From: Ailanthus altissimus
Taxonomy: Eukaryota; Streptophyta; Magnoliopsida; Sapindales; Simaroubaceae
NCBI GenBank assembly: GCA_946807835.1
Contig: OX327700.1
Coordinates: 27,130,001-27,194,000, forward strand
DNA: 64,000 nucleotides
Direction of reading: 5' to 3'
The notes beneath the pieces are model-generated. The model searched no databases and was not told the origin of the DNA. It saw only the letters and a program-made list of their open reading frames with translations. Position 1 is the stretch's first letter. Each line of letters opens with the position of its first letter. Position numbers and translations under genes: made by a program. Shown here piece by piece: positions 1 through 64,000 of the stretch.

Positions 1-469
1 TTTCAAAGTATTACAATTTGGTCCCTAAAATAAATCTAAAGTCTTGCAATTAAACCCAATGTTAATAGTATGACCTTAACCTATACAAACACTACTAATA
101 ACAATATATAAATCAAATATCCCCCACATACAAATAAAATACGTATATTTATACATATATAAATATTTATTATTACCGATTGTAGATACTGGTTACTACA
201 GTTGATGTGTACTTTATGAGTTATATTTGTATTTTCAAGTTATGTAGTTATGAGCCTTATTTGACTAGTTAATTTTTACTTTGTTACGATTGTGTTTAAT
301 TGATACGTTTGTTATGTTTTTTTTTTCATTGTCGTTAATAATGCATGCTTTGACTAATTATACATTTATAATGAAATGTATAAAATACATAAAAAAAAAA
401 TTTTATAAACATACAAACATTTAATTTTTTTTTACTATTTTTTTGCACATTTCTATAAGTCAATTGCCA

Positions 470-890
470 TTTTGGTCTTAAAAAATAACCCATGTTCAGG
501 GCCAAAATCTAGGGAATGACACAACATCAAAAACTCTATAAACATACAAATATAAACCCCACAATCTCCATTATTCACTATCTGCTGTGGCACTCTATTC
601 TTTAATATAATTACATGAAAAATGATTAAGTCAGGTGTAATTTATCGTTGCTCATTAAATCTACAAGCATCTAGGTAATGGGGTAACAACGTAAATAATG
701 GCACGATATGATTCTCAATGACGCCATCAACGAATCCCTTGATGCTAGAATCGTAGATCACTATTTATCGATGCAAGATGTCCACCTCAGCCGTCACCTA
801 ATACTATTGATTGTAGTTGATAGGAATATAAATTTACATAAAATTCAAATAAGTCTCACAAATAGTACTACAAGTTATAAACAAAAATAA
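470..890 (-). pseudogene. Ulp1/C48-like cysteine protease domain, broken
   Basis: The minus strand has the C-terminal signature VPQQIVNNGDCGVYICMF at about 591-537. NGDCGVY is the catalytic-cysteine block of Ulp1/SENP peptidases. Upstream, YIPINYN followed by VTAEVDILH and IVIYDS (about 830-740) is the block that normally holds the catalytic histidine next to a tryptophan. Here two stop codons fall in that spot and the histidine is not visible, so the protease is dead as written. In transposons these domains are thought to act on SUMO-like substrates, but their role in transposition is unproven. Confidence 0.72.
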
Positions 891-2613
891 CAACATTCAC
901 ACAAAATATTATATTTTACATTGTTAACCTCAAGTTACATACGTGCACCGAATAAATCTTCTTTAGCGCTTTGGGCATATGCTATCACTTCATCACTCCA
1001 TACAATGCCAGAAATGTCATTTTTGTGTTCCTTATAAAGAAGTCTAAAAGTCTTCTAAAAATGCAGGGCCATCGAATAATCAATAAAGATGAAATAAGAA
1101 AATATAATTAATTTAATTCAATACTTACAAAGAAGTACGAATCCACAGAAGTGGACAATTGGGGCAATGCATTAGTGTAATAGTTTTGTCTAAGCTGAAT
1201 CACCTTCAAATACTCATTAATATGTTCCATTAACAAATAATTACAATGAGATATTTTAACACATATGATTACCGTCAAGTCAATGTGTAAATTTAAATAA
1301 ATAAAATCAAAATGAGATAAAATTATTGAATATATATTTTACTTACAAAGTCATCCAGTCAGCTGTATAGCAATTTTTGAAACCATGTCGGGTTAGCGTC
1401 AAGCCAGGTAAGATGACTACACCCTCATCCTTGTCCATCCAGGTCTGAAACTCAACTAAGATGGCTGAGTCTATCTACTGCAATGGATTCATGTCTGCTT
1501 GAGGTTGTACTTTAATTTTAATTTTCTTCTTCTCATGTATTCTCTGTGGAAATGGATTTGTATATGGGGTGTGCAAATACTATGCAGGCCTATACGGTCT
1601 CTCAAATTGACTTACTCCCTTATGTGGGGCAGACAATATCTCAACACTTGCAGGACTATCAATCAATGGCTGGGGCAGTATATCATGATCAGTAGCTGAG
1701 GTCTGAAAATGATATTAACAGCTTACCGATGTGTTCTCTCTAAACTAAAATATATGTATATATTAAAATAAATCAAATTCCAATTAAGGTAAGGAAAAAT
1801 TATTACGATTTTAAATTTATTTTGCTTACCATATTATGGCTTTCGTTCTGTTGGAATGAGCATGACTACCTAAAGTACATCATCATCTGCTGTGTAAAAT
1901 CGGTTTGGAGTTTATCAACCTTTGTAAAAATTTCATTTCTATCATTGTCCATTCTCTGCAGAAGTGCAGCTTCAGTACGCTCAAATCTCTTAATCATCTC
2001 CTCTCGCAGTTACTCATACGCTCAAATCTCTTAATCATCTCCTCCCGCAGTTACTCAATCTAATGTGTTATGCCATGGTCTGTAGATGCACTGTGTTTAG
2101 ACTACAAGAAACATAACCATAGTCAATGACTTATTTAGAAATATATGAAAATTTCTATTTAGTTAATCACGTAAATAAGTAATATACCGTTGCTCCTGGC
2201 ACTAGTGCTGACATTTGTGGGTTTGTTCATTCATATCCATTCCTCTTCACATTCATAACATCATCGTTAGGGTCGCTGAAATGGGCATAGGCCATGGGGC
2301 GCTTGCTCTTGCTCTAGCTATAATAAGACATATTTAGTAAGTCCTCTATATAGCTTTCGCTTAGAATGCCTACACGTCTAACAAGTTGCACAATTGCCTC
2401 TTTCTTCTCATAATGTTTTGGTACTAATTTACGATGTACTGAAAGAACCTATAAATATAAAATTAAGTTACACTTAAAACAAAATAAAAGTTATAAACAA
2501 TATATTTTTTATTAATATCAACACATACCAAATCTTTTCTTAATATTGTATTCTGAACGTCAACGAACTGTAGAGTCCCTCGAATCGTCCAATTCAAAAT
2601 ACGAGGGAAGCGA

Positions 2614-3395
2614 TCACCATAATGAAAACCAAAAACCTCTCCGTACACTGAAATTACCTCGAAAATCTATATCTAATATAATTATTTTTAAAATATAAGT
2701 TTGGCGTATATAAAATAAATAAATAATTAAGATCAAAAAGTTAAATACAAAAAAATTATGGCTTAACAGAAATGCGTACGAAAATTCATACATATTGTAA
2801 CTCCCAAACTTACTCTGTGCAAACCCTTTCCTATTTATTTTCTCAAGTTTTTGGAATGCAGCTTTCTTAAGTGAGTTATAAAGCACGGTCCATGCAATAT
2901 TGCCCATGGATACTTATTAAACTCATCAAGGTCGTCCACTAAACATAAAACAAAATTTTGAATCCCACTACGCTCGTCACGTGGGATCAAAATACAATGC
3001 ACAAAATAAAATAAACTCAACTTTACTGCATTTGCATCGTCCATATCCTTCAAATTCAAACGTCCGTACCATTATTTAAGAAATATGTACGATAATTTTT
3101 TTATCCCTAGAAAATATGTATCTCATAATCGAGTGTCCAATTTCCTATTCAGCTGCTGGGCGGGAGGGTAGTCTCACATTTGTAGTCCGGTGATTAATAT
3201 AAACTCTTGCCGGCTAAATCAGGTGTGTTTCCTTCCTATGTAAAACCACATCTCATCTACTAAATTTGAGGTATGCACCTCACGCAATAATAACTCGTGC
3301 ACCAAAATACCAAAGAATGTCGAATCTGACATATCTAAGAAATGCCTCATACACATTTGCCTAAATAATATTTTCTGATTTTCTGTCAGGTTATC
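2614..3395 (-). pseudogene. DUF1985 domain fragments
   Basis: The minus strand at about 3395-3241 reads LFRQMCMRHFLDMSD and then ILVHELLLREVHTSNLVDEM. This is the start of DUF1985, where HFLD and LVHxLLLREV are typical. About 60 bp on, FSRQEFILITGL matches the FxxxEFxLVTGL element. The open segment 3059-2835 gives AVKLSLFYFVHCILIP and DDLDEFNKYPWAIL; the YPW motif is a hallmark of the domain. A further segment (2907-2614) ends the domain with NMYEFSYAFLL, and 2613-2463 continues with DRFPRILNW. Stops and frame changes separate the blocks. DUF1985 has no known enzymatic role and is found mostly in transposon-borne genes. Confidence 0.75.
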
Positions 3396-3982
3396 TTTTA
3401 TACAATTTAAACCTCACATCTTCGCATAAGCCGTCATTGATGCACGAAAAAATATATACTCTGAAATTCTATATTATTTCGATATGTCTCTTTCCTGTAA
3501 CAATAAAGAAAATAAATAAAATTAAGAAATTAATATTAGAAAAAATAATAACAAGCATACATATATTTTAAATAACATACAATATGCTTTATCAAATAAA
3601 ATTCACAAAAAATTAATTTAACAGACATAAAATTAATATATTATAATAATTAATTACTAACATATTAATCAACATATTATAATAATTAATTATATATTAA
3701 AATAAAAATAATCATATATAAATTATAATTACAAAAGGTACTCATTAAATAATAAATAATGTTACAAACTAAAATTAATGAGTCATTTAAGCAACTTATT
3801 AATTAATGTTAATTAATTACTTAATAGATCCATTCCTTCTAAATTAGATTTTATTTAATTTAAATAAAATTACATTTAATTTTAAATTTTTTTTTAAAAA
3901 ATTTAATTTAAATAACATTAAATTTATTTTATTTCATTTAAATAAAATTTAATTTAATTTAAAAAAATTAAAAAATTATTTT
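3396..3982. other. AT-rich spacer with local ATTTAAAT inverted repeats
   Basis: No coding exon was recognised. The stretch 3840-3970 is made of repeated AATTTAATTTAAATAA-like words that can fold back on themselves. Confidence 0.5.
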
Positions 3983-4061
3983 GCGCCACGTGGTAGCCTA
4001 TACAGGCGCCACATGACGCAACAGTGCGATGCACGCAATGCACCCTTAAGGCGTATCGCGA

Positions 4062-4085
4062 GGTCATCTCGGGCCCGAGATGACC
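4062..4085. repeat. 24-bp perfect palindrome in a GC-rich island
   Basis: GGTCATCTCGGG is followed directly by its exact reverse complement. It sits in a sharply bounded GC-rich island (about 3983-4100) inside very AT-rich DNA. The same island holds GCGCCACGTGG and GGCGCCAC, also near-palindromic. It lies upstream of the DUF1985-Ulp1 remnant in that element's orientation, so it could be its 5' region or belong to a different element. Confidence 0.8.
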
Positions 4086-4840
4086 GGCTGCCGTCTACAT
4101 CGCTATATTACACTCAAAATTCTCAATTGTTTTTGTCAATTTTTAACGTTTCTTACATTATTCTAACTCATTTTTCACATATAATTCAATAATTTCACTT
4201 ATTTCTAGTTTCAAATACAAATTCTAATAAATTTCTAACAATTTTTTAAAGGCATTTAAATTTTTTTAAAAGTTCAACAAAACTTATCAAAAATCGCCAA
4301 TTTCTTGTGTTTGAAGTGAAAAATATGTTGTATAAGTCCCGATCTATGCAATGATAACTTCAAAATTTTCGATACGTAATTTGTGAAAGTTTAAAATTTT
4401 TGTAATTTTCGGTGAAGAGTGTGAAAATAAGTTGAATTTTGATATTATGACAAATGTGTTCAAAAATGAAAATTTTGATTAAAAATAATAATAAAAAATA
4501 GGAGGGTTATTTATAAATTTTTTCCTATTATTTACATATTAAAAATTTTATTACTTTTTTTTTTTAATTTTTGGTTGAAAGTAGAGAATAGTTTTTGGAG
4601 TAAAAAAAAAAAATTATCACTTTCGTTTCTGTTTTTATCTTAATTTATTCCTTAAATTTTATATTTTAAAAAAAATATTTAATTACGTCCTTTTTGTTCA
4701 TTCTTGAAATGTGATCATTTTCGTTCCTAAAAGGATATAAGTAGATATTTTAAAAAGTTAGAGACCTAATAGATAAATTAAGATAAAAATGGGAATGAAA
4801 TTGATATTTTTCTTTAAAAAAATATTGTCTTTGTTACAAG

Positions 4841-5207
4841 TAAGAGTGTGCAAACCTGATTTGGTTCAAATTCTGGATCAAACCAAGATTGGGTAGAAAA
4901 ACTGAATTGAATTGTCTCAGTTATATTCTATTCGATTCTGTGATTTGAACAACTAGTTTTGAGTTAATTTTTTTTAAAGCACAATTACTTTATTTTCAAG
5001 GACAAAATCGAACTGATTATAACCGGTTCTTTCCCATGTCTTTTTAAGTTTTTTTTTTATAAAAAAAATATCTCAGTTTATTGATTCAATTCTGTCCATT
5101 TTCTATTTGATACAACCAAGAACTGAAATAAAGGGTGTGGAAATTATAGTTCGATTCAGTTCGTTTTTGCTCAGTTAGTTTGATTTTCTAATATTTTCTC
5201 ACCCTTA
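4841..5207. mobile_element. MITE, probably hAT-type
   Basis: A 367-bp segment starts TAAGAGTGTGCAAAC and ends TTCTCACCCTTA, so the ends are imperfect inverted repeats (TAAGAGTG against TAAGGGTG). The interior is rich in GGTTC/GAACC-type words seen in other plant hAT MITEs. The flanking 8-mers GTTACAAG and ATTGTGAG match at only 4 of 8 positions, so the target duplication is decayed or the ends are off by a little. Confidence 0.5.
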
Positions 5208-7440
5208 ATTGTGAGAATAGAATTAACTATTTTTTTTTTAAAATATTGAATTATCTAAAATACTGTTATCTCATTTAAATTTTTTTACTTTAATTCTCTC
5301 ATAATATAAACTTTTAAAAAATTGGCTATTAAAATAATTATACAAATTTACTAAAAATTAGAAATGACAAACCAAACTATTCATATATCTTTTTTCTTAA
5401 AAATTTATTTCTTAGACAATTTATTTTTTTTATTTATAAAAAAAACAAACATAAGTAGAAATGAAAGTCGTTTTAATATTTTAGCTCTAGCTTGAATTAT
5501 AGTACTAATAAAGAGTTTTAAAGAGATGAGAAAATATTGTTTACGTTTTCATTGATTAAAATTTAATTTATAAAGTTTATAATAAAAGATAAATCTAAAT
5601 TAATAGGTTTGAGAAATTAAAATACAATTAGAATACAAATTTATTTAAAATAAAAAATAAAATAAATTTAAACTAACTAAATAAACCATTTTCGTTTTCA
5701 AAACTAGTAAGTAGGCAAATGGCGAGACGGGGGTTTTTAGCAATTGTGTGGTGGACGTTTAGAAGAAATCGGAAGGACTCAATTGAAGAGAACAGGCCGG
5801 GCCCAACCATCTTCCTATCATCCCACGGCTGTCCGAATCCGCTTCTATTCATTTATTTTTTTAGGGTTTAATCTGTAAACGCATAACCCCCAGAAAAAAA
5901 AAGAAAACAAAAAATCTCAATGTTAAATTACTATTATGATAAATAACATTATTTAATTTGCTTATAAATAAAATGTTGACATCAAATGTGCAGTTAGCTG
6001 TTTTTAAGGTATAAAGAACTATGAAGAATGAATATGGGGAGCAAGACCAAACGGAAATTTAGGACAACTCACACTTTAAGATGTAATAATAATATCATGT
6101 GTACCAAATAAATAAACAATGTTATTGAAAATTCCTTTTGTTGTTTTTTACTGCACGCTGCGGAATCTCTTCTACTTCTTCAGGGAAATTTACCACTTAT
6201 CGGCCAAAACACACAATAAATTAAAGTTAATAGACATGCAATAATATGAAGGGAATACTAATACTGTCACTTTATGGAGTTAATTAAGCACCTTCAAAGC
6301 TTATTCTTCTTTATTTGAATTCAATCTTTCTTTTTCTCAAGTGATGTGAGTATTTTTATATATATACATATGTATTTTTTTAATAAAAAAAACAGTCACT
6401 TCTTAAAATTTACACAAATTACTCTTCTATAGCGGTTTTGGTTTTATTATATATACTGTTGCTATCTTTGCTTAATTTAAAAGATGAAAATTAAACAATA
6501 AAATAAAGTTAATAGATATGCAATAATAAATTATTGCACCGCATTAAAAGAAAGTTAAAGAATGGTCTGGCATTTATCTTATTCAGAGCATATGCGATTT
6601 ATTTTTTGCAAGAATTATTCTAACAATATTATATATAAAAAAATATTATTTATATTACTCAAATTATTAGAGATAGATATATCAAATAAGATAAAATTAC
6701 ATATATTTTTTATAAGTCGTTCACTAAATTTTTTTTAATGTTAATTTTTAAAAAAATTAATTCATACAATTGACATACATTAACGTGATAAATTATTAAA
6801 TTAATAGATATTACTTAAAAAAAGTGTATATGATTTTAAAAAAAATTATATATAATTTTAAATGTATACTATACTATTTTTTATTTGTTTAAGTTTTTCC
6901 ATTGGGTTTTATTAACAAATTTTTTATCGAGACAATGTTGAAGATGTTTAATATTATTATACATTATAAAATTATTTATTTTGCTTAAATTTTTTATCTT
7001 ATTAAAATTTTCTTTAACAATGTAAATACGACTAAAAGAGCGGTGAAATTCAGAGATAAGTGCTGTAACCGTGGATTTCTCCAAGTCCAAAATTCCATTC
7101 CTTTGACTTTTCAATAATTTTATAAATATGGTTTGTATGTCCTTTCATTTGCACGAGCGTAATATATAAACATATTTCAAAGTGCTTTTAATTACAATTG
7201 TACTTTGTGTTTTAGTTCAATATTTGCGATTAAGGTTTAGAGATAAAAAAAAAAACAAAGATTCAAATTGAAAGCCATTTGAAGTTGTAAGTTTTAGATA
7301 CTAAAACTTACATAAATATTACAAATTTTCAAAGAAAATATTTAAAAATATCCAATTTTTTAAAACAAAAATTTAATTTAACCACAAAATAAATTTGTGA
7401 ATTTTATCCGTCATACACATAATTTTTGTATCATTTTATC
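5208..7440. other. AT-rich intergenic DNA with a small promoter-like island
   Basis: No gene was recognised. At 5799-5806 GGGCCCAA (site II/TCP-type) and at 5862-5870 TAGGGTTTA (telo-box) lie 60 bp apart in a locally GC-richer patch (5700-5880). Such a pair is common in plant housekeeping promoters, but no coding exon was found beside it. A 77-codon open frame at 7114-6881 on the minus strand resembles nothing I know. Confidence 0.4.
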
Positions 7441-7820
7441 TTTGAATTTTTGCATCTCTCCCAGGTGAGGGTGAGGTCGCTTACACACAGGAGCGACTAT
7501 AGAGGAAGCTTGCCAACAGAGGAGATCTAACCTTTCACGAGTTTAGTGGTGGTGGCCGAACTCTAAAGGAGAGTAGGGGATCGGTGGAGGTGGAGTTGGT
7601 GGTGGGCCAGTGGTGACCAAGATGAAAAAAATAAAGAAAGATAAAATAAAAACAAACAAAAACTTAAAATAAAGACTCAAAAGAAGTCAGAACGTCCACT
7701 GAAGAGAAGGCTTTCAACCCTTTCCCTCTCTTCGGTGGAGATGGAAGGACAAGGGTGACAATTGATTTTTTTTTTTTTTCTTGGAGAGGGGGTGGTAAGG
7801 GTAGTGACGACAAAAGTTTT
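7441..7820. other. Unassigned GA/GGTGG-rich segment
   Basis: Base composition differs from the surroundings: GGTGG-rich words, a purine-rich tract at 7620-7690 and a T-run. It could be a fragment of an unrecognised repeat or an old gene. No clear reading frame was seen. Confidence 0.3.
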
Positions 7821-8666
7821 TGTTGAGGGAGAAAATACCCTTCTTTTTCTTGAAATTAGGTTGAAGCGAAGAACCTTGAGTTTAATCTAGAATTTTAACC
7901 TTTTACGCAGCGGAATAATCTATTTATTAAGTAAAATAGTAAGAATTTAAAGTAGAAAATAAAATAGCACAACACAATCTTTCGTGGTTTGGCTAATTAC
8001 TTACGTTCACGGTGGATCAAATGATCCTAGCCTCTCTTATTAACTCCCTAAAGATTTTACAAGAAAAACTCAATAAAGAACTCGCAAAATGACCTAATGT
8101 TTTAGTGTACCCTTACTTTACCACAAGTAATGAACACCCAAATGATGATTTCACCCTAGCACACACAAGCACTTAGTGTCAACCAAATTCTTTTCCTCTC
8201 TTATAGTCTCTTTTAATACTTGATTCTCAACTAAAAGGTTTACAAGTGCTTATATGTGAGTTATTTCGTGCCTACTAATCTTATTCATTTTTTAGAGTAA
8301 GAGTTCACTTATTTTGAAAGTTCAAAATTTTCAAAACTCAAAATTCGGATGAAAACAGACTTTCTGTTACGTCTAGCACTGCAGTGCTCATCCCTGGGTG
8401 CCATGGCGCTGGGAATTGTTGCGCCCATCACCACGGCGCTGGACTTCTGTGTTGGGCGTCGCAGTGCTCAGCTTTGGTTCTCCCTCTATGAGTTTTCTTC
8501 ACTTTATCCGAGTCCCGTTTTACTTCCCTCCTTCGTGTCTCACATGTCATAAATTTCTCCATACGTGTCTCACACGTTTTAAATTTTTTGTGACTCTTTT
8601 CATTGGTATTTATCTAAATTCTTATCTAACCAAAATTGTTGAATTTTTAATTTTTTAATAATTTCA
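7821..8666 (-). mobile_element. Solo LTR of the element-B copia family
   Basis: Starts TGTTGAGGGAG and matches, in reverse, the LTRs of element B (50335-51092): the blocks near ATTAGGTTGAAGCGAAGAACC, GCAGCGGAATAAT, GTGTACCC, CACTTAGTGT, GTTATTTCGTGCCTACTAA, GAGTCACAAAAAATT and TTCAACAATTTT occur in the same order. No internal region adjoins it. It carries a copy of the CG-rich module (8375-8475). The right end is approximate and no clean target duplication was found. Confidence 0.68.
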
Positions 8667-8680
8667 TTTGGAGAGAGCTT

Positions 8681-8686
<6 letters not shown>

Positions 8687-8712
<26 letters not shown>
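8687..8712. repeat. (AT)n microsatellite
   Basis: About 13 AT dinucleotides directly after the solo LTR. Confidence 0.9.
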
Positions 8713-8713
<1 letters not shown>

Positions 8714-9243
8714 AACGGCTTAAAACACTTAATGATTAATAAATTTGTCTTAACGTGATTTATTTTATCTTCTAATGATTTTCGTATAGAGAATTAACGG
8801 TCCAAATATTAACAAAATATTAACTTATGCACCTAAGTGTTTTATTCAATCAATCATCATAAAATTATAGGCCAAAAATAAACATTTGTTGATGATAAAA
8901 GAAAATTCCTAATTCTATCCTCATTAGTCATTACTAGTTTATCTTTAGAAAAGGAAGCACACACGGGAATTTCGAACTCGACGAACAAATATCATCAACC
9001 TCAAACTTTATTGCTCAAATGATATGCTAACTAATATTTTTCCGCACCCTCGTCTTTGGTGTTCATGGATAGAAATGTGAGCAACTACTTTTGCCTAAGA
9101 ATTCCAGCCTTTTGATTGACTTTACTGTCATAAGTTGTTCAATAAAGTTGCCACTAGGCTTGCGGCTCGCTATCTTACTAATTTGAATATCAATGTTGTT
9201 TGGTTCCATCGATCACCCTTATTTTTATATTTATACATATTGT

Positions 9244-9871
9244 TAAGAGTGAGTAAATAAAATTAAAAATTAAATTAAATTGAATTAAATTAATCGATTT
9301 AATTCGGTTATTTTATTAAAAAATTGATTAGTTATTATTTTTATAAAAAAAATTGAACTGGAACTAAACTGAATCAGTCAATTTTTTTTAATAATAACCA
9401 AATCGAAAAAATTTAAAAATAATTATAAAAAAATTAAATTTCTATTCATGAATAAATTTATGTTGAGTCAATTTTATTTTGATGGATATTTTTATTTTTA
9501 TAAAATAGGATAAATTTATTTTTATAGATAATGTAAGAGATTAGTATATTATTAAAAAATTAAAAAGTTTAAATTTATTTTGAATTAAGAAAATTATAAT
9601 TATGTTAATATGAAATAAGTCCAAAAATTAAGTCAAAAAATAAATTAATAATTTTTTGAATAAATAAATTAAAAAGTTCACAATTTAAAATAATAAAACA
9701 AACTTACATCTTGACGTCAAAATCAAATTAAAAAAATTAATTCGATCTGATTTAAGTTTTTTACTTAATTCAATTTTTTTATTTTTAAAAAAAATATAAA
9801 TATAATCAATTCGATACAATTCAGTTTGGTGTTCGACAAAAATCTAACCGCATGAAGCATGCCCACCTTTT
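9244..9871. mobile_element. Probable hAT-type MITE or MITE-like repeat
   Basis: Begins TAAGAGTGAGTAAA and ends near GCATGCCCACCTTTT, the reverse of an AAGGTGGGCATGC-like terminus common in plant hAT MITEs. The interior has repeated AATTCGGTT/AATTGAACTG words. Ends are approximate. From 9872 to the next pseudogene no coding sequence was recognised. Confidence 0.4.
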
Positions 9872-10393
9872 CCCATGTTGATCATTGATTGACTTTTCTC
9901 ATCATCTGAAGTCTACCATTTTCTCAGCAAACTCCAAATATATATTATCCAATCCAGTTACAGTAAAAAAGAATTTCACAAAAATGTCGCAGACATTATC
10001 AGAAAAAAAAAAGCTCAAGAACATTAACTAGACCATTTCTCTGCAACCAATACGTTTGTATCGGACATTTCCAAAAAAAAAGTTTGTACCAGGAAAATAA
10101 AAATCTCTTAACCAACAAGTTTGTATCGGGAAAATAAAAATCTCTTAACCAATGAAGTTGTGACATATCATAATCTCAGATGAACTAATGTTCTTTTGAT
10201 CAAAACTCACAAAGAACATAATGATCCACCAAACCCCACATGGTCAATATCTTGTCATATCTGTACCGGCATTGACAACATGGAAGAGTTAGAAGCCACG
10301 CATTAAGCTTAAGACTTAGTTGTAGAGCCCCTCTAGTTAAAGGGCTAAGCCTCTATCTGTTACTCTCCATCTCTGATATTAATTCTCCCCGTC

Positions 10394-12860
10394 ATGGGTA
10401 GCTACTTTGTACTACTACTTCTATGTCTTAATGCATTATCTTTATCTATTTTGGCTAATTATGGTGGGTTTATTTTTTGTTTCTCGTCATCATGCATGCT
10501 TCAATATTTGGTTTCTAGCAAAGATAATATTGCTGTCTGCTTCTTTTCTTAATTAACATAGTGTTTACTGGCATAGTTTCCCTTTTGTTTCCAATAAATT
10601 AACTTTTTGAAATTCTTTTTTGTACGATGTACAGTGAGCATTTACCGTGGGGCTCTGATTCTTACACTGAAAATTCGGTAAGTTGGGAAGGAGAGAACTT
10701 GATTCAAAATGGAGTGCCCGTGGCGATCGAGACTATCAGTCCACTGCTACCTCAATCAATGAGCACTGTAAGTGTATTCACTACTCGACTGAAGAATTGC
10801 TACTCCATTAATGCTGAAAAGGGCAAACTGTATCTTGTTGGCGCAAGCTTTTACTATGGAAATTATGACAAGAAATCGACTCCTCCAGTTTTTGATCTGC
10901 AATTTGATGGGAACCATTGGTCTACCATTAATACTTCAATTCACTTCCGTGAAGCAATATTTGTTGCTAAGAAGAACACTATAAGTGCGTGCATCGCTCA
11001 GATATTACCCAACATGTTTTCCTTTACAAAATCTCTTGAATTGAGGAGCTTGCCCTTCAGCGTGTACAAACATGTGGATAGAAATCATGCTTTGATCGTG
11101 ATAAATAGACAAGCATATGGTACAAAAGGATTTGTAACTGCAACTTAGTTGGAATTAGTGATTTAATAATTATATATGAGCATAAATTAAAATAGATACT
11201 CAAAAAAGAGTTATTATAAAGTTAAGTTGACGATAAACGTATGAAAGAAGAACAAAATAGAGAGTTGAAAGCGAAAAAAATACGAGCATAGACTCAAGTG
11301 TTGAGCATCACAACATTGGCTTTTTAGCGCCACAGCGTTAAAGACAAAAGCTCTAGCGCCGCGGTATTGGGTTTCGCTACAGCTATGCAACTTGGGGAAT
11401 CTTTTGATTTTGACTTGGATTTAATTTTTTTAAGGGTATTTAAAATTTTTACACGCATGGATTATTTTTTCAACTAAGTTTAAAATTTTTAAAGACTTTA
11501 TAATCACTTTATAAACCTTTATAATTCATCAAGTATCAAAGTAGCATAAAAGAAAATAAAAAATTTAAGTCACATTTGAATGTTTTTAGCACAAAACATA
11601 GTATGATATAAATTATTGATAACTCTTGTGGATTCTTTAAGTACAAAAGAATTAGAATAAAAGAAGTTAAGATTTTTAAATTCATCGTAGACATAAATAA
11701 ATTTACTAAACCATGTAAAGTAGTATGTTATTTTCTTTATTTTCTTGATTGTTTATCTCCTGTTAAATGATCTTTCTTTTCTTGATTATTTGCCAATGTG
11801 AGATTTTGGTAGTCTGCTTGGAATATTTTGTTGTTCACACTAGCTTTACTCTCAACAAACTTTATTATGTTTCCTTATTTGTTTTCGGATGAAATAATCT
11901 ATTGTAGTGATAAATTTTGTGACCATTAAATTTATTAGGTATCTGGCTGATGAGTTTGACAATATCTGAGTTCCTGCGATTGACATTCTAAAATGCAGAT
12001 GGACTAACTATGGCCACAAGGGATGCAATCAATATTGATGTTAAACTCGAAGATGATCCTCTAAAAGTTGTATTGCAACATACGCTTATATTCTCAAACA
12101 AATATCCGTCTATAAAAAGTAATCCTCATAAATGGAAGTGTTAGAGAAAATTTTTTAAAATCTTTTAAGATATTTTATAAATTAAATAATTTATATATAA
12201 TAATTAGTAATAAATTTTTATTATTATATAAGATTATAATATTTTTAAATTAGCCATTAAAATTAAGTTAAATATGAAAGAGTTATAATATTTATATATT
12301 ATTATTATTTGATAAGTTATATATATTAAATTAATTAAAGAATTATGAAACTTAATATAAATAATAATAAAATTAGGTATATAAATTCGTTATTACTTAT
12401 ATAAGAAGATAACTATTTAACTTTAAGATAATACTCTCTAATATATTTCTACTAAGTTCAAGGTCAAATTTTTTCATTCTTTATTTTTATTTTATGTTTG
12501 TTAATAATTCTGTTTTATAAATATTAAATAATATATTTTTTAATATATGATAGAATAATATCTAAAATAAATTTACCTAATGGAAAGAATGTCCAATTTA
12601 TATGAACCCGAGTTACTCATCTTGATTCAACCCAAGAAAGATCCTTTCTCTTTTATATAACCGGTGTGCCTTTCTCAAAACCCACTATCCCACCTTATGG
12701 AAATGTGACAGAAATATCTGGCAAACTTCATTGCTTCTTCAAACACTGTGTCGCTCTAGAAGCTACTTCTACTTCAACTTTGTCACCTCTCATCGATGCC
12801 CTGGAAGTTTTCCCCATTGGCAGTAAAATAATAGATGGAACCTCTAGCGATGATGATTAG
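10394..12860 (+). pseudogene. Truncated malectin-like receptor gene
   Basis: An ATG at 10394 opens a hydrophobic signal-peptide-like exon (MGSYFVLLLLCLNALSLSIL). The long open segment 10627-11148 carries the first half of a malectin-like domain: CYSINAEKGKLYLVGASFYY, GNYDKKSTPPVFDLQFDG and SLELRSLPFSVYK are typical of this fold. After an intron holding an LTR remnant, about 11940-12100 reads YLADEFDNI then a stop then VPA, the block that is normally RYPDDxYDRIW. The last piece, 12666-12860, has STLSPLIDALEVF, the usual end of the domain. No leucine-rich repeats, transmembrane segment or kinase follow. These receptors normally sit in the plasma membrane and bind carbohydrate or peptide ligands. 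In-frame stops and missing parts mark it as a pseudogene, although a short secreted product from 10627-11148 cannot be excluded. Confidence 0.75.
11160..11860 (+). mobile_element. Degenerate LTR remnant inside the receptor intron
   Basis: The order of blocks resembles the segment at 27600-28260: a degraded CG-rich module at 11325-11395 (GCGCCACAGCG, GCGCCGCGG), then words such as TTAAGTCACATTTGAATG, ATAGTATGATATAAATTATT and CTTGATTGTTTATCTCC. It is probably an old solo LTR. Its ends are approximate. Confidence 0.5.
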
Positions 12861-14587
12861 TATATTAATTAGAAGTCATTGTTGTTGGTTATTTTCGTTT
12901 TATATATTATTACAATTATATTTTATATTATATATTATCATATATAACAAATATAAAATATATAAAAAATAATAATAAATGAAGTAAAATTAAATCTGAC
13001 TTAAGTATATAAGAGACATGTTAATAAAACTATCTTAAAATTAAATAGTCCTCTTTTTATATGGGTAATGACGAATCTATATAGCTGTAATATACAATTT
13101 TATGCTCACAACTGCTTTCCACTTAATTATTAAAAGATCATATCAAGTATTTTTTGACATAATTACTCAAAACTCAATATAAAAAAGTATATAATTTAAA
13201 ATAATATATAACATAATATATTTCTCTTTTTTTGTTATTCTTCGCTCTTACACACACTACTAAAATCACTTTTTTCTTCTCTACTTTATTTTTATACACA
13301 CACTCTAAAGAATGATTAACACGCTTTATATAATAGTAAATAAGAGTTAAGGTATTAAATTAATATTAATTTAGCACTATTATAATTTTAAATATTTTGT
13401 AACTCTTAGAATTAATTCTAATATTTAATAATAAAAATAAAATATATTGTAACTCTTACAATAATTTAAAAATAAATAACTTCAAATAATAATAATACTA
13501 TAAATAAATATTTATAATTTTTAAATATTTAATATGGATTAATGGTTAATTTAAATATTATAATCTCTATATAATAATGATAATTTAAAATATTAAAACT
13601 ATATTAATATTTCATAACTTATTATTTATTTAAAAGATTTAAAACAAATTCCATCAGTCCCCACAAAAGATTTGAAAATATTTTATATATAAATTTTTTA
13701 ATATATGAAAAAATATAATATATAATTAATAACAAAAATATATGAGAATAACATTCTATTATGTAGGAGGTATAGGTGTCTTTCGAACTTGAATCTATAT
13801 TTAGTGATATTAAATTTATTTGAGGAACTTGAGTGAATTATGTCTTAAACTCAAATCAAACTTCAACTATAACACACATAATAGTGATAAAGACTTAGTT
13901 TTACGAGTTATCGCAGCCCTACGCTCTATTTTGATTCTAACGAGAGCTCCAGAAAATGATCCAATTCCTATAGTCACGACCTTACGAGAACTCTACATAT
14001 GTGAGTTCTCTAATGACATATGTGACCCATACCTTACAAGAATATTCTTATTTTAGACTTATTTAGAGTAAATATCATTCTTAACGTTACACAAATAAGT
14101 ATTTTTACCATAAGAATGAGCGGAATTATATATCCTTTGAGATATGTTCATAATATAAGTGCTAAATAAGTCATGCTGTATAAATTATTCTTATCAATTG
14201 AACCTCCTTTATGAGATCTCCAATCACAAAAGTTAGGTTATTTTTATAAATGACTCTCTTGTGAGTTTAAGCACATCTTCTTTGATAATTTAATAAGAAC
14301 TTTATCAAAAATCTTTTGTTTATGATTTTAAAAATATTTTATTTATGAGATTTTTATATAATTACCATTTTATATTTATGGAATTTTCCTCCAAAAAAAA
14401 AAGACTTGAGATAAGAAATAAATGTATTTTTAGAGAACCCTTGTGATAAAGTATTTTATTATAAAAATGTTATCTTAATTATTACTTGAGGATAAGTTAG
14501 ATCGATTTTTTTTTTATTTTTTAAAAAAGAGATTAATATTTTCTTTTCCTTATCAGTGATTAAGCAAAGCTACAATTTTCTCTCATT
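12861..14587. other. AT-rich intergenic DNA
   Basis: Long runs of ATAATAATA and TAAATATT words. No exon, RNA gene or element termini were recognised. The 78-codon open frame at 13820-14056 looks random. Confidence 0.5.
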
Positions 14588-14595
14588 ATTAAGTC

Positions 14596-14889
14596 TAGGG
14601 GTAGGTAGAACAGGTTTCAGTTCGGTTTTGGCCTAACTCGAATCGAAACCATAACCAATTGGTTTAAGCCCGTGCCAATCGAGCGGAACTGATTCGATTT
14701 GATTTTTTTTTGGTTATTTTTAGTGTATTTTTTTTTATTTGAATTAAACCGAAATTAAATCAAAATTGAACCAATCGAATCTAAAAAAATCAAACCGAAC
14801 CCTAAATTAAAATTTAAATTGAACCGAATTAAAACTTTCAATTCAGGTCGGTTCGGTTTACCGATTAACTAAACCAACTCCCACTCCTA
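14596..14889. mobile_element. hAT-type MITE with 8-bp target duplication
   Basis: 294 bp, starting TAGGGGTAGGTAG and ending CCCACTCCTA, i.e. imperfect terminal inverted repeats. It is flanked by an exact 8-bp direct repeat, ATTAAGTC, at 14588-14595 and 14890-14897. The interior holds inverted GGTTCGGTTT and AAACCGAA words. The 8-bp duplication points to hAT-family mobilisation. Confidence 0.8.
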
Positions 14890-15476
14890 ATTAAGTCTAT
14901 CTTTTTTTTCTTCATAAAAAGAGTCTTCACTTCAATATTAAATAATGCACTTCAAACCTTTTATCACCAACCATTTAAATAAGTGTAAGTCTATTCATTT
15001 TTACTCTCTAAAAAAAGTTTTAACTATAGCAATAGAAAATATGTGAACCATTCTTTAAAAAAAGTTTGATTTTAGTGGATTTTTTTTAATTTAAATTTTC
15101 AGATAAAACTATATGCCACACACAAAGATATGTTAGTCACAATTTAATCCTATAATAGGAAACACAAGACATGATTAGTTGTACCTTGTAGTTAGTGTTG
15201 GCAAAATGACTTGTTGGTTTCCTACTCGATTGGGTCAGATATTCGAGTTAATTTTTAAATATTATTAAAATTAGGTTGGGTGAAAATTTATTTGAAATAT
15301 TCAAGTTAAAATTATAAAATCATAACTCAGCCCAAATATTTGTTATATAGGAAGACAGTGTCTTATGAAGCAAACTTTAAGTAACGCAGAGAGACATAAA
15401 TTAATACACAAAACGAAACCAAAATTCATTTTTAAGTTTTGTTTTAATATGATCCTCACCACTTGCAGAACTATAA

Positions 15477-16395
15477 TATTGAAAATTGATGATTCAACAA
15501 TCTTGTATGGTTAAGAATTATGAAAAATACTAAGAGGAGAGTTATTATGAAGTCAAGTATATATTACGTGTACAAGGGAGGAGCAAAACGGAAAGCAAAA
15601 AAAAAAAGGATACTGTTCATGCACAACACTATTCACGGTGAGCACTGTTTGTGCGTAGCGGGTTTACTGTTCATCAAGTATAGTTCACTGTAGGTATTAT
15701 TCACCAATACTATTCATGCGACAACTTAGGAGTATTTTTTGTTTTGACTCAATTGACTTCTTTAAGTGGGATTAGGACTCCTACAACCAAGTACTCTTAT
15801 TCCAACTAGGTTTAGAGTTTATATGGTGTTTTATTCACTATATAAACCCTTCTAAACACAAGAGAAAGTAAAACATATAAAGTTTCAAGATGTAAACCAT
15901 AAGAGAGAATAGATAAGTTAGGTAAGTACTAAGTGCGTTGTGCACTAGGGTGTAATCTTTTGATAGTGTTTTGTTTTGATTCTTGAGTGAATAAAAGAAA
16001 TAACATATATACTTTTGACTTAAATGTTAAGGCTATTATTGTATTTCTTATAAAAATCTCTTATGAAGAGATACTAATAGGTCTTGAAAAAATCATGGTG
16101 ATCAATGGTAGATGCTTAGAGATCTTTATGAGAGATATTATGATAGTCTATGGGAGATACTTTGTATTTTATAGGATCATTAATGATGTAAGAAGATATT
16201 TAGTGATCTATATCAATAATAAGAAGTTGAATCATAAATCCTTCGTAAACGTAGGTAATTTTAGGTCGAACCACATATATCTCTTGTCTTATTGATTAAT
16301 TTAATTTTTTTTATCTTTATTAGTGTGATGATCATATGTGTTCTTACTTATAGAATGAATTATAATTTTTACTATACATAGAATAAATAAAGTAT
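15477..16395 (+). mobile_element. LTR remnant (solo LTR), GATTCAACAATCTTG family
   Basis: Starts with a decayed end followed by GATTCAACAATCTTGT. It matches in order the reverse of 40705-41609: GTACTTGACTTCATAATTATTC, TATATAAACCC, GTGCACTAGGGTGTAA, TCTTGAGTGAA, ATCTCTTA and TATGGGAGATAC. Where the element-B LTRs carry the CG-rich module, this copy has a cluster of CACTGTTCA/ACTATTCA repeats (15610-15725). Ends are approximate. A 102-codon open frame inside is chance. Confidence 0.6.
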
Positions 16396-17961
16396 TAAAA
16401 TTATAATTTAATTGATATCATAAGAGTATTAAATTAAAGAATATAATTTAATATCCGTCACACATAACATAAGATTCGAATAATTTTTTTTTTCTAAAAT
16501 CATTCAACAAACAAAGCAGAAAAATCCCAAATCAATAATACTTAAAAACTCGTAAACAAAAGATTCAATTCGACAAATCTGATTAAATCCAATAAAAAAA
16601 TATCACAAGAGTTCACAAAAAGTTAATACTTTTAATGCCCTATAAATGGAGATCACAAAGAAATAAAACAAAATAAACCCACAGGTAAAAAAAATAAAGA
16701 ACTGCCCAGAAATGAAAATGAAGAAATGTGAAGAAAGAGGGAAAAATGTGAAAGCTTGACGATGAGTAAAAGAGATTGAGAGAGAGAAGGATAATAAGGC
16801 AAAGGAAAGAGAGAGAGAAATATAGAGATAATAAAGAAAGAAAGAAAGTGGATGAAGAGAGAGAAGGGAGAAAGTTCTTGCTTTCCTGTTTTCTAATTTC
16901 TCTTTGAAAACTCACCAAGACGAAAGAATATAGAATAAATATAACTTCAAAAGAGCCCACATAAATTTCGATGAAAATTTATTTATTTGCCATTTTTTTT
17001 TTCCTTTGAGATGAGTGAGTGTTGAGACAAAGATGATTTTGATTTCTTTTTTAAAGGGGTGGTAATGATATTATAGGATAGCACCTAAAAGGGTATGGGT
17101 AATGGGCGCATGGGTTACACTCTACCCGATTGAGTGTAACCCAATTCATACCTGATTAAAATTTTTAGAAAATATGGCGAGTTAAAAATAATCATCCATT
17201 CGAGTATAGGTTTAAGTCAAGTAAAATCCGACTTAACCCGACTCAATTATTAGCACTACTTGTTTATTTAATCTAATTCGGTGTACTAAACGAATTTGGG
17301 TTAGGTGAATTTAAGCCTTTAACCATAAGTAATAACAATTAGTTTTTCTAGGAAGTCAAAATCTAAATTTGAGTTGAGTTTCTAAGTTTTGGCAAAAACT
17401 CGTATTCAATTTAAACTCAAATTTTTCAAAAAATCCAAATTGAGATCTGAAAAAAAAAATTCAAAATTTTGAATCTAAATTAAATTTGAGTATTTTTAAA
17501 TTTGAATCCAGACTAAATCGTCATCTCAAAGTTTAATATGTCTTAAGGGTAGCATTAATAATAATTACTCTTTTAATCCGTAAATCAACTCTTAATAAAT
17601 CACAATACATTTGTGCAATAGTTATATTTTCTTCCTACCAATCAAAATAGGACACAAATAAATATAAATGACAACGAAAGCTCCTTGTGAAAATGAAAAT
17701 TTTCTGAGTACTAAAAGATTCATCATTCTATATCTCTACATGATTTTTTTTTTTCATTTTTAATAGAACTTTTTAATTTTCTCTCGGTCACTTGACTAAG
17801 AACAAAATTAACTTAAACATCATTATGCATTTTTTTTTTAGGTACACACAAATCGCCTCTTCAAATTACTTGAAATAGAAGTCAAAGTAAAAAAATGGAG
17901 ATGATGTAAATTTCAATAACTTATAACTTTGGATCTCACAATTTGATATCATATTTTATTA
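16396..17961. other. AT-rich spacer with purine-rich tract and a 12-bp hairpin
   Basis: 16670-16900 is strongly purine-rich (GAAAGAAAG, GAGAGAGAG words) and produces a spurious 106-codon frame on the minus strand. TGGGTTACACTC at 17111-17122 and its exact complement at 17132-17143 form a 12-bp stem with a 9-nt loop. No gene was recognised. Confidence 0.5.
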
Positions 17962-17966
17962 AATTC

Positions 17967-20155
17967 TGTTGGGTTATTTGGGGTACCAATTCACTTAGGG
18001 TTCTTGCATGTGGGTTTGTGTTCATAATACAAACAATATACATATCTCATACATACATGTGCACAGCGGAAGATTATGTACAATGAACACAGAAAATAAC
18101 ATTTGATTAAACTGAAATTCGAGATTGAGAAAATCACCAATGAAGCCTTTGGATTAATTTTCTTTGAAGTCCACCATGAAATGAATCTTTGATCAATTCT
18201 AGCAATCAACAAGGGTGGGTTTGATTGTCTAGAATGGCAGCATCTTAATCCAGCATATGTGTTTAACTCTTAAACATTTTTCAAAGTTAAACCATTTAAC
18301 TTAATTAAATTTGTTTTTCCTTTTATTCAACTCTTGAATAAATAAAACAAATCTTGTTTTTAGTTATTACATTTAGTAACCATTAATTCAATTTGTTTTG
18401 TTGTTCTAACACTTAAAACACAAAACAAACAATTTCAATTTCTCAAATTGAATTGGCTCCCAAAATGCAAAACCTAAAAAACTAAATCAATTTTGAATTT
18501 CAATTTCATTTCACTTTATATACAAATGAATTAATTCCAAACTAATTTGAATTTCATTTGCATTTCATTTGGCTTAACCTAACCTTAGTTAACATTTAAC
18601 CTTAGTTAGATTATTTTAACTTAACCTTTAAGTTAATAAATATTTAATTAATTTAACCATAGTTAACTAACTTAACCATGGTTAGGTTAACCTTTACTTA
18701 ACCTTTAAGTAAGGTTAACTTAACTTAACCACTTGGTTAACTTTTAACCTTAGTTATGTTAAATTAATTTATTTAACAATTAAATAAATAAATATTTATT
18801 TTAATTATTTAACAATTAAATAATCATAAAGTGAAATTACTATTATATCCTTACTCGGTTACCTAGTTAACCTAAAGTGGGTCCCACCAATTTAACCACA
18901 TGCTTTAGTTAACGTAACCTTAGTAATTGCTGAATTATACTGTATTGAACAATTCAATACGGTATACTGCCCAAGTGCTCAAAGAGTACATTTCATATTG
19001 GGACTCTCTAGGTCCACACCCGATTTGTCAAATGGAACTATTCCATTAATCCGTAATCGATGCCCCACGCACACGTTACGAATATTACAAATCAGCGTGT
19101 CAGACCATACAAGTTGAGGTCATAACGTATACGTATAATCCTTCCATCATTTATACCCTGGATGTGCGGGGATATAGATCAGCACCATCAAATCCCCATT
19201 TGCTCATCCAATAATCTTATCTCCAGATTCGTATCTCGATAAACAATATACGCAAACATTTTTGCTATATTGTTTAACCCTGTGGGAAACTCTTTTCCCG
19301 GGTTTATGCTTGTGGCCACAAGACTTTATGAAATACAATCTCAGAGCATCGGATATACAACTTACCTACGTAAGCTGACGGATCCCGTATCTACGCACAC
19401 CGGACTCCATGAGCATCGGACCATACCCAGCGACACATAGCGGTCAGACCATGAAAGGTCTCTGACATATGTGGAACCAAAGCATGATGGATCACTCACA
19501 AGACCACCGTGGCGCTCAGGTCAAAGGACCACGAATACTACTCAACTCGAGAGGACCTTCCTTTGACGGTGTCATAGGATATCTATTGGGGTCCTCATAA
19601 GTCTGTTCAGTATCCAGTCCTGACTGGATACCCGCATGCCTATACAAGCTCTAAGCTCATGGTCAGCTAAGAACAACCATCTGAACCAGTCAGATATAAA
19701 CATACACTAATCTATATAAAGTTAATCACCGATAGACCCGCATTAGTGATTATAGATCAGGAACATTATCTTTGAGACATACTTACATAATGATATTTCT
19801 TAACACCTATTGCAACTCTTTGCAACTATATCATTACAAGTATACTCTCAGGTCTTTGTCCCATTATAGACAAGGTTCTAACTCTTTAGACCTCGCTGAC
19901 TCTTATAACCTGCTAACTCTTAACAGTGCTAACTTTTAGCATTTATAACTCTCAGCTTTGCTAACTATTAGTTCTGATCTAAACTCCTTTAGACCAGATC
20001 TGAACTCTTTCAGATCAAACAATGTCTGTAATGTTACAAGCATTATACCATATTAATATGATATTAACAATCTTTATTCGAAATGTTTATTGTATAAATA
20101 TTAACAATTAATATTCATACAATATTGGAATGGCACGTGAGCACCAGCTCCAACA
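17967..20155 (-). repeat. 3' LTR of the 9.3-kb element
   Basis: Same sequence as 25111-27299 at a constant offset of 7,144 bp, as far as read. It holds a GGTTAA-rich block (18575-18775) and many perfect hairpins. Examples are GTATTGAA/TTCAATAC at 18942-18960, AATGGAA/TTCCATT at 19031-19047, a 10-bp plus 5-bp stem at 19241-19275, GGGAAA/TTTCCC at 19284-19299, the palindrome CTTGTGGCCACAAG at 19309-19322, and 10-bp arms with a 2-nt loop at 19610-19631. Confidence 0.93.
18575..18775. repeat. TTAACC/GGTTAA-rich block in the LTR
   Basis: Irregular TTAACC words, many per 200 bp, with nested inverted repeats such as AACCATGGTT. The second LTR has the same block at 25719-25919. On the sense strand the word is GGTTAA, the core of plant GT-element (GT-1 box) sites. 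Confidence 0.8.
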
Positions 20156-20172
20156 AACTCCCACTTGCTTCA
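20156..20172 (-). other. Polypurine tract of the 9.3-kb element
   Basis: The minus strand reads GAAGCAAGTGGGAGTT directly against the 3' LTR, a normal place for plus-strand priming. Confidence 0.65.
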
Positions 20173-21474
20173 GTGCCATACGTACTGGTATCTCATACCA
20201 ATACACTCCACGTGTTTCTCAAACACTATAGGAGTTTAGGCTTAGGGGGGTTCGCTACATCCAAGGATTATTCCCTAGATTTTATTACAACTCTTGTTGC
20301 CAAGAACTTTCTAATTATGTGATTTTCAGAGTTCACATGATTAGAATACTGGTGTGCCTTATGGCTTCTCGGCTTAAGCAATTACCGTTATTTTGCAATA
20401 TAGTGGGATAGGATCCACTGAGCTTGGAACTATTCAAAGCTCTGCAATTAATTTTGAATATCCATAGTACTTTCTTTGCTGACTTCTCAAGCCGCAACAT
20501 ATTCTACCTCCAAGGCAGAATTACCTGTGGACATTTACTAACACACATTTAACTAGCTCCGGTACTGATAAAGAGAAACACATAACTAGATGTAGACTTT
20601 CTACCATTCAGATCAGATGTAAGTCTGAATATGTGTATCCCTTCTTTTGTAAGAAACATTTCTCCATATTATATAAACTTATCCTATATACTTCTCAAGT
20701 ATATATAGATATGTTTCACAACCATTAAATGGTTATGATCTAGATTTAATAAGTACTAGCTTGTAACACTTACAACCATCTTAATCCAGATTTCGTACAT
20801 TAAACGGTATGCATTAATCTATTTCTAGCTAATGCATCTGAGACGTTAGACACTCTAACTCTCTCATCTTCTTCCCGAGGACACTTCCTCTAAGAAAGAT
20901 GAATGCCACTTCTAAAAGGGACTTTAACTGTCTCACAGTCAATGAAGTTGTACCTTTTCGTGGACTTATTCTATATACGAAGTTTGAGAGAGTCTTATTT
21001 GCTTCCTAGCTATATCTCCATAAAGCTTTATACCTAGTACCTAGTATATAGGAAGTCTCTCTCAAATCTTTTATGAAGAAGTTCTTTACACAGATAACAC
21101 TTATCTGAATTACTTGCTATACTCCAATCATCGTTTCCAATATTGAGTATATATTTTTCACTTTAGAGAACTAAAAAAGATAATTATACTCCCACCGCCC
21201 TTTCTAAACACACACGCTTCCTCTTTATTCCTGATAAAACCAGACTTTCTGATTTCATCATATAAACAAAGATTCCACCTTTGGAAAAATCTACTTAAGT
21301 CCATAAATGGACTTCCTCAGTTTGCACATTATACTAGAAGTTAGGCTTGGATGCAAAAAACATCAAGTTGTTCTCTGCATATCTCTTGTTGGAGATATAC
21401 TTCCCAGAACACCTTATTTACATTTATAAGCCAGTCCTCATTATCATAATATGCAGCAATAGCCAACATAATCC

Positions 21475-21984
21475 AAATTGACTTTAGTATGGTTACTGAT
21501 GAAAAAGGTTTCCTCATTATTGATCCTAGATCTCTGAGTGTAACCTTTCAACATTAGTCAGGCCATGAAGGACCATTCCTTCAAATAGGGCCCACATTGC
21601 TTCCTCTGCATAAACTGATTTACTGCTGATAGAAACAGTTTCTACAGGAAGCACAACTAAGTCCTAGACTTAATTGTCATACTTAGAGTCAAATTCGAAT
21701 TTTATGGTATCTTGTCATCAACAAAATCTAAATTGACTTTAGCATGGTTACTGATGAAAAAGGTTTCCTCATTATAGATCCTAGATCTGTGAGTGTAACC
21801 TTTCAACATTAGTCAGGCCATGAAGGACCATTCCTTCAGATAGGGCCCACACTGCTTCCGCTGCGTAAACTGATTTACTGCTGATAGAAACAATTTCTAC
21901 AGGAAGCTCAACTAAGTCTTAGACTTAATTGTCATGCGTTGAGTCAATTTCAAATTTTATGATATCTTTTTATTTTTCCGAATC
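21475..21984. repeat. Tandem duplication of about 255 bp
   Basis: The unit starting AAATTGACTTTAGTATGG at 21475 recurs from 21730 (AAATTGACTTTAGCATGG). It includes GATGAAAAAGGTTTCC, GTCAGGCCATGAAGGACC and GGGCCCACA in the same order, with a few substitutions. The difference between copies shows that the duplication predates the present insertion or arose by error-prone copying. Confidence 0.85.
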
Positions 21985-23762
21985 GATGTCAAACATCGTC
22001 TCTCCATAAGTTAAAGGATCCATTTCTTCAACTAAGAAAATATCAAGGGTACATTCAAGTATCAAACATACCTAAATGATGGCCTTGATATCCTTTTGGA
22101 CTTATGAACTTAGTGTGTTAAAGGTATTTCACTCATTGAAATTAAAACTCCATCGTTGGTTCATCTAATTTTTGGATTGACTTCATCAAGTTCAATCTTT
22201 CTATAATCTCCACAATCCATGAGAAACTCTTTCTCTAGGAATGTGACATTATGAGAAACGAACATATTTCGTTCATCTGTATTATAGAAGTGGTATCCCA
22301 TTATACACTTGAGATACTAAATGAACCGATACTTGTACCGTTGGATACAAGTTTATTCTGTTGCATAACTCTTATGAAAACAGAATAACACTAATTCTTA
22401 ACATACTTAAGACTCATTTCCTATTTAGTCTATATCTCATATAAAGTAGTAGGAACGATTATGGAATTATTTAATAAGTGAGTAGCAGATGCTAAAGTAT
22501 AACCTCATAGATATTTTAGAAGATCAGCGATTCTCAATATCAATCAGACTGTATCTAATATAGTCCGATTCCTCATTTCCTAAGCATCTTTATGTTGAGG
22601 AGTATTTGAAGGACTATGCTGAGAGAGAATCATATTCTCTTTAAATAATTTATGAATTTACTGATTATGTATAAACTACTTCGATCTAATCGCAAGTACT
22701 CAATGTACATAAGGGTTTGTTTCTTTACTTTCATTGTCAGAACATTTTGAACACTTCGAAATTATTCTGACCTACGTTTCCTAGAAACACATGTCCATAT
22801 AGTGACAATCACTATAAAGACAATGAAGTATCGAAATCATTTATAACAGTAAGATTTATTGGACTAAATACATCTATATGTACCAGATCTAATAAACCAG
22901 TGGCTTGGCGTCTTACACCTACATAAAGATTAGGTCATATTCTTTTGAATTCATAATTCATAAACTAGTCAATGTACTATAGTCAGATCAAATATCTGAC
23001 CATCCTTAACCAGTTATTATAGTCGTCTCACGGCTACATGATCTAATCTTATATATACCACTATTCATTATTATTTAAGTTGCTGAAATACTATATATTC
23101 TGTTCACCTCTACACTTATAACATTTGCTATTGTATATAAGATATAACGGCCATTCATTAACTGACATTCAGTTAGTAAATCATTATCATTATCACAAGG
23201 AACTATTTCCGTATTTTTATGATAACCCTCTCTGTCAACTACAGGGAGTGATATGATTTACCTAATAATGTTTGGCACGTAATAGTAATTATACAACATT
23301 AATGCTGTTACTAGAAATAAGAAATAACTGTGAAGTCTTAACGGCTACCACGTTCAGGAAATCTCTATTACCTACGTGAAGCTGAACTTCTCATTTTTTA
23401 GTAATCAAGCATTTCTCAAATCATGCAACATCTTGCAGATATGATAATAACAAGCAGTATCTCATACCCTTGCAGAGTTAACATCAAATGCTAATGAAAT
23501 GTTAATGTTTGGTCAAACAGATATCTAATGAGTCAATCTTTCTTAAGTCAAGGTACGATGAATAGTAACATTTACTATTTCAAACCTTATAACAGTGGAA
23601 ACACTTTCCATTATGACTTTTCTCTATATGTGGTTTAGTAATATCAAATATTATTGAATCTAGAACTATTCTTAGATTCATAAGCAAGCCTTACATATTT
23701 TATTCAGTACCCTATAGTTATTGGTATTTGTTCAAGATTAGTAACGGATTGCTCGTACTCAT

Positions 23763-23839
23763 CTTATCTCTATAAGACAATCTTATCTCTATAAGACAAG
23801 TATCTTATCTCTATAAGATAATCATCTTATCTCTATAAG
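23763..23839. repeat. Four tandem CTTAT-CTCT-ATAAG hairpins
   Basis: CTTATCTCTATAAG occurs at 23763, 23782, 23804 and 23826 (spacing 19, 22, 22). Each copy is its own 5-bp stem with a CTCT loop. Confidence 0.95.
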
Positions 23840-24045
23840 ACAAAATAGGAGATGCGTAGCAGAACATTTCTTTATCGTTAATAAATTACGTTTTAGATCA
23901 TGGGTATAACTGTTATACATTTTTTAATCTAAAAAACGCCCTCCCACTGCTTTACTTAATCCCTTTAATCTCTCAAACGGGATAAGATAGTATAATATTT
24001 TAAACTATACAGCGGGAAGTGGATCCCATTGGGGTTTTACTCCAG

Positions 24046-24340
24046 CCTCACGCTAAAGCAATATTGGCCTTTATAAATCCAACAGGTAGACAACTCTTGT
24101 CAATTGTATCTCATACAACTCTTACTACTGATCCTAAATACACATTACCCTCACGCTAAAGCAATATTGGGTAACTGTATTTCAGATTAACTCATCAATG
24201 CTCAAATATATGTTACTGACACTATCCTCACGCTAAAGCAATATTGGATAATATGTTCGCATATATTTGATTCATCTTATGTTTTACCGGCATTAGACCA
24301 AGTCACACCGACCAAATCCCTCACGCTAAAGCAATATTGG
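24046..24340. repeat. Four spaced copies of a 22-nt unit with co-varying flanks
   Basis: A 22-nt unit that begins CCTCACGCTAAAGC and ends AATATTGG is identical at 24046-24067, 24149-24170, 24226-24247 and 24319-24340. The unit ends CC...GG can pair. The bases just outside differ between copies but remain complementary: G/C in copy 1, TTAC/GTAA in copy 2, TAT/ATA in copy 3, TC/GA in copy 4. It lies in the 5' untranslated part of the element, downstream of the primer site. Confidence 0.95.
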
Positions 24341-24667
24341 GAAAGACCATAGTGACCCATCTCACACCGTATTGACAAGACGGACCATTTAAAATATTAT
24401 CACATAATATAATAAATTTCAATCTAATTAAGAGAGATTTTAATTACAGGCTTTCATATTATATGCTCTCATCACATGAGAGGTTATTCTCAATCAATTA
24501 TTCATTTTTGCACAAGCACAACTAAACCCCATCAGTGGGGCCCCCATTGTGGTTACAAAAATAAATAAAATAATAAAAATATTATTTTCTTGGTTTATCA
24601 TGTAAACTAATAACCCTTATTATTACATCTCATAAACCCCCACATGCGGAAAAATAAAAAGATTTTA

Positions 24668-24670
<3 letters not shown>

Positions 24671-24698
<28 letters not shown>
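24671..24698. repeat. T28 homopolymer
   Basis: Uninterrupted T run bordering the CG-rich leader block; length is uncertain in any assembly. Confidence 0.9.
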
Positions 24699-24704
24699 AG
24701 TGTA

Positions 24705-24980
24705 AGAACGCCGCGGCGCTGGTCTTATAGCGCTGCCGCGCTAGGGCTTCACAAGCCTTAGCGCTGCGGCGCTGTCTTACTAGCGCGGGCGCGCTGGAAG
24801 CAGTGCTTCCCGCGCTGGGGCGCCAGAAAACCAGCGCCCTCGCCCTTGTCCAGCGCTGGGGCGCCAAAAAATCAGCGCCCCTGCGGTACTTCAGCGCTGG
24901 GGCGTCATACGCTCAGCGCTCCCGCGTTCATATGAACGCTGCCGCGCTGGACCTTAGCGCTGCAGCGTTCCAGGTGCTGT
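24705..24980. repeat. CG-rich near-palindromic module array in the element leader
   Basis: About nine AGCGC starts occur in 270 bp, in words such as AGCGCTGCGGCGCTG, AGCGCTGGGGCGCC and AGCGCTGCAGCG. It lies between the primer binding site and the remnant coding region. The same words recur in unrelated LTRs in this window. An open frame through it (24803-25003) is a composition artefact. Confidence 0.85.
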
Positions 24981-25096
24981 TTTTCACTGGTTTGCATTTT
25001 TAACACTTAAAATGCACCCCAACAGCCCCGGAACATGTCCTACAATTTAGCCAACACTTAGCTAACACTAAAAAATCACCCATAACAACACAAATT

Positions 25097-25108
25097 GCTC
25101 TGATACCA
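25097..25108 (-). other. Primer binding site, initiator tRNA-Met
   Basis: The minus strand reads TGGTATCAGAGC two bases from the LTR edge. This is the complement of the 3' end of plant initiator tRNA-Met and the usual primer site of plant copia elements. Confidence 0.9.
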
Positions 25109-25110
25109 AT

Positions 25111-27299
25111 TGTTGGGTTATTTGGGGTACCAATTCACTTAGGGTTCTTGCATGTGGGTTTGTGTTCATAATACAAACAATATACATATCTCATACATAC
25201 ATGTGCACAGCGGAAGATTATGTACAATGAACACAGAAAATAACATTTGATTAAACTGAAATTCGAGATTGAGAAAATCACCAATGAAGCCTTTGGATTA
25301 ATTTTCTTTGAAGTCCACCATGAAATGAATCTTTGATCAATTCTAGCAATCAACAAGGGTGGGTTTGATTGTCTAGAATGGCAGCATCTTAATCCAGCAT
25401 ATGTGTTTAACTCTTAAACATTTTTCAAAGTTAAACCATTTAACTTAATTAAATTTGTTTTTCCTTTTATTCAACTCTTGAATAAATAAAACAAATCTTG
25501 TTTTTAGTTATTACATTTAGTAACCATTAATTCAATTTGTTTTGTTGTTCTAACACTTAAAACACAAAACAAACAATTTCAATTTCTCAAATTGAATTGG
25601 CTCCCAAAATGCAAAACCTAAAAAACTAAATCAATTTTGAATTTCAATTTCATTTCACTTTATATACAAATGAATTAATTCCAAACTAATTTGAATTTCA
25701 TTTGCATTTCATTTGGCTTAACCTAACCTTAGTTAACATTTAACCTTAGTTAGATTATTTTAACTTAACCTTTAAGTTAATAAATATTTAATTAATTTAA
25801 CCATAGTTAACTAACTTAACCATGGTTAGGTTAACCTTTACTTAACCTTTAAGTAAGGTTAACTTAACTTAACCACTTGGTTAACTTTTAACCTTAGTTA
25901 TGTTAAATTAATTTATTTAACAATTAAATAAATAAATATTTATTTTAATTATTTAACAATTAAATAATCATAAAGTGAAATTACTATTATATCCTTACTC
26001 GGTTACCTAGTTAACCTAAAGTGGGTCCCACCAATTTAACCACATGCTTTAGTTAACGTAACCTTAGTAATTGCTGAATTATACTGTATTGAACAATTCA
26101 ATACGGTATACTGCCCAAGTGCTCAAAGAGTACATTTCATATTGGGACTCTCTAGGTCCACACCCGATTTGTCAAATGGAACTATTCCATTAATCCGTAA
26201 TCGATGCCCCACGCACACGTTACGAATATTACAAATCAGCGTGTCAGACCATACAAGTTGAGGTCATAACGTATACGTATAATCCTTCCATCATTTATAC
26301 CCTGGATGTGCGGGGATATAGATCAGCACCATCAAATCCCCATTTGCTCATCCAATAATCTTATCTCCAGATTCGTATCTCGATAAACAATATACGCAAA
26401 CATTTTTGCTATATTGTTTAACCCTGTGGGAAACTCTTTTCCCGGGTTTATGCTTGTGGCCACAAGACTTTATGAAATACAATCTCAGAGCATCGGATAT
26501 ACAACTTACCTACGTAAGCTGACGGATCCCGTATCTACGCACACCGGACTCCATGAGCATCGGACCATACCCAGCGACACATAGCGGTCAGACCATGAAA
26601 GGTCTCTGACATATGTGGAACCAAAGCATGATGGATCACTCACAAGACCACCGTGGCGCTCAGGTCAAAGGACCACGAATACTACTCAACTCGAGAGGAC
26701 CTTCCTTTGACGGTGTCATAGGATATCTATTGGGGTCCTCATAAGTCTGTTCAGTATCCAGTCCTGACTGGATACCCGCATGCCTATACAAGCTCTAAGC
26801 TCATGGTCAGCTAAGAACAACCATCTGAACCAGTCAGATATAAACATACACTAATCTATATAAAGTTAATCACCGATAGACCCGCATTAGTGATTATAGA
26901 TCAGGAACATTATCTTTGAGACATACTTACATAATGATATTTCTTAACACCTATTGCAACTCTTTGCAACTATATCATTACAAGTATACTCTCAGGTCTT
27001 TGTCCCATTATAGACAAGGTTCTAACTCTTTAGACCTCGCTGACTCTTATAACCTGCTAACTCTTAACAGTGCTAACTTTTAGCATTTATAACTCTCAGC
27101 TTTGCTAACTATTAGTTCTGATCTAAACTCCTTTAGACCAGATCTGAACTCTTTCAGATCAAACAATGTCTGTAATGTTACAAGCATTATACCATATTAA
27201 TATGATATTAACAATCTTTATTCGAAATGTTTATTGTATAAATATTAACAATTAATATTCATACAATATTGGAATGGCACGTGAGCACCAGCTCCAACA
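25111..27299 (-). repeat. 5' LTR of the 9.3-kb element
   Basis: On the sense (minus) strand this is the promoter-bearing LTR. A TATA-like TTTATATAG is visible at about 26856-26865 (reverse of CTATATAAA). Transcription would run toward lower coordinates through the hairpin-rich part of the LTR or start within it; the exact start cannot be read from sequence. Confidence 0.92.
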
Positions 27300-27404
27300 A
27301 ATTCTATATAAATTATTGCATAATTTAGTTTTGGAATTACTTTCTCCAACACACACATTTATATATGAGAGAAAGAATACAATAAGAATTTATTCTCTCT
27401 CTAA

Positions 27405-27435
27405 AAAAAGAAAAGAAAAGAAAAGAAAAGAGAAA
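27405..27435. repeat. (AAAAG)n microsatellite
   Basis: Several AAAAG units in the DNA that flanks the 9.3-kb element. Confidence 0.8.
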
Positions 27436-27599
27436 GAGAATTTATTTTTAATTCAACTAAATTGATTGAATTTTTAAGACTATCCAAAAACAATCAAATT
27501 AAAAATATTTGGGTACATTTTTTTTTTTATAATTGCATACTATTGAAATTTTGATAATTTAAAATTACAAATAATTTAATTTGAGTTGAAAAATTAAAA

Positions 27600-28260
27600 A
27601 AATGTCAAACACGTAATCGATGACGCAACAAACAGTAAAAGATTTGTAAAACATAAAGTCATAAGCAAGAAAAAATAAAAACACAAGCGGAACAAATCTA
27701 GGTGTAAGTGTCACGGTGGTGGGAGTTTAGAGATGCAACGTTATTAATAGCACACCCAGTGTCGCAACATTGAGTCAATATTGCACGAGCGTTGCAGTGC
27801 CACCTATTTGAGAAAGTCTTATTTTTATTCAAATTGCATGTTTAAGTCAATTTTAAATTTTCTAATCACATTAACTCTTATTTTAACTAAATTTAAGATT
27901 TTTATAATTAATATTAACGATATATAAACTTTTTTATAACTCTATGTATTAAATGAATGTAACAAATTAATACAAGAGAGAATAAAAATTTTAAGTTACA
28001 TTTGAGTGTTTTGAACACACAAGATAGTATAATATAAATTATTAATAACTTTTGGGTATTTTAATATTATATGTAATTTTTGTGAGATTTTTTAGATACA
28101 AAAAAATTAAGAATAAAAAAAATTAGGATTCTAAAATCAACTATAGGTGTAAATAATTTATCGAATTATATTAATTAATTTATTATTTTCTTGATTATTT
28201 ATTTTCTCATTAGGTAATCTTTCTTTCTTTTAATTATTTATAAAAATAAAATTTTCACAA
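27600..28260 (+). mobile_element. Degenerate LTR remnant
   Basis: Block order matches the remnant at 11160-11860: a decayed CG-type module (27715-27800, with GTTGCAGTGCC), then TTAAGTTACATTTGAGTG, ATAGTATAATATAAATTATT and CTTGATTATTTATTTTCTC. Ends are approximate. Confidence 0.48.
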
Positions 28261-29219
28261 CACGTTAAAAACATTTTGAAGTGTACGTTAAAATCCCTCA
28301 ACACAACACATGCAATATCACGATTCGTTTAAGAATTTGGTATGCAAAAAGTGTAAATACTTCATACATTTTTCTTTTATAAAACTACCATACAATAGAT
28401 GTGGCATTCTTCTAATTGGGCCCCCAAACTTCATTTTCCCACCAATTTTCTTTTCCCGTTTTTCAATGGAAGGAAATAATAGCAAACTTCTCTTCGGAAC
28501 CCACAAAGAATAGACTTTCTATTTTTGTCCATTTGTGGGTCCAAGTTTTGTTGTCTTTTTAAAACTATTAATTTCACCATTAATCATAAATCACCACACA
28601 ATAAACAAATTGATAACGAAATTGTGCTGCCATGGCCACAAATTTACAGCTCACTTAAAAGGTTTAATTAGGGTTCAGTTATTCTTTTAAAACTTTTATC
28701 CTTTTATTTTTGTCTCTTTCGTGAATCCCATTACGAAATACTTAAATTAAATGATTTTTTTTTTCAGTTTGTACAAAAAAATAAAATATTAAAAATAAAT
28801 TTAAATAAAATAAAAGATTTTATTCACTAAATACCAGCTCTGATCTCCTATTTTTACCACAAAATTATAATAACTCTTAATAATTTGAATAAAATTCATA
28901 TTCATGTAATATGTATACCTTGTTGATGATTATGTATTTATAAAATTTACCAATTCAATTACTATACAAGATTAAATTGGAACCTTTTTTTTTGTCTATA
29001 AAAAAAAAATCTGTTGGATTAAAAATCATAAAAAAATATTTATATTTCAAAAGTAAATTCTAAGGGGCTTCATCGAAATTATCCAAAAAAAAGATTTTCA
29101 GATCTTAAGAAGTCAACAAATCAATAGGTCACAAATCCGCCGCATAGGAACGCGCTAACCACTCGTCGCCACATACGATTTTAACCCACTCATCTATTCA
29201 ATTCACACTTTATCGTCGT
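28261..29219 (+). promoter_or_regulatory. Upstream region of VIP2
   Basis: No other gene lies between the LTR remnant and the VIP2 leader, so this is its likely promoter. It holds GGGCCC (28420s), a TTAGGGTTC telo-box-like word near 28670, and AT-rich stretches. The transcription start is not visible; the CT-rich leader suggests about 29220-29250. Confidence 0.4.
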
Positions 29220-30649
29220 AAGCTTTTATTTTGCTCTGTGACTGGCTGCTCTTCTCTTCCTTTCTTTTTTCGATTTAGGGCACACAAAATAAAGAGGAAA
29301 AATACAAAAATACTAAAACCAAAACCGAAACTCGCTCTTTGACTCGGTACTGAAACAAACGTCTCTGATCTCCGACTCAGGTACTTTCTACTATGTCCCT
29401 ATCGTTGGGTCCGAGTTGATAATTAACTCGCCCGAGTTCGATCCGAGTTCACTCCCTCTTTTACGATCCTTTCTTGGCGTTTAACTTTTTCACAATATGA
29501 TTTTTTTTTTAATTTTCGCTCGTAATTAATCGTGATTTTAAAATTAGGGTTTATGAGTGACGAGTTTGATTTGAATCATTTGATAGTACTAGGTTTTAGT
29601 TTTGTTTAGTGTTTTAACGTTGTTAGGTTTATGAGGACCTATGGGAGCAGCCTAGAGAATTTTATTATTTGTTTAAATGCTCTATTTGTTGTTGTTGAAA
29701 TCTAATACTGAAGTAAAGCAAATAGTATAAGTGCTGGAAAATGAGAAATTAAATTCCAGATTTCGGTTTAGTTAGTGTTCTACGTTTTCACAGTTAATAA
29801 ACAGATTATTAACTAGTGGAATTTGATTATGGATTATTATTATTATTTATTTTGGCATATTGTATAACATAACATTTGCTTCATTGCACTGAATATTTGG
29901 GATTATTTTATAATTTTGTAATTTTTCAACGATAAAATTAGGGACTGTACTTAGAAATCTTACTTATATGTGTTTCTAGCATACATTTCAATTTTCTTGT
30001 CTAGTGTACGTTTTTGGGGTCCTTCCTTTTATATTCAAAATTAGGTTTATTTATTGCGCATGATTTTTACATAGAATATTTTTAGGGTTCTTAACCTTCT
30101 ACTTGGTGGATGTTGAAAATTGTCTATCCCATTTGTTTAAAAAAGAATTGTAACTTGAAGTAGGCATTGAAGGATAATAGGGTTCTTGAGTTCCCGATTG
30201 TGTAAGATCCCCTGTTCTCTCTTTCACACGAATTATGCTGACTCTTTAGAAATTGTGTTTTTTTTCACCCTCAAAAAGGGAATGGTAGAAATCTTGATAC
30301 GAGTCCTAAGATGCTGTCATGTTTCTTTCATTCAGCAACTAATGGCATAAACCAATATTGATATTAGATTTACTGAGAGTTTAAAGCTGGCACAGGGTAT
30401 GATGAGACTTTCATTTGATGTTTTTGTCATAATTATAAAAAGTTCAGTCTTGACTTATAGCTTACTACTGTCTCATTTTTGGCCTTATGGGTTTAGTCTC
30501 TTACAGTAATGTTGTCTTTTTCAGGCTATAAGTTGATAATACACTGAGAAAAGCTTTTCAAATCAGCATTCTATCTATTGAATTTCAAGACACAGAAGGG
30601 GTGCTTCTCAGCAAGGAATGATTTTTTGCATGACCTATTGACACGTGCA
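29220..30649 (+). other. 5' UTR of VIP2 with a leader intron
   Basis: A CT-rich leader ends at 29380 (GACTCAG, followed by GTACTT). A matching acceptor, TTTTTCAG, ends at 30524. The second leader part, 30525-30649, runs into the ATG at 30650. The leader intron is about 1.1 kb; long first introns in the UTR are common in plant regulatory genes. The splice choice is by motif only. Confidence 0.6.
30618..30641 (+). CDS. Upstream ORF of 7 codons in the VIP2 leader
   Basis: ATG at 30618 gives MIFCMTY and stops at 30641, 8 nt before the main ATG. It contains a second in-frame ATG. If the leader splice is right, ribosomes would meet it first, so it could lower translation of VIP2. No conservation data. 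Confidence 0.4.
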   Translation: MIFCMTY

Positions 30650-33600
30650 ATGTCAGGGTTACTTAATGTATTGTCAATTAACTTGCAAGCTCTAGGACTG
30701 TCAAACCTTCTATCTAGTTGTGGAACTTTCATGTTGTTACTTTTCCCACATGGGAGGCACACATTTTGTTTGCTATAAACTAATTGCATGGTTTCCTCTT
30801 TTTGCATATAGAATCTCAGATATGAGATCAATGACTTGTGATTTCTTGATTGTTGAGTTGTTCCTCTTTTTAGCGCTTGAGAGGTTACACTGGTGATGCA
30901 TTTTTTTTTAAAAGCTTTTAAATGCAAATATTTGATGATTGGTATTAATGGAATCTGTTTTGCGTTGGATTTGCCTGAGAGAATATCACAAACTTGTATA
31001 GTCCAATTCTGTTGCATATAGACCCAGCAGTTTTGCCTTGTTTAATTTAAGAATGAATTATATTGATAGCTAGAATTATGATTTTGTTTTCACTTCTTTG
31101 TAATGGATGCATCATTTGTTAGGAATGTTTAGGCAGTTTTTCTTCATATTAATTCATTTAGGTAAAATACTTGTTATTTGGTTTTCTGGTGACAAACATT
31201 GTCATGGCTTCTCAGTTTTATCTGTTATTTTAGTAACTTGTGACACACTTTTGAGCAGTCTTCTATCAATGGATCGGCTTCAAATATTCCAGATGGCACT
31301 GGGCGATCTTTTGCCACATCTTTCTCTGGACAGTCTGGTGCAGCTTCCCCAGTTTTCCATCACGCCGGTAGGCAGTTTTTGCTGGAGTTCCACTCACCTG
31401 TGTTAGTCAACATTAGTTAATTGGAAGATTTCTTTTGCAGGAACCATTCAAGGGCTTCATAATATTCATGGTAACTTTAATGTTCCCAACCTGCCGGGTA
31501 CGCTAACATCAAGAAACTCAACAATAAATAATGTGCCAACTGGTGGTGTTCAACAACCTACTGGAAGCCTTTCTAGTGGAAGATTTGGATCAAATAATCT
31601 CCCTGTAGCTCTTTCACAGGTATTTGTAATTTACACACAAAGGGTGGATATAACTTGTTATAATTGGGCACAGGGAAAGAAATATTCTGTGTCTGCTCTC
31701 TTTGTTTCTACCATGTGTGTGTGTGTGTATGTATCTTGTATCCTTGTGGCTTGTCCTTATAGTTTGATGCCATTTTGCAGTTGTCTCATGGAAGCTCCCA
31801 TGGGCATTCAGGAGTCACAAACAGAGGAGGTATAAGTGTTGTTGGAAACCCTGGATTCAATAGTAATGCAAATGGAGTTGGCGGTTCTATTCCTGGGATT
31901 CTTCCAACCTCTGCAGCAATTGGTAACCGAAATGCTGTACCAGGAATGGGAGTATCCCCAATTTTGGGAAATGCGGGTCCTCGGATAACAAGTTCAATGG
32001 GAAACATGGTTGGTGGAGGAAACATTGGAAGGAGCATAAGCTCTGGTGGAGGATTATCTGTTCCTGGTCTTGCATCTCGTTTAAATCTTACTGGAAATAG
32101 TGGATCTGGAAGTCTAAATGTGCAAGGACAAAATAGATTGATGAGTGGTGTGCTTCCTCAAGGTATATTACCTTGAAGTGGTGATTCATAAATGTTGGGG
32201 TTTGGAGTAAATATTCTTTTACTAGTTCTGGCTTGTGTTAATATAGATGATGACACTTGAGCAACTGATCTGTCTGATTTTGCTATACAAGGCTGTATAA
32301 AGGATGGTATTTTAAAAATTATATAAAAGATAAGAAATTAACAGGAGTTAACATTGTCATAAATAGTCCAATTTTTTTTTTGGTTTTCTTTTCAAAAAAA
32401 ATTAGAATTCATGTATTAATTACATGTGAATGGAATTTTCTCAGCACCTGGGCGATTTGGCTGGCTGAACACGAGCTCAGTTAATTTCTTATATTTTTTC
32501 TTGTTAGTCAGCTGTGAAGTGCATATTGATTCATTTCTTCCTGACTCTTTTGTAGAATGAATCTAATGTACATTTAATACTAGTTTAATGTTGATGTTGA
32601 TTGTGTGAATGAAATCTTCTGTATCCAGGATCTCCACAGGTAATTTCTATGTTAGGAAATTCTTATCCTAGTGCTGGGGGTCCACTTTCCCAAAGTCATG
32701 TTCAAGCAGTGAACAACCTAAGCTCTATGGGAATGTTGAATGATGTGAACTCTAATGACAGTTCCCCTTTTGACATAAACAATGATTTCCCGCAGCTGTC
32801 AAGTCGTCCTAGTTCAGCTGGTGGGCCTCAAGGACAATTAGGTAACTAAGAAAGATTTTCATATTGGCTTTGGCTGCTTCTCTCTATTCTGTCTTTTCTA
32901 GAGCTAGAGATGTAATAGAACCAAACATTTCAGGTTCACTTCGAAAACAAGGTCTTGGAGTTGGCTCTATTGTTCAACAAAATCAAGAGTTCAGCATCCA
33001 AAACGAAGATTTTCCAGCTTTGCCCGGATATAAAGGTGCATAAATGTTCTCTTGATCTGGTCATTATGCAAGTTATTGATGTGTCTCTATATGATGGTTT
33101 AATATTTCATGGACTTTCATTTTATTCAGCCTCATCTTTGGGTTATTACAGTTGGTGGCCCTGAGTTTGAAGATATTTCTAATATTGTGACTGTTTCAGC
33201 AGGAAAGGTCATAATGTTGTGCGCATCATTTTTACATGTTAGCTGCCTCCAATGATTTGGTGATCTAAAATCTTTTCCATGCTCAATGTGTTAATAGTTT
33301 TGCATCTATCTTTGAGCACTGATGTTTGGTTGTTACGACAATTTTTTGTTTCGGGAATTGATGATTGTTTTTTTTCCCTAAAATGTTGATAATTTTCACT
33401 AAAACTCTCGAGTTATTGACCATACTGTTATATCTATTCAGGTAATAATGCAGATTATGGTATGGATTTGCATCAGAAAGAACAACTTCATGAGAATACC
33501 ATGTCAATGATGCAATCTCAGCACTTTTCTGTGAGTAAAATTATTTGACAATTGAGCAACTCTTTTCTTTTCTTTCTTTTTATATTTTATTATCATCATT

Positions 33601-36132
33601 GTTGTCATTATGATCTGCGGCACTCAGATGGGGAGATCTGCCGGGTTCAATCTGGGGGGAACCTATTCATCTCATCGCCCTCAGCAGCAACAGCAACATG
33701 CTCCGTCAGTTAGTAGTAGCGGTGTCTCCTTTTCATCTGTTAACAACCCGGATCTTCTCCATTTGCATGGCTCAGATATGTTCCCATCTTCGCATTCTGC
33801 TTATCACTCACAGGTGGTAGTCTGTTACTGTAACCAATTTATCAGAGTCCAGAAGAGAAACCTTTGCTTTTTCACATTTTTTTTGGGTTAAATTAAACTT
33901 AAATGCATGAATATATCTCTTCTAATGTTGTAACTAGAATAAAACACGGTGTTATCTCATAATAATATCCATTTTTAGTGCCCGTTTGCTTAGGCTTCTC
34001 TACTGGTCAAAACAGTTTTGTTTAATGTTAAAAGCTCTTTTTAAATTTTTTGATGGTGTTTGGTTATAATTAGAGAAGAGCTTTTGAAGATTAAAAAAAC
34101 CATTTTGCCTCTACTTTCAAAAATTCAAATTTTGCGCTTTTAAGAGTTGAGCTTTTTGAACTTTTAAAATATTTGTGTAATGTCACATATATCCTAATAA
34201 TATTTTCTTTTTTCATATTATACCCTTAATAAAAATGAACTCTATTCAACTAACATATTTTTAATATTTTTTTAAAAGTCATCATACCTCTAATTTTTCG
34301 TATCTCTACAATTATTTTTATGAGAATCTATCAAAATTTTTTGTTGATTATTTTATTTTTTAAATGAAAAGAAGTATTATTTTATTTTTAATTTTTGTAC
34401 AAAACACAATTATATTGATTTGTTGATTATTATGTATTGATTTTACTTGATTTTTGTGTTTTAAAAAATTGAATTTGATAAAATACATGATAAATTTACA
34501 CTTATATATAAAAAATATTAAATTATTTAAAAATTGAATATAAGTTTTATTAAGTGTTATTTTTGGTAATTTAATAACAGATAAGTACTTTTAACAATGT
34601 ATAACTAAATGATCTAGTATTTTAAAAAAAATTTTTTAATTGACAACCAAACGATCAATGATTTTTTTTTATAAGTTCTACTTCTAAAAGTTTTATTTTA
34701 AAAAGCTCTATTTGAAAAGCTCAACCAAACAAGCTCTTAGTAGGGAATTGGTATCCTGTATAGGGTTTTCTTTTTTTAATGGAAGTGAACTGAGTGAAGA
34801 TGTGCTGGTTAAAATATACAAATTTAAGACGGTAAATTTAAAATCTAAATGATTGGCTTCCCTATTCATAATGCTCCAGTGTTCTCATGAACATATTTTC
34901 CACATCGCTGTCTCTCTCTCTCTTTCCTTTCTGTTTATTTGTTTTTTTTTTCTTTCTATTAATCAACCCATCTCATCTGGTTCAGACCAGCGGACCCCCC
35001 GGCATTGGATTAAGACCTTTAAATTCGCAAAATCCAGTTTCGGGTATTGGTTCATATGATCAGCTTGTCCAATATCAGCAACATCAGAATCAATCCCAAT
35101 TTCGCCTGCAACAGATGTCTGCGGCCAATCAGTCATTTAGAAATCCGGATCTGAAATCCATGCAGACAGCACATTCTGCCCCTGACCCATTTGGCTTGCT
35201 AGGCTTGTTAAGTGTGATAAAGATGAGTGATCCTGACCTCACATCACTTGCACTTGGAATTGACCTTACGACACTTGGGTTGAATTTGAATTCAACAGAA
35301 AATCTTCACAAGACATTCGGTTCGCCATGGTCTGATGAACCAGCAAAGGGTGACCCTGAATTCACCGTGCCACAATGTTATTATGCTAAACAACCACCTG
35401 CTCTACATGTGAGCTGCTCTCCTTTATTTATTTTAGGTAGTTTTGAGTGCTTAAAATATTTCTCTTTCTCACTATGATCTTTTTTGGGTGGCTGCAGCAA
35501 GGTTACTTTTCAAAGTTCACGTTGGAGACCTTGTTTTATATATTTTACAGGTACCTATCTTCTATTTTTATTTTGTTTTGTTATAGCTATGCCCTTCAAA
35601 CATTTTTTACTTAGCAATCATGGTTTTCTGTCTCTTTTGCAGCATGCCGAAAGATGAAGCGCAGTTATATGCTGCAAATGAACTGTATGCTCCCCAGTCA
35701 AATGAACTCTCTTTCATTATCAACTTATGTCTATATATTCTTTGTTCCCTGTTTCATTCATGTATCAAAATCTACTTAAGATTTTTACAGTTGAGGTTGG
35801 AATTATACTGAGATTCGTGTAACATACGTCCCTGCAGTTACAATAGAGGATGGTTTTATCACAAGGAACATCGGTTGTGGTTCATCAGAGTCCCCAACAT
35901 GGAGCCACTAGTTAAAACAAACACATACGAGAGAGGATCTTATCACTGTTTTGATCCGAACACGTTCGAAACAGTCCGCAAGGTTTGGACAATTTTGATT
36001 ACTCAATGGGTTTTTATGGTTATCATCAAATTTTGCTTTCAGGATGTTAAAAGTATTCAATTTTGGTTGCAGGATAATTTTGTTGTCCATTATGAGATAT
36101 TTGAAAAGCGACCAGCTCTACCTCAACATTAA
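30650..36132 (+). CDS. VIP2: CCR4-NOT complex subunit VIP2/NOT2 (NOT2/3/5 family)
   Basis: Thirteen coding exons join in frame to 666 codons: 30650-30667, 31259-31367, 31441-31619, 31781-32162, 32629-32841, 32934-33035, 33442-33530, 33628-33813, 34986-35408, 35498-35550, 35643-35684, 35838-35982, 36073-36132. All introns have GT-AG ends. The first exon codes only for MSGLLN. The N-terminal two thirds are rich in Ser, Gly, Asn and Gln, with NEDFPALPGYKG, the plant NOT2 signature, and a short Gln run (RPQQQQQH). From about residue 493 DPFGLLGLLSVIKMSDPDLT starts the conserved part, and the NOT2/3/5 fold continues to the end with YYAKQPPALHQGYF, FYIFYSMPKDEAQLYAANEL and RGWFYHKEHRLWF. In plants this scaffold subunit of the CCR4-NOT deadenylase/transcription complex acts in mRNA decay and small-RNA biogenesis, and it is the Agrobacterium VirE2-interacting protein 2. 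No break was seen; the reading looks functional. Confidence 0.95.
33978..34736. mobile_element. PIF/Harbinger (Tourist-like) MITE in VIP2 intron 8
   Basis: 759 bp between two TTA trinucleotides (33975-33977 and 34737-34739), the usual PIF/Harbinger target duplication. Ends are imperfect inverted repeats: GTGCCCGTTTGCTTAGGC on the left, and GAGCTTGTTTGGTTGAGC on the right read in reverse. Subterminal GTGTTTGGTTATAA and AAGAGCTTTTGAA also occur inverted. It makes most of the 1.17-kb intron. Confidence 0.68.
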
Positions 36133-36600
36133 CAAGCTCTTTTTTTGAATTTACAATGTAAAGTTTCTTTGTGGGATTCATTCATTAGAACGCAAGTCAG
36201 CTTGCAGCATTAATGTTTATTTGAATTTAGCAAATTGTTGCGTCAATGTTGTTGCAGTAATTGCCCCCATTTAGCTTCTTATATCTTCTTTTTTAGTAAA
36301 ATTATGAGACAAAGCAAAAGCAATATTGTCAATGGTATACCAAATTTATGTATACTAGGAAATGTAATTCAATTACTGCAACAGATGATTTGTCCAAAAA
36401 TTCCGAATTCATGGATGAATTTAGCCACGAAAAGCAGAACGAACCAATATGGAGCCATTCTGAGATATAACCAAATGATTTGCATTTGATTATGTAATGT
36501 CCTAGAGCACTCAGTTACCAAGAGTTTCGGATCTCATTTTCACTTTTAAGGAGAATTCTCTCTTTTTTTTAAAAAGGGTTGGGAGAATTCTTAACCTTAG
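36133..36600 (+). other. 3' UTR and downstream flank of VIP2
   Basis: Follows the TAA stop. No exact poly(A) signal stands out. The part 36460-36570 resembles 48830-48990 (see findings). Open frames here are chance. Confidence 0.45.
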
Positions 36601-38464
36601 TTTGCACGAATATTTTTACTAATCTAATATAATTGATTGACGTGGCCACGCCGACAAAGATTAGCAATTCTGCCAGTTTCTTTAAACATATCATTCACAT
36701 CAATTGCATAAAAAACATCCATGGCATTTAGCAACGGTGGCATTGCAGACCTATCTGCAGGAGAAATTGTTGCGTTTGCAGTCTCATAAACCTGAAAAGG
36801 ATACAGTGACAACATTGTGCACATCCTTATAGTTGCCCCTTTAGGGGATGTATGTGGCATCCAATTTTTTTGGATTTCTTTGTAAATCTCAACTTTGTCT
36901 CTAGGGTCGTCGTAACTCCGGACATAAAATTTTCAGAGTCCATTTAATTTGTTAAGTTCATTTATACTATTTTTAAGAAATTCACATTTTACATAACATT
37001 TTATCGTGGTAATTTGAGGGTTATATATAAATAAAAATTCGTTTTTATTTTAATATCATTTATCACGAATTGAATGCTTATCATTAATAAAAAAGATTAA
37101 TATATTAAATAATACTAATTATCTACTCATATATATCAAAATTTTACAGAATTTTTATTTAATTTGAGATGTGGTACTTGTCCGTCCCACTCATAGAAAC
37201 CGATAAATTGGGTTCATAAAGCAGAGCACAAAGAAGGCTTTTACTGCATTTTGAGGAGAGAAATTAACAGATAGATCTACGGAATCTGAGACATCTTTTG
37301 CGCGGAAGGCAGTAGCCATTACAGGCCATGGCTGGTAAATTTCTTCCGGGATATATCCATTAGGGATAAAATTTGCAGTGACGTTGAGATACTGTGTCAT
37401 TTCTTTGGATTTCCAAGTTCGATTGCACCAGAACTCGTTGTAACGATCAATAACTTGCCTGTATATATACATGCAAAATCTTCTCAAATGTAACAATTTA
37501 TGAACAATATACACTGCAAAATTCACTTACCATGGAAAGGAGATAAGGGCTTAAAAAAACCCCTTCACGTACTAGATGGACTCCTTTAACAAACTCGTAA
37601 ATCCAATTATCAAACACAAATGACCTATTACTCCTTGTGGGGTTGTAAATTTAACCTTTGCTCGCACATGCAAGGTTGGATTCATTAATAGAATTTTTGC
37701 GTAGGTCACAACACCATACGGTTAAAATCTGTTTTATATATACTCTATTAATTATTAATATAAAAGAAAAAAAACAGTACTTACTAATTAAGATATGTGG
37801 ACGGACCTACAGGCTAAAGCCCAGCCGAGCCCTCTAAAATAAATTTAATATTATTAATATTATTTATTTATTTAATCATCCAAAACTATTTATTTGTTTA
37901 TCTAATTACCTAAAAATTCTATTTACTCAATTTTATTTTTTAAAAATTAAATTATCTTAAAATTTATATTTCTTATCTTATGAAAATAAAATGTATTTGT
38001 TTTGCTTACCTTAATAGAATAACAATTGAATAATATTTTAGTATTTAAAAACTACAATAAGCTAGTTTTTCATAATTTTAACTTGTTTTTCAAAATAATA
38101 ATAATTTCAACTTACTCTCTTTATTTTTTTTATGGGCTTTTTCAAACACTTAAAAACTTTTATCCATCTTAAACAAGTAAGTAATTAGTTATTTCTATTT
38201 CATATTTGTATATGTTTTAATCCTAATGAAGTTTATTTAAATTTTTTTTTAATAAAATGACGAATTCATTAAAATTAAATATCTATTCAATCATAAATGT
38301 AATGAAGATAAATTTCAAAATATGTCAAGATTTATTTAAGAACAAAAAAAAATATTAAAGAATTACTTCTAATATGGATAGATTAATTTGTCTTATTACG
38401 ACTCTTTGAGTTTCTACAACAATGATAGAATATGCATAATATTATTAGAGTTTTTAGCATACAT

Positions 38465-39779
38465 TTAAATTTTTTTTAAGTATGTGCGGAAGACTTTATC
38501 AACAAATAAAATAAGAATAAAAAAAGATTAAGATAAAGAAATAAACAATCACACAAGAAAGTTACGTGGTTAAGTAAAAAATGCCTATGTCTATAATATA
38601 TCACCGAATCCTAATCTTTTTTTTTTCATTCATAAAGAACTCAGATAACAAAGATCTTCAAACCATCAATATTTTACAATAAAAGATTAATTAAGGAATA
38701 CAACGAATAATGAGAGCTCTCTCAAAGGATCTATCATTACTCTTTTGCGCACTTAGCACTCAAGTAATTTCATGGTAGTATTCTCTCGAGTACTCAACTC
38801 TTTAGTGCTTAACTCTTTATTCTCTCTTATGTTTACATCTTTAATTCTTGAATAATCTAATGAGGTTATAAGGGTTTATATAGTGTTCAAAAGATCTTTA
38901 AAAATCTTATTTTTAGATGGAATAAAAATCCACATATTATAGAAGTCCAAAAATTGACTTTGAAATGCATTCCTAATAAAATAAAAAGACCCTACGAGTT
39001 AGTGCCTAGGCTTGTCACGACCCGATTTCTCGAAACCGTGCGGCCTTAGACACTTGCTAGTGCTAAGCAGCCTACAAGACCCCAATAACCAAAGAAAGAG
39101 ATGAAGAAGAAGCACACCAAGTGTTTGAGAGAATGCTCTCGTATTTTATTACTAAAGAGAGATTACAAAGCTATAGAACTACAAGCTATGAGTATTTCTA
39201 CAATTTGGAGGATGGATTCTCAAATGAGAACTCCACCTATTTATAGCTAAAGCTATATACAATGGACGGCTAGGATTAACTCTAATCCAATAGTCCAAAT
39301 CTAAAGAGGAGAATATGCTAAGGAATATTCCAAAGATGCCAACTACCAAAAGTATATCCAAAGGAATATGCCTTTTCTAGATTATTCTTCCACCTACCAC
39401 ATTAATGTGGCCTCAACCCAACTCCATGGGCCTTCTAGAAGCTCTAGCTCATTTAACCAAAAATGGACTAAGACACCCCCTTGGTGGTCTTGTCGCGCGC
39501 CAAATACTCGAGTAATTGCTTGAGAATATTTGGGGCGTGACACTAGGCATTAACTTTCTAAAAAGATTAGAGCCTAAGCACAACATCTTAGTACCTAAGT
39601 ACCAAAGCTTGCACAATGTGCGACACTTTGATTGTTCTTGTGCCACTCTCCTTACTTTTAGCTTTCATTTTTGATTGATTGTCATTCGTCTAACGTGTCC
39701 TTAACTTCATCTTTACTTATTATTAGTTTTCAATTTAAAATTATACCCGAATATAATTTTGAATCACTAAATTTTAACA
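38465..39779 (-). mobile_element. Solo LTR in the receptor intron, interrupted by another solo LTR
   Basis: The right end TTTTAACA and blocks such as GCGGAAGAC, CACTTAGCACT, GGTTTATATAGTG and GGAATAAAAATCC resemble, in reverse, the GATTCAACAATCTTG LTR family. A 530-bp insert (39013-39542) splits it. The left end is approximate. Confidence 0.5.
39013..39542. mobile_element. Nested 530-bp solo LTR, TGTCACG...CGTGACA
   Basis: Begins TGTCACGACCCGATTTCTCG and ends GGGGCGTGACA, so its termini are 7-bp perfect inverted repeats of the TG...CA type. CTAGGC lies on both sides (39006-39011 and 39543-39548), with one extra T on the left, consistent with a target duplication. The TGTCACGACCCG start is common in plant gypsy (chromovirus-like) LTRs; that assignment is from memory of the family. 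Confidence 0.75.
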
Positions 39780-40704
39780 AATATTAATAACAACATAGAA
39801 GATTAATTTCTTGCATATTACAGTATCACTTACATTAAAGATAATTTGCTAAAAGTTTTGATCGAAAATTAGTAATAGGCGAAATCTATCCTATGATACA
39901 TTATTGAACACAACTTGAATAATGTACTAGTTTTACTTGTATTTTTAGCTATTATTTTATTTTTAATTCTTTTGTTTAGCTATCTTATTTGTAATTATAT
40001 ATTATAATTTTTTATAAGTAAAATTTATTATGCTTTCTCAAATAAAATGTATTCTTTTATGAATTTTTTTTTTTACCTATAAAATTTATGAAACAATATT
40101 TAAAATATTTTTAGCCAAATCAAAAATAAAATTTTGGTTACCTCCTAGTTGATTCTGCTGTGGAGGTACAAGCTGTTTTGTTCTCCATCAACTGGTATAT
40201 ATTCTCTCTGATATATTTTGCTTCCAGTGATGAAATAAAAGGAACCTCATCATTGCTATTACGCACTAATGCACCATTGTCTCTTCTTTTTTCATCTTGC
40301 AAATCGCTTCATGTTACAGAGGCTCATCTGGGCTCATAGAAGTTGTTATTTTTGCTCATGAATTGCCATTCTATCTCCAACTTGAAATTCAGTGGCCTTG
40401 ATAGCCCATCAGAATTGTCGTAAAAGCACCGGCTCGAAACATAAATTTATTATCAGCTGTAAATAATGGCAACTTGTAACATTTTTTTATGGCCCTGAGG
40501 AAAAATCTAAGGGTATTCATAGCATTGAAGTTTTTGTTGGGAGTGAGGAGCATATTTTTCCCAATCTTTAGTCTTCATCGGTATTCCATCGCACCGTGCC
40601 ATCGCTCGTTTCATTTGATGATCCACAGTCAATGAGCATAACCAATCATAGGTAATTACTGCCACATATTGAAAGGTAACTAAGCCGTATTCTTAATATT
40701 CTTT

Positions 40705-41609
40705 TTTATTTTATACGCAGCAAAAAATAATCATTCACACTATAAGTAAGAACATATAAGATTAATACATTAATAAAGATAAGAAAAAACCAATCAACAA
40801 GACATAAGATATACATAGTTCAGCTCAAAATTATTTACGTCCACGGAAGATTCATGATCCTACTTTTTATTATTGATATAGATCACAAAGTATCTACTTA
40901 CATCATAAATGATCCCACAAGACCCCTTAGTATCTCCCATAGATACCTCTAAGTATCTACCATTGATCACTATGACTCTCTAAAACCTCTTACTATCTCT
41001 TTATAAGAGATTTTTACAAAGAATATAAGAATAACTTGAGCATCTAAACTAAAAGGATCTATAGTGTTTCTCTTGTTCACTCAAGAACAAAAAAAAAAAA
41101 AAATTCTCCCCAAAGGTTACACCCTAGTGCACCACGCACTTAGTACCTACCTAGCTTCTCTATTCTATCTTATGGTTACATCTTGAAACTTTAAATGCTT
41201 GTCTTTCTCTTATGTTTAAAAAGGGTTTATATAGCGAATAAAACAGTCTTAGAAACTCTAAATCTAATTGAAATAAGAGTTCTTACTTGTAGGAGTTCTA
41301 ATTCTACTTAAAGAAATCAATTGAGCCAAAATAGGAAATACCCTAAAGTTGTCACATAAATAGTAACCATGTGTACAGTACCCAGGTATAAATAGTAACT
41401 GATAAATAATACCCATTGTGAACAGTACCCCCGTCGCTGTGCGACAATGCTCGCCGCATAAACAGTATTCATTCTTTTAGCTTTTTGTATTGCTCCCCCT
41501 TGTATTTCAAATGTGTACTTGACTTCATAATTATTCTCCTTTTAGTATTTATTTCAATTCTTGCTTATAAAAGATTGTTGAATCACCAATTTTTAACATA
41601 TATATATAT
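40705..41609 (-). mobile_element. Solo LTR, GATTCAACAATCTTG family
   Basis: Matches 15477-16395 in reverse along its whole length and ends GATTGTTGAATCACCAATTTTT then AACA. Contains CAGTACCC/ATAGTAAC words in the variable slot (41360-41470), a TATATAAACCC word and a CACTTAGT word. It sits just upstream of the receptor pseudogene. The left end is approximate. Confidence 0.62.
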
Positions 41610-41695
41610 ATATACTTATTTTCTAGTGCATGACATTTAATTAATTCACATTTTAAAAATATCCAGAGGAATATACTCTTTCTTTATAAGTCATT

Positions 41696-42450
41696 TGAAA
41701 TTTGGAGATTCAAAATTGAGTTTGAGTTTGATTTTGAGTTACAAACTAATAACGAGTTGACACATAAGTGAGTATGCATTGGATGTACGAGAAAGGAATG
41801 AAAACGGAGAGTTGAAAATGAGGAGGGGAGAAAAAGCATAAAAATAGGCATTTTCCAAACTTCAGCACCATGGCTCCAATTTGGTGATGCTGCGGCAATG
41901 CCTACTTTTGAAAAAAAATGTGGTTTAAGGTTTTTTTCCACTTATTTGAGTCGGTTGTGAGTTTTTTAAATATGTGGACTCTTATTTCAATAAAATATAG
42001 AGTTTTTAGGGACTTTTTAGAGTTTATATAAATTTTTGTAAACTCATTAAAATATCAATACATCAACAAGAGAGAGATAAAAGAGTTTAAACAGTTCTAG
42101 AGCGCTAGGTGTGTGGAAGAATGATATGAGAGTATTTGAGTACTAAGTGCACGGGATAGCACTAATAGATCTTTTGTAAGAGCTTGTTTACTGATGTATT
42201 CTTTGAGAGTCTCTTGTTTTAAATCATTGTGATCCATGATGTATTCTTTGAGACTATCTCTTGTTGTAGATCTTTGTGATATTGACTTTTTTGTTGAACT
42301 GAATAAAAGAAATTAAGATTTCGTGATCCATTATAAATGTAAGCATTTATTGCTGAACTATATATATTCTTATACTTTATGTGTGTGATTGTTTATCTTT
42401 ATTATCTTATTTTATTTTTTTTATTTATGAACGAAGTCTTTTACATGCGT
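41696..42450 (+). mobile_element. LTR remnant, plus orientation
   Basis: TGAAATTTGGAGATTC at the start, a decayed CG-type module (41865-41910, GCACCATGGCTCC and GCTGCGGCAATGCC), GGACTCTTATTTCAAT, GTTTATATAAA and AGTACTAAGTGCACG occur in the same order as in the other family LTRs. Contains the repeated word GATGTATTCTTTGAGA. Ends are approximate. Confidence 0.5.
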
Positions 42451-42969
42451 TTAAAAATTTAAGGCATTAAATATTAGACATAAAAGCATTAAGGTATATA
42501 AAATTCCTAATAAGTGATGTTAATACTACTATGGAGGTTGATAATTTAGTAGTATCAAATTAGATACCTTTGCCTAATTCCCCAAGAGTCACTCACTATA
42601 AGATAAGTAAAAAATTTTTGGTACACAAGTTTTCAAATAAATTTTATGGCCGACTTACTTTAAAAATTGCGCATTACAAAGTGAATAATGTTGTCCCTTA
42701 TATTAAAATTATACATATGTATACGTGTATATATTTTCTTTCCGGAGTTTGGTGAATGTAAGAACTAATTAAAAACTTGAAAAATAAATAGTCTTGCTGC
42801 GATGATTTGACGAGCTGACGGAGTGAGTACTAGAGATAGAAATATCAACACTCGCAACATATTAGTTCCCGGGGCTGAGGCTCCATTTCCAGAGAGAGAG
42901 AGATCAGGAGTAGTCTGATGAATGAGGCGTGGCGTTTATTGCCTGATACTTGTGATCATTCTGAATGGG

Positions 42970-43045
<76 letters not shown>

Positions 43046-43319
43046 GGAACATTTCAAAATGGTTTTTCTTCCCGGAAGTTAATATGCATTTCGTCTCGTC
43101 TTGTCGAAATATTTAACTTTGAAACTTCCGAGAGTACCCATTTGTCTTGATGCCAAGATACACGGATCCTCTGGCTGGCCTCTGCCATGTTACCGCTTCG
43201 TGGAATAATAGCTGTTCTGATCACAGTTTAACAATGTAGACTCACTTCGCCCTCCTTATGCGCTATGTCAATTTGTTTGTCTCTCACTTAGCGCAACGCT
43301 GCGGTTGCGAAAAGAAGAA
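42451..43319. other. Unique DNA before element A, no gene recognised
   Basis: Apart from the AC repeat the base composition is more gene-like than the flanks. Short open stretches exist on both strands (for example an ATG at about 43188 on the minus strand, 44 codons) but match no family I know. The sequence continues at 48680 on the far side of element A. Confidence 0.35.
42972..43040. repeat. (AC)n microsatellite, about 34 units
   Basis: Uninterrupted AC repeat followed by ATATAT. Open frames of poly-Thr-His across it are artefacts. Likely variable between individuals. Confidence 0.97.
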
Positions 43320-43324
43320 ATTAA

Positions 43325-43742
43325 TGTTGGATCATAAACTTGATCCATTATGGGAGCTTAAACCCAAAATCAATCAAATTGGAGTCCAAGTCCATAATCA
43401 AGGTCCAAAACTACTAACCTTCTACCTAGAATCTTCTAGGGTGTGGTAATTAAGCATGTGAATAATTTGGAAGGATGGAGAAGAATGAAGAAGAATGAGG
43501 TGTATGGTTATTGTAATTTTGGATTAGTTTATTTGTGTGGTGTAGGATTGTTCTTAAGTAGTATAAATACCCCTCCCCATTTTAGTTTAGGCATCAAGAA
43601 AAATTAAGAGCTTCTAAGTGAGTGAAGAAGCAAACTCTAATAAAAAGTGAGTTGTAGTATCTTGTTTTTGAGTGAGAGTGCTCTTGTAATATTTGTTTGA
43701 GTTTAAATAAAAGTTATTTGTGTGAGTGTTTCATTTCCAACA
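43325..43742 (+). repeat. 5' LTR of element A
   Basis: 418 bp, TG...CA. A TATA box (TATAAATACCCC) at about 43562 would set the start inside the LTR. Confidence 0.95.
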
Positions 43743-43745
43743 AAG

Positions 43746-43758
43746 TGGTATCAGAGCC
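43746..43758 (+). other. Primer binding site of element A
   Basis: TGGTATCAGAGCC, complementary to initiator tRNA-Met, three bases after the LTR. Confidence 0.92.
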
Positions 43759-44163
43759 AGGTTGGAAAGTATACACTATTGCATATCAAATCGAAGGTCT
43801 CGACGAGAGGAATCCGACGCCACCAAAATCTCCCAAATCTGAGTTCGGACGTGCCTCCACGCGCCGCCGGAAGACTGCTGCCAGAAAATCGAGTTAACTC
43901 ATCGAGTTAAGCAGAGTTGGAGCATTGACCGAGCTGCCAAGCCGAGTTGACCGAGCCGTAAGCCTGTTGACCGAGCCCCTTGACCGAGCCGTCCAAGCGA
44001 GTTGACTGAGCCGTCAAAATCATTAACCGTTGACCAGGTTAGGGTTGACTTTGACCGTTGACCGAAAAATTGAAAATTTTGACCAGGTCCCTCCCAAGGT
44101 TTTTCGGCGTTCCGGATTCATCCGTGCAATCGAATTTTGTAAATTCTCATTATATTGAGAGAT

Positions 44164-45090
44164 ATGGTAAATGGTATGACACCATTCCAAGTTCCGACAC
44201 TCAACAACAACAACTACGACAACTGGAGTATCAAAATGAAGGCACTTCTTGGATCACAAGATGTGTGGGATATCATAGAGAAAGGCTATAATGAGCCTGC
44301 GGATGATGCTGCTTTTACTGCTCTTACACCAGACCAAAAAACAACTTTGAAGGATTCAAGAAAGAGAGACAAGAAGGCTCTCTATCTCATCTATCAAGCA
44401 TTAGATGATGATGGCTTTGAAAAGATTTCGAGTGCAAGCTCTAGCAAGGAAGCGTGGGAGAAGCTGCAAACCTCTTACAAAGGATCTGAGCAAGTGAAGA
44501 AGGTCCGTCTCCAAACATTAAGAGGTGAATTCGAATCCTTACACATGAAAGTATCTGAGTCTATTTCGGATTATTTCTCAAGAGTAGTAGCTGTTTCTAA
44601 TCAATTAAAAAGAAATGGTGAAAAGTTAGAAGATGTGAGGATAATAGAGAAGATACTCCGTTCGTTGGATCCCAAATTTGAGCACATCGTCGTGACGATT
44701 GAAGAAACTAAAGATTTGGAAGAAATGACGATCGAGCAACTCCAAGGATCATTGCAAGCATACGAAGAGAAGCATAAGAAGAAGCATAGGTTTACTGAGC
44801 AAGTCCTCAAGCTGCAACTCAAGGATATGCATGAAAGCCAACGCAATGATAGAAACCAACGTGGTCGAGGCAGAGGTAGAAGCCATGGACGAGGTGGAAG
44901 TCGCGGTCGTGGACGAGGCTAGAATTACAACAACAATAATTCCAACAACTATGAGAAAGGAGAAAGCTCAACACGAGGCCGTGGAAGAATCAATCTGAAC
45001 TCAAGGTATGAAAAATCTCAAGTTCGATGTTATAATTGTCAGAAGTTTGGGCATTATGCTTCAGAATGTAGAGCTCCCAACAACAAAATT
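44164..45090 (+). pseudogene. Element A gag, with one in-frame stop
   Basis: The ATG at 44164 gives MVNGMTPFQVPTLNNNNYDN, the usual copia gag start. The UBN2-like capsid part has KMKALLGSQDVWDIIE and LRGEFESLHM. It is followed by an Arg-Gly-rich tail (RGRGRGRSHGRGG), where a TAG at about 44920 interrupts the frame. In the same frame after the stop comes the zinc knuckle CYNCQKFGHYASEC (about 45030). Gag would form the cytoplasmic virus-like particle. The stop is one C-to-T change from a Gln codon. Confidence 0.9.
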
Positions 45091-46449
45091 GAGGAGAAGG
45101 CCAACTACATAGAGGAGAAGACAGATGGCAAAGAAACTCTTTTTCTAGCACGAAAGGAAACTGATGGTGGCCAAGCAAATTTCTGGTATCTTGACAGTGG
45201 TGCAAGCAATCACATGTGTGGAAGGAAAGACATGTTCGTGGAGCTAAACGAGTCAGTAAGCGGAAATGTTTCGTTTGGAGATGATTCCACAATAGCAGTG
45301 AAAGGGAGAGGTAACATCCTTATCCGTTTGAAAGATGGGAGACATCAGTTTATTTCCAATGTCTACTATGTGCCCAATATGAAAAGTAACATCTTGAGTT
45401 TAGGACAACTGTTAGAGAAAGGTTATGATATTCATATGAAGGATTATAATCTTTCTATAAAAGATGATAAGAATAACTTCATTGCTAAAGTGCCGATGTC
45501 AAAGAATAGAATGTTCTTGATCAACATACAAAACGATGTTGCAAAGTGCCTGAAAGCTTGCTACAAAGATGCATCATGGCTTTGGCATCTTCGATTTGGG
45601 CATCTCAATTTTGGAGGTCTAGAGCTGCTATCTAAGAAGGAGATGGTGAAGGGACTACCTCGCATCAACCATCCTGACCAGCTTTGTGAAGGGTGTCTAG
45701 TCGGGAAACAATTCAGGAAAAGCTTTCAAAAGGAGTCAAAGACAAGAGCCAAGAAACCACTCGAGCTCATCCATACTGATGTGTGTGGACCGATCAAGCC
45801 AAGCTCTCTCGGTAACAGTAACTATTTTCTTCTCTTCATTGATGATTTTTCAAGAAAAACCTGGATATATTTCTTGAAACAGAAGTCAGAAGTTTTTGAA
45901 GTCTTTAAGAAGTTCAAAGCAGCAGTGGAGAGAGAAAGCGGTAGAAAGATCAAAGCCATGAGATCCGACCGAGGTGGAGAATTTACTTCCAGGGAGTTTC
46001 AAGAGTTCTGTGAAGCAAATGGAATTCGTCGACCAATGACAGTTCCTAGATCCCCCCAACAAAATGGCGTGGCAGAAAGAAAGAACAGAACAATCCTCGA
46101 CATGGCACGAAGCATGCTCAAAAGCAAGAAACTACCCAAGGAATTTTGGGCGGAAGCAGTAGCGTGTGCAGTCTACTTGTCAAACCGATCTCCAACAAGA
46201 AGTGTATGGGGAAAGACACCGCAAGAAGTATGGAGTGGAAGAAAGCCTGGCATTTCCCACCTGAGAATCTTTGGAAGTATAGCCCATGTTCATGTACCGG
46301 ACGAGAGAAGAACGAAGCTTGATGATAAAAGTGAGAGTTTTATCTTTATCGGCTATGATGCTAATTCAAAGGGCTACAAGCTGTACAATCCAGACAATAA
46401 GAAGATTGTGATTAGTCGAGATGTGGTCTTCAACGAAGAAGAAGAATGA
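45091..46449 (+). pseudogene. Element A protease and integrase region
   Basis: The protease active site WYLDSGASNHMCG is at about 45190. The GAG-pre-integrase segment has HLRFGHLNFGGLELL (HH of the zinc-binding part) and LCEGCLVGKQFRKSF. The integrase core shows HTDVCGPIKPSSLG, FIDDFSRKTWIYFLKQK, then SDRGGEF and QQNGVAERKNRT, giving the D, D and E of the DD(35)E set. The open frame ends at a TGA (46447-46449) that is one G-to-A change from Trp, well before RT, so RT is cut off. Confidence 0.92.
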
Positions 46450-47662
46450 GATTTTAACTCTCATGCAGGTGACTTCAATTTCTTTCCTCAGTTTGAAGAA
46501 GATGAGCAGACAACGAGGGAGCAACTAGGACCTCAACAAGAACTTGAAACTCTACCCACTTCACCAACATCAACCACTCAAGGAGACTCATCACCTTCGT
46601 CATCGTCAAATGGGAGTCAAAGTGAAAGAGTTGTGCAACGTACAAGAAGCCTTAGAGATCTCTATGAGGTAACTGAACGACAAGATAATCTTACATTATT
46701 TTGTCTGTTTGTCGATTTGAATCAATGAGCTTTCAAGAAGCAGTACGAGAGAAGAAGTGGAGAGATGCGATGGACGAAGAAATCAAGGCCATCGAGAAGA
46801 ATGACACATGGGAACTCACCTCACTTCCCAAAGGACATAAGGCGATAGGTGTCAAATGGGTGTACAAAACAAAGCAAAACGCCAAAGGAGAGATTGAAAG
46901 GCACAAGGCGAGGCTAGTTGCTAAAGGCTATAGTCAAAAGGCTGGAATTGACTATGATGAGGTATTTGCTCCTGTTGCTCGATTGGAGACTATTAGACTA
47001 ATCATTTCTTTGGCAGCTCAAAACAAGTGGAAGATACAGCAAATAGATGTAAAGTCTGCCTTCCTAAATGGAGTTCTTGAAGAGGAAGTCTACATTCAGC
47101 AACCATCAGGCTACGAAGTCAAAGGCCACGAAGACAAGGTGTTGAAGTTGAAGAAGGCTCTTTACGGGCTAAAACAAGCACCAAGGGCATGGAATAGCCG
47201 AATCGACAAGTACTTCCAAGAGAATGGCTTCAACAAATGTCCCTACGAGCACGCTCTATATATATCAAGATCAAAGATGAAGATGTTTTGATCGCGTGCC
47301 TCTACGTGGACGATTTGATCTTCACTGGAAGCAACCCAAGCATGTTCAATGAATTCAAGGAAGTGATGACGAAAGAATTCGAGATGACAGACATGGGGCT
47401 CATGGCGTACTACCTTGGCATTGAAGTTAAGCAACAAAAGGATGGAATTTTCATTTCACAAGAAAGCTATACAAAGGAGATCCTGAAGAAGTTCAAGATG
47501 GAGAATTGTAAGCCGATAAGCACATCGACGGAATACGGAATCAAGATGTCCAAACATGAAGAAGGCAAAAGTATAGATCCAACATTCTTCAAAAGTTTGG
47601 TAGGAAGTCTACGCTATCTAACTTGCACGAGGCCCGATATTCTTCACGCAGTTATTGGTTAG
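46450..47662 (+). pseudogene. Element A reverse transcriptase, frameshifted
   Basis: The frame changes near 46710; then RDAMDEEIKAIEKNDTWEL and GVKWVYKTK, KARLVAKGYSQKAGIDYDEV, QQIDVKSAFLNGVLEEEVYI and LKKALYGLKQAPRAW give the RT fingers and palm. A second frame change near 47260 precedes the catalytic CLYVDDLIFTGS. The ORF ends at about 47660 in the TRPDI block with another frame change. Confidence 0.92.
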
Positions 47663-48269
47663 TCGCTACATGGAATCTCCAACAACCACCCATTTTAAAG
47701 CCGCAAAGAGAATTCTTCGCTATCTGAAAGGTACAATTGACTTTGGCTTGTTCTATTCAGTTTCTAATGATTACAAGCTTGTTGGATATAGCGATAGTGA
47801 TTGGGGTGGAGACATAGATAATCGAAGGAGCACTACTGGATTCGTATTTTTCATGGGAGGTACTGCTTTCACATGGATGTCAAAGAAATAACCGATTGTC
47901 ACATTGTCCACTTGTGAAGCAGAATATGTTGCTGCTACCTCATGCGTTTGTCATGCAATTTGGCTTAGAAATCTATTGAAGGAGATAGGCTTGATACAAG
48001 AAGAGCCTACCAAGGTTTGTGTCGACAACAAGTCAGCCATTGCCTTAGCCAAGAATCCGGTATTCCATGATCGAAGCAAACACATCGATATTCGCTACCA
48101 CTATATAAGGGAGTGTGTTGCAAGAAAGGATGTGCAAGTTGAATATGTGAAGTCACAAGATCAAGTTGCCGATATTTTTACCAAACCACTGACAAGCGAA
48201 GACTTCATAAGATTAAGGAACTTATTAGGGGTCACAAGATCAAGTTTAAAGGGGGGTGTTAGATCATAA
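47663..48269 (+). pseudogene. Element A RNase H, one in-frame stop
   Basis: VSRYMESPTTTHFKAAKRIL and YSDSDWGGDIDNRRSTTGF are the RT-RNase H connection and RNase H start. A TAA interrupts the frame at 47889. STCEAEYVAATSCVCHAIWL, CVDNKSAIALAKNPVFH and SKHIDIRYHYIRE complete the RNase H, and VADIFTKPL the polyprotein end. Catalytic acidic residues are visible (D of SDSDW, E of CEAEY, D of VDNKS). Confidence 0.93.
48246..48256 (+). other. Polypurine tract of element A
   Basis: TTAAAGGGGGG directly before the 3' LTR. Confidence 0.85.
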
Positions 48270-48674
48270 ACTTGATCCATTATGGGAGCCTAAACCTAAA
48301 ATCAATCAAATTGGAGTCCAAATCCATAATCAAGGTCCAAAACTACTAACCTTCTACCTAGAATCTTCTAGGGTATAGTAATTAAGCATGTGAATAATTT
48401 GGAAGGATGGAGAAGAATGAAGAAGAATGAGGTGTATGGTTATTGTAATTTTGGATTAGTTTATTTGTGTGGTGTAGGATTGTTCTTAAGTAGTATAAAT
48501 ACCCCTCCCCATTTTAGTTTAGGCATAAAAAAAAATTAAGAGCTTATAAGTGAGTGAAGAAGTAAATTCTAATAAAGAGTGAGTTATAGTATCTTGTTTT
48601 TGAGTGAGAATGCTCTTGTAATATTTGTTTGAGTTTAAATAAAAGTTATTTGTGTGAGTGTTTCATTTTCAACA
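48257..48674 (+). repeat. 3' LTR of element A
   Basis: 418 bp, aligned without obvious gaps to 43325-43742. Differences include GGGAGCC for GGGAGCT and GGTATAGT for GGTGTGGT. Confidence 0.95.
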
Positions 48675-48679
48675 ATTAA

Positions 48680-50334
48680 CTGTATATTACAGTGCTGAAT
48701 TGCCGGTGGAGAAAATAATGGGGAGTATAATATATCGTGAACCCAAATTTAGTTTAGATTAGTCTCGTTTTCTTTTCTTTTCTTTCAAAGTTTTGATTTG
48801 ATATATACTGAACCTTGCCTTTTCTACATATATTGAGATGAACCAAATGATTTGTATGCGACTTTGTGACATCCTGGAGCTAGAGCAACCAACTAATTAC
48901 GAGGGTTCCCTGGAGCATGTCAGAAATAGAAGTGCAAGTTTCACTAGAATTTTCTCAGAAAATCTGGATAAGGAGAATTCTGGGTAAGAGTAAACTCCTT
49001 TTGTAGTTTCAGAATTTAATATTCACAAAGGAGCATTCAGTTAGGGACAGACCTTGGCATGTTTCTTAGTGAAATTACATATTTATTATTTATAAGATTC
49101 ATTTAGTTGCGGACAGATTGTGAGATGTCCGGTTACCCTTTTTTGAGCAGGCTGTTAGTAATCATGTTGTGTCTTAGAAAGTTGATTTTGGTAGGCTATT
49201 TGCATAATCCTTTCAACAGTTAGCTTTAACTTGTATTAGATTACAGCAGGTACAGGCTGCTCTCGATTTTATGAAGTATTGTATTTGATGAAATTACTCA
49301 TAATTAAAGTTATTGATCTTTCTTGAAGTTGTATTTGAGTGACTGTTCTGTATATGATGGCCTACCGCTTTTTATTTTTGTTAAATTTGAAGTCTTAGTT
49401 ATGCAGCTTTTTTTTTTTATATTGTTAGTTTTCGAGGGTTTGGATAGTTGTGTTTCCCTCCTTTTTTTTCTCACAACTTCTCTTTCACTTTTAATCATAA
49501 TTTCTTTTTTCTTTTTCTCATCATTTATTTTTTATTCGTTATTTTTCATATAATTATATGTATGGGTGATAAAATAAGTCAAGACACAATTATTCAATAC
49601 AAATTTAATATTTTTTAAGTGAATATAAATAAAAAAATTAATACAATTAATAAATACATAAAATTCGTATTATCTATTTATTAATCACGTCGAATATGTC
49701 TTTTTAATCTTTATCAACTGTTTTTTTTTTTTTTTACAAATTGAATGATTTCGTTTTAAAAAAAACAAATGAACTAAACCTAACCTAGCAGCTGTCTCTC
49801 TCATCTTATTAAAAACAAAATAACAAATTAACTAGGGAAGAGAAAAAATGTCGTTATTTTCTCTCCACACTCTATGTCCAAACCTTAACCATACTCTTTC
49901 ATCTTCTTCCCACCCAAAGAGGACAAAGGCCACCTATAACTTGCTGCCACTTGAGATTATCAGATAGCAACTTGGCCAGCCTGTGCTCCACCACCAAGAC
50001 TGCCTTTTCTTGAAGGAAAATAAAAGAATGGTCTTGCAAAGAGAGGTGATCAAATCATGAAGTGTGGAATAGTACATTTTCTTCTTGTTTTCATCGCTAT
50101 GGCTTGATTTTAAGAGAATTTTAGATTTGGATAAAATTGAATATGGTTGCTTTAAGTTACCAGCTCTATAGATTTGAGATTTTCTTTTTTCTTTTTCTCA
50201 AAAGATTAGTGTTTTATTGTAAGAGAATGGTTGAGAATATTTTTTGACTTTTGATTTTTTTTTTTGTGATATAAGGTTCCAATGGTGATCGTGATCAAAG
50301 CAGAGCCTAATTTAGCTCTAGATTAAGATTGTCT
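48680..50334. other. Unique DNA between elements A and B
   Basis: The stretch 48830-48990 has an open frame from 48838 of about 50 codons (MNQMICMRLCDILELEQ...) and resembles 36460-36570 downstream of VIP2. From 49560 the DNA is AT-rich. No known protein family was recognised. Confidence 0.35.
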
Positions 50335-51092
50335 TGTATTGGAGTTTTGGTGATTCAACAATCTTGTTTAGGTAAGAATTGTGAAGAATATCAAAGAGAA
50401 GAGTCACAAAAAGTTCAGAATGTATGGAACACGTATGAGAAAATTTAAGACGTGTGGGACACAAAAGAGAAAGCAAAACGGGACTTAGAGATGAGAAAGA
50501 CGAGGACCAGTAGATCAGGCCACCTAGCGCCGTAGCACCAGAGTAGGAAAAGTCCATTTTGGCTTTGGACTTTTGAGTTTTGAAAAGTTTTGAGCTTTCA
50601 AAACATATGGACTCTTATTCCAATTAGGATTAGGGTTTGTAGGCATGAAATAACCCATATATAAACTCTTGTAAACTTTTTAGATTGAAATAAAGCATTA
50701 AGTGAGACTCTAACAGAGAGAAGAATTAGATAGACACTAAGTGCTTGTGTGTACTAGAGTGCAATAGCTGTTTGAGTGTTTATTGTTCATGGAGAGAAAT
50801 AGTACACTAAGCATTATATCATTATAAGTGTTCTTCATTGTGTTTTCTTGTAAATTCTCTAGGGAGTTAATGAGAGAGGTTAGGATCCTTGGATCCACCA
50901 TGGGCTTAAGTAATTGGCTGAACCACGTAAATGATTATGTTGTGCTCTTGATTATTTGCTTTATATTCTTACTAGTTTTGCTTGATATCTTAATTATTCC
51001 GTTGCACAAAGAGGTTAGAATTTAAGGTTAAACTTGGTTAGGGTTCTTTGCTTAAACCTAATCTCACAAAGAAAGAGGCAATTCCTCTAACA
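50335..51092 (+). repeat. 5' LTR of element B
   Basis: 758 bp from TGTATTGGAG to CCTCTAACA. Contains a short CG-module piece (50520-50545), TATATAAACTC and the CACTAAGTGC word. Confidence 0.85.
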
Positions 51093-51095
51093 AAC

Positions 51096-51111
51096 TGGTA
51101 TCAGAACAAAG
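51096..51111 (+). other. Primer binding site of element B
   Basis: TGGTATCAGAACAAAG, a slightly changed tRNA-Met primer site. Confidence 0.8.
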
Positions 51112-51140
51112 TTCGATAATACATATTAAGGGTATTTAAA

Positions 51141-52260
51141 CAATGGTTGCGATAAAAAAAAAGAAATAGAGAAGTTCAATGGGATGAATGACTTCAATCT
51201 TTGGAGGAATAATGTTAGGGCTCTACTGGTGAAGGAAGAACTAGACTTAGCTTTGGAGGAAGCTAGTTCCTCAACTAGATAAGGGATGACAACCTCAAAG
51301 TCCACGGGAAAGATTGGTACACGATTCAAAAGAAGGCTTACAACACTATAATCTTAATGTTGAGCTATGAAGTATTGAGGGACATTAGTGATGAAAAAAT
51401 TACTGTGTGGTTATGGAAGAGACTCGAGGTGTTATATATAAAGAAGTTTCTTACAAATAGACTTTTTATGAAGAAAAAACTATATCAGCTAAATATGCAC
51501 GAGGGATCTTCATTGAGAGCTCACATTGATGAGTTTAATAAGATCATCATAAGTATTGAACAATTAGACATCAAGACTGAGGATGAAGACAAGACCATAA
51601 TCCTGTTAAGTTTGTAGTCGAAGAGTTATGAGAGCTTTATAGATACACTGATGTATGGCAAAGAGTCCTTAACGATGAATGATGCTAAGAAACCATTGAA
51701 CTCAAAAGAATTAACAAAGGGATCTGAATCTGAGAATGGAGCAACATTGCTTACACAAGGAAAGAAGAACAACTAATCAAGGAGGAGATCCAAGAAGTGT
51801 TTCATTTGTCATAACGAAGGGCACTTTGTAATAGATTGTCCTAAATCAAAAGACTAGGATTGGTATCAGTAGTCTTAGGGAAGATATCAAAGTTGTAGAC
51901 ACATTGATAGCCTAAAGAAAAAAGTACCGCTGAAAATAGATATTAGATTCGGGGTGTAGCGTTCATATGTGTCCCAATAGATCATTGTTCATTAACTACA
52001 AAACCACCAGAGGTAAAACTCTTATGAGGAATGACATGACTTATGAGATCATAGGAGTTGGTGACATAAGGCTGATGATGCAAGATGGAAAAACTAGGAA
52101 CTTACATGGTGTAAGGCATGTTCCTAATCTGAGGAGGAACTTGATATCCCTAAACAAGCTCGATACGGAGGGGTTTTCAAGTAGAGCGAAAAAGAAAAAT
52201 TGAGGGTAGAAAAAGTATCTATAAGGTTTGAGGGTGAGAAGCATAATGAAGGGTTTTACG
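51141..52260 (+). pseudogene. Element B gag and protease remnants
   Basis: EIEKFNGMNDFNLWRNNVRA starts gag after a frameshift in an A-run. 51357-51617 reads VWLWKRLEVLYIKKFLTNRL and HIDEFNKIIISIEQLDIK, a UBN2-type capsid. The zinc knuckle CFICHNEGHFVIDC is at about 51795. LDSGCSVHMCPNRSLF at about 51945 is the protease active site. Stops and frame changes interrupt all parts. Confidence 0.85.
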
Positions 52261-52290
52261 TGCTTAAGGGGATGGCCATGAGTGACCCGG

Positions 52291-53695
52291 TGCTTGATAA
52301 GGGCGTAAAAGCACTAATATGATTTGTACCCAACTTTCATATTTTGCTCTAAATCATAAGTATTTCACTATTTAATTGTGTTTTTTAACCATAAATAAAT
52401 GCATAACGAAAAATGTGATACATAGGAACGAACGGGAGGCGAATCAAACGTTAAACGAAGAAGTTACGCTCAAAATACGAAAGTAGCGTAGTAGGTGGTT
52501 GGGCGCCACAGCGCCAAGGGCTGAGCACTGCAGCGCCTAGATCTGCGAGTGAGTACTGCGGCGCCCAGCACCGCAATGCTCGTCGATGTCTTGACAGACC
52601 TGGTGCTCGTGCCTAGCTCCGTGGTGCCCGTGCGGATGCTTAAATACTCCTCTCAACTCTCCTATTATGGGGTAGATTCGAAGCTCCTCGCGCCTAAGGT
52701 TTCTCTTAGCAACAAAAATACTATTTTGAGGCAAAAATAGAGAGACTTAGTAAGGAGAAAAATGCAAACAACGACTACACATTCAAGCCAAGAGATCAAA
52801 GTGAATTTATTAAAGATTGAAGAATCAACTCTTAGGCAATCAAGACAAGAGGAAGAAGAACAACTCAGGGCATCACTTGTGTTATTTTCTTCCTTAATTT
52901 TAAGAGATGATTTTGTTCATGATATTTTCATACTTTTGCTTTGATATTCTTGTTTTGAACATGAGCTAAATACTTTTGATCTAGGGTTAGACGTTATTGA
53001 ACCTAGTATGTAATTGACTCTTTTAAACTCTTAGTTATGAACTTTTATCCCTTAATTGATTTAATTTATCTATGCTTAATGCCTTCATTATACTTGATCA
53101 CTATTTTGGTTGTTTAGAAACCATGATAACTTTGACAAAAGGATGCATGTGTTTAGCCTAGAGTAGATTGATACGTGATCAGAGAGTAATATTTATGAAT
53201 TCCATCTAGGATAGACATATACCTAGGTGGTACGTATGGTTTGATTAGAATTATTTTTAACGAGTTGCATCTTTTTTGGATTACCATAGACATATAGGTA
53301 ATTATTAGGGTGTGATATTATCATTCGACTGTCGACAGAAGCTTATGATGACATCAATGTCTAGCCGACAATTGATAATAAGGGAATAACTAAGGGGTTA
53401 ATGGAGTCAATGAACTATTAGGGGATACATCGATACCCTAAATTACTTATCAAATTAGTGAATTCTATCTCCGAGTATTTGCTATATTTTAATTAGGTTT
53501 AATTCAATAGTAATATTTTAGTTAGTTAAACTCCATCTCAGAAGTTAGTCTAGATAAATGTAAAATAGAGTAATTTTAGTAATCAATTGAAGAAATAGAA
53601 ACAATAGTCTCTGTGGGATCAATAATCGAGACTTAGTCCTATATTACTTGGTACGAAAAACGTGCATTTGTGCTAGGTTATTAAATCACACATCA
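52291..53695 (+). mobile_element. Nested solo LTR, probably gypsy-type
   Basis: About 1.4 kb of foreign sequence interrupts the element-B polyprotein after GMAMSDPV. The part near its end (TCTCTGTGGGATCAATAATCG, then TTACTTGGTACGAAAAACG) is the typical end of plant gypsy LTRs. It carries a CG-rich module at 52500-52640. The exact ends and target duplication are unclear (CCCGG to the left, CGGGG to the right). Confidence 0.62.
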
Positions 53696-53946
53696 CGGGG
53701 TGTTGGGGTAATGTAGACCACTAGGCGGCATCCAAACTATGCTTATCAAAGTGATGAAGGTCGAAAAGGAGTACAACAAATCAATACCTTATGTAAGGTG
53801 CATGAATATCTTTAAAGACCAAAGTCACTAGCCCGGAGAAATTTAAGTCTTGGTGCAGACGTAATTGAACTCAACTATAGGTGATAGAGTATTAGTGTGA
53901 ATCGGATCTAGAAGCCTTCTTATTTGGAGATTTTGAATCAAGGAAG

Positions 53947-54817
53947 TGTTTATTAGAGTTTTGGTATTTCAATAATCTTGTTTGGGCAAGCATTGTGAAG
54001 AATATCAAAAAGGAAAGTCACAAGAAGTCTAAAATGTGTAGAATACGTAAGAGAAAGTTTAGGACGTATGAGAAACAAAGGAAAAAAAAAGGGACTTGGA
54101 AAAGAAAAAAGAGGCGAGAAAGACGAGGATCGTTAGTTTAGGTCGCGGTGTCACGGTACTAGAGTGCAGCATCGCGGTGCTGGAAACCAGTGAGCATAGC
54201 GCCGCAGCACTGGCCAGCCAACGCCATGGCGCTAGATCGAATTCATGTTAGCGCCGCAGTGCTAGAGTGGGAAAAGTCCATTTTGGCTTCAAACGTTTGA
54301 GTTTTGAAAAGTTTTGGACTTCTAAAATACGTGGACTTTTATTCTAATTAGGATTAGGGTTAGTAGGCACGAAATAACCTCTATATAAACCCTTGCAAAT
54401 CATTTAGATTGAAATCAACTATTAAGAGAGACTCTAAAAGAGAGAAGAAATAGGAAGACACTAAGTTTTTGTGTGTGATATAGTGCAACTACTGTTTGAG
54501 TGTTCATTGTTTGTGGGAGAGTAAAGGTACACTAAACATTAGATCATTCTGAGTGTTCTTCATTGCGTTTTCTTATAAATTCTCTAGGGAGTTAATGAGA
54601 GAGGATAGAATCCTTGGATCCACCGTGAACGTAGACAATTGGCCAAACCATGTAAGTGATTGTGTTGTACTCTTAATTATCTGCTTTATATTCTTACTAT
54701 TCTTGCTTACTATTTTGGTTATTCCATTGTGCAAAGAGGTTAGAGTTCAAAGTTGAACTTTGTTGAAGTTTTTCTTTTTAACCTAATATCAAAGGGAGAG
54801 GGACGATTCCTCAAACA
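53947..54817 (+). repeat. 3' LTR of element B
   Basis: 871 bp from TGTTTATTAGAG to CCTCAAACA. It is over 100 bp longer than the 5' LTR, mainly because of an expanded CG-rich module (54140-54265). Confidence 0.85.
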
Positions 54818-54822
54818 CTTTG

Positions 54823-56592
54823 TTTATTCTTCAGTAAGAAGTTGAAAGAGTTTATTGTTGTTTTATTTGGTTAATGGTTGATTTTTGATAAAAATTTTAA
54901 GGATTTTTTTTTTTGGGTTGAGGCAATTAGATATTTTTATTCTAAATTTAGTTTAATCGAAATAAATGAATCAAATCATAAACGAATCGAATGATAAATG
55001 AATTAAATAGTAAATAAATTATAGACGAATCGAATTGTAAACGAATCAAATAATAAATGAATTGAATTATAAACGAATTGAATTTGATATATTTATTTAA
55101 ACGTATTTTATTGTGTTATTCATTTATTAAACGAATCGAATATGAATTTATGTGTTTGATTCGTTTAGTAAATTAATTGTATTGGTGTCTAAAAAAACTT
55201 GTTAGTATTCTATATTAACATGACATGAATACAATTCATTTACACGAATTGTCATAATTAATTGTGAGTTTCATTTTTTTGAGATGCAACTTTTAAAAAA
55301 TAATAAAATAAAATTGTGAGTTCTCTATTTGAGTTAAGTTGTGACTTCTTTCTTCTTTTAGAAATTCACGGGTTCTTTATTTTTGAGTCGTCATTTTTTT
55401 TTTATTTTCTTTTTACATGTGACATGACTTGTCGTCTTTTGATTGTGATATTTTCTTGCTCATATGTTATTTTATTGTTCTTTTTAAATAAATATAATTG
55501 TCACCTTACTTTTTATTGCAATAAGTAATGTTTGTATTTTTTTTGGACATGAGAAATACCATTATAATAACATTATAAAGAAATAATTGATCATTCGCAT
55601 GTAAAACGTTTTGGATATAACAATTATTGTTATTATAAGATTGTAAAGAAATAATGTGTACATTACAAGAAAAAAAGATACTGTTATAATAAAATTTACT
55701 ATAAAGTTAATTTTATGATAGATTTTATAAATCACCTTAAGTGGAGCCATTGATTGGTGATAGATAACAATCTACAACCTAACAGTATTAGAAGTTTTTA
55801 ATGATAAATTATCTCTTCTGTAAAGTTGTGATATTTATTTATCAAATGATAATTGCTTTAACATATAGCTGATGATATGACAGATGTTGTAGCGGATATC
55901 ATGGTGGATGATGTTATGATAATGTTATGTGGTAAATGAGTGATGATGTAAAAATGATGTCATGTGACTAGTATATGATAACATCTACAATGAATGCAAA
56001 TTTATCATAATTCAGTGATATATTTATATCATTAAATGGTAATAGATTATATTTTTATTTATATATAATAAATCATATTTTAATAAATTAATTTTTTTAT
56101 AATTAGTATTTCTATTTAAATTTAAATAATAATTTATCAAGTAATTAAAAAATATCAATAAAAACAAAATAAATAAATGTAGAGCTAGTATGAAATTTTT
56201 GAGGGAGATCTAAAAATAAAGTCATGTGAGTGCAAGTCCAAAATAAAGTAATCTCATACTATGTAGAAGCGAATTATTCTATATGGAGTCGATTTAGTAA
56301 TGAGTTGTTGCGAGTGAGATAAGAAGGAAGCATGTAGAAGGGAAGCAACATAGTTATGGAATTTACTTTTAGAGATTCTTATCTGGACCAAACTAATACA
56401 TCTTATATCTATACATTGTGATAGTGAGGCAACTTTATCAAGTGTGTGTAATCATATACATAATGGAAGTCTTGACATATTAGCCTAAGACATAGATATA
56501 CGAGATTAATTACTATTTTGTGAGATCATGCTAATATTTGGAAAACCTTTAACTAAACGCCTTATATTATATTATAAGTAAGTGATTACAAG
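54823..56592. other. AT-rich spacer with AACGAATCGAAT repeats
   Basis: 54955-55145 is built from degenerate AAACGAATCGAATNATAAATGAAT words, a small minisatellite-like block. The rest is AT-rich, with TATAATAA words around 55560-55700. No gene was recognised. Confidence 0.5.
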
Positions 56593-56597
56593 CATTA

Positions 56598-58756
56598 TGT
56601 TGAAGCGGAAGCATACAAACAAGTAAAAATTTACCCAAACAATATAATAATGCAGAACAAGTTACTAAGAAATAAATAGAGAAAGGGGTAGAAGAAATAA
56701 ATAGAGAAAGGGGTAGAAGAAATAAATAGAGAAAGGGGTAGAAGAAGAACACACAAAGAATTACGTGGTTCGGTAACTTGTCTACGTCCACGGCGGATTA
56801 AGATCACACTCTTCTCTTATTATGAATCACAAGGCACTTACAAAGTATGCCTTTTACAAGAAAGATCACTGACACGTCCAGAATATAGAAGTTATTCCCA
56901 AGTGCAGGATTGTCGAAGTAATAAATAACCCGATGAGAACGGGGTCGATCCACAGGGAAGTAGAATTAAAATTACAAATTATAAACACTTTAAAGATAAT
57001 TAATGCAGTATAAGATGTTTGTAAATATTATTTCAATTAACCAATTCAAATAAAAAGCTAAGGTTACGGGGATTCACTCTTGGCATAAGAAGTAAGAATA
57101 TATTTAACTTTTTATTTTTTTATAACTCAATTGGAATCCTCACACAAAGGAGGTTCCAACCGGAAAATATAGCAATTAAAGTTCATTATCATTTATATAT
57201 TGATTAGTATTTATTTATTTCAATTATTATACACCAAATCTTATAAATGGGTTCAAGTATTTATTATGCCAATCTTTATATTTGTCTACAATAAATTAAG
57301 ACTCCCACTTTACAAGAAAGGTTATATAAACCAAATCTTGTAAATGGTTTCAATAATTTATTGTGCCAAGTATTAAGTTTGTCAATAATAAATCAAGAAT
57401 CACCACTTTAGAAGAAATGGTATTAATTCTACAAACAAAATAAATACATCATATATAAATTTACATAACTTAAAAATGAAGCATTAAATTCATGAATAAA
57501 TATTAAACATATCTTATTACCTTGCCAAGAGCTTCACCCTTTCACCTTAGCTTAAACAAAATTATTTGGACATAATAAAACTAAATGAAAAGAAAAGAAA
57601 TGGAAGAAGAAATAACATGACTTAATAGTAAACAAGAGAAATAATAGTACAAGGAAATGGATACAAAGGAAAAGTATTTTGAACTAAATTCTAACTTTCT
57701 AATTACATTCTTTAGGCATAAATAAGCCACCTATTTATAGAAAAACATGGATAAATCGAGACAAATTTGGAGGGAACCACTTGGTTGATGAAAGTAAAGA
57801 ATGGTGGCAAAATAATTTGCATTCATTATCACTTGGGCACCCACTTGATTATCCAATTTGGAATTGATGTAATCCGAATTAGCTGTCACTCAAAACATAA
57901 AAGTTGTAGATAAGGCTCTTATCTTTCCAAATTGAGTGATCTCATACGTATTAGATACGTATTTCTATAGTTATGGGCCAAATACTGATAACTGTTCAAA
58001 CTGGGCCTGTACTGCAGATCAATTCTGTTCTAGGCCAATTTTCACCCTCTAAACACTCGAATTTCCAATGCTTTGTGAAATACAATATGTTAGCCCATTG
58101 AGTCAGCTCTGCACAGGATTAAGAATCATCTCAATTGAATCTTTAGGTAAAAAGTTATTCCTATTTTACCGAACCTGCCACAAAACAGTTATAAGATAAT
58201 TAAGTACAATATTGTAAACATACTTAAGTTAAGAAAATTAAATACACTAGTAATACAAAACAATCATGTAAAACTCTTATTAAATGTGTAATTTCAAGTG
58301 TTCATCAATCACAAAGAAAACTCTATCTCTTACTCTAGGGATTTTCTCTCACAAAGAACCACTAAGATCTCTTGTTTATCACAAAGATTGTCAAGATGAT
58401 CTTAGTTGATCACAAAGATATGTTTCAAGCCAATTGATAGCCTTTATATAGGCTTTGGGACGACCTAGGTTTACCTTATACGTGTGGGAGTCGTATTAGG
58501 GAGTCCTGGAGTAAGTGGGAGACGAAATAAGGAAGTTTCCTTATTTCGGGATACTGTTCCCATCTCCAGCGCTGCGGCACTGGGATCTCGTTGCTGCGGC
58601 GCTCAGGTTCTGTTCTGGGCGCCGCGGCGCTAGCGCCTGGTGCACCATTCTTCGTTTTTTGCCTCCTTTCGCATCTGTCTTCGATTCGTGCACACCCTAT
58701 GCACTTGGCTTGATTCCCAAATCATATTCCGATGATTTTTAATCAATATTCTTACA
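56598..58756 (-). repeat. 3' LTR of element C, interrupted
   Basis: About 716 bp of LTR sequence once the nested insert (56870-58307) and its duplicated ATCAC are removed. A 25-bp unit (AAATAAATAGAGAAAGG...) is present three times at 56668-56742 but once in the other LTR. The CG-rich module (58565-58640) is about half the length of that in the 5' LTR. Confidence 0.92.
56870..58307 (-). mobile_element. Nested solo LTR, gypsy-type, 5-bp target duplication ATCAC
   Basis: 1,438 bp, TGACACGTCC...GTTCATCA, flanked by ATCAC at 56865-56869 and 58308-58312. The left part (AACCCGATGAGAACGGGGTCG, then ATCCACAGGGAAG) is the reverse of a typical gypsy LTR end. No coding sequence, so it is a solo LTR left by recombination. 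Confidence 0.9.
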
Positions 58757-58770
58757 AATCCCCTCCTTGA
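58757..58770 (-). other. Polypurine tract of element C
   Basis: The minus strand reads AAGGAGGGGATT against the 3' LTR. Confidence 0.8.
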
Positions 58771-58824
58771 TTCAAAACATCCACAAAGTAACTCGATCTC
58801 TCATTTTCACATCTTCGGTTATCC

Positions 58825-59313
58825 TCACAAAGTAGTGACTCCGGTTAAGTCCTTACTTAGGACGAATTTAACAGAGGGTAGTGGCTTAGTCAACATATCA
58901 GTAGGGTTTTTAGATGACGCTATCTTTGTTAGACTAACTTCACCACTTTGGACAATCTCACGAATGTAATGGAGCCTCACATCAATGTGTTTCGACCTCT
59001 CATGGAACACTTGATGCTTGCTTAGGTGTATGGCACTCTGGCTATCACAATACACACCGGTGTTTACATCTTCACTAGCCAATACCTCTGCGCATATGCC
59101 TTTTAACCACACGGCCTTCTTGATAGTTTCACCAACCACTATATACTCTGCCTCTGTGGTAGATAGTGCAACCACGTGTTGTAGAACTGATCTCCAACAC
59201 GCACTACACCCAAACACTGTGAATACGTAGCCTGTCAACGATCTTTTCTTGTTAAGATCACCTGCATAATCTGAGTCTACGTACCCTCTTACCAATTTCA
59301 TTGATGTCTTCAT
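58825..59313 (-). pseudogene. Element C RNase H
   Basis: YVDSDYAGDLNKKRSLTGYV, VALSTTEAEYIVVGETIKKA, GVYCDSQSAIHLSKHQVFH and RSKHIDVRLHYIREIVQSGE give a well-kept RNase H. PTDMLTKPLPSVKF ends the polyprotein. It is 162 codons in one open frame, but a stop or frame change separates it from RT. Confidence 0.93.
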
Positions 59314-59509
59314 TTCTCTTATACATTAACCCGTGATTCGACGTTCCCTTGAGTTATCTCAGAATCCACTTTACTGCAAGCCAGTGATCTTTTCCCGGAT
59401 TCGCCATGTATCTACTCACCATACTCACAGCCTGTGCTATGTCTGGTCTTGTGCAAACTATTGCATACATGATGCTCCCCACAGTGCTTGCATACGGTAC
59501 TTTGCTCAT

Positions 59510-60367
59510 CTATAGTTTCTCCTCATCAGATGTCGGCGACTGTGCTGTTGAAAGTCTGAAATGCATGGCCAAAGGAGTAGAGACAGCCTTCGCGTTTGAC
59601 ATACCAAACTTCTCCAAAATTTTGACTATATATCGCTGTTGGGATAAGAAGATAACATCTCTTCTTTCCCTCATAATATCCATACTCAAAATTCTCTTCG
59701 CTGCTCCCAAATCCTTTATTTCAAACTTAACACTTAACTGCTTCTTAAGCTTTTGTATTTCTTCCATATTCTTGCACGCGATCAACATATCATCGACGTA
59801 TAGAAGCAAATACATCATCCCATAACTTATGTTCTTGAAATACACGCATCCGTCATACTTGCTCCTACTAAAACTACAAGCCATCATAAACTCATCAAAT
59901 CTCCTATACCACTGTCTAGGTGATTGCTTTAACCTGTACAATGACTTCTTTAGCAAATAAGCATGATCTTTTTTTTCGGGCTCCTCGAACCCTTGCGGCT
60001 GTGCCATGTATATCATTTCTTCAAGTTCTCAATGTAGAAAAGCTGTCTTTACATCCATCTGCTCTAGATGTAAATCAAGGTTTGCACACATGGCTAACAA
60101 AATCTTAATAGATGTGTGCTTGACAACTGGAGAGAATATCTCATGAACATCGACTCCCTCTCTCTGAGTAAAACCTTGTGCTACTAACCTAGCCTTGAAT
60201 CTTGTAGGCTCAATCCCTGGTATCCCCTCCTTCACCTTATACACCCACTTGCACCCGACTAGCTTCTTTTGCGGTCTCTCCACCAACTTCCAGGTATTGT
60301 TCTTCCTAAGAGAACAAATTTCTTCTTCCATGGCCTGCTGCCATTCTTTCTTGTTTTCACTCTTCAT
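59510..60367 (-). pseudogene. Element C reverse transcriptase, interrupted
   Basis: 60367-60029 carries KLVGCKWVYKVKEG, FKARLVAQGFTQREGVDVHE and LEQMDVKTAFLH. A stop and a few codons later 60016-59510 continues with LLKKSLYRLKQSPRQWYRRF and the catalytic LLLYVDDMLIACKN. Then come IKDLGAAKRILSMDI and KILEKFGMSNAKAVSTPL. The RT palm motifs are present but not in one open frame. Confidence 0.92.
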
Positions 60368-60590
60368 AGCCTCTCCATATGTCCTGACTGGTGGGTTAAT
60401 CGTTCTCCTTAGCCTATCTCCAGCAAGCTGGTACTCTTCAAGGTATTGTTCTTTCTAAGAGAACAAATATCTTCTTCTATGGCCTGCTGCCATTCTTTCT
60501 TATTTTCACTCTTCATAACCTCTCCATATGTCCTGACTGATGAGTTAATCGTTCTCCTTAGCCTGTCTCTAGCAAACTGGTACTCTTCAA
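60293..60590 (-). repeat. 149-bp tandem duplication at the start of the RT region
   Basis: GGTATTGTTCTTCC at 60293 recurs as GGTATTGTTCTTTC at 60442, and the copies run in parallel to about 60590. Both would encode SENKKEWQQA and CSLRKNNT. The copies differ by about ten substitutions, so the duplication is old. Confidence 0.92.
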
Positions 60591-60771
60591 GTTCCAACTC
60601 AGGAGTTCTAGTCTTCTTTTAGGTGGACTTCGAGGAACTCGCTGGTGTTTTTGGTTCATCTTCAAGGATCTCCTTGTTGAAGTGTTGATCTGGGGGCATA
60701 TCAGATCCATGTTCAGGCTCTACTTCAACTTCTATTAACTCGGGTGCTGAGTCTTCCTTGGACACAGGTTC

Positions 60772-61890
60772 TTATTTCTCATCTTCTTGGAAGGTTTTCA
60801 GCATTGTTATCTCATCGAACGTCACATCACAGCTTATGATACTTATTAGTGGTGTTAAGTCTTTACACCACACCTTGTATCCTTTCACTCCTTCGGGATA
60901 TCCTATGAATACCCCTTTGATAGCTCTAGGTTCCAACTTCCCCTCCTTAACATGTACAAAGGCAGGGTAACCAAATATTCTGAGGTGGTCATACTTCGGA
61001 GGATTGCCAGACCATTTCTCTTCTGGCATCTTGAAGTCAATTGCTGAAGAAGGACTTCTATTAATCAAGTAAGCTGCAGTCACTACAGCTTCTCCCCATA
61101 ATGTCTTGGACATCTTTGCATTGGTAAGCATGCATCTAACCCTTTCAAGTAGGGTCCTGTTCATCCTCTCAGCTACCCCATTCTGTTGTGGTGTTGATCT
61201 TACTGTTCTATGCCTTGCAATCCCATGCTTGGCATAAAACTCATCAAACTCTCTGTTGCAAAATTCGAGGCCGTTGTCAGTTCTCAACCTCTTCACTCTT
61301 TTGCCAGTCTGATTCTCAACAAGAGCCTTCTAAGTCTTGAACATATTAAATACTTGATCCCTGCTCTTCAACACATAGATCCATAGCTTTTTCGAATAGT
61401 CATCAATCAAGCTGAGAAAATACTTGGCATCATCACGAGTAGCTGTCTGAGCTGGTCCTCAAAGATCCGAGTGTATATAGTTAAGAGTCTCCTTAGTCTT
61501 ATGCTCGCCGGTACTGAACCTCACTCTATGTGCTTTCCCAAGTACATAACGCTCACAAAACTCTAAAGGTTAAAACTTATCCTCACTAAACGCCTTTTGA
61601 CTATATAACTCCTTTAGGTTTCTCTCGCCTAGGTGTACCAGTCTAAGATGCCACAACTTGATTTGCATACTCTCATCATCTACAGGGAATAGTGCAGAAC
61701 CACTCACGACTTCACCTTTAAGCACATAAACACCTTTGCCCTTCTCTCATCTCATTACCACCATGGAACTTTTCAAAACTCTTAAAATTTCTCCGTCGAT
61801 CCTGATGGAACACCCATTTTGGTCTACAGTCCCCAGTGAGATCAAGTTTCTCTTCAAGTCAGGAACATACCTAACATCTGTCAACTCTCT
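60772..61890 (-). pseudogene. Element C integrase region with stops
   Basis: The minus strand at about 61650-61560 has LVHLGERNLKELYSQKAF, the part before the CCHC-like integrase N-terminus. Stops fall at about 61570, 61460 and 61330. The open part 61296-60772 has RLRTDNGLEF, QQNGVAERMNRTLLER and FGYPAFVHVKEGK, followed by the usual GVKGYKVW and ISCDVTFDE. The catalytic D and E of the core are visible there. Confidence 0.9.
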
Positions 61891-61893
61891 CAC

Positions 61894-62889
61894 TCACTTA
61901 TCATACAGCCTAAGCTTAACACTACCAATTCCCATCATCTGACATGCAATGTCATTACCCATTAAGACCTTACCACCACTAATGGGCTGAAAATTTATAA
62001 ACCAAGACTTGTGCGAGCACATGTGAAAAGTACAACCAGAATCTAAAACCCATTGTTCAGAGTTCATACCATTAGTAGCGACGAGTGTCTCTGTGCTGTC
62101 ATAGCTATCATCATAGGCAAGCGCAACATCCGCTTTCTTCTTGTCTTGTACTCTCTTCTCAGGACATTCTTTTATGAAGTGCCCATCTTTCTTGCAGCAA
62201 TAGCACTTCCTAGAAGTTCTAGACTTCAACCTTGAGCCCTTTTTCTTCCCATCTCTATATGAGAGCCTTCCTCTTACAGATAAACTTTCTGCATTGCCCT
62301 CGGTCTGCTTTCCTAATAACTTTGAGTTTAATGATGATTTCACATCACTCATCGTTAAACTCTCTCTGCTGTAGAGTAGCGTATCAACAAAACTCTCATA
62401 ACTCTTGGGGAGTGAACTCAACAAGATAATTGCTCTATCTTCATCTTCTATCTTGATGTTGATAGACTCAAGATCAAGGATAATCTTATTGAAGGCGTCT
62501 ATATGATCTTTCATCGGCGTCCCCTCTGACATGAACAGCTGATACAGCTTCTTCTTTATATGTAATCTGTTGGCCAACGATTTCCTTATATAAAGAGAGT
62601 CAAGCTTCTTCCAAAGACCTATTGTCGTCGTCTCACCTGCTACTTCCTTTAGTACTTCATCGCTCAATGACAGAACGATTGTGCTATGAGCTCTTTCTTG
62701 AATGCCCATTCTTTCTGCTTCTGCTCTAGATGACTCTAGCGTCTTCTCTTCATCACTAGATGGAGCTACAGTCTCTTCTAATGTCGAACCAAGCCTTTGG
62801 CTCACCAATAACGCCATAACCTTCATCTTCCACAGATTAAAGTCATTCGTACCGTTGAATTTCTCTACCTCATACTTGGGTGTGGCCAT
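61894..62889 (-). pseudogene. Element C gag and start of protease (331-codon open frame)
   Basis: MATPKYEVEKFNGTNDFNLW starts gag. KKLDSLYIRKSLANRLHIKK and DHIDAFNKIILDLESINIK form the UBN2-type capsid. The zinc knuckle CYCCKKDGHFIKEC lies near residue 234. VLDSGCTFHMCSHKSWFINF is the protease active site. This is the best-kept part of the element: the gag region has no stop. The frame ends just after protease, where a continuous polyprotein would continue. Confidence 0.93.
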
Positions 62890-62906
62890 GTCTGCTTAGA
62901 ACCAAA

Positions 62907-62918
62907 GCTTTGATACCA
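62907..62918 (-). other. Primer binding site of element C
   Basis: The minus strand reads TGGTATCAAAGC three bases from the LTR: a tRNA-Met type site with one change from TGGTATCAGAGC. Confidence 0.85.
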
Positions 62919-62921
62919 GTT

Positions 62922-63665
62922 TGTTGAAGCGAAAGCACACAAACAAGCAAAAATTCACCCAAGCAATATAATAATGCAGAACAAGTTACTAAGAAATAAA
63001 TAGAGAAAGGGGTAGAAGAAGAACACACAAAGAATTACATGGCTCGGCAACTTGTCTACGTCCACGGCGGATCAAGATCACACTCTTCTCTTATTATGAA
63101 TCACAAGACACTCACAAAGTATGCCTTTTACAAGAAAGACCACAAAGAAAACTCTCTCTCTCTCTCACTCTAGGAATTTTCTCTCACAAAGAACTACTAA
63201 GATCTCTTGTTTATCACAAAGATTGTCAAGATGATCTTAGTTGATCACAAAGATATGTTTACAAGCCAATTGATAGCCTTTATATAGGCTTTGAGACGAC
63301 CTAGGTTTACCCTATATGTGTGGGAGTCGTATTAGGAAATCCTGAAGCAAGTGGGAGACGAAATAAGGAAGTTTCCTTATTTCGGGATACTGTTCCCGTC
63401 TCCAGCACTGCGGCGCTGGGATCTCATCGTTGCAGCGCTAGTGCGCTTATGCTGAGCACTGCGGCGCTGCCCTCTTGGCACTGCAGTGCTCATGTTCTGT
63501 TTTGGGTGCCGCGGCGCTCACTCCTGGTCGTCGCGGCGCTGGTGCCTGGTGCGCCCTTCTTCGTTTTACGCCTCCTTTCACGTTCGTCTTCGATCCGTGC
63601 GCACCCTACGCACTTGGCTTGATCCCCAAATTATATTCTGATGATTTGTAATCAATATTCTTATA
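62922..63665 (-). repeat. 5' LTR of element C
   Basis: 744 bp. On the sense strand a TATA box is at about 63277-63286 (reverse of CCTTTATATA). A 12-bp-arm hairpin lies at 63359-63384 and the CG-rich module at 63395-63555. Confidence 0.93.
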
Positions 63666-63670
63666 CATTA

Positions 63671-64000
63671 TAATATTTTAATATGCATCCCAAAGGTAAA
63701 AGTACTTGATATTTATAATGGAATGGAAAAGATAAGCTACTTAGCTTTCAATAGACTTGTAACAGATTTCTATTAGAATGTTTTAGTTATATAAGCATAA
63801 GGTCTATCCACATGTTGACTAAAGAATACTTAAAAATAAGAAAGCTTATGTGTAGATATTTTCTTTAGTCAAATAGAGTCACTTGTTCAAAGCTTATCTA
63901 TCATGCTGCTTGACTAATTATGATATAGTTTTACCAAGTGAAGCTTGAAGCCTAAAAGACACCTTTATTTGTGACTAAGGTTTCAAACTTACGCGAAAAA
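63671..64000. other. Flank of element C, no feature recognised
   Basis: AT-rich sequence that was contiguous with 56592 before the insertion. No exon was recognised. Confidence 0.4.

Follow-up and report, generated by a model that had tools for sequence, protein, structure and literature searches.

How non-autonomous LTR retrotransposons recruit the machinery of a helper is, to our knowledge, poorly understood. The closest known elements are the large retrotransposon derivatives (LARDs, e.g. Sukkula) and the TRIMs, and Cassandra is described as one super-hairpin formed by its two LTRs. In single-stranded RNA viruses such as phage MS2, and in HBV, packaging signals are dispersed as many varied stem-loops with a common short loop motif (PMC6281560, PMC7612645). 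Such signals vary around that motif (PMC6281560), which in HBV is an RGAG loop read by the core protein (PMC7612645). Retroviral packaging hairpins lie in the 5' leader. Through its knuckles, the nucleocapsid (NC) of HIV-1 contacts guanosines exposed in GGAG and GGUG loops, and in MoMuLV NC, which has one knuckle, it is the final G of UCUG that is taken up (PMC7599994).

The element described here lies in a window of 64,000 nucleotides of Ailanthus altissimus DNA, the whole stretch that was analysed. In contrast to Cassandra, its micro-hairpins are separate and number about 60; their stems are free, and their loops follow a common rule. Like the hairpins read by retroviral nucleocapsids, with their exposed loop guanosines or motif-final G, these have a characteristic loop G, but they are found throughout the RNA, including the LTRs, rather than in a 5' leader. 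Unlike the MS2 and HBV signals, the array is hosted by an LTR retrotransposon and is known from sequence alone; unlike LARDs and TRIMs, the element still has recognisable, decayed copia pol remnants. A small search of the open-access literature found no retrotransposon with such a hairpin array. The main features of the element are as follows.

17967..27299, minus strand (sense): whole element, a non-coding copia-type LTR retrotransposon (identical LTRs, position of PBS and PPT, no interior stop-free frame above 90 aa)
25111..27299, minus strand: 5' LTR in the sense direction, 2,189 bp (sequence comparison of LTRs)
17967..20155, minus strand: 3' LTR in the sense direction, identical to the 5' LTR
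17962..17966, no strand: left target-site duplication, AATTC
27300..27304, no strand: right target-site duplication, AATTC
25097..25108, minus strand: primer-binding site (PBS), TGGTATCAGAGC, presumably of the initiator-Met type
20156..20166, minus strand: polypurine tract (PPT), AAGTGGGAGTT
20417..23290, minus strand: broken copia pol remnants, running pre-integrase, integrase, SH3, RT, RNase H (tblastn matches weak and interrupted by stops)
21464..21973, minus strand: 255-bp tandem duplication within the RT remnant, its two units 92% alike, kept in other element copies

The boundaries proposed in an earlier note made from the letters alone, 17967-27299, are correct, with two LTRs of 2,189 bp (17967-20155 and 25111-27299) identical to each other and AATTC duplicated on both sides. 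Features of copia-type LTR retrotransposons are present (TG..CA LTR ends, 5-bp duplication, PBS, PPT), and integrase precedes reverse transcriptase in the pol remnants, the copia-type order, in weak and stop-ridden matches. Only one of six stop-free pieces matched Pfam (SH3_retrovirus, 23 bits, below the cut-off of 27), and the longest interior stop-free frame is 90 aa. Relatives in the same genome number hundreds to thousands. The element, an LTR retrotransposon derived from copia, is young and codes for no protein; it is LARD-like in being without protein coding capacity and yet recently mobile, as indicated by its identical LTRs and many close copies. Since it has no genes and yet has identical LTRs and very many copies, it should depend on a helper.

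All 17 hairpins listed in the earlier note are exact, letter for letter. Perfect hairpins with arms of at least 6 were counted in the interior plus one LTR (7,144 nt) and in dinucleotide shuffles (40, or 10 for the right flank of the element). There were 44 hairpins with 3-nt loops (3.1 in shuffles), 19 with 4-nt loops (3.1), and 27 with 5-8 nt loops (8.6), and the 3-nt excess was found in the LTR alone (15 vs 0.8) and in the interior alone (29 vs 1.4). Because these counts exceed the shuffles, chance is rejected, as is the selection bias of an eye scan that had been a worry at first. A loop beginning with C on the plus strand, which is a loop ending with G on the sense strand, was seen in 38 of the 44 hairpins with 3-nt loops, 11 of the 19 with 4-nt loops, and 8 of the 11 with 5-nt loops. 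The proposed loop rule is therefore dominant, with 4-5 nt loops also involved and a minority of hairpins having other loops. With arms of at least 5, the triloop excess is nearly all G-last (47 vs about 2.2 expected). Triloops of the same sequence that are not G-last are hardly in excess (11 vs about 8), and base composition alone is thus rejected. None of the 47 has C at position 2. Non-overlapping G-last hairpins with loops of 3-5 number 61 per 7,144 nt, closed by A-T in 39, T-A in 19, and C-G in 3. The stems were said all to differ, and 59 of the 61 are distinct, so that repeated insertion is rejected as their origin; as with dispersed packaging signals, many stems share one loop motif. A known RNA family as the source of the hairpins is ruled out by the absence of any Rfam match above gathering score over 17967-27299. 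Additionally, the PBS junction had no matches in IMG/VR, and a 701-bp interior piece had none in phage records.

The array is absent from the flanks and, within the window, from two further stretches of copia type, in agreement with the impression of the first scan. Hairpins with 3-nt loops numbered 26 in 1-17966 (15.2 in shuffles) and 28 in 27300-64000 (17.5), and loops were C-first in 5 of 26 (1-18000) and 2 of 27 (from 28001). An excess of 4-nt loops in 1-17966 (52 vs 14.7) is mostly AT-rich simple sequence without the C-first rule. The stretch at 43500-47500 has 4 triloop hairpins (1.2 expected), 1 of them G-last, and that at 58800-63200 has 1 (1.2 expected). A copia-type element elsewhere (L069), which shares the PBS and contains a gag-like frame, was considered as the helper, but it is not established as such because no similarity to the window element was found; its triloop hairpins number 4 (2.1 expected) and those with 4-nt loops 7 (2.2 expected), without the G-last rule.

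Individual hairpins, with their counterparts in aligned cousins of the element, include the following.

18260..18276, minus strand: LTR hairpin, sense TGTTTAA.GAG.TTAAACA, exact match, with a copy at 25404
18322..18342, minus strand: LTR hairpin, sense TTTATTCAA.GAG.TTGAATAAA, exact match
18942..18960, minus strand: LTR hairpin, sense GTATTGAA.TTG.TTCAATAC, exact match; GGATTGAA.TAT.TTCAATCC in L067, pairing kept and loop G lost
19031..19047, minus strand: LTR hairpin, sense AATGGAA.TAG.TTCCATT, exact; CATGAAA.TAG.TTTCATT in L067
19997..20016, minus strand: LTR hairpin, sense GATCTGAA.AGAG.TTCAGATC, exact; GATCTAAA.AGAG.TTTAGATC in L068
24104..24118, minus strand: interior hairpin, sense TTGTAT.GAG.ATACAA, exact; TTGCAT.GAG.ATGCAA in L067
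21984..21998, minus strand: interior hairpin, sense CGATGT.TTG.ACATCG; TGATGT.TTG.ACATCA in L067 and L073
23159..23175, minus strand: interior hairpin, sense TAACTGA.ATG.TCAGTTA, in the pre-integrase remnant; stem unchanged in L067
21297..21314, minus strand: interior hairpin AAGTCCA.TTTA.TGGACTT, whose loop does not end in G, located over KSIYGL of the RT remnant

Five cousins, 72-91% identical to the window element, provided 1,168 pair cells; L068 and L075, in which few G-last hairpins are left, were kept in these counts, and L044, L051, and L057 were left out. Unchanged cells numbered 922 (809.9 expected), compensatory cells 37 (19.9), and other mismatches 91 (165.8). Compensatory cells were 22 in register, compared with 4-8 when partners were slid by 1-3. 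The compensatory count was reached by column shuffles in 0 of 300 (alignment A3), 36 of 300 (A1), and 135 of 300 (A2), and thus exceeds them in A3 but not in A1 or A2. Alignment of family members, which the earlier note had suggested, therefore yields compensatory pairs above expectation to a moderate degree. The loop G differs in 25 of 106 cousin cells of the window's NNG triloops, nearly as often as positions 1 and 2 (31 and 31); starting from the cousins' own NNG triloops, it differs in 5 of 57 cells, compared with 19 and 14 at the other positions. Pairing and loop motif are thus moderately conserved in evolution.

Constraint was also observed among close copies. Four further full copies have 54-61 triloop hairpins each, 51-55 of them G-last, over a 9.5-kb stretch, and their interiors diverge from the window element by 1.8% at stem sites and by 4.0% elsewhere. 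Changes common to at least two copies were counted in 71 stretches against a base-matched expectation from non-hairpin sites, with sites covered by fewer than 8 copies dropped. In collecting copies, alignments that were shorter than 300 bp or overlapping were dropped, as were, in the LTR search, matches of up to 1,500 bp. Stems carry fewer such shared changes than expected (32 vs 50.7), a reduction confined to A/T sites (10 vs 30.1; G/C sites 22 vs 20.6), and whole loops show no such depletion (21 vs 13.9). The loop-final G is likewise depleted: across the 40 sites that at least 8 copies cover, with alignments below 85% identity also dropped, there are 2 shared changes against about 4.8 expected (0.119 per outside G site); this figure is preferred to that for 52 sites of any coverage (2 vs 6.1). 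At positions 1, 2, and 3 of NNG triloops, 8, 6, and 1 shared events were found (36 sites each, 52 stretches, at least 5 copies per site).

These observations bear on the two explanations offered in the earlier note, a structural code in the genomic RNA and a mutational imprint, in which reverse transcriptase made the hairpins and ruined pol as well. An imprint, in which reverse transcriptase or another polymerase switches strand and perfects imperfect palindromes that have no function, is highly doubtful. Many arms are perfect and compensatory change does occur, and arm homogenisation by strand switching between short inverted repeats is a known process (PMC8604942). However, homogenised arms need no sequence conservation, and the stems are more conserved than their surroundings (922 unchanged cells vs 810). 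Were arms kept identical by switching, compensatory pairs should make up most of the changed ones, and they make up 37 of 246. Moreover, shared changes are rarest at the loop-final G, and no such array exists in the stretches 43500-47500 and 58800-63200 or in L069. The proposed ruin of pol is similarly unsupported: nine hairpins, e.g. those over KSIYGL and GRKST, lie wholly within pol remnants that can be aligned in a single frame, several of these alignments being weak (E from 4e-6 to 0.7). These hairpins therefore did not break the frame by insertion, and substitutions and stops are what ruined pol there. Overall, conserved stems, compensatory excess, and the kept loop G favour selection for the hairpins over an imprint; of the structural code, selection for structure is upheld and the genomic RNA as its seat is suggested.

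Whether RNA or DNA is selected can be addressed by mismatch type. In cousins, G-U pairs in the window's hairpins (66 vs 87.8 expected) are slightly better tolerated than A-C (52 vs 84.5); in the cousins' own hairpins the counts are 40 vs 87.4 and 22 vs 59.4. Near-perfect G-last triloop stems within the element showed no G-U preference (21 vs 17 A-C; 2.1 and 1.35 expected). Folding z-scores were -1.49 (sense) and -1.52 (antisense) for the interior, and -1.51 and -1.83 (sense) and -1.74 and -1.81 (antisense) for the LTRs. The scores are about equal on both strands, and the G-U versus A-C answers are weak or mixed. Equal folding, the weak G-U preference, and LTRs that are also filled with hairpins would suit selection on DNA, with hairpins in single-stranded cDNA or cruciforms in the integrated copy, e.g. 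guiding strand transfer or integration. This is nonetheless distinctly unlikely, as the loop rule holds for one strand (38 of 44 loops end in G in the sense direction), which is evidence against a symmetric cruciform, and shared stem changes rank as expected for sense RNA: G-U 14 (15.9 expected), A-C 9 (13.6), other 9 (21.2). The data thus suggest that the selected molecule is RNA rather than single-stranded cDNA or another DNA form.

The hairpins may therefore have been selected as structures in a non-autonomous retrotransposon of copia type, with the genomic RNA as their most likely place of action. Each would have a mostly 3-base loop that ends in G and nearly lacks C, on a short stem that can have almost any sequence and is closed by A-U or U-A, and about 60 per transcript would act as dispersed recognition sites. 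The most likely reader is the zinc knuckle of a putative helper's Gag (nucleocapsid), which would take up the exposed loop G; many weak sites jointly could make the gene-less RNA a competitor for being packaged and reverse-transcribed in trans. That dispersed NNG-loop hairpins serve packaging in this way is given about an even chance. The evidence from stems, loop G, and compensatory pairs applies equally to another reader or role, such as a host RNA-binding protein, a shield from small-RNA targeting or decay, export, or a translation block, and leaves the reader unspecified. These alternatives together are unlikely, given that the first need of a gene-less element is packaging in trans and that a loop-final G fits what nucleocapsid zinc knuckles take up in the complexes described in PMC7599994.

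A stronger form of the Gag reading is possible, with rather less than even chances: the whole RNA, LTRs included, would be a multivalent Gag ligand that out-competes the helper's own RNA for packaging, its approximately 60 NNG hairpins being kept with compensatory change across families about three-quarters identical. If true, LTR retrotransposons would have a dispersed packaging code, and the success of non-autonomous elements a molecular explanation. The rule is countable (free stem, G-last loop) and occurs in a high-copy family free of coding constraint, which would make such a code directly testable. Even if Gag is not the reader, some 60 selected hairpins arrayed along the RNA of a transposon would be unusual. 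By the same count, phage MS2 RNA has 0.84 triloop hairpins per kb, compared with 6.2 in the window element, and 1.7 with 4-nt loops, compared with 2.7.

The hairpin-rich element is a copia-type LTR retrotransposon, located in the window as follows:

17967-27299, minus strand: retrotransposon with two identical LTRs of 2,189 bp each

It is flanked by the target-site duplication AATTC. The minus strand is the sense strand, because the LTR at 25111 is adjoined by a primer site (TGGTATCAGAGC) and position 20155 by a purine tract. The interior contains no stop-free frame longer than 90 aa, only weak copia remnants interrupted by stops, which run pre-integrase, integrase, SH3, RT and RNase H; one of six stop-free pieces scanned had a Pfam match (SH3_retrovirus, 23 bits, below its cut-off). 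The element is a young insertion of a copia derivative without genes. A stretch of the presumed leader (24697-24980) is GC-rich in an otherwise AT-rich element, with a 41-bp unit tandemly repeated at 24808-24904. Additionally, the RT remnant includes a 255-bp tandem duplication (21464-21973) that is strikingly conserved among genomic copies; each half has a predicted folding of about -78 to -80 kcal/mol.

All 17 exact hairpins listed in the earlier note are correct, and the excess it claimed was borne out against dinucleotide shuffles: the 7,144 nt of interior plus one LTR contain 44 triloop hairpins (arms 6 bp or longer), versus 3.1 in 40 shuffles and 2.8 in 60. The proposed loop rule, a final G on the sense strand (G-last), holds for 38 of 44 triloops, 11 of 19 loops of 4 nt and 8 of 11 loops of 5 nt. 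Per kilobase, G-last triloops hardly occur outside the element. Counted in the same way, the copia-type stretches at 43500-47500 and 58800-63200 have four and one triloop hairpins (1.2 expected in each), copia-type L069 from the same genome has four (2.1 expected), and RNA phage MS2 has three (0.9 expected). The G-last set (non-overlapping; loops of 3-5 nt ending in G; arms of 6 bp or more, or 5 bp with a 3-nt loop) comprises 61 hairpins in the 7,144 nt, with 59 distinct stems. Their spacing is irregular, with a mean of one per 117 nt (coefficient of variation 0.88), and the closing pairs are A-T in 39, T-A in 19 and C-G in three.

Relatives were sought in the 939-Mb assembly (37 contigs, window included). 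The LTR gave 6,249 first-look candidates, of which the best 40 were scored; 38 of the 46 best matches listed span all or nearly all of the LTR at 95-100% identity, the window's own two LTRs included. Similarly, the 510-bp RT-remnant duplication gave 3,038 first-look candidates, and the best 40, which were scored, are all 99-100% identical, 16 of them (the window's own included) scoring as identical. Over 3.5 kb, however, eight fetched copies with this duplication show 1.6-2.8% divergence from the window. Occurrences of the LTR-PBS junction with at most three mismatches number 871, and in four further full copies there are 54-61 triloop hairpins per copy, including 51-55 that are G-last. More distant relatives (cousins) were reached through a variant junction.

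Stretches fetched from the same genome, with their identity
L064, L065, L066, L070, L076: about 95-96%
L071, L074, L075: 79-91% at non-hairpin sites
L067 and its continuation L073: 73-77%
L068: 72-78%

A stop-free frame of 80 aa was looked for in L067 and none was found; the stretch has 30 triloop hairpins (arms of at least 6 bp), 19 of them G-last. L069 and L072 were matched by similar junctions, but the sequence around the junction is unrelated and has no G-last array. At G000:C11:21177397-21191688, three variant-family PBS junctions in one orientation, 7,134 and 7,133 bp apart, suggest a tandem LTR-interior-LTR-interior array, of which L064 is one unit. In the cousin L071 (G000:C1:11902780-11907800), the LTR-side stretch matches inverted relative to its interior.

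Close copies were aligned in 71 stretches, and the changes that at least two copies have in common were compared with base-matched expectations from non-hairpin sites. Stems had 32 versus 50.7 expected (G-U 14/15.9, A-C 9/13.6, other 9/21.2), and whole loops 21 versus 13.9. The stem deficit lies at A/T sites (10 versus 30.1), with no deficit at G/C sites (22 versus 20.6); private changes in stems are more weakly depleted (52 versus 64.9). The loop-final G had two shared changes at 40 well-covered sites, where G sites outside would predict about 4.8. At positions 1, 2 and 3 of triloops ending in G (36 sites each, 52 stretches), there were 8, 6 and 1 shared and 1, 3 and 6 private events. Therefore, inherited changes spare pairing and the loop-final G, not the other loop bases.

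If template switching by reverse transcriptase kept the arms identical, so that the hairpins were a mutational imprint as the earlier note had alternatively suggested, then arms should drift as fast as their surroundings and most changed pairs should be compensatory. Neither was observed, and this origin is not supported. Nine hairpins lie wholly inside pol remnants alignable in one frame (E 4e-6 to 0.7; some alignments with in-frame gaps), and these palindromes were therefore apparently born by substitution in former coding sequence. Five cousins in 11 stretches were compared with independent substitution at non-hairpin sites of the same alignment, the pair cells being non-independent through common history and repeated entry of single hairpins. 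For the window's hairpins (1,168 cells), observed (expected) counts were unchanged 922 (810), compensatory 37 (20), G-U 66 (88), A-C 52 (85) and other 91 (166); for the cousins' own (872 cells), they were 727 (593), 20 (13), 40 (87), 22 (59) and 63 (118), respectively. Among window triloops, the final G is different in 25 of 106 cousin cells, little below positions 1 and 2 (31 each), and among cousins' triloops in 5 of 57, versus 19 and 14. In three multiple alignments (A1-A3), 22 compensatory cells were in register, versus 4-8 with partners slid by 1-3. Clean cases are TTGTAT.gag.ATACAA / TTGCAT.gag.ATGCAA, GATCTGAA.agag.TTCAGATC / GATCTAAA.agag.TTTAGATC and CGATGT.ttg.ACATCG / TGATGT.ttg.ACATCA. 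Column shuffles never reached the compensatory count in A3 (0/300), but A1 (36/300) and A2 (135/300) do not stand out.

The stem, loop-G and compensatory counts support the structural code proposed earlier, as selection of moderate strength. Evidence for genomic RNA rather than DNA as the selected molecule is mixed: the order G-U, A-C, other among shared stem changes is as expected for sense RNA, but folding scores are equal for sense and antisense strands and the remaining comparisons show little G-U preference. An element without genes would have to rely on a helper for packaging and copying, and an array of free-stem, G-last triloops would fit a multivalent ligand of Gag, which we propose as the most likely reader of the hairpins. 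Retroviral zinc knuckles are described as binding exposed guanosines, for instance in GGAG and GGUG loops of HIV-1, and the single MoMuLV knuckle as binding the last G of UCUG (PMC7599994). Dispersed stem-loops with a common loop motif are described for HBV and other viruses (PMC7612645, PMC6281560). For LARDs and TRIMs, trans-complementation is assumed and well-conserved RNA structures are said to be specified (PMC7215508). The element is LARD-like and appears to carry a dispersed packaging code.

Left of the element (1-17966), hairpins with 4-nt loops number 52 versus 14.7 expected; they consist mostly of AT-rich simple sequence and do not follow the G-last rule. At the window's right end, a 149-bp unit is present as two repeats (60287-60591, 92%) between pieces of the copia-type element.
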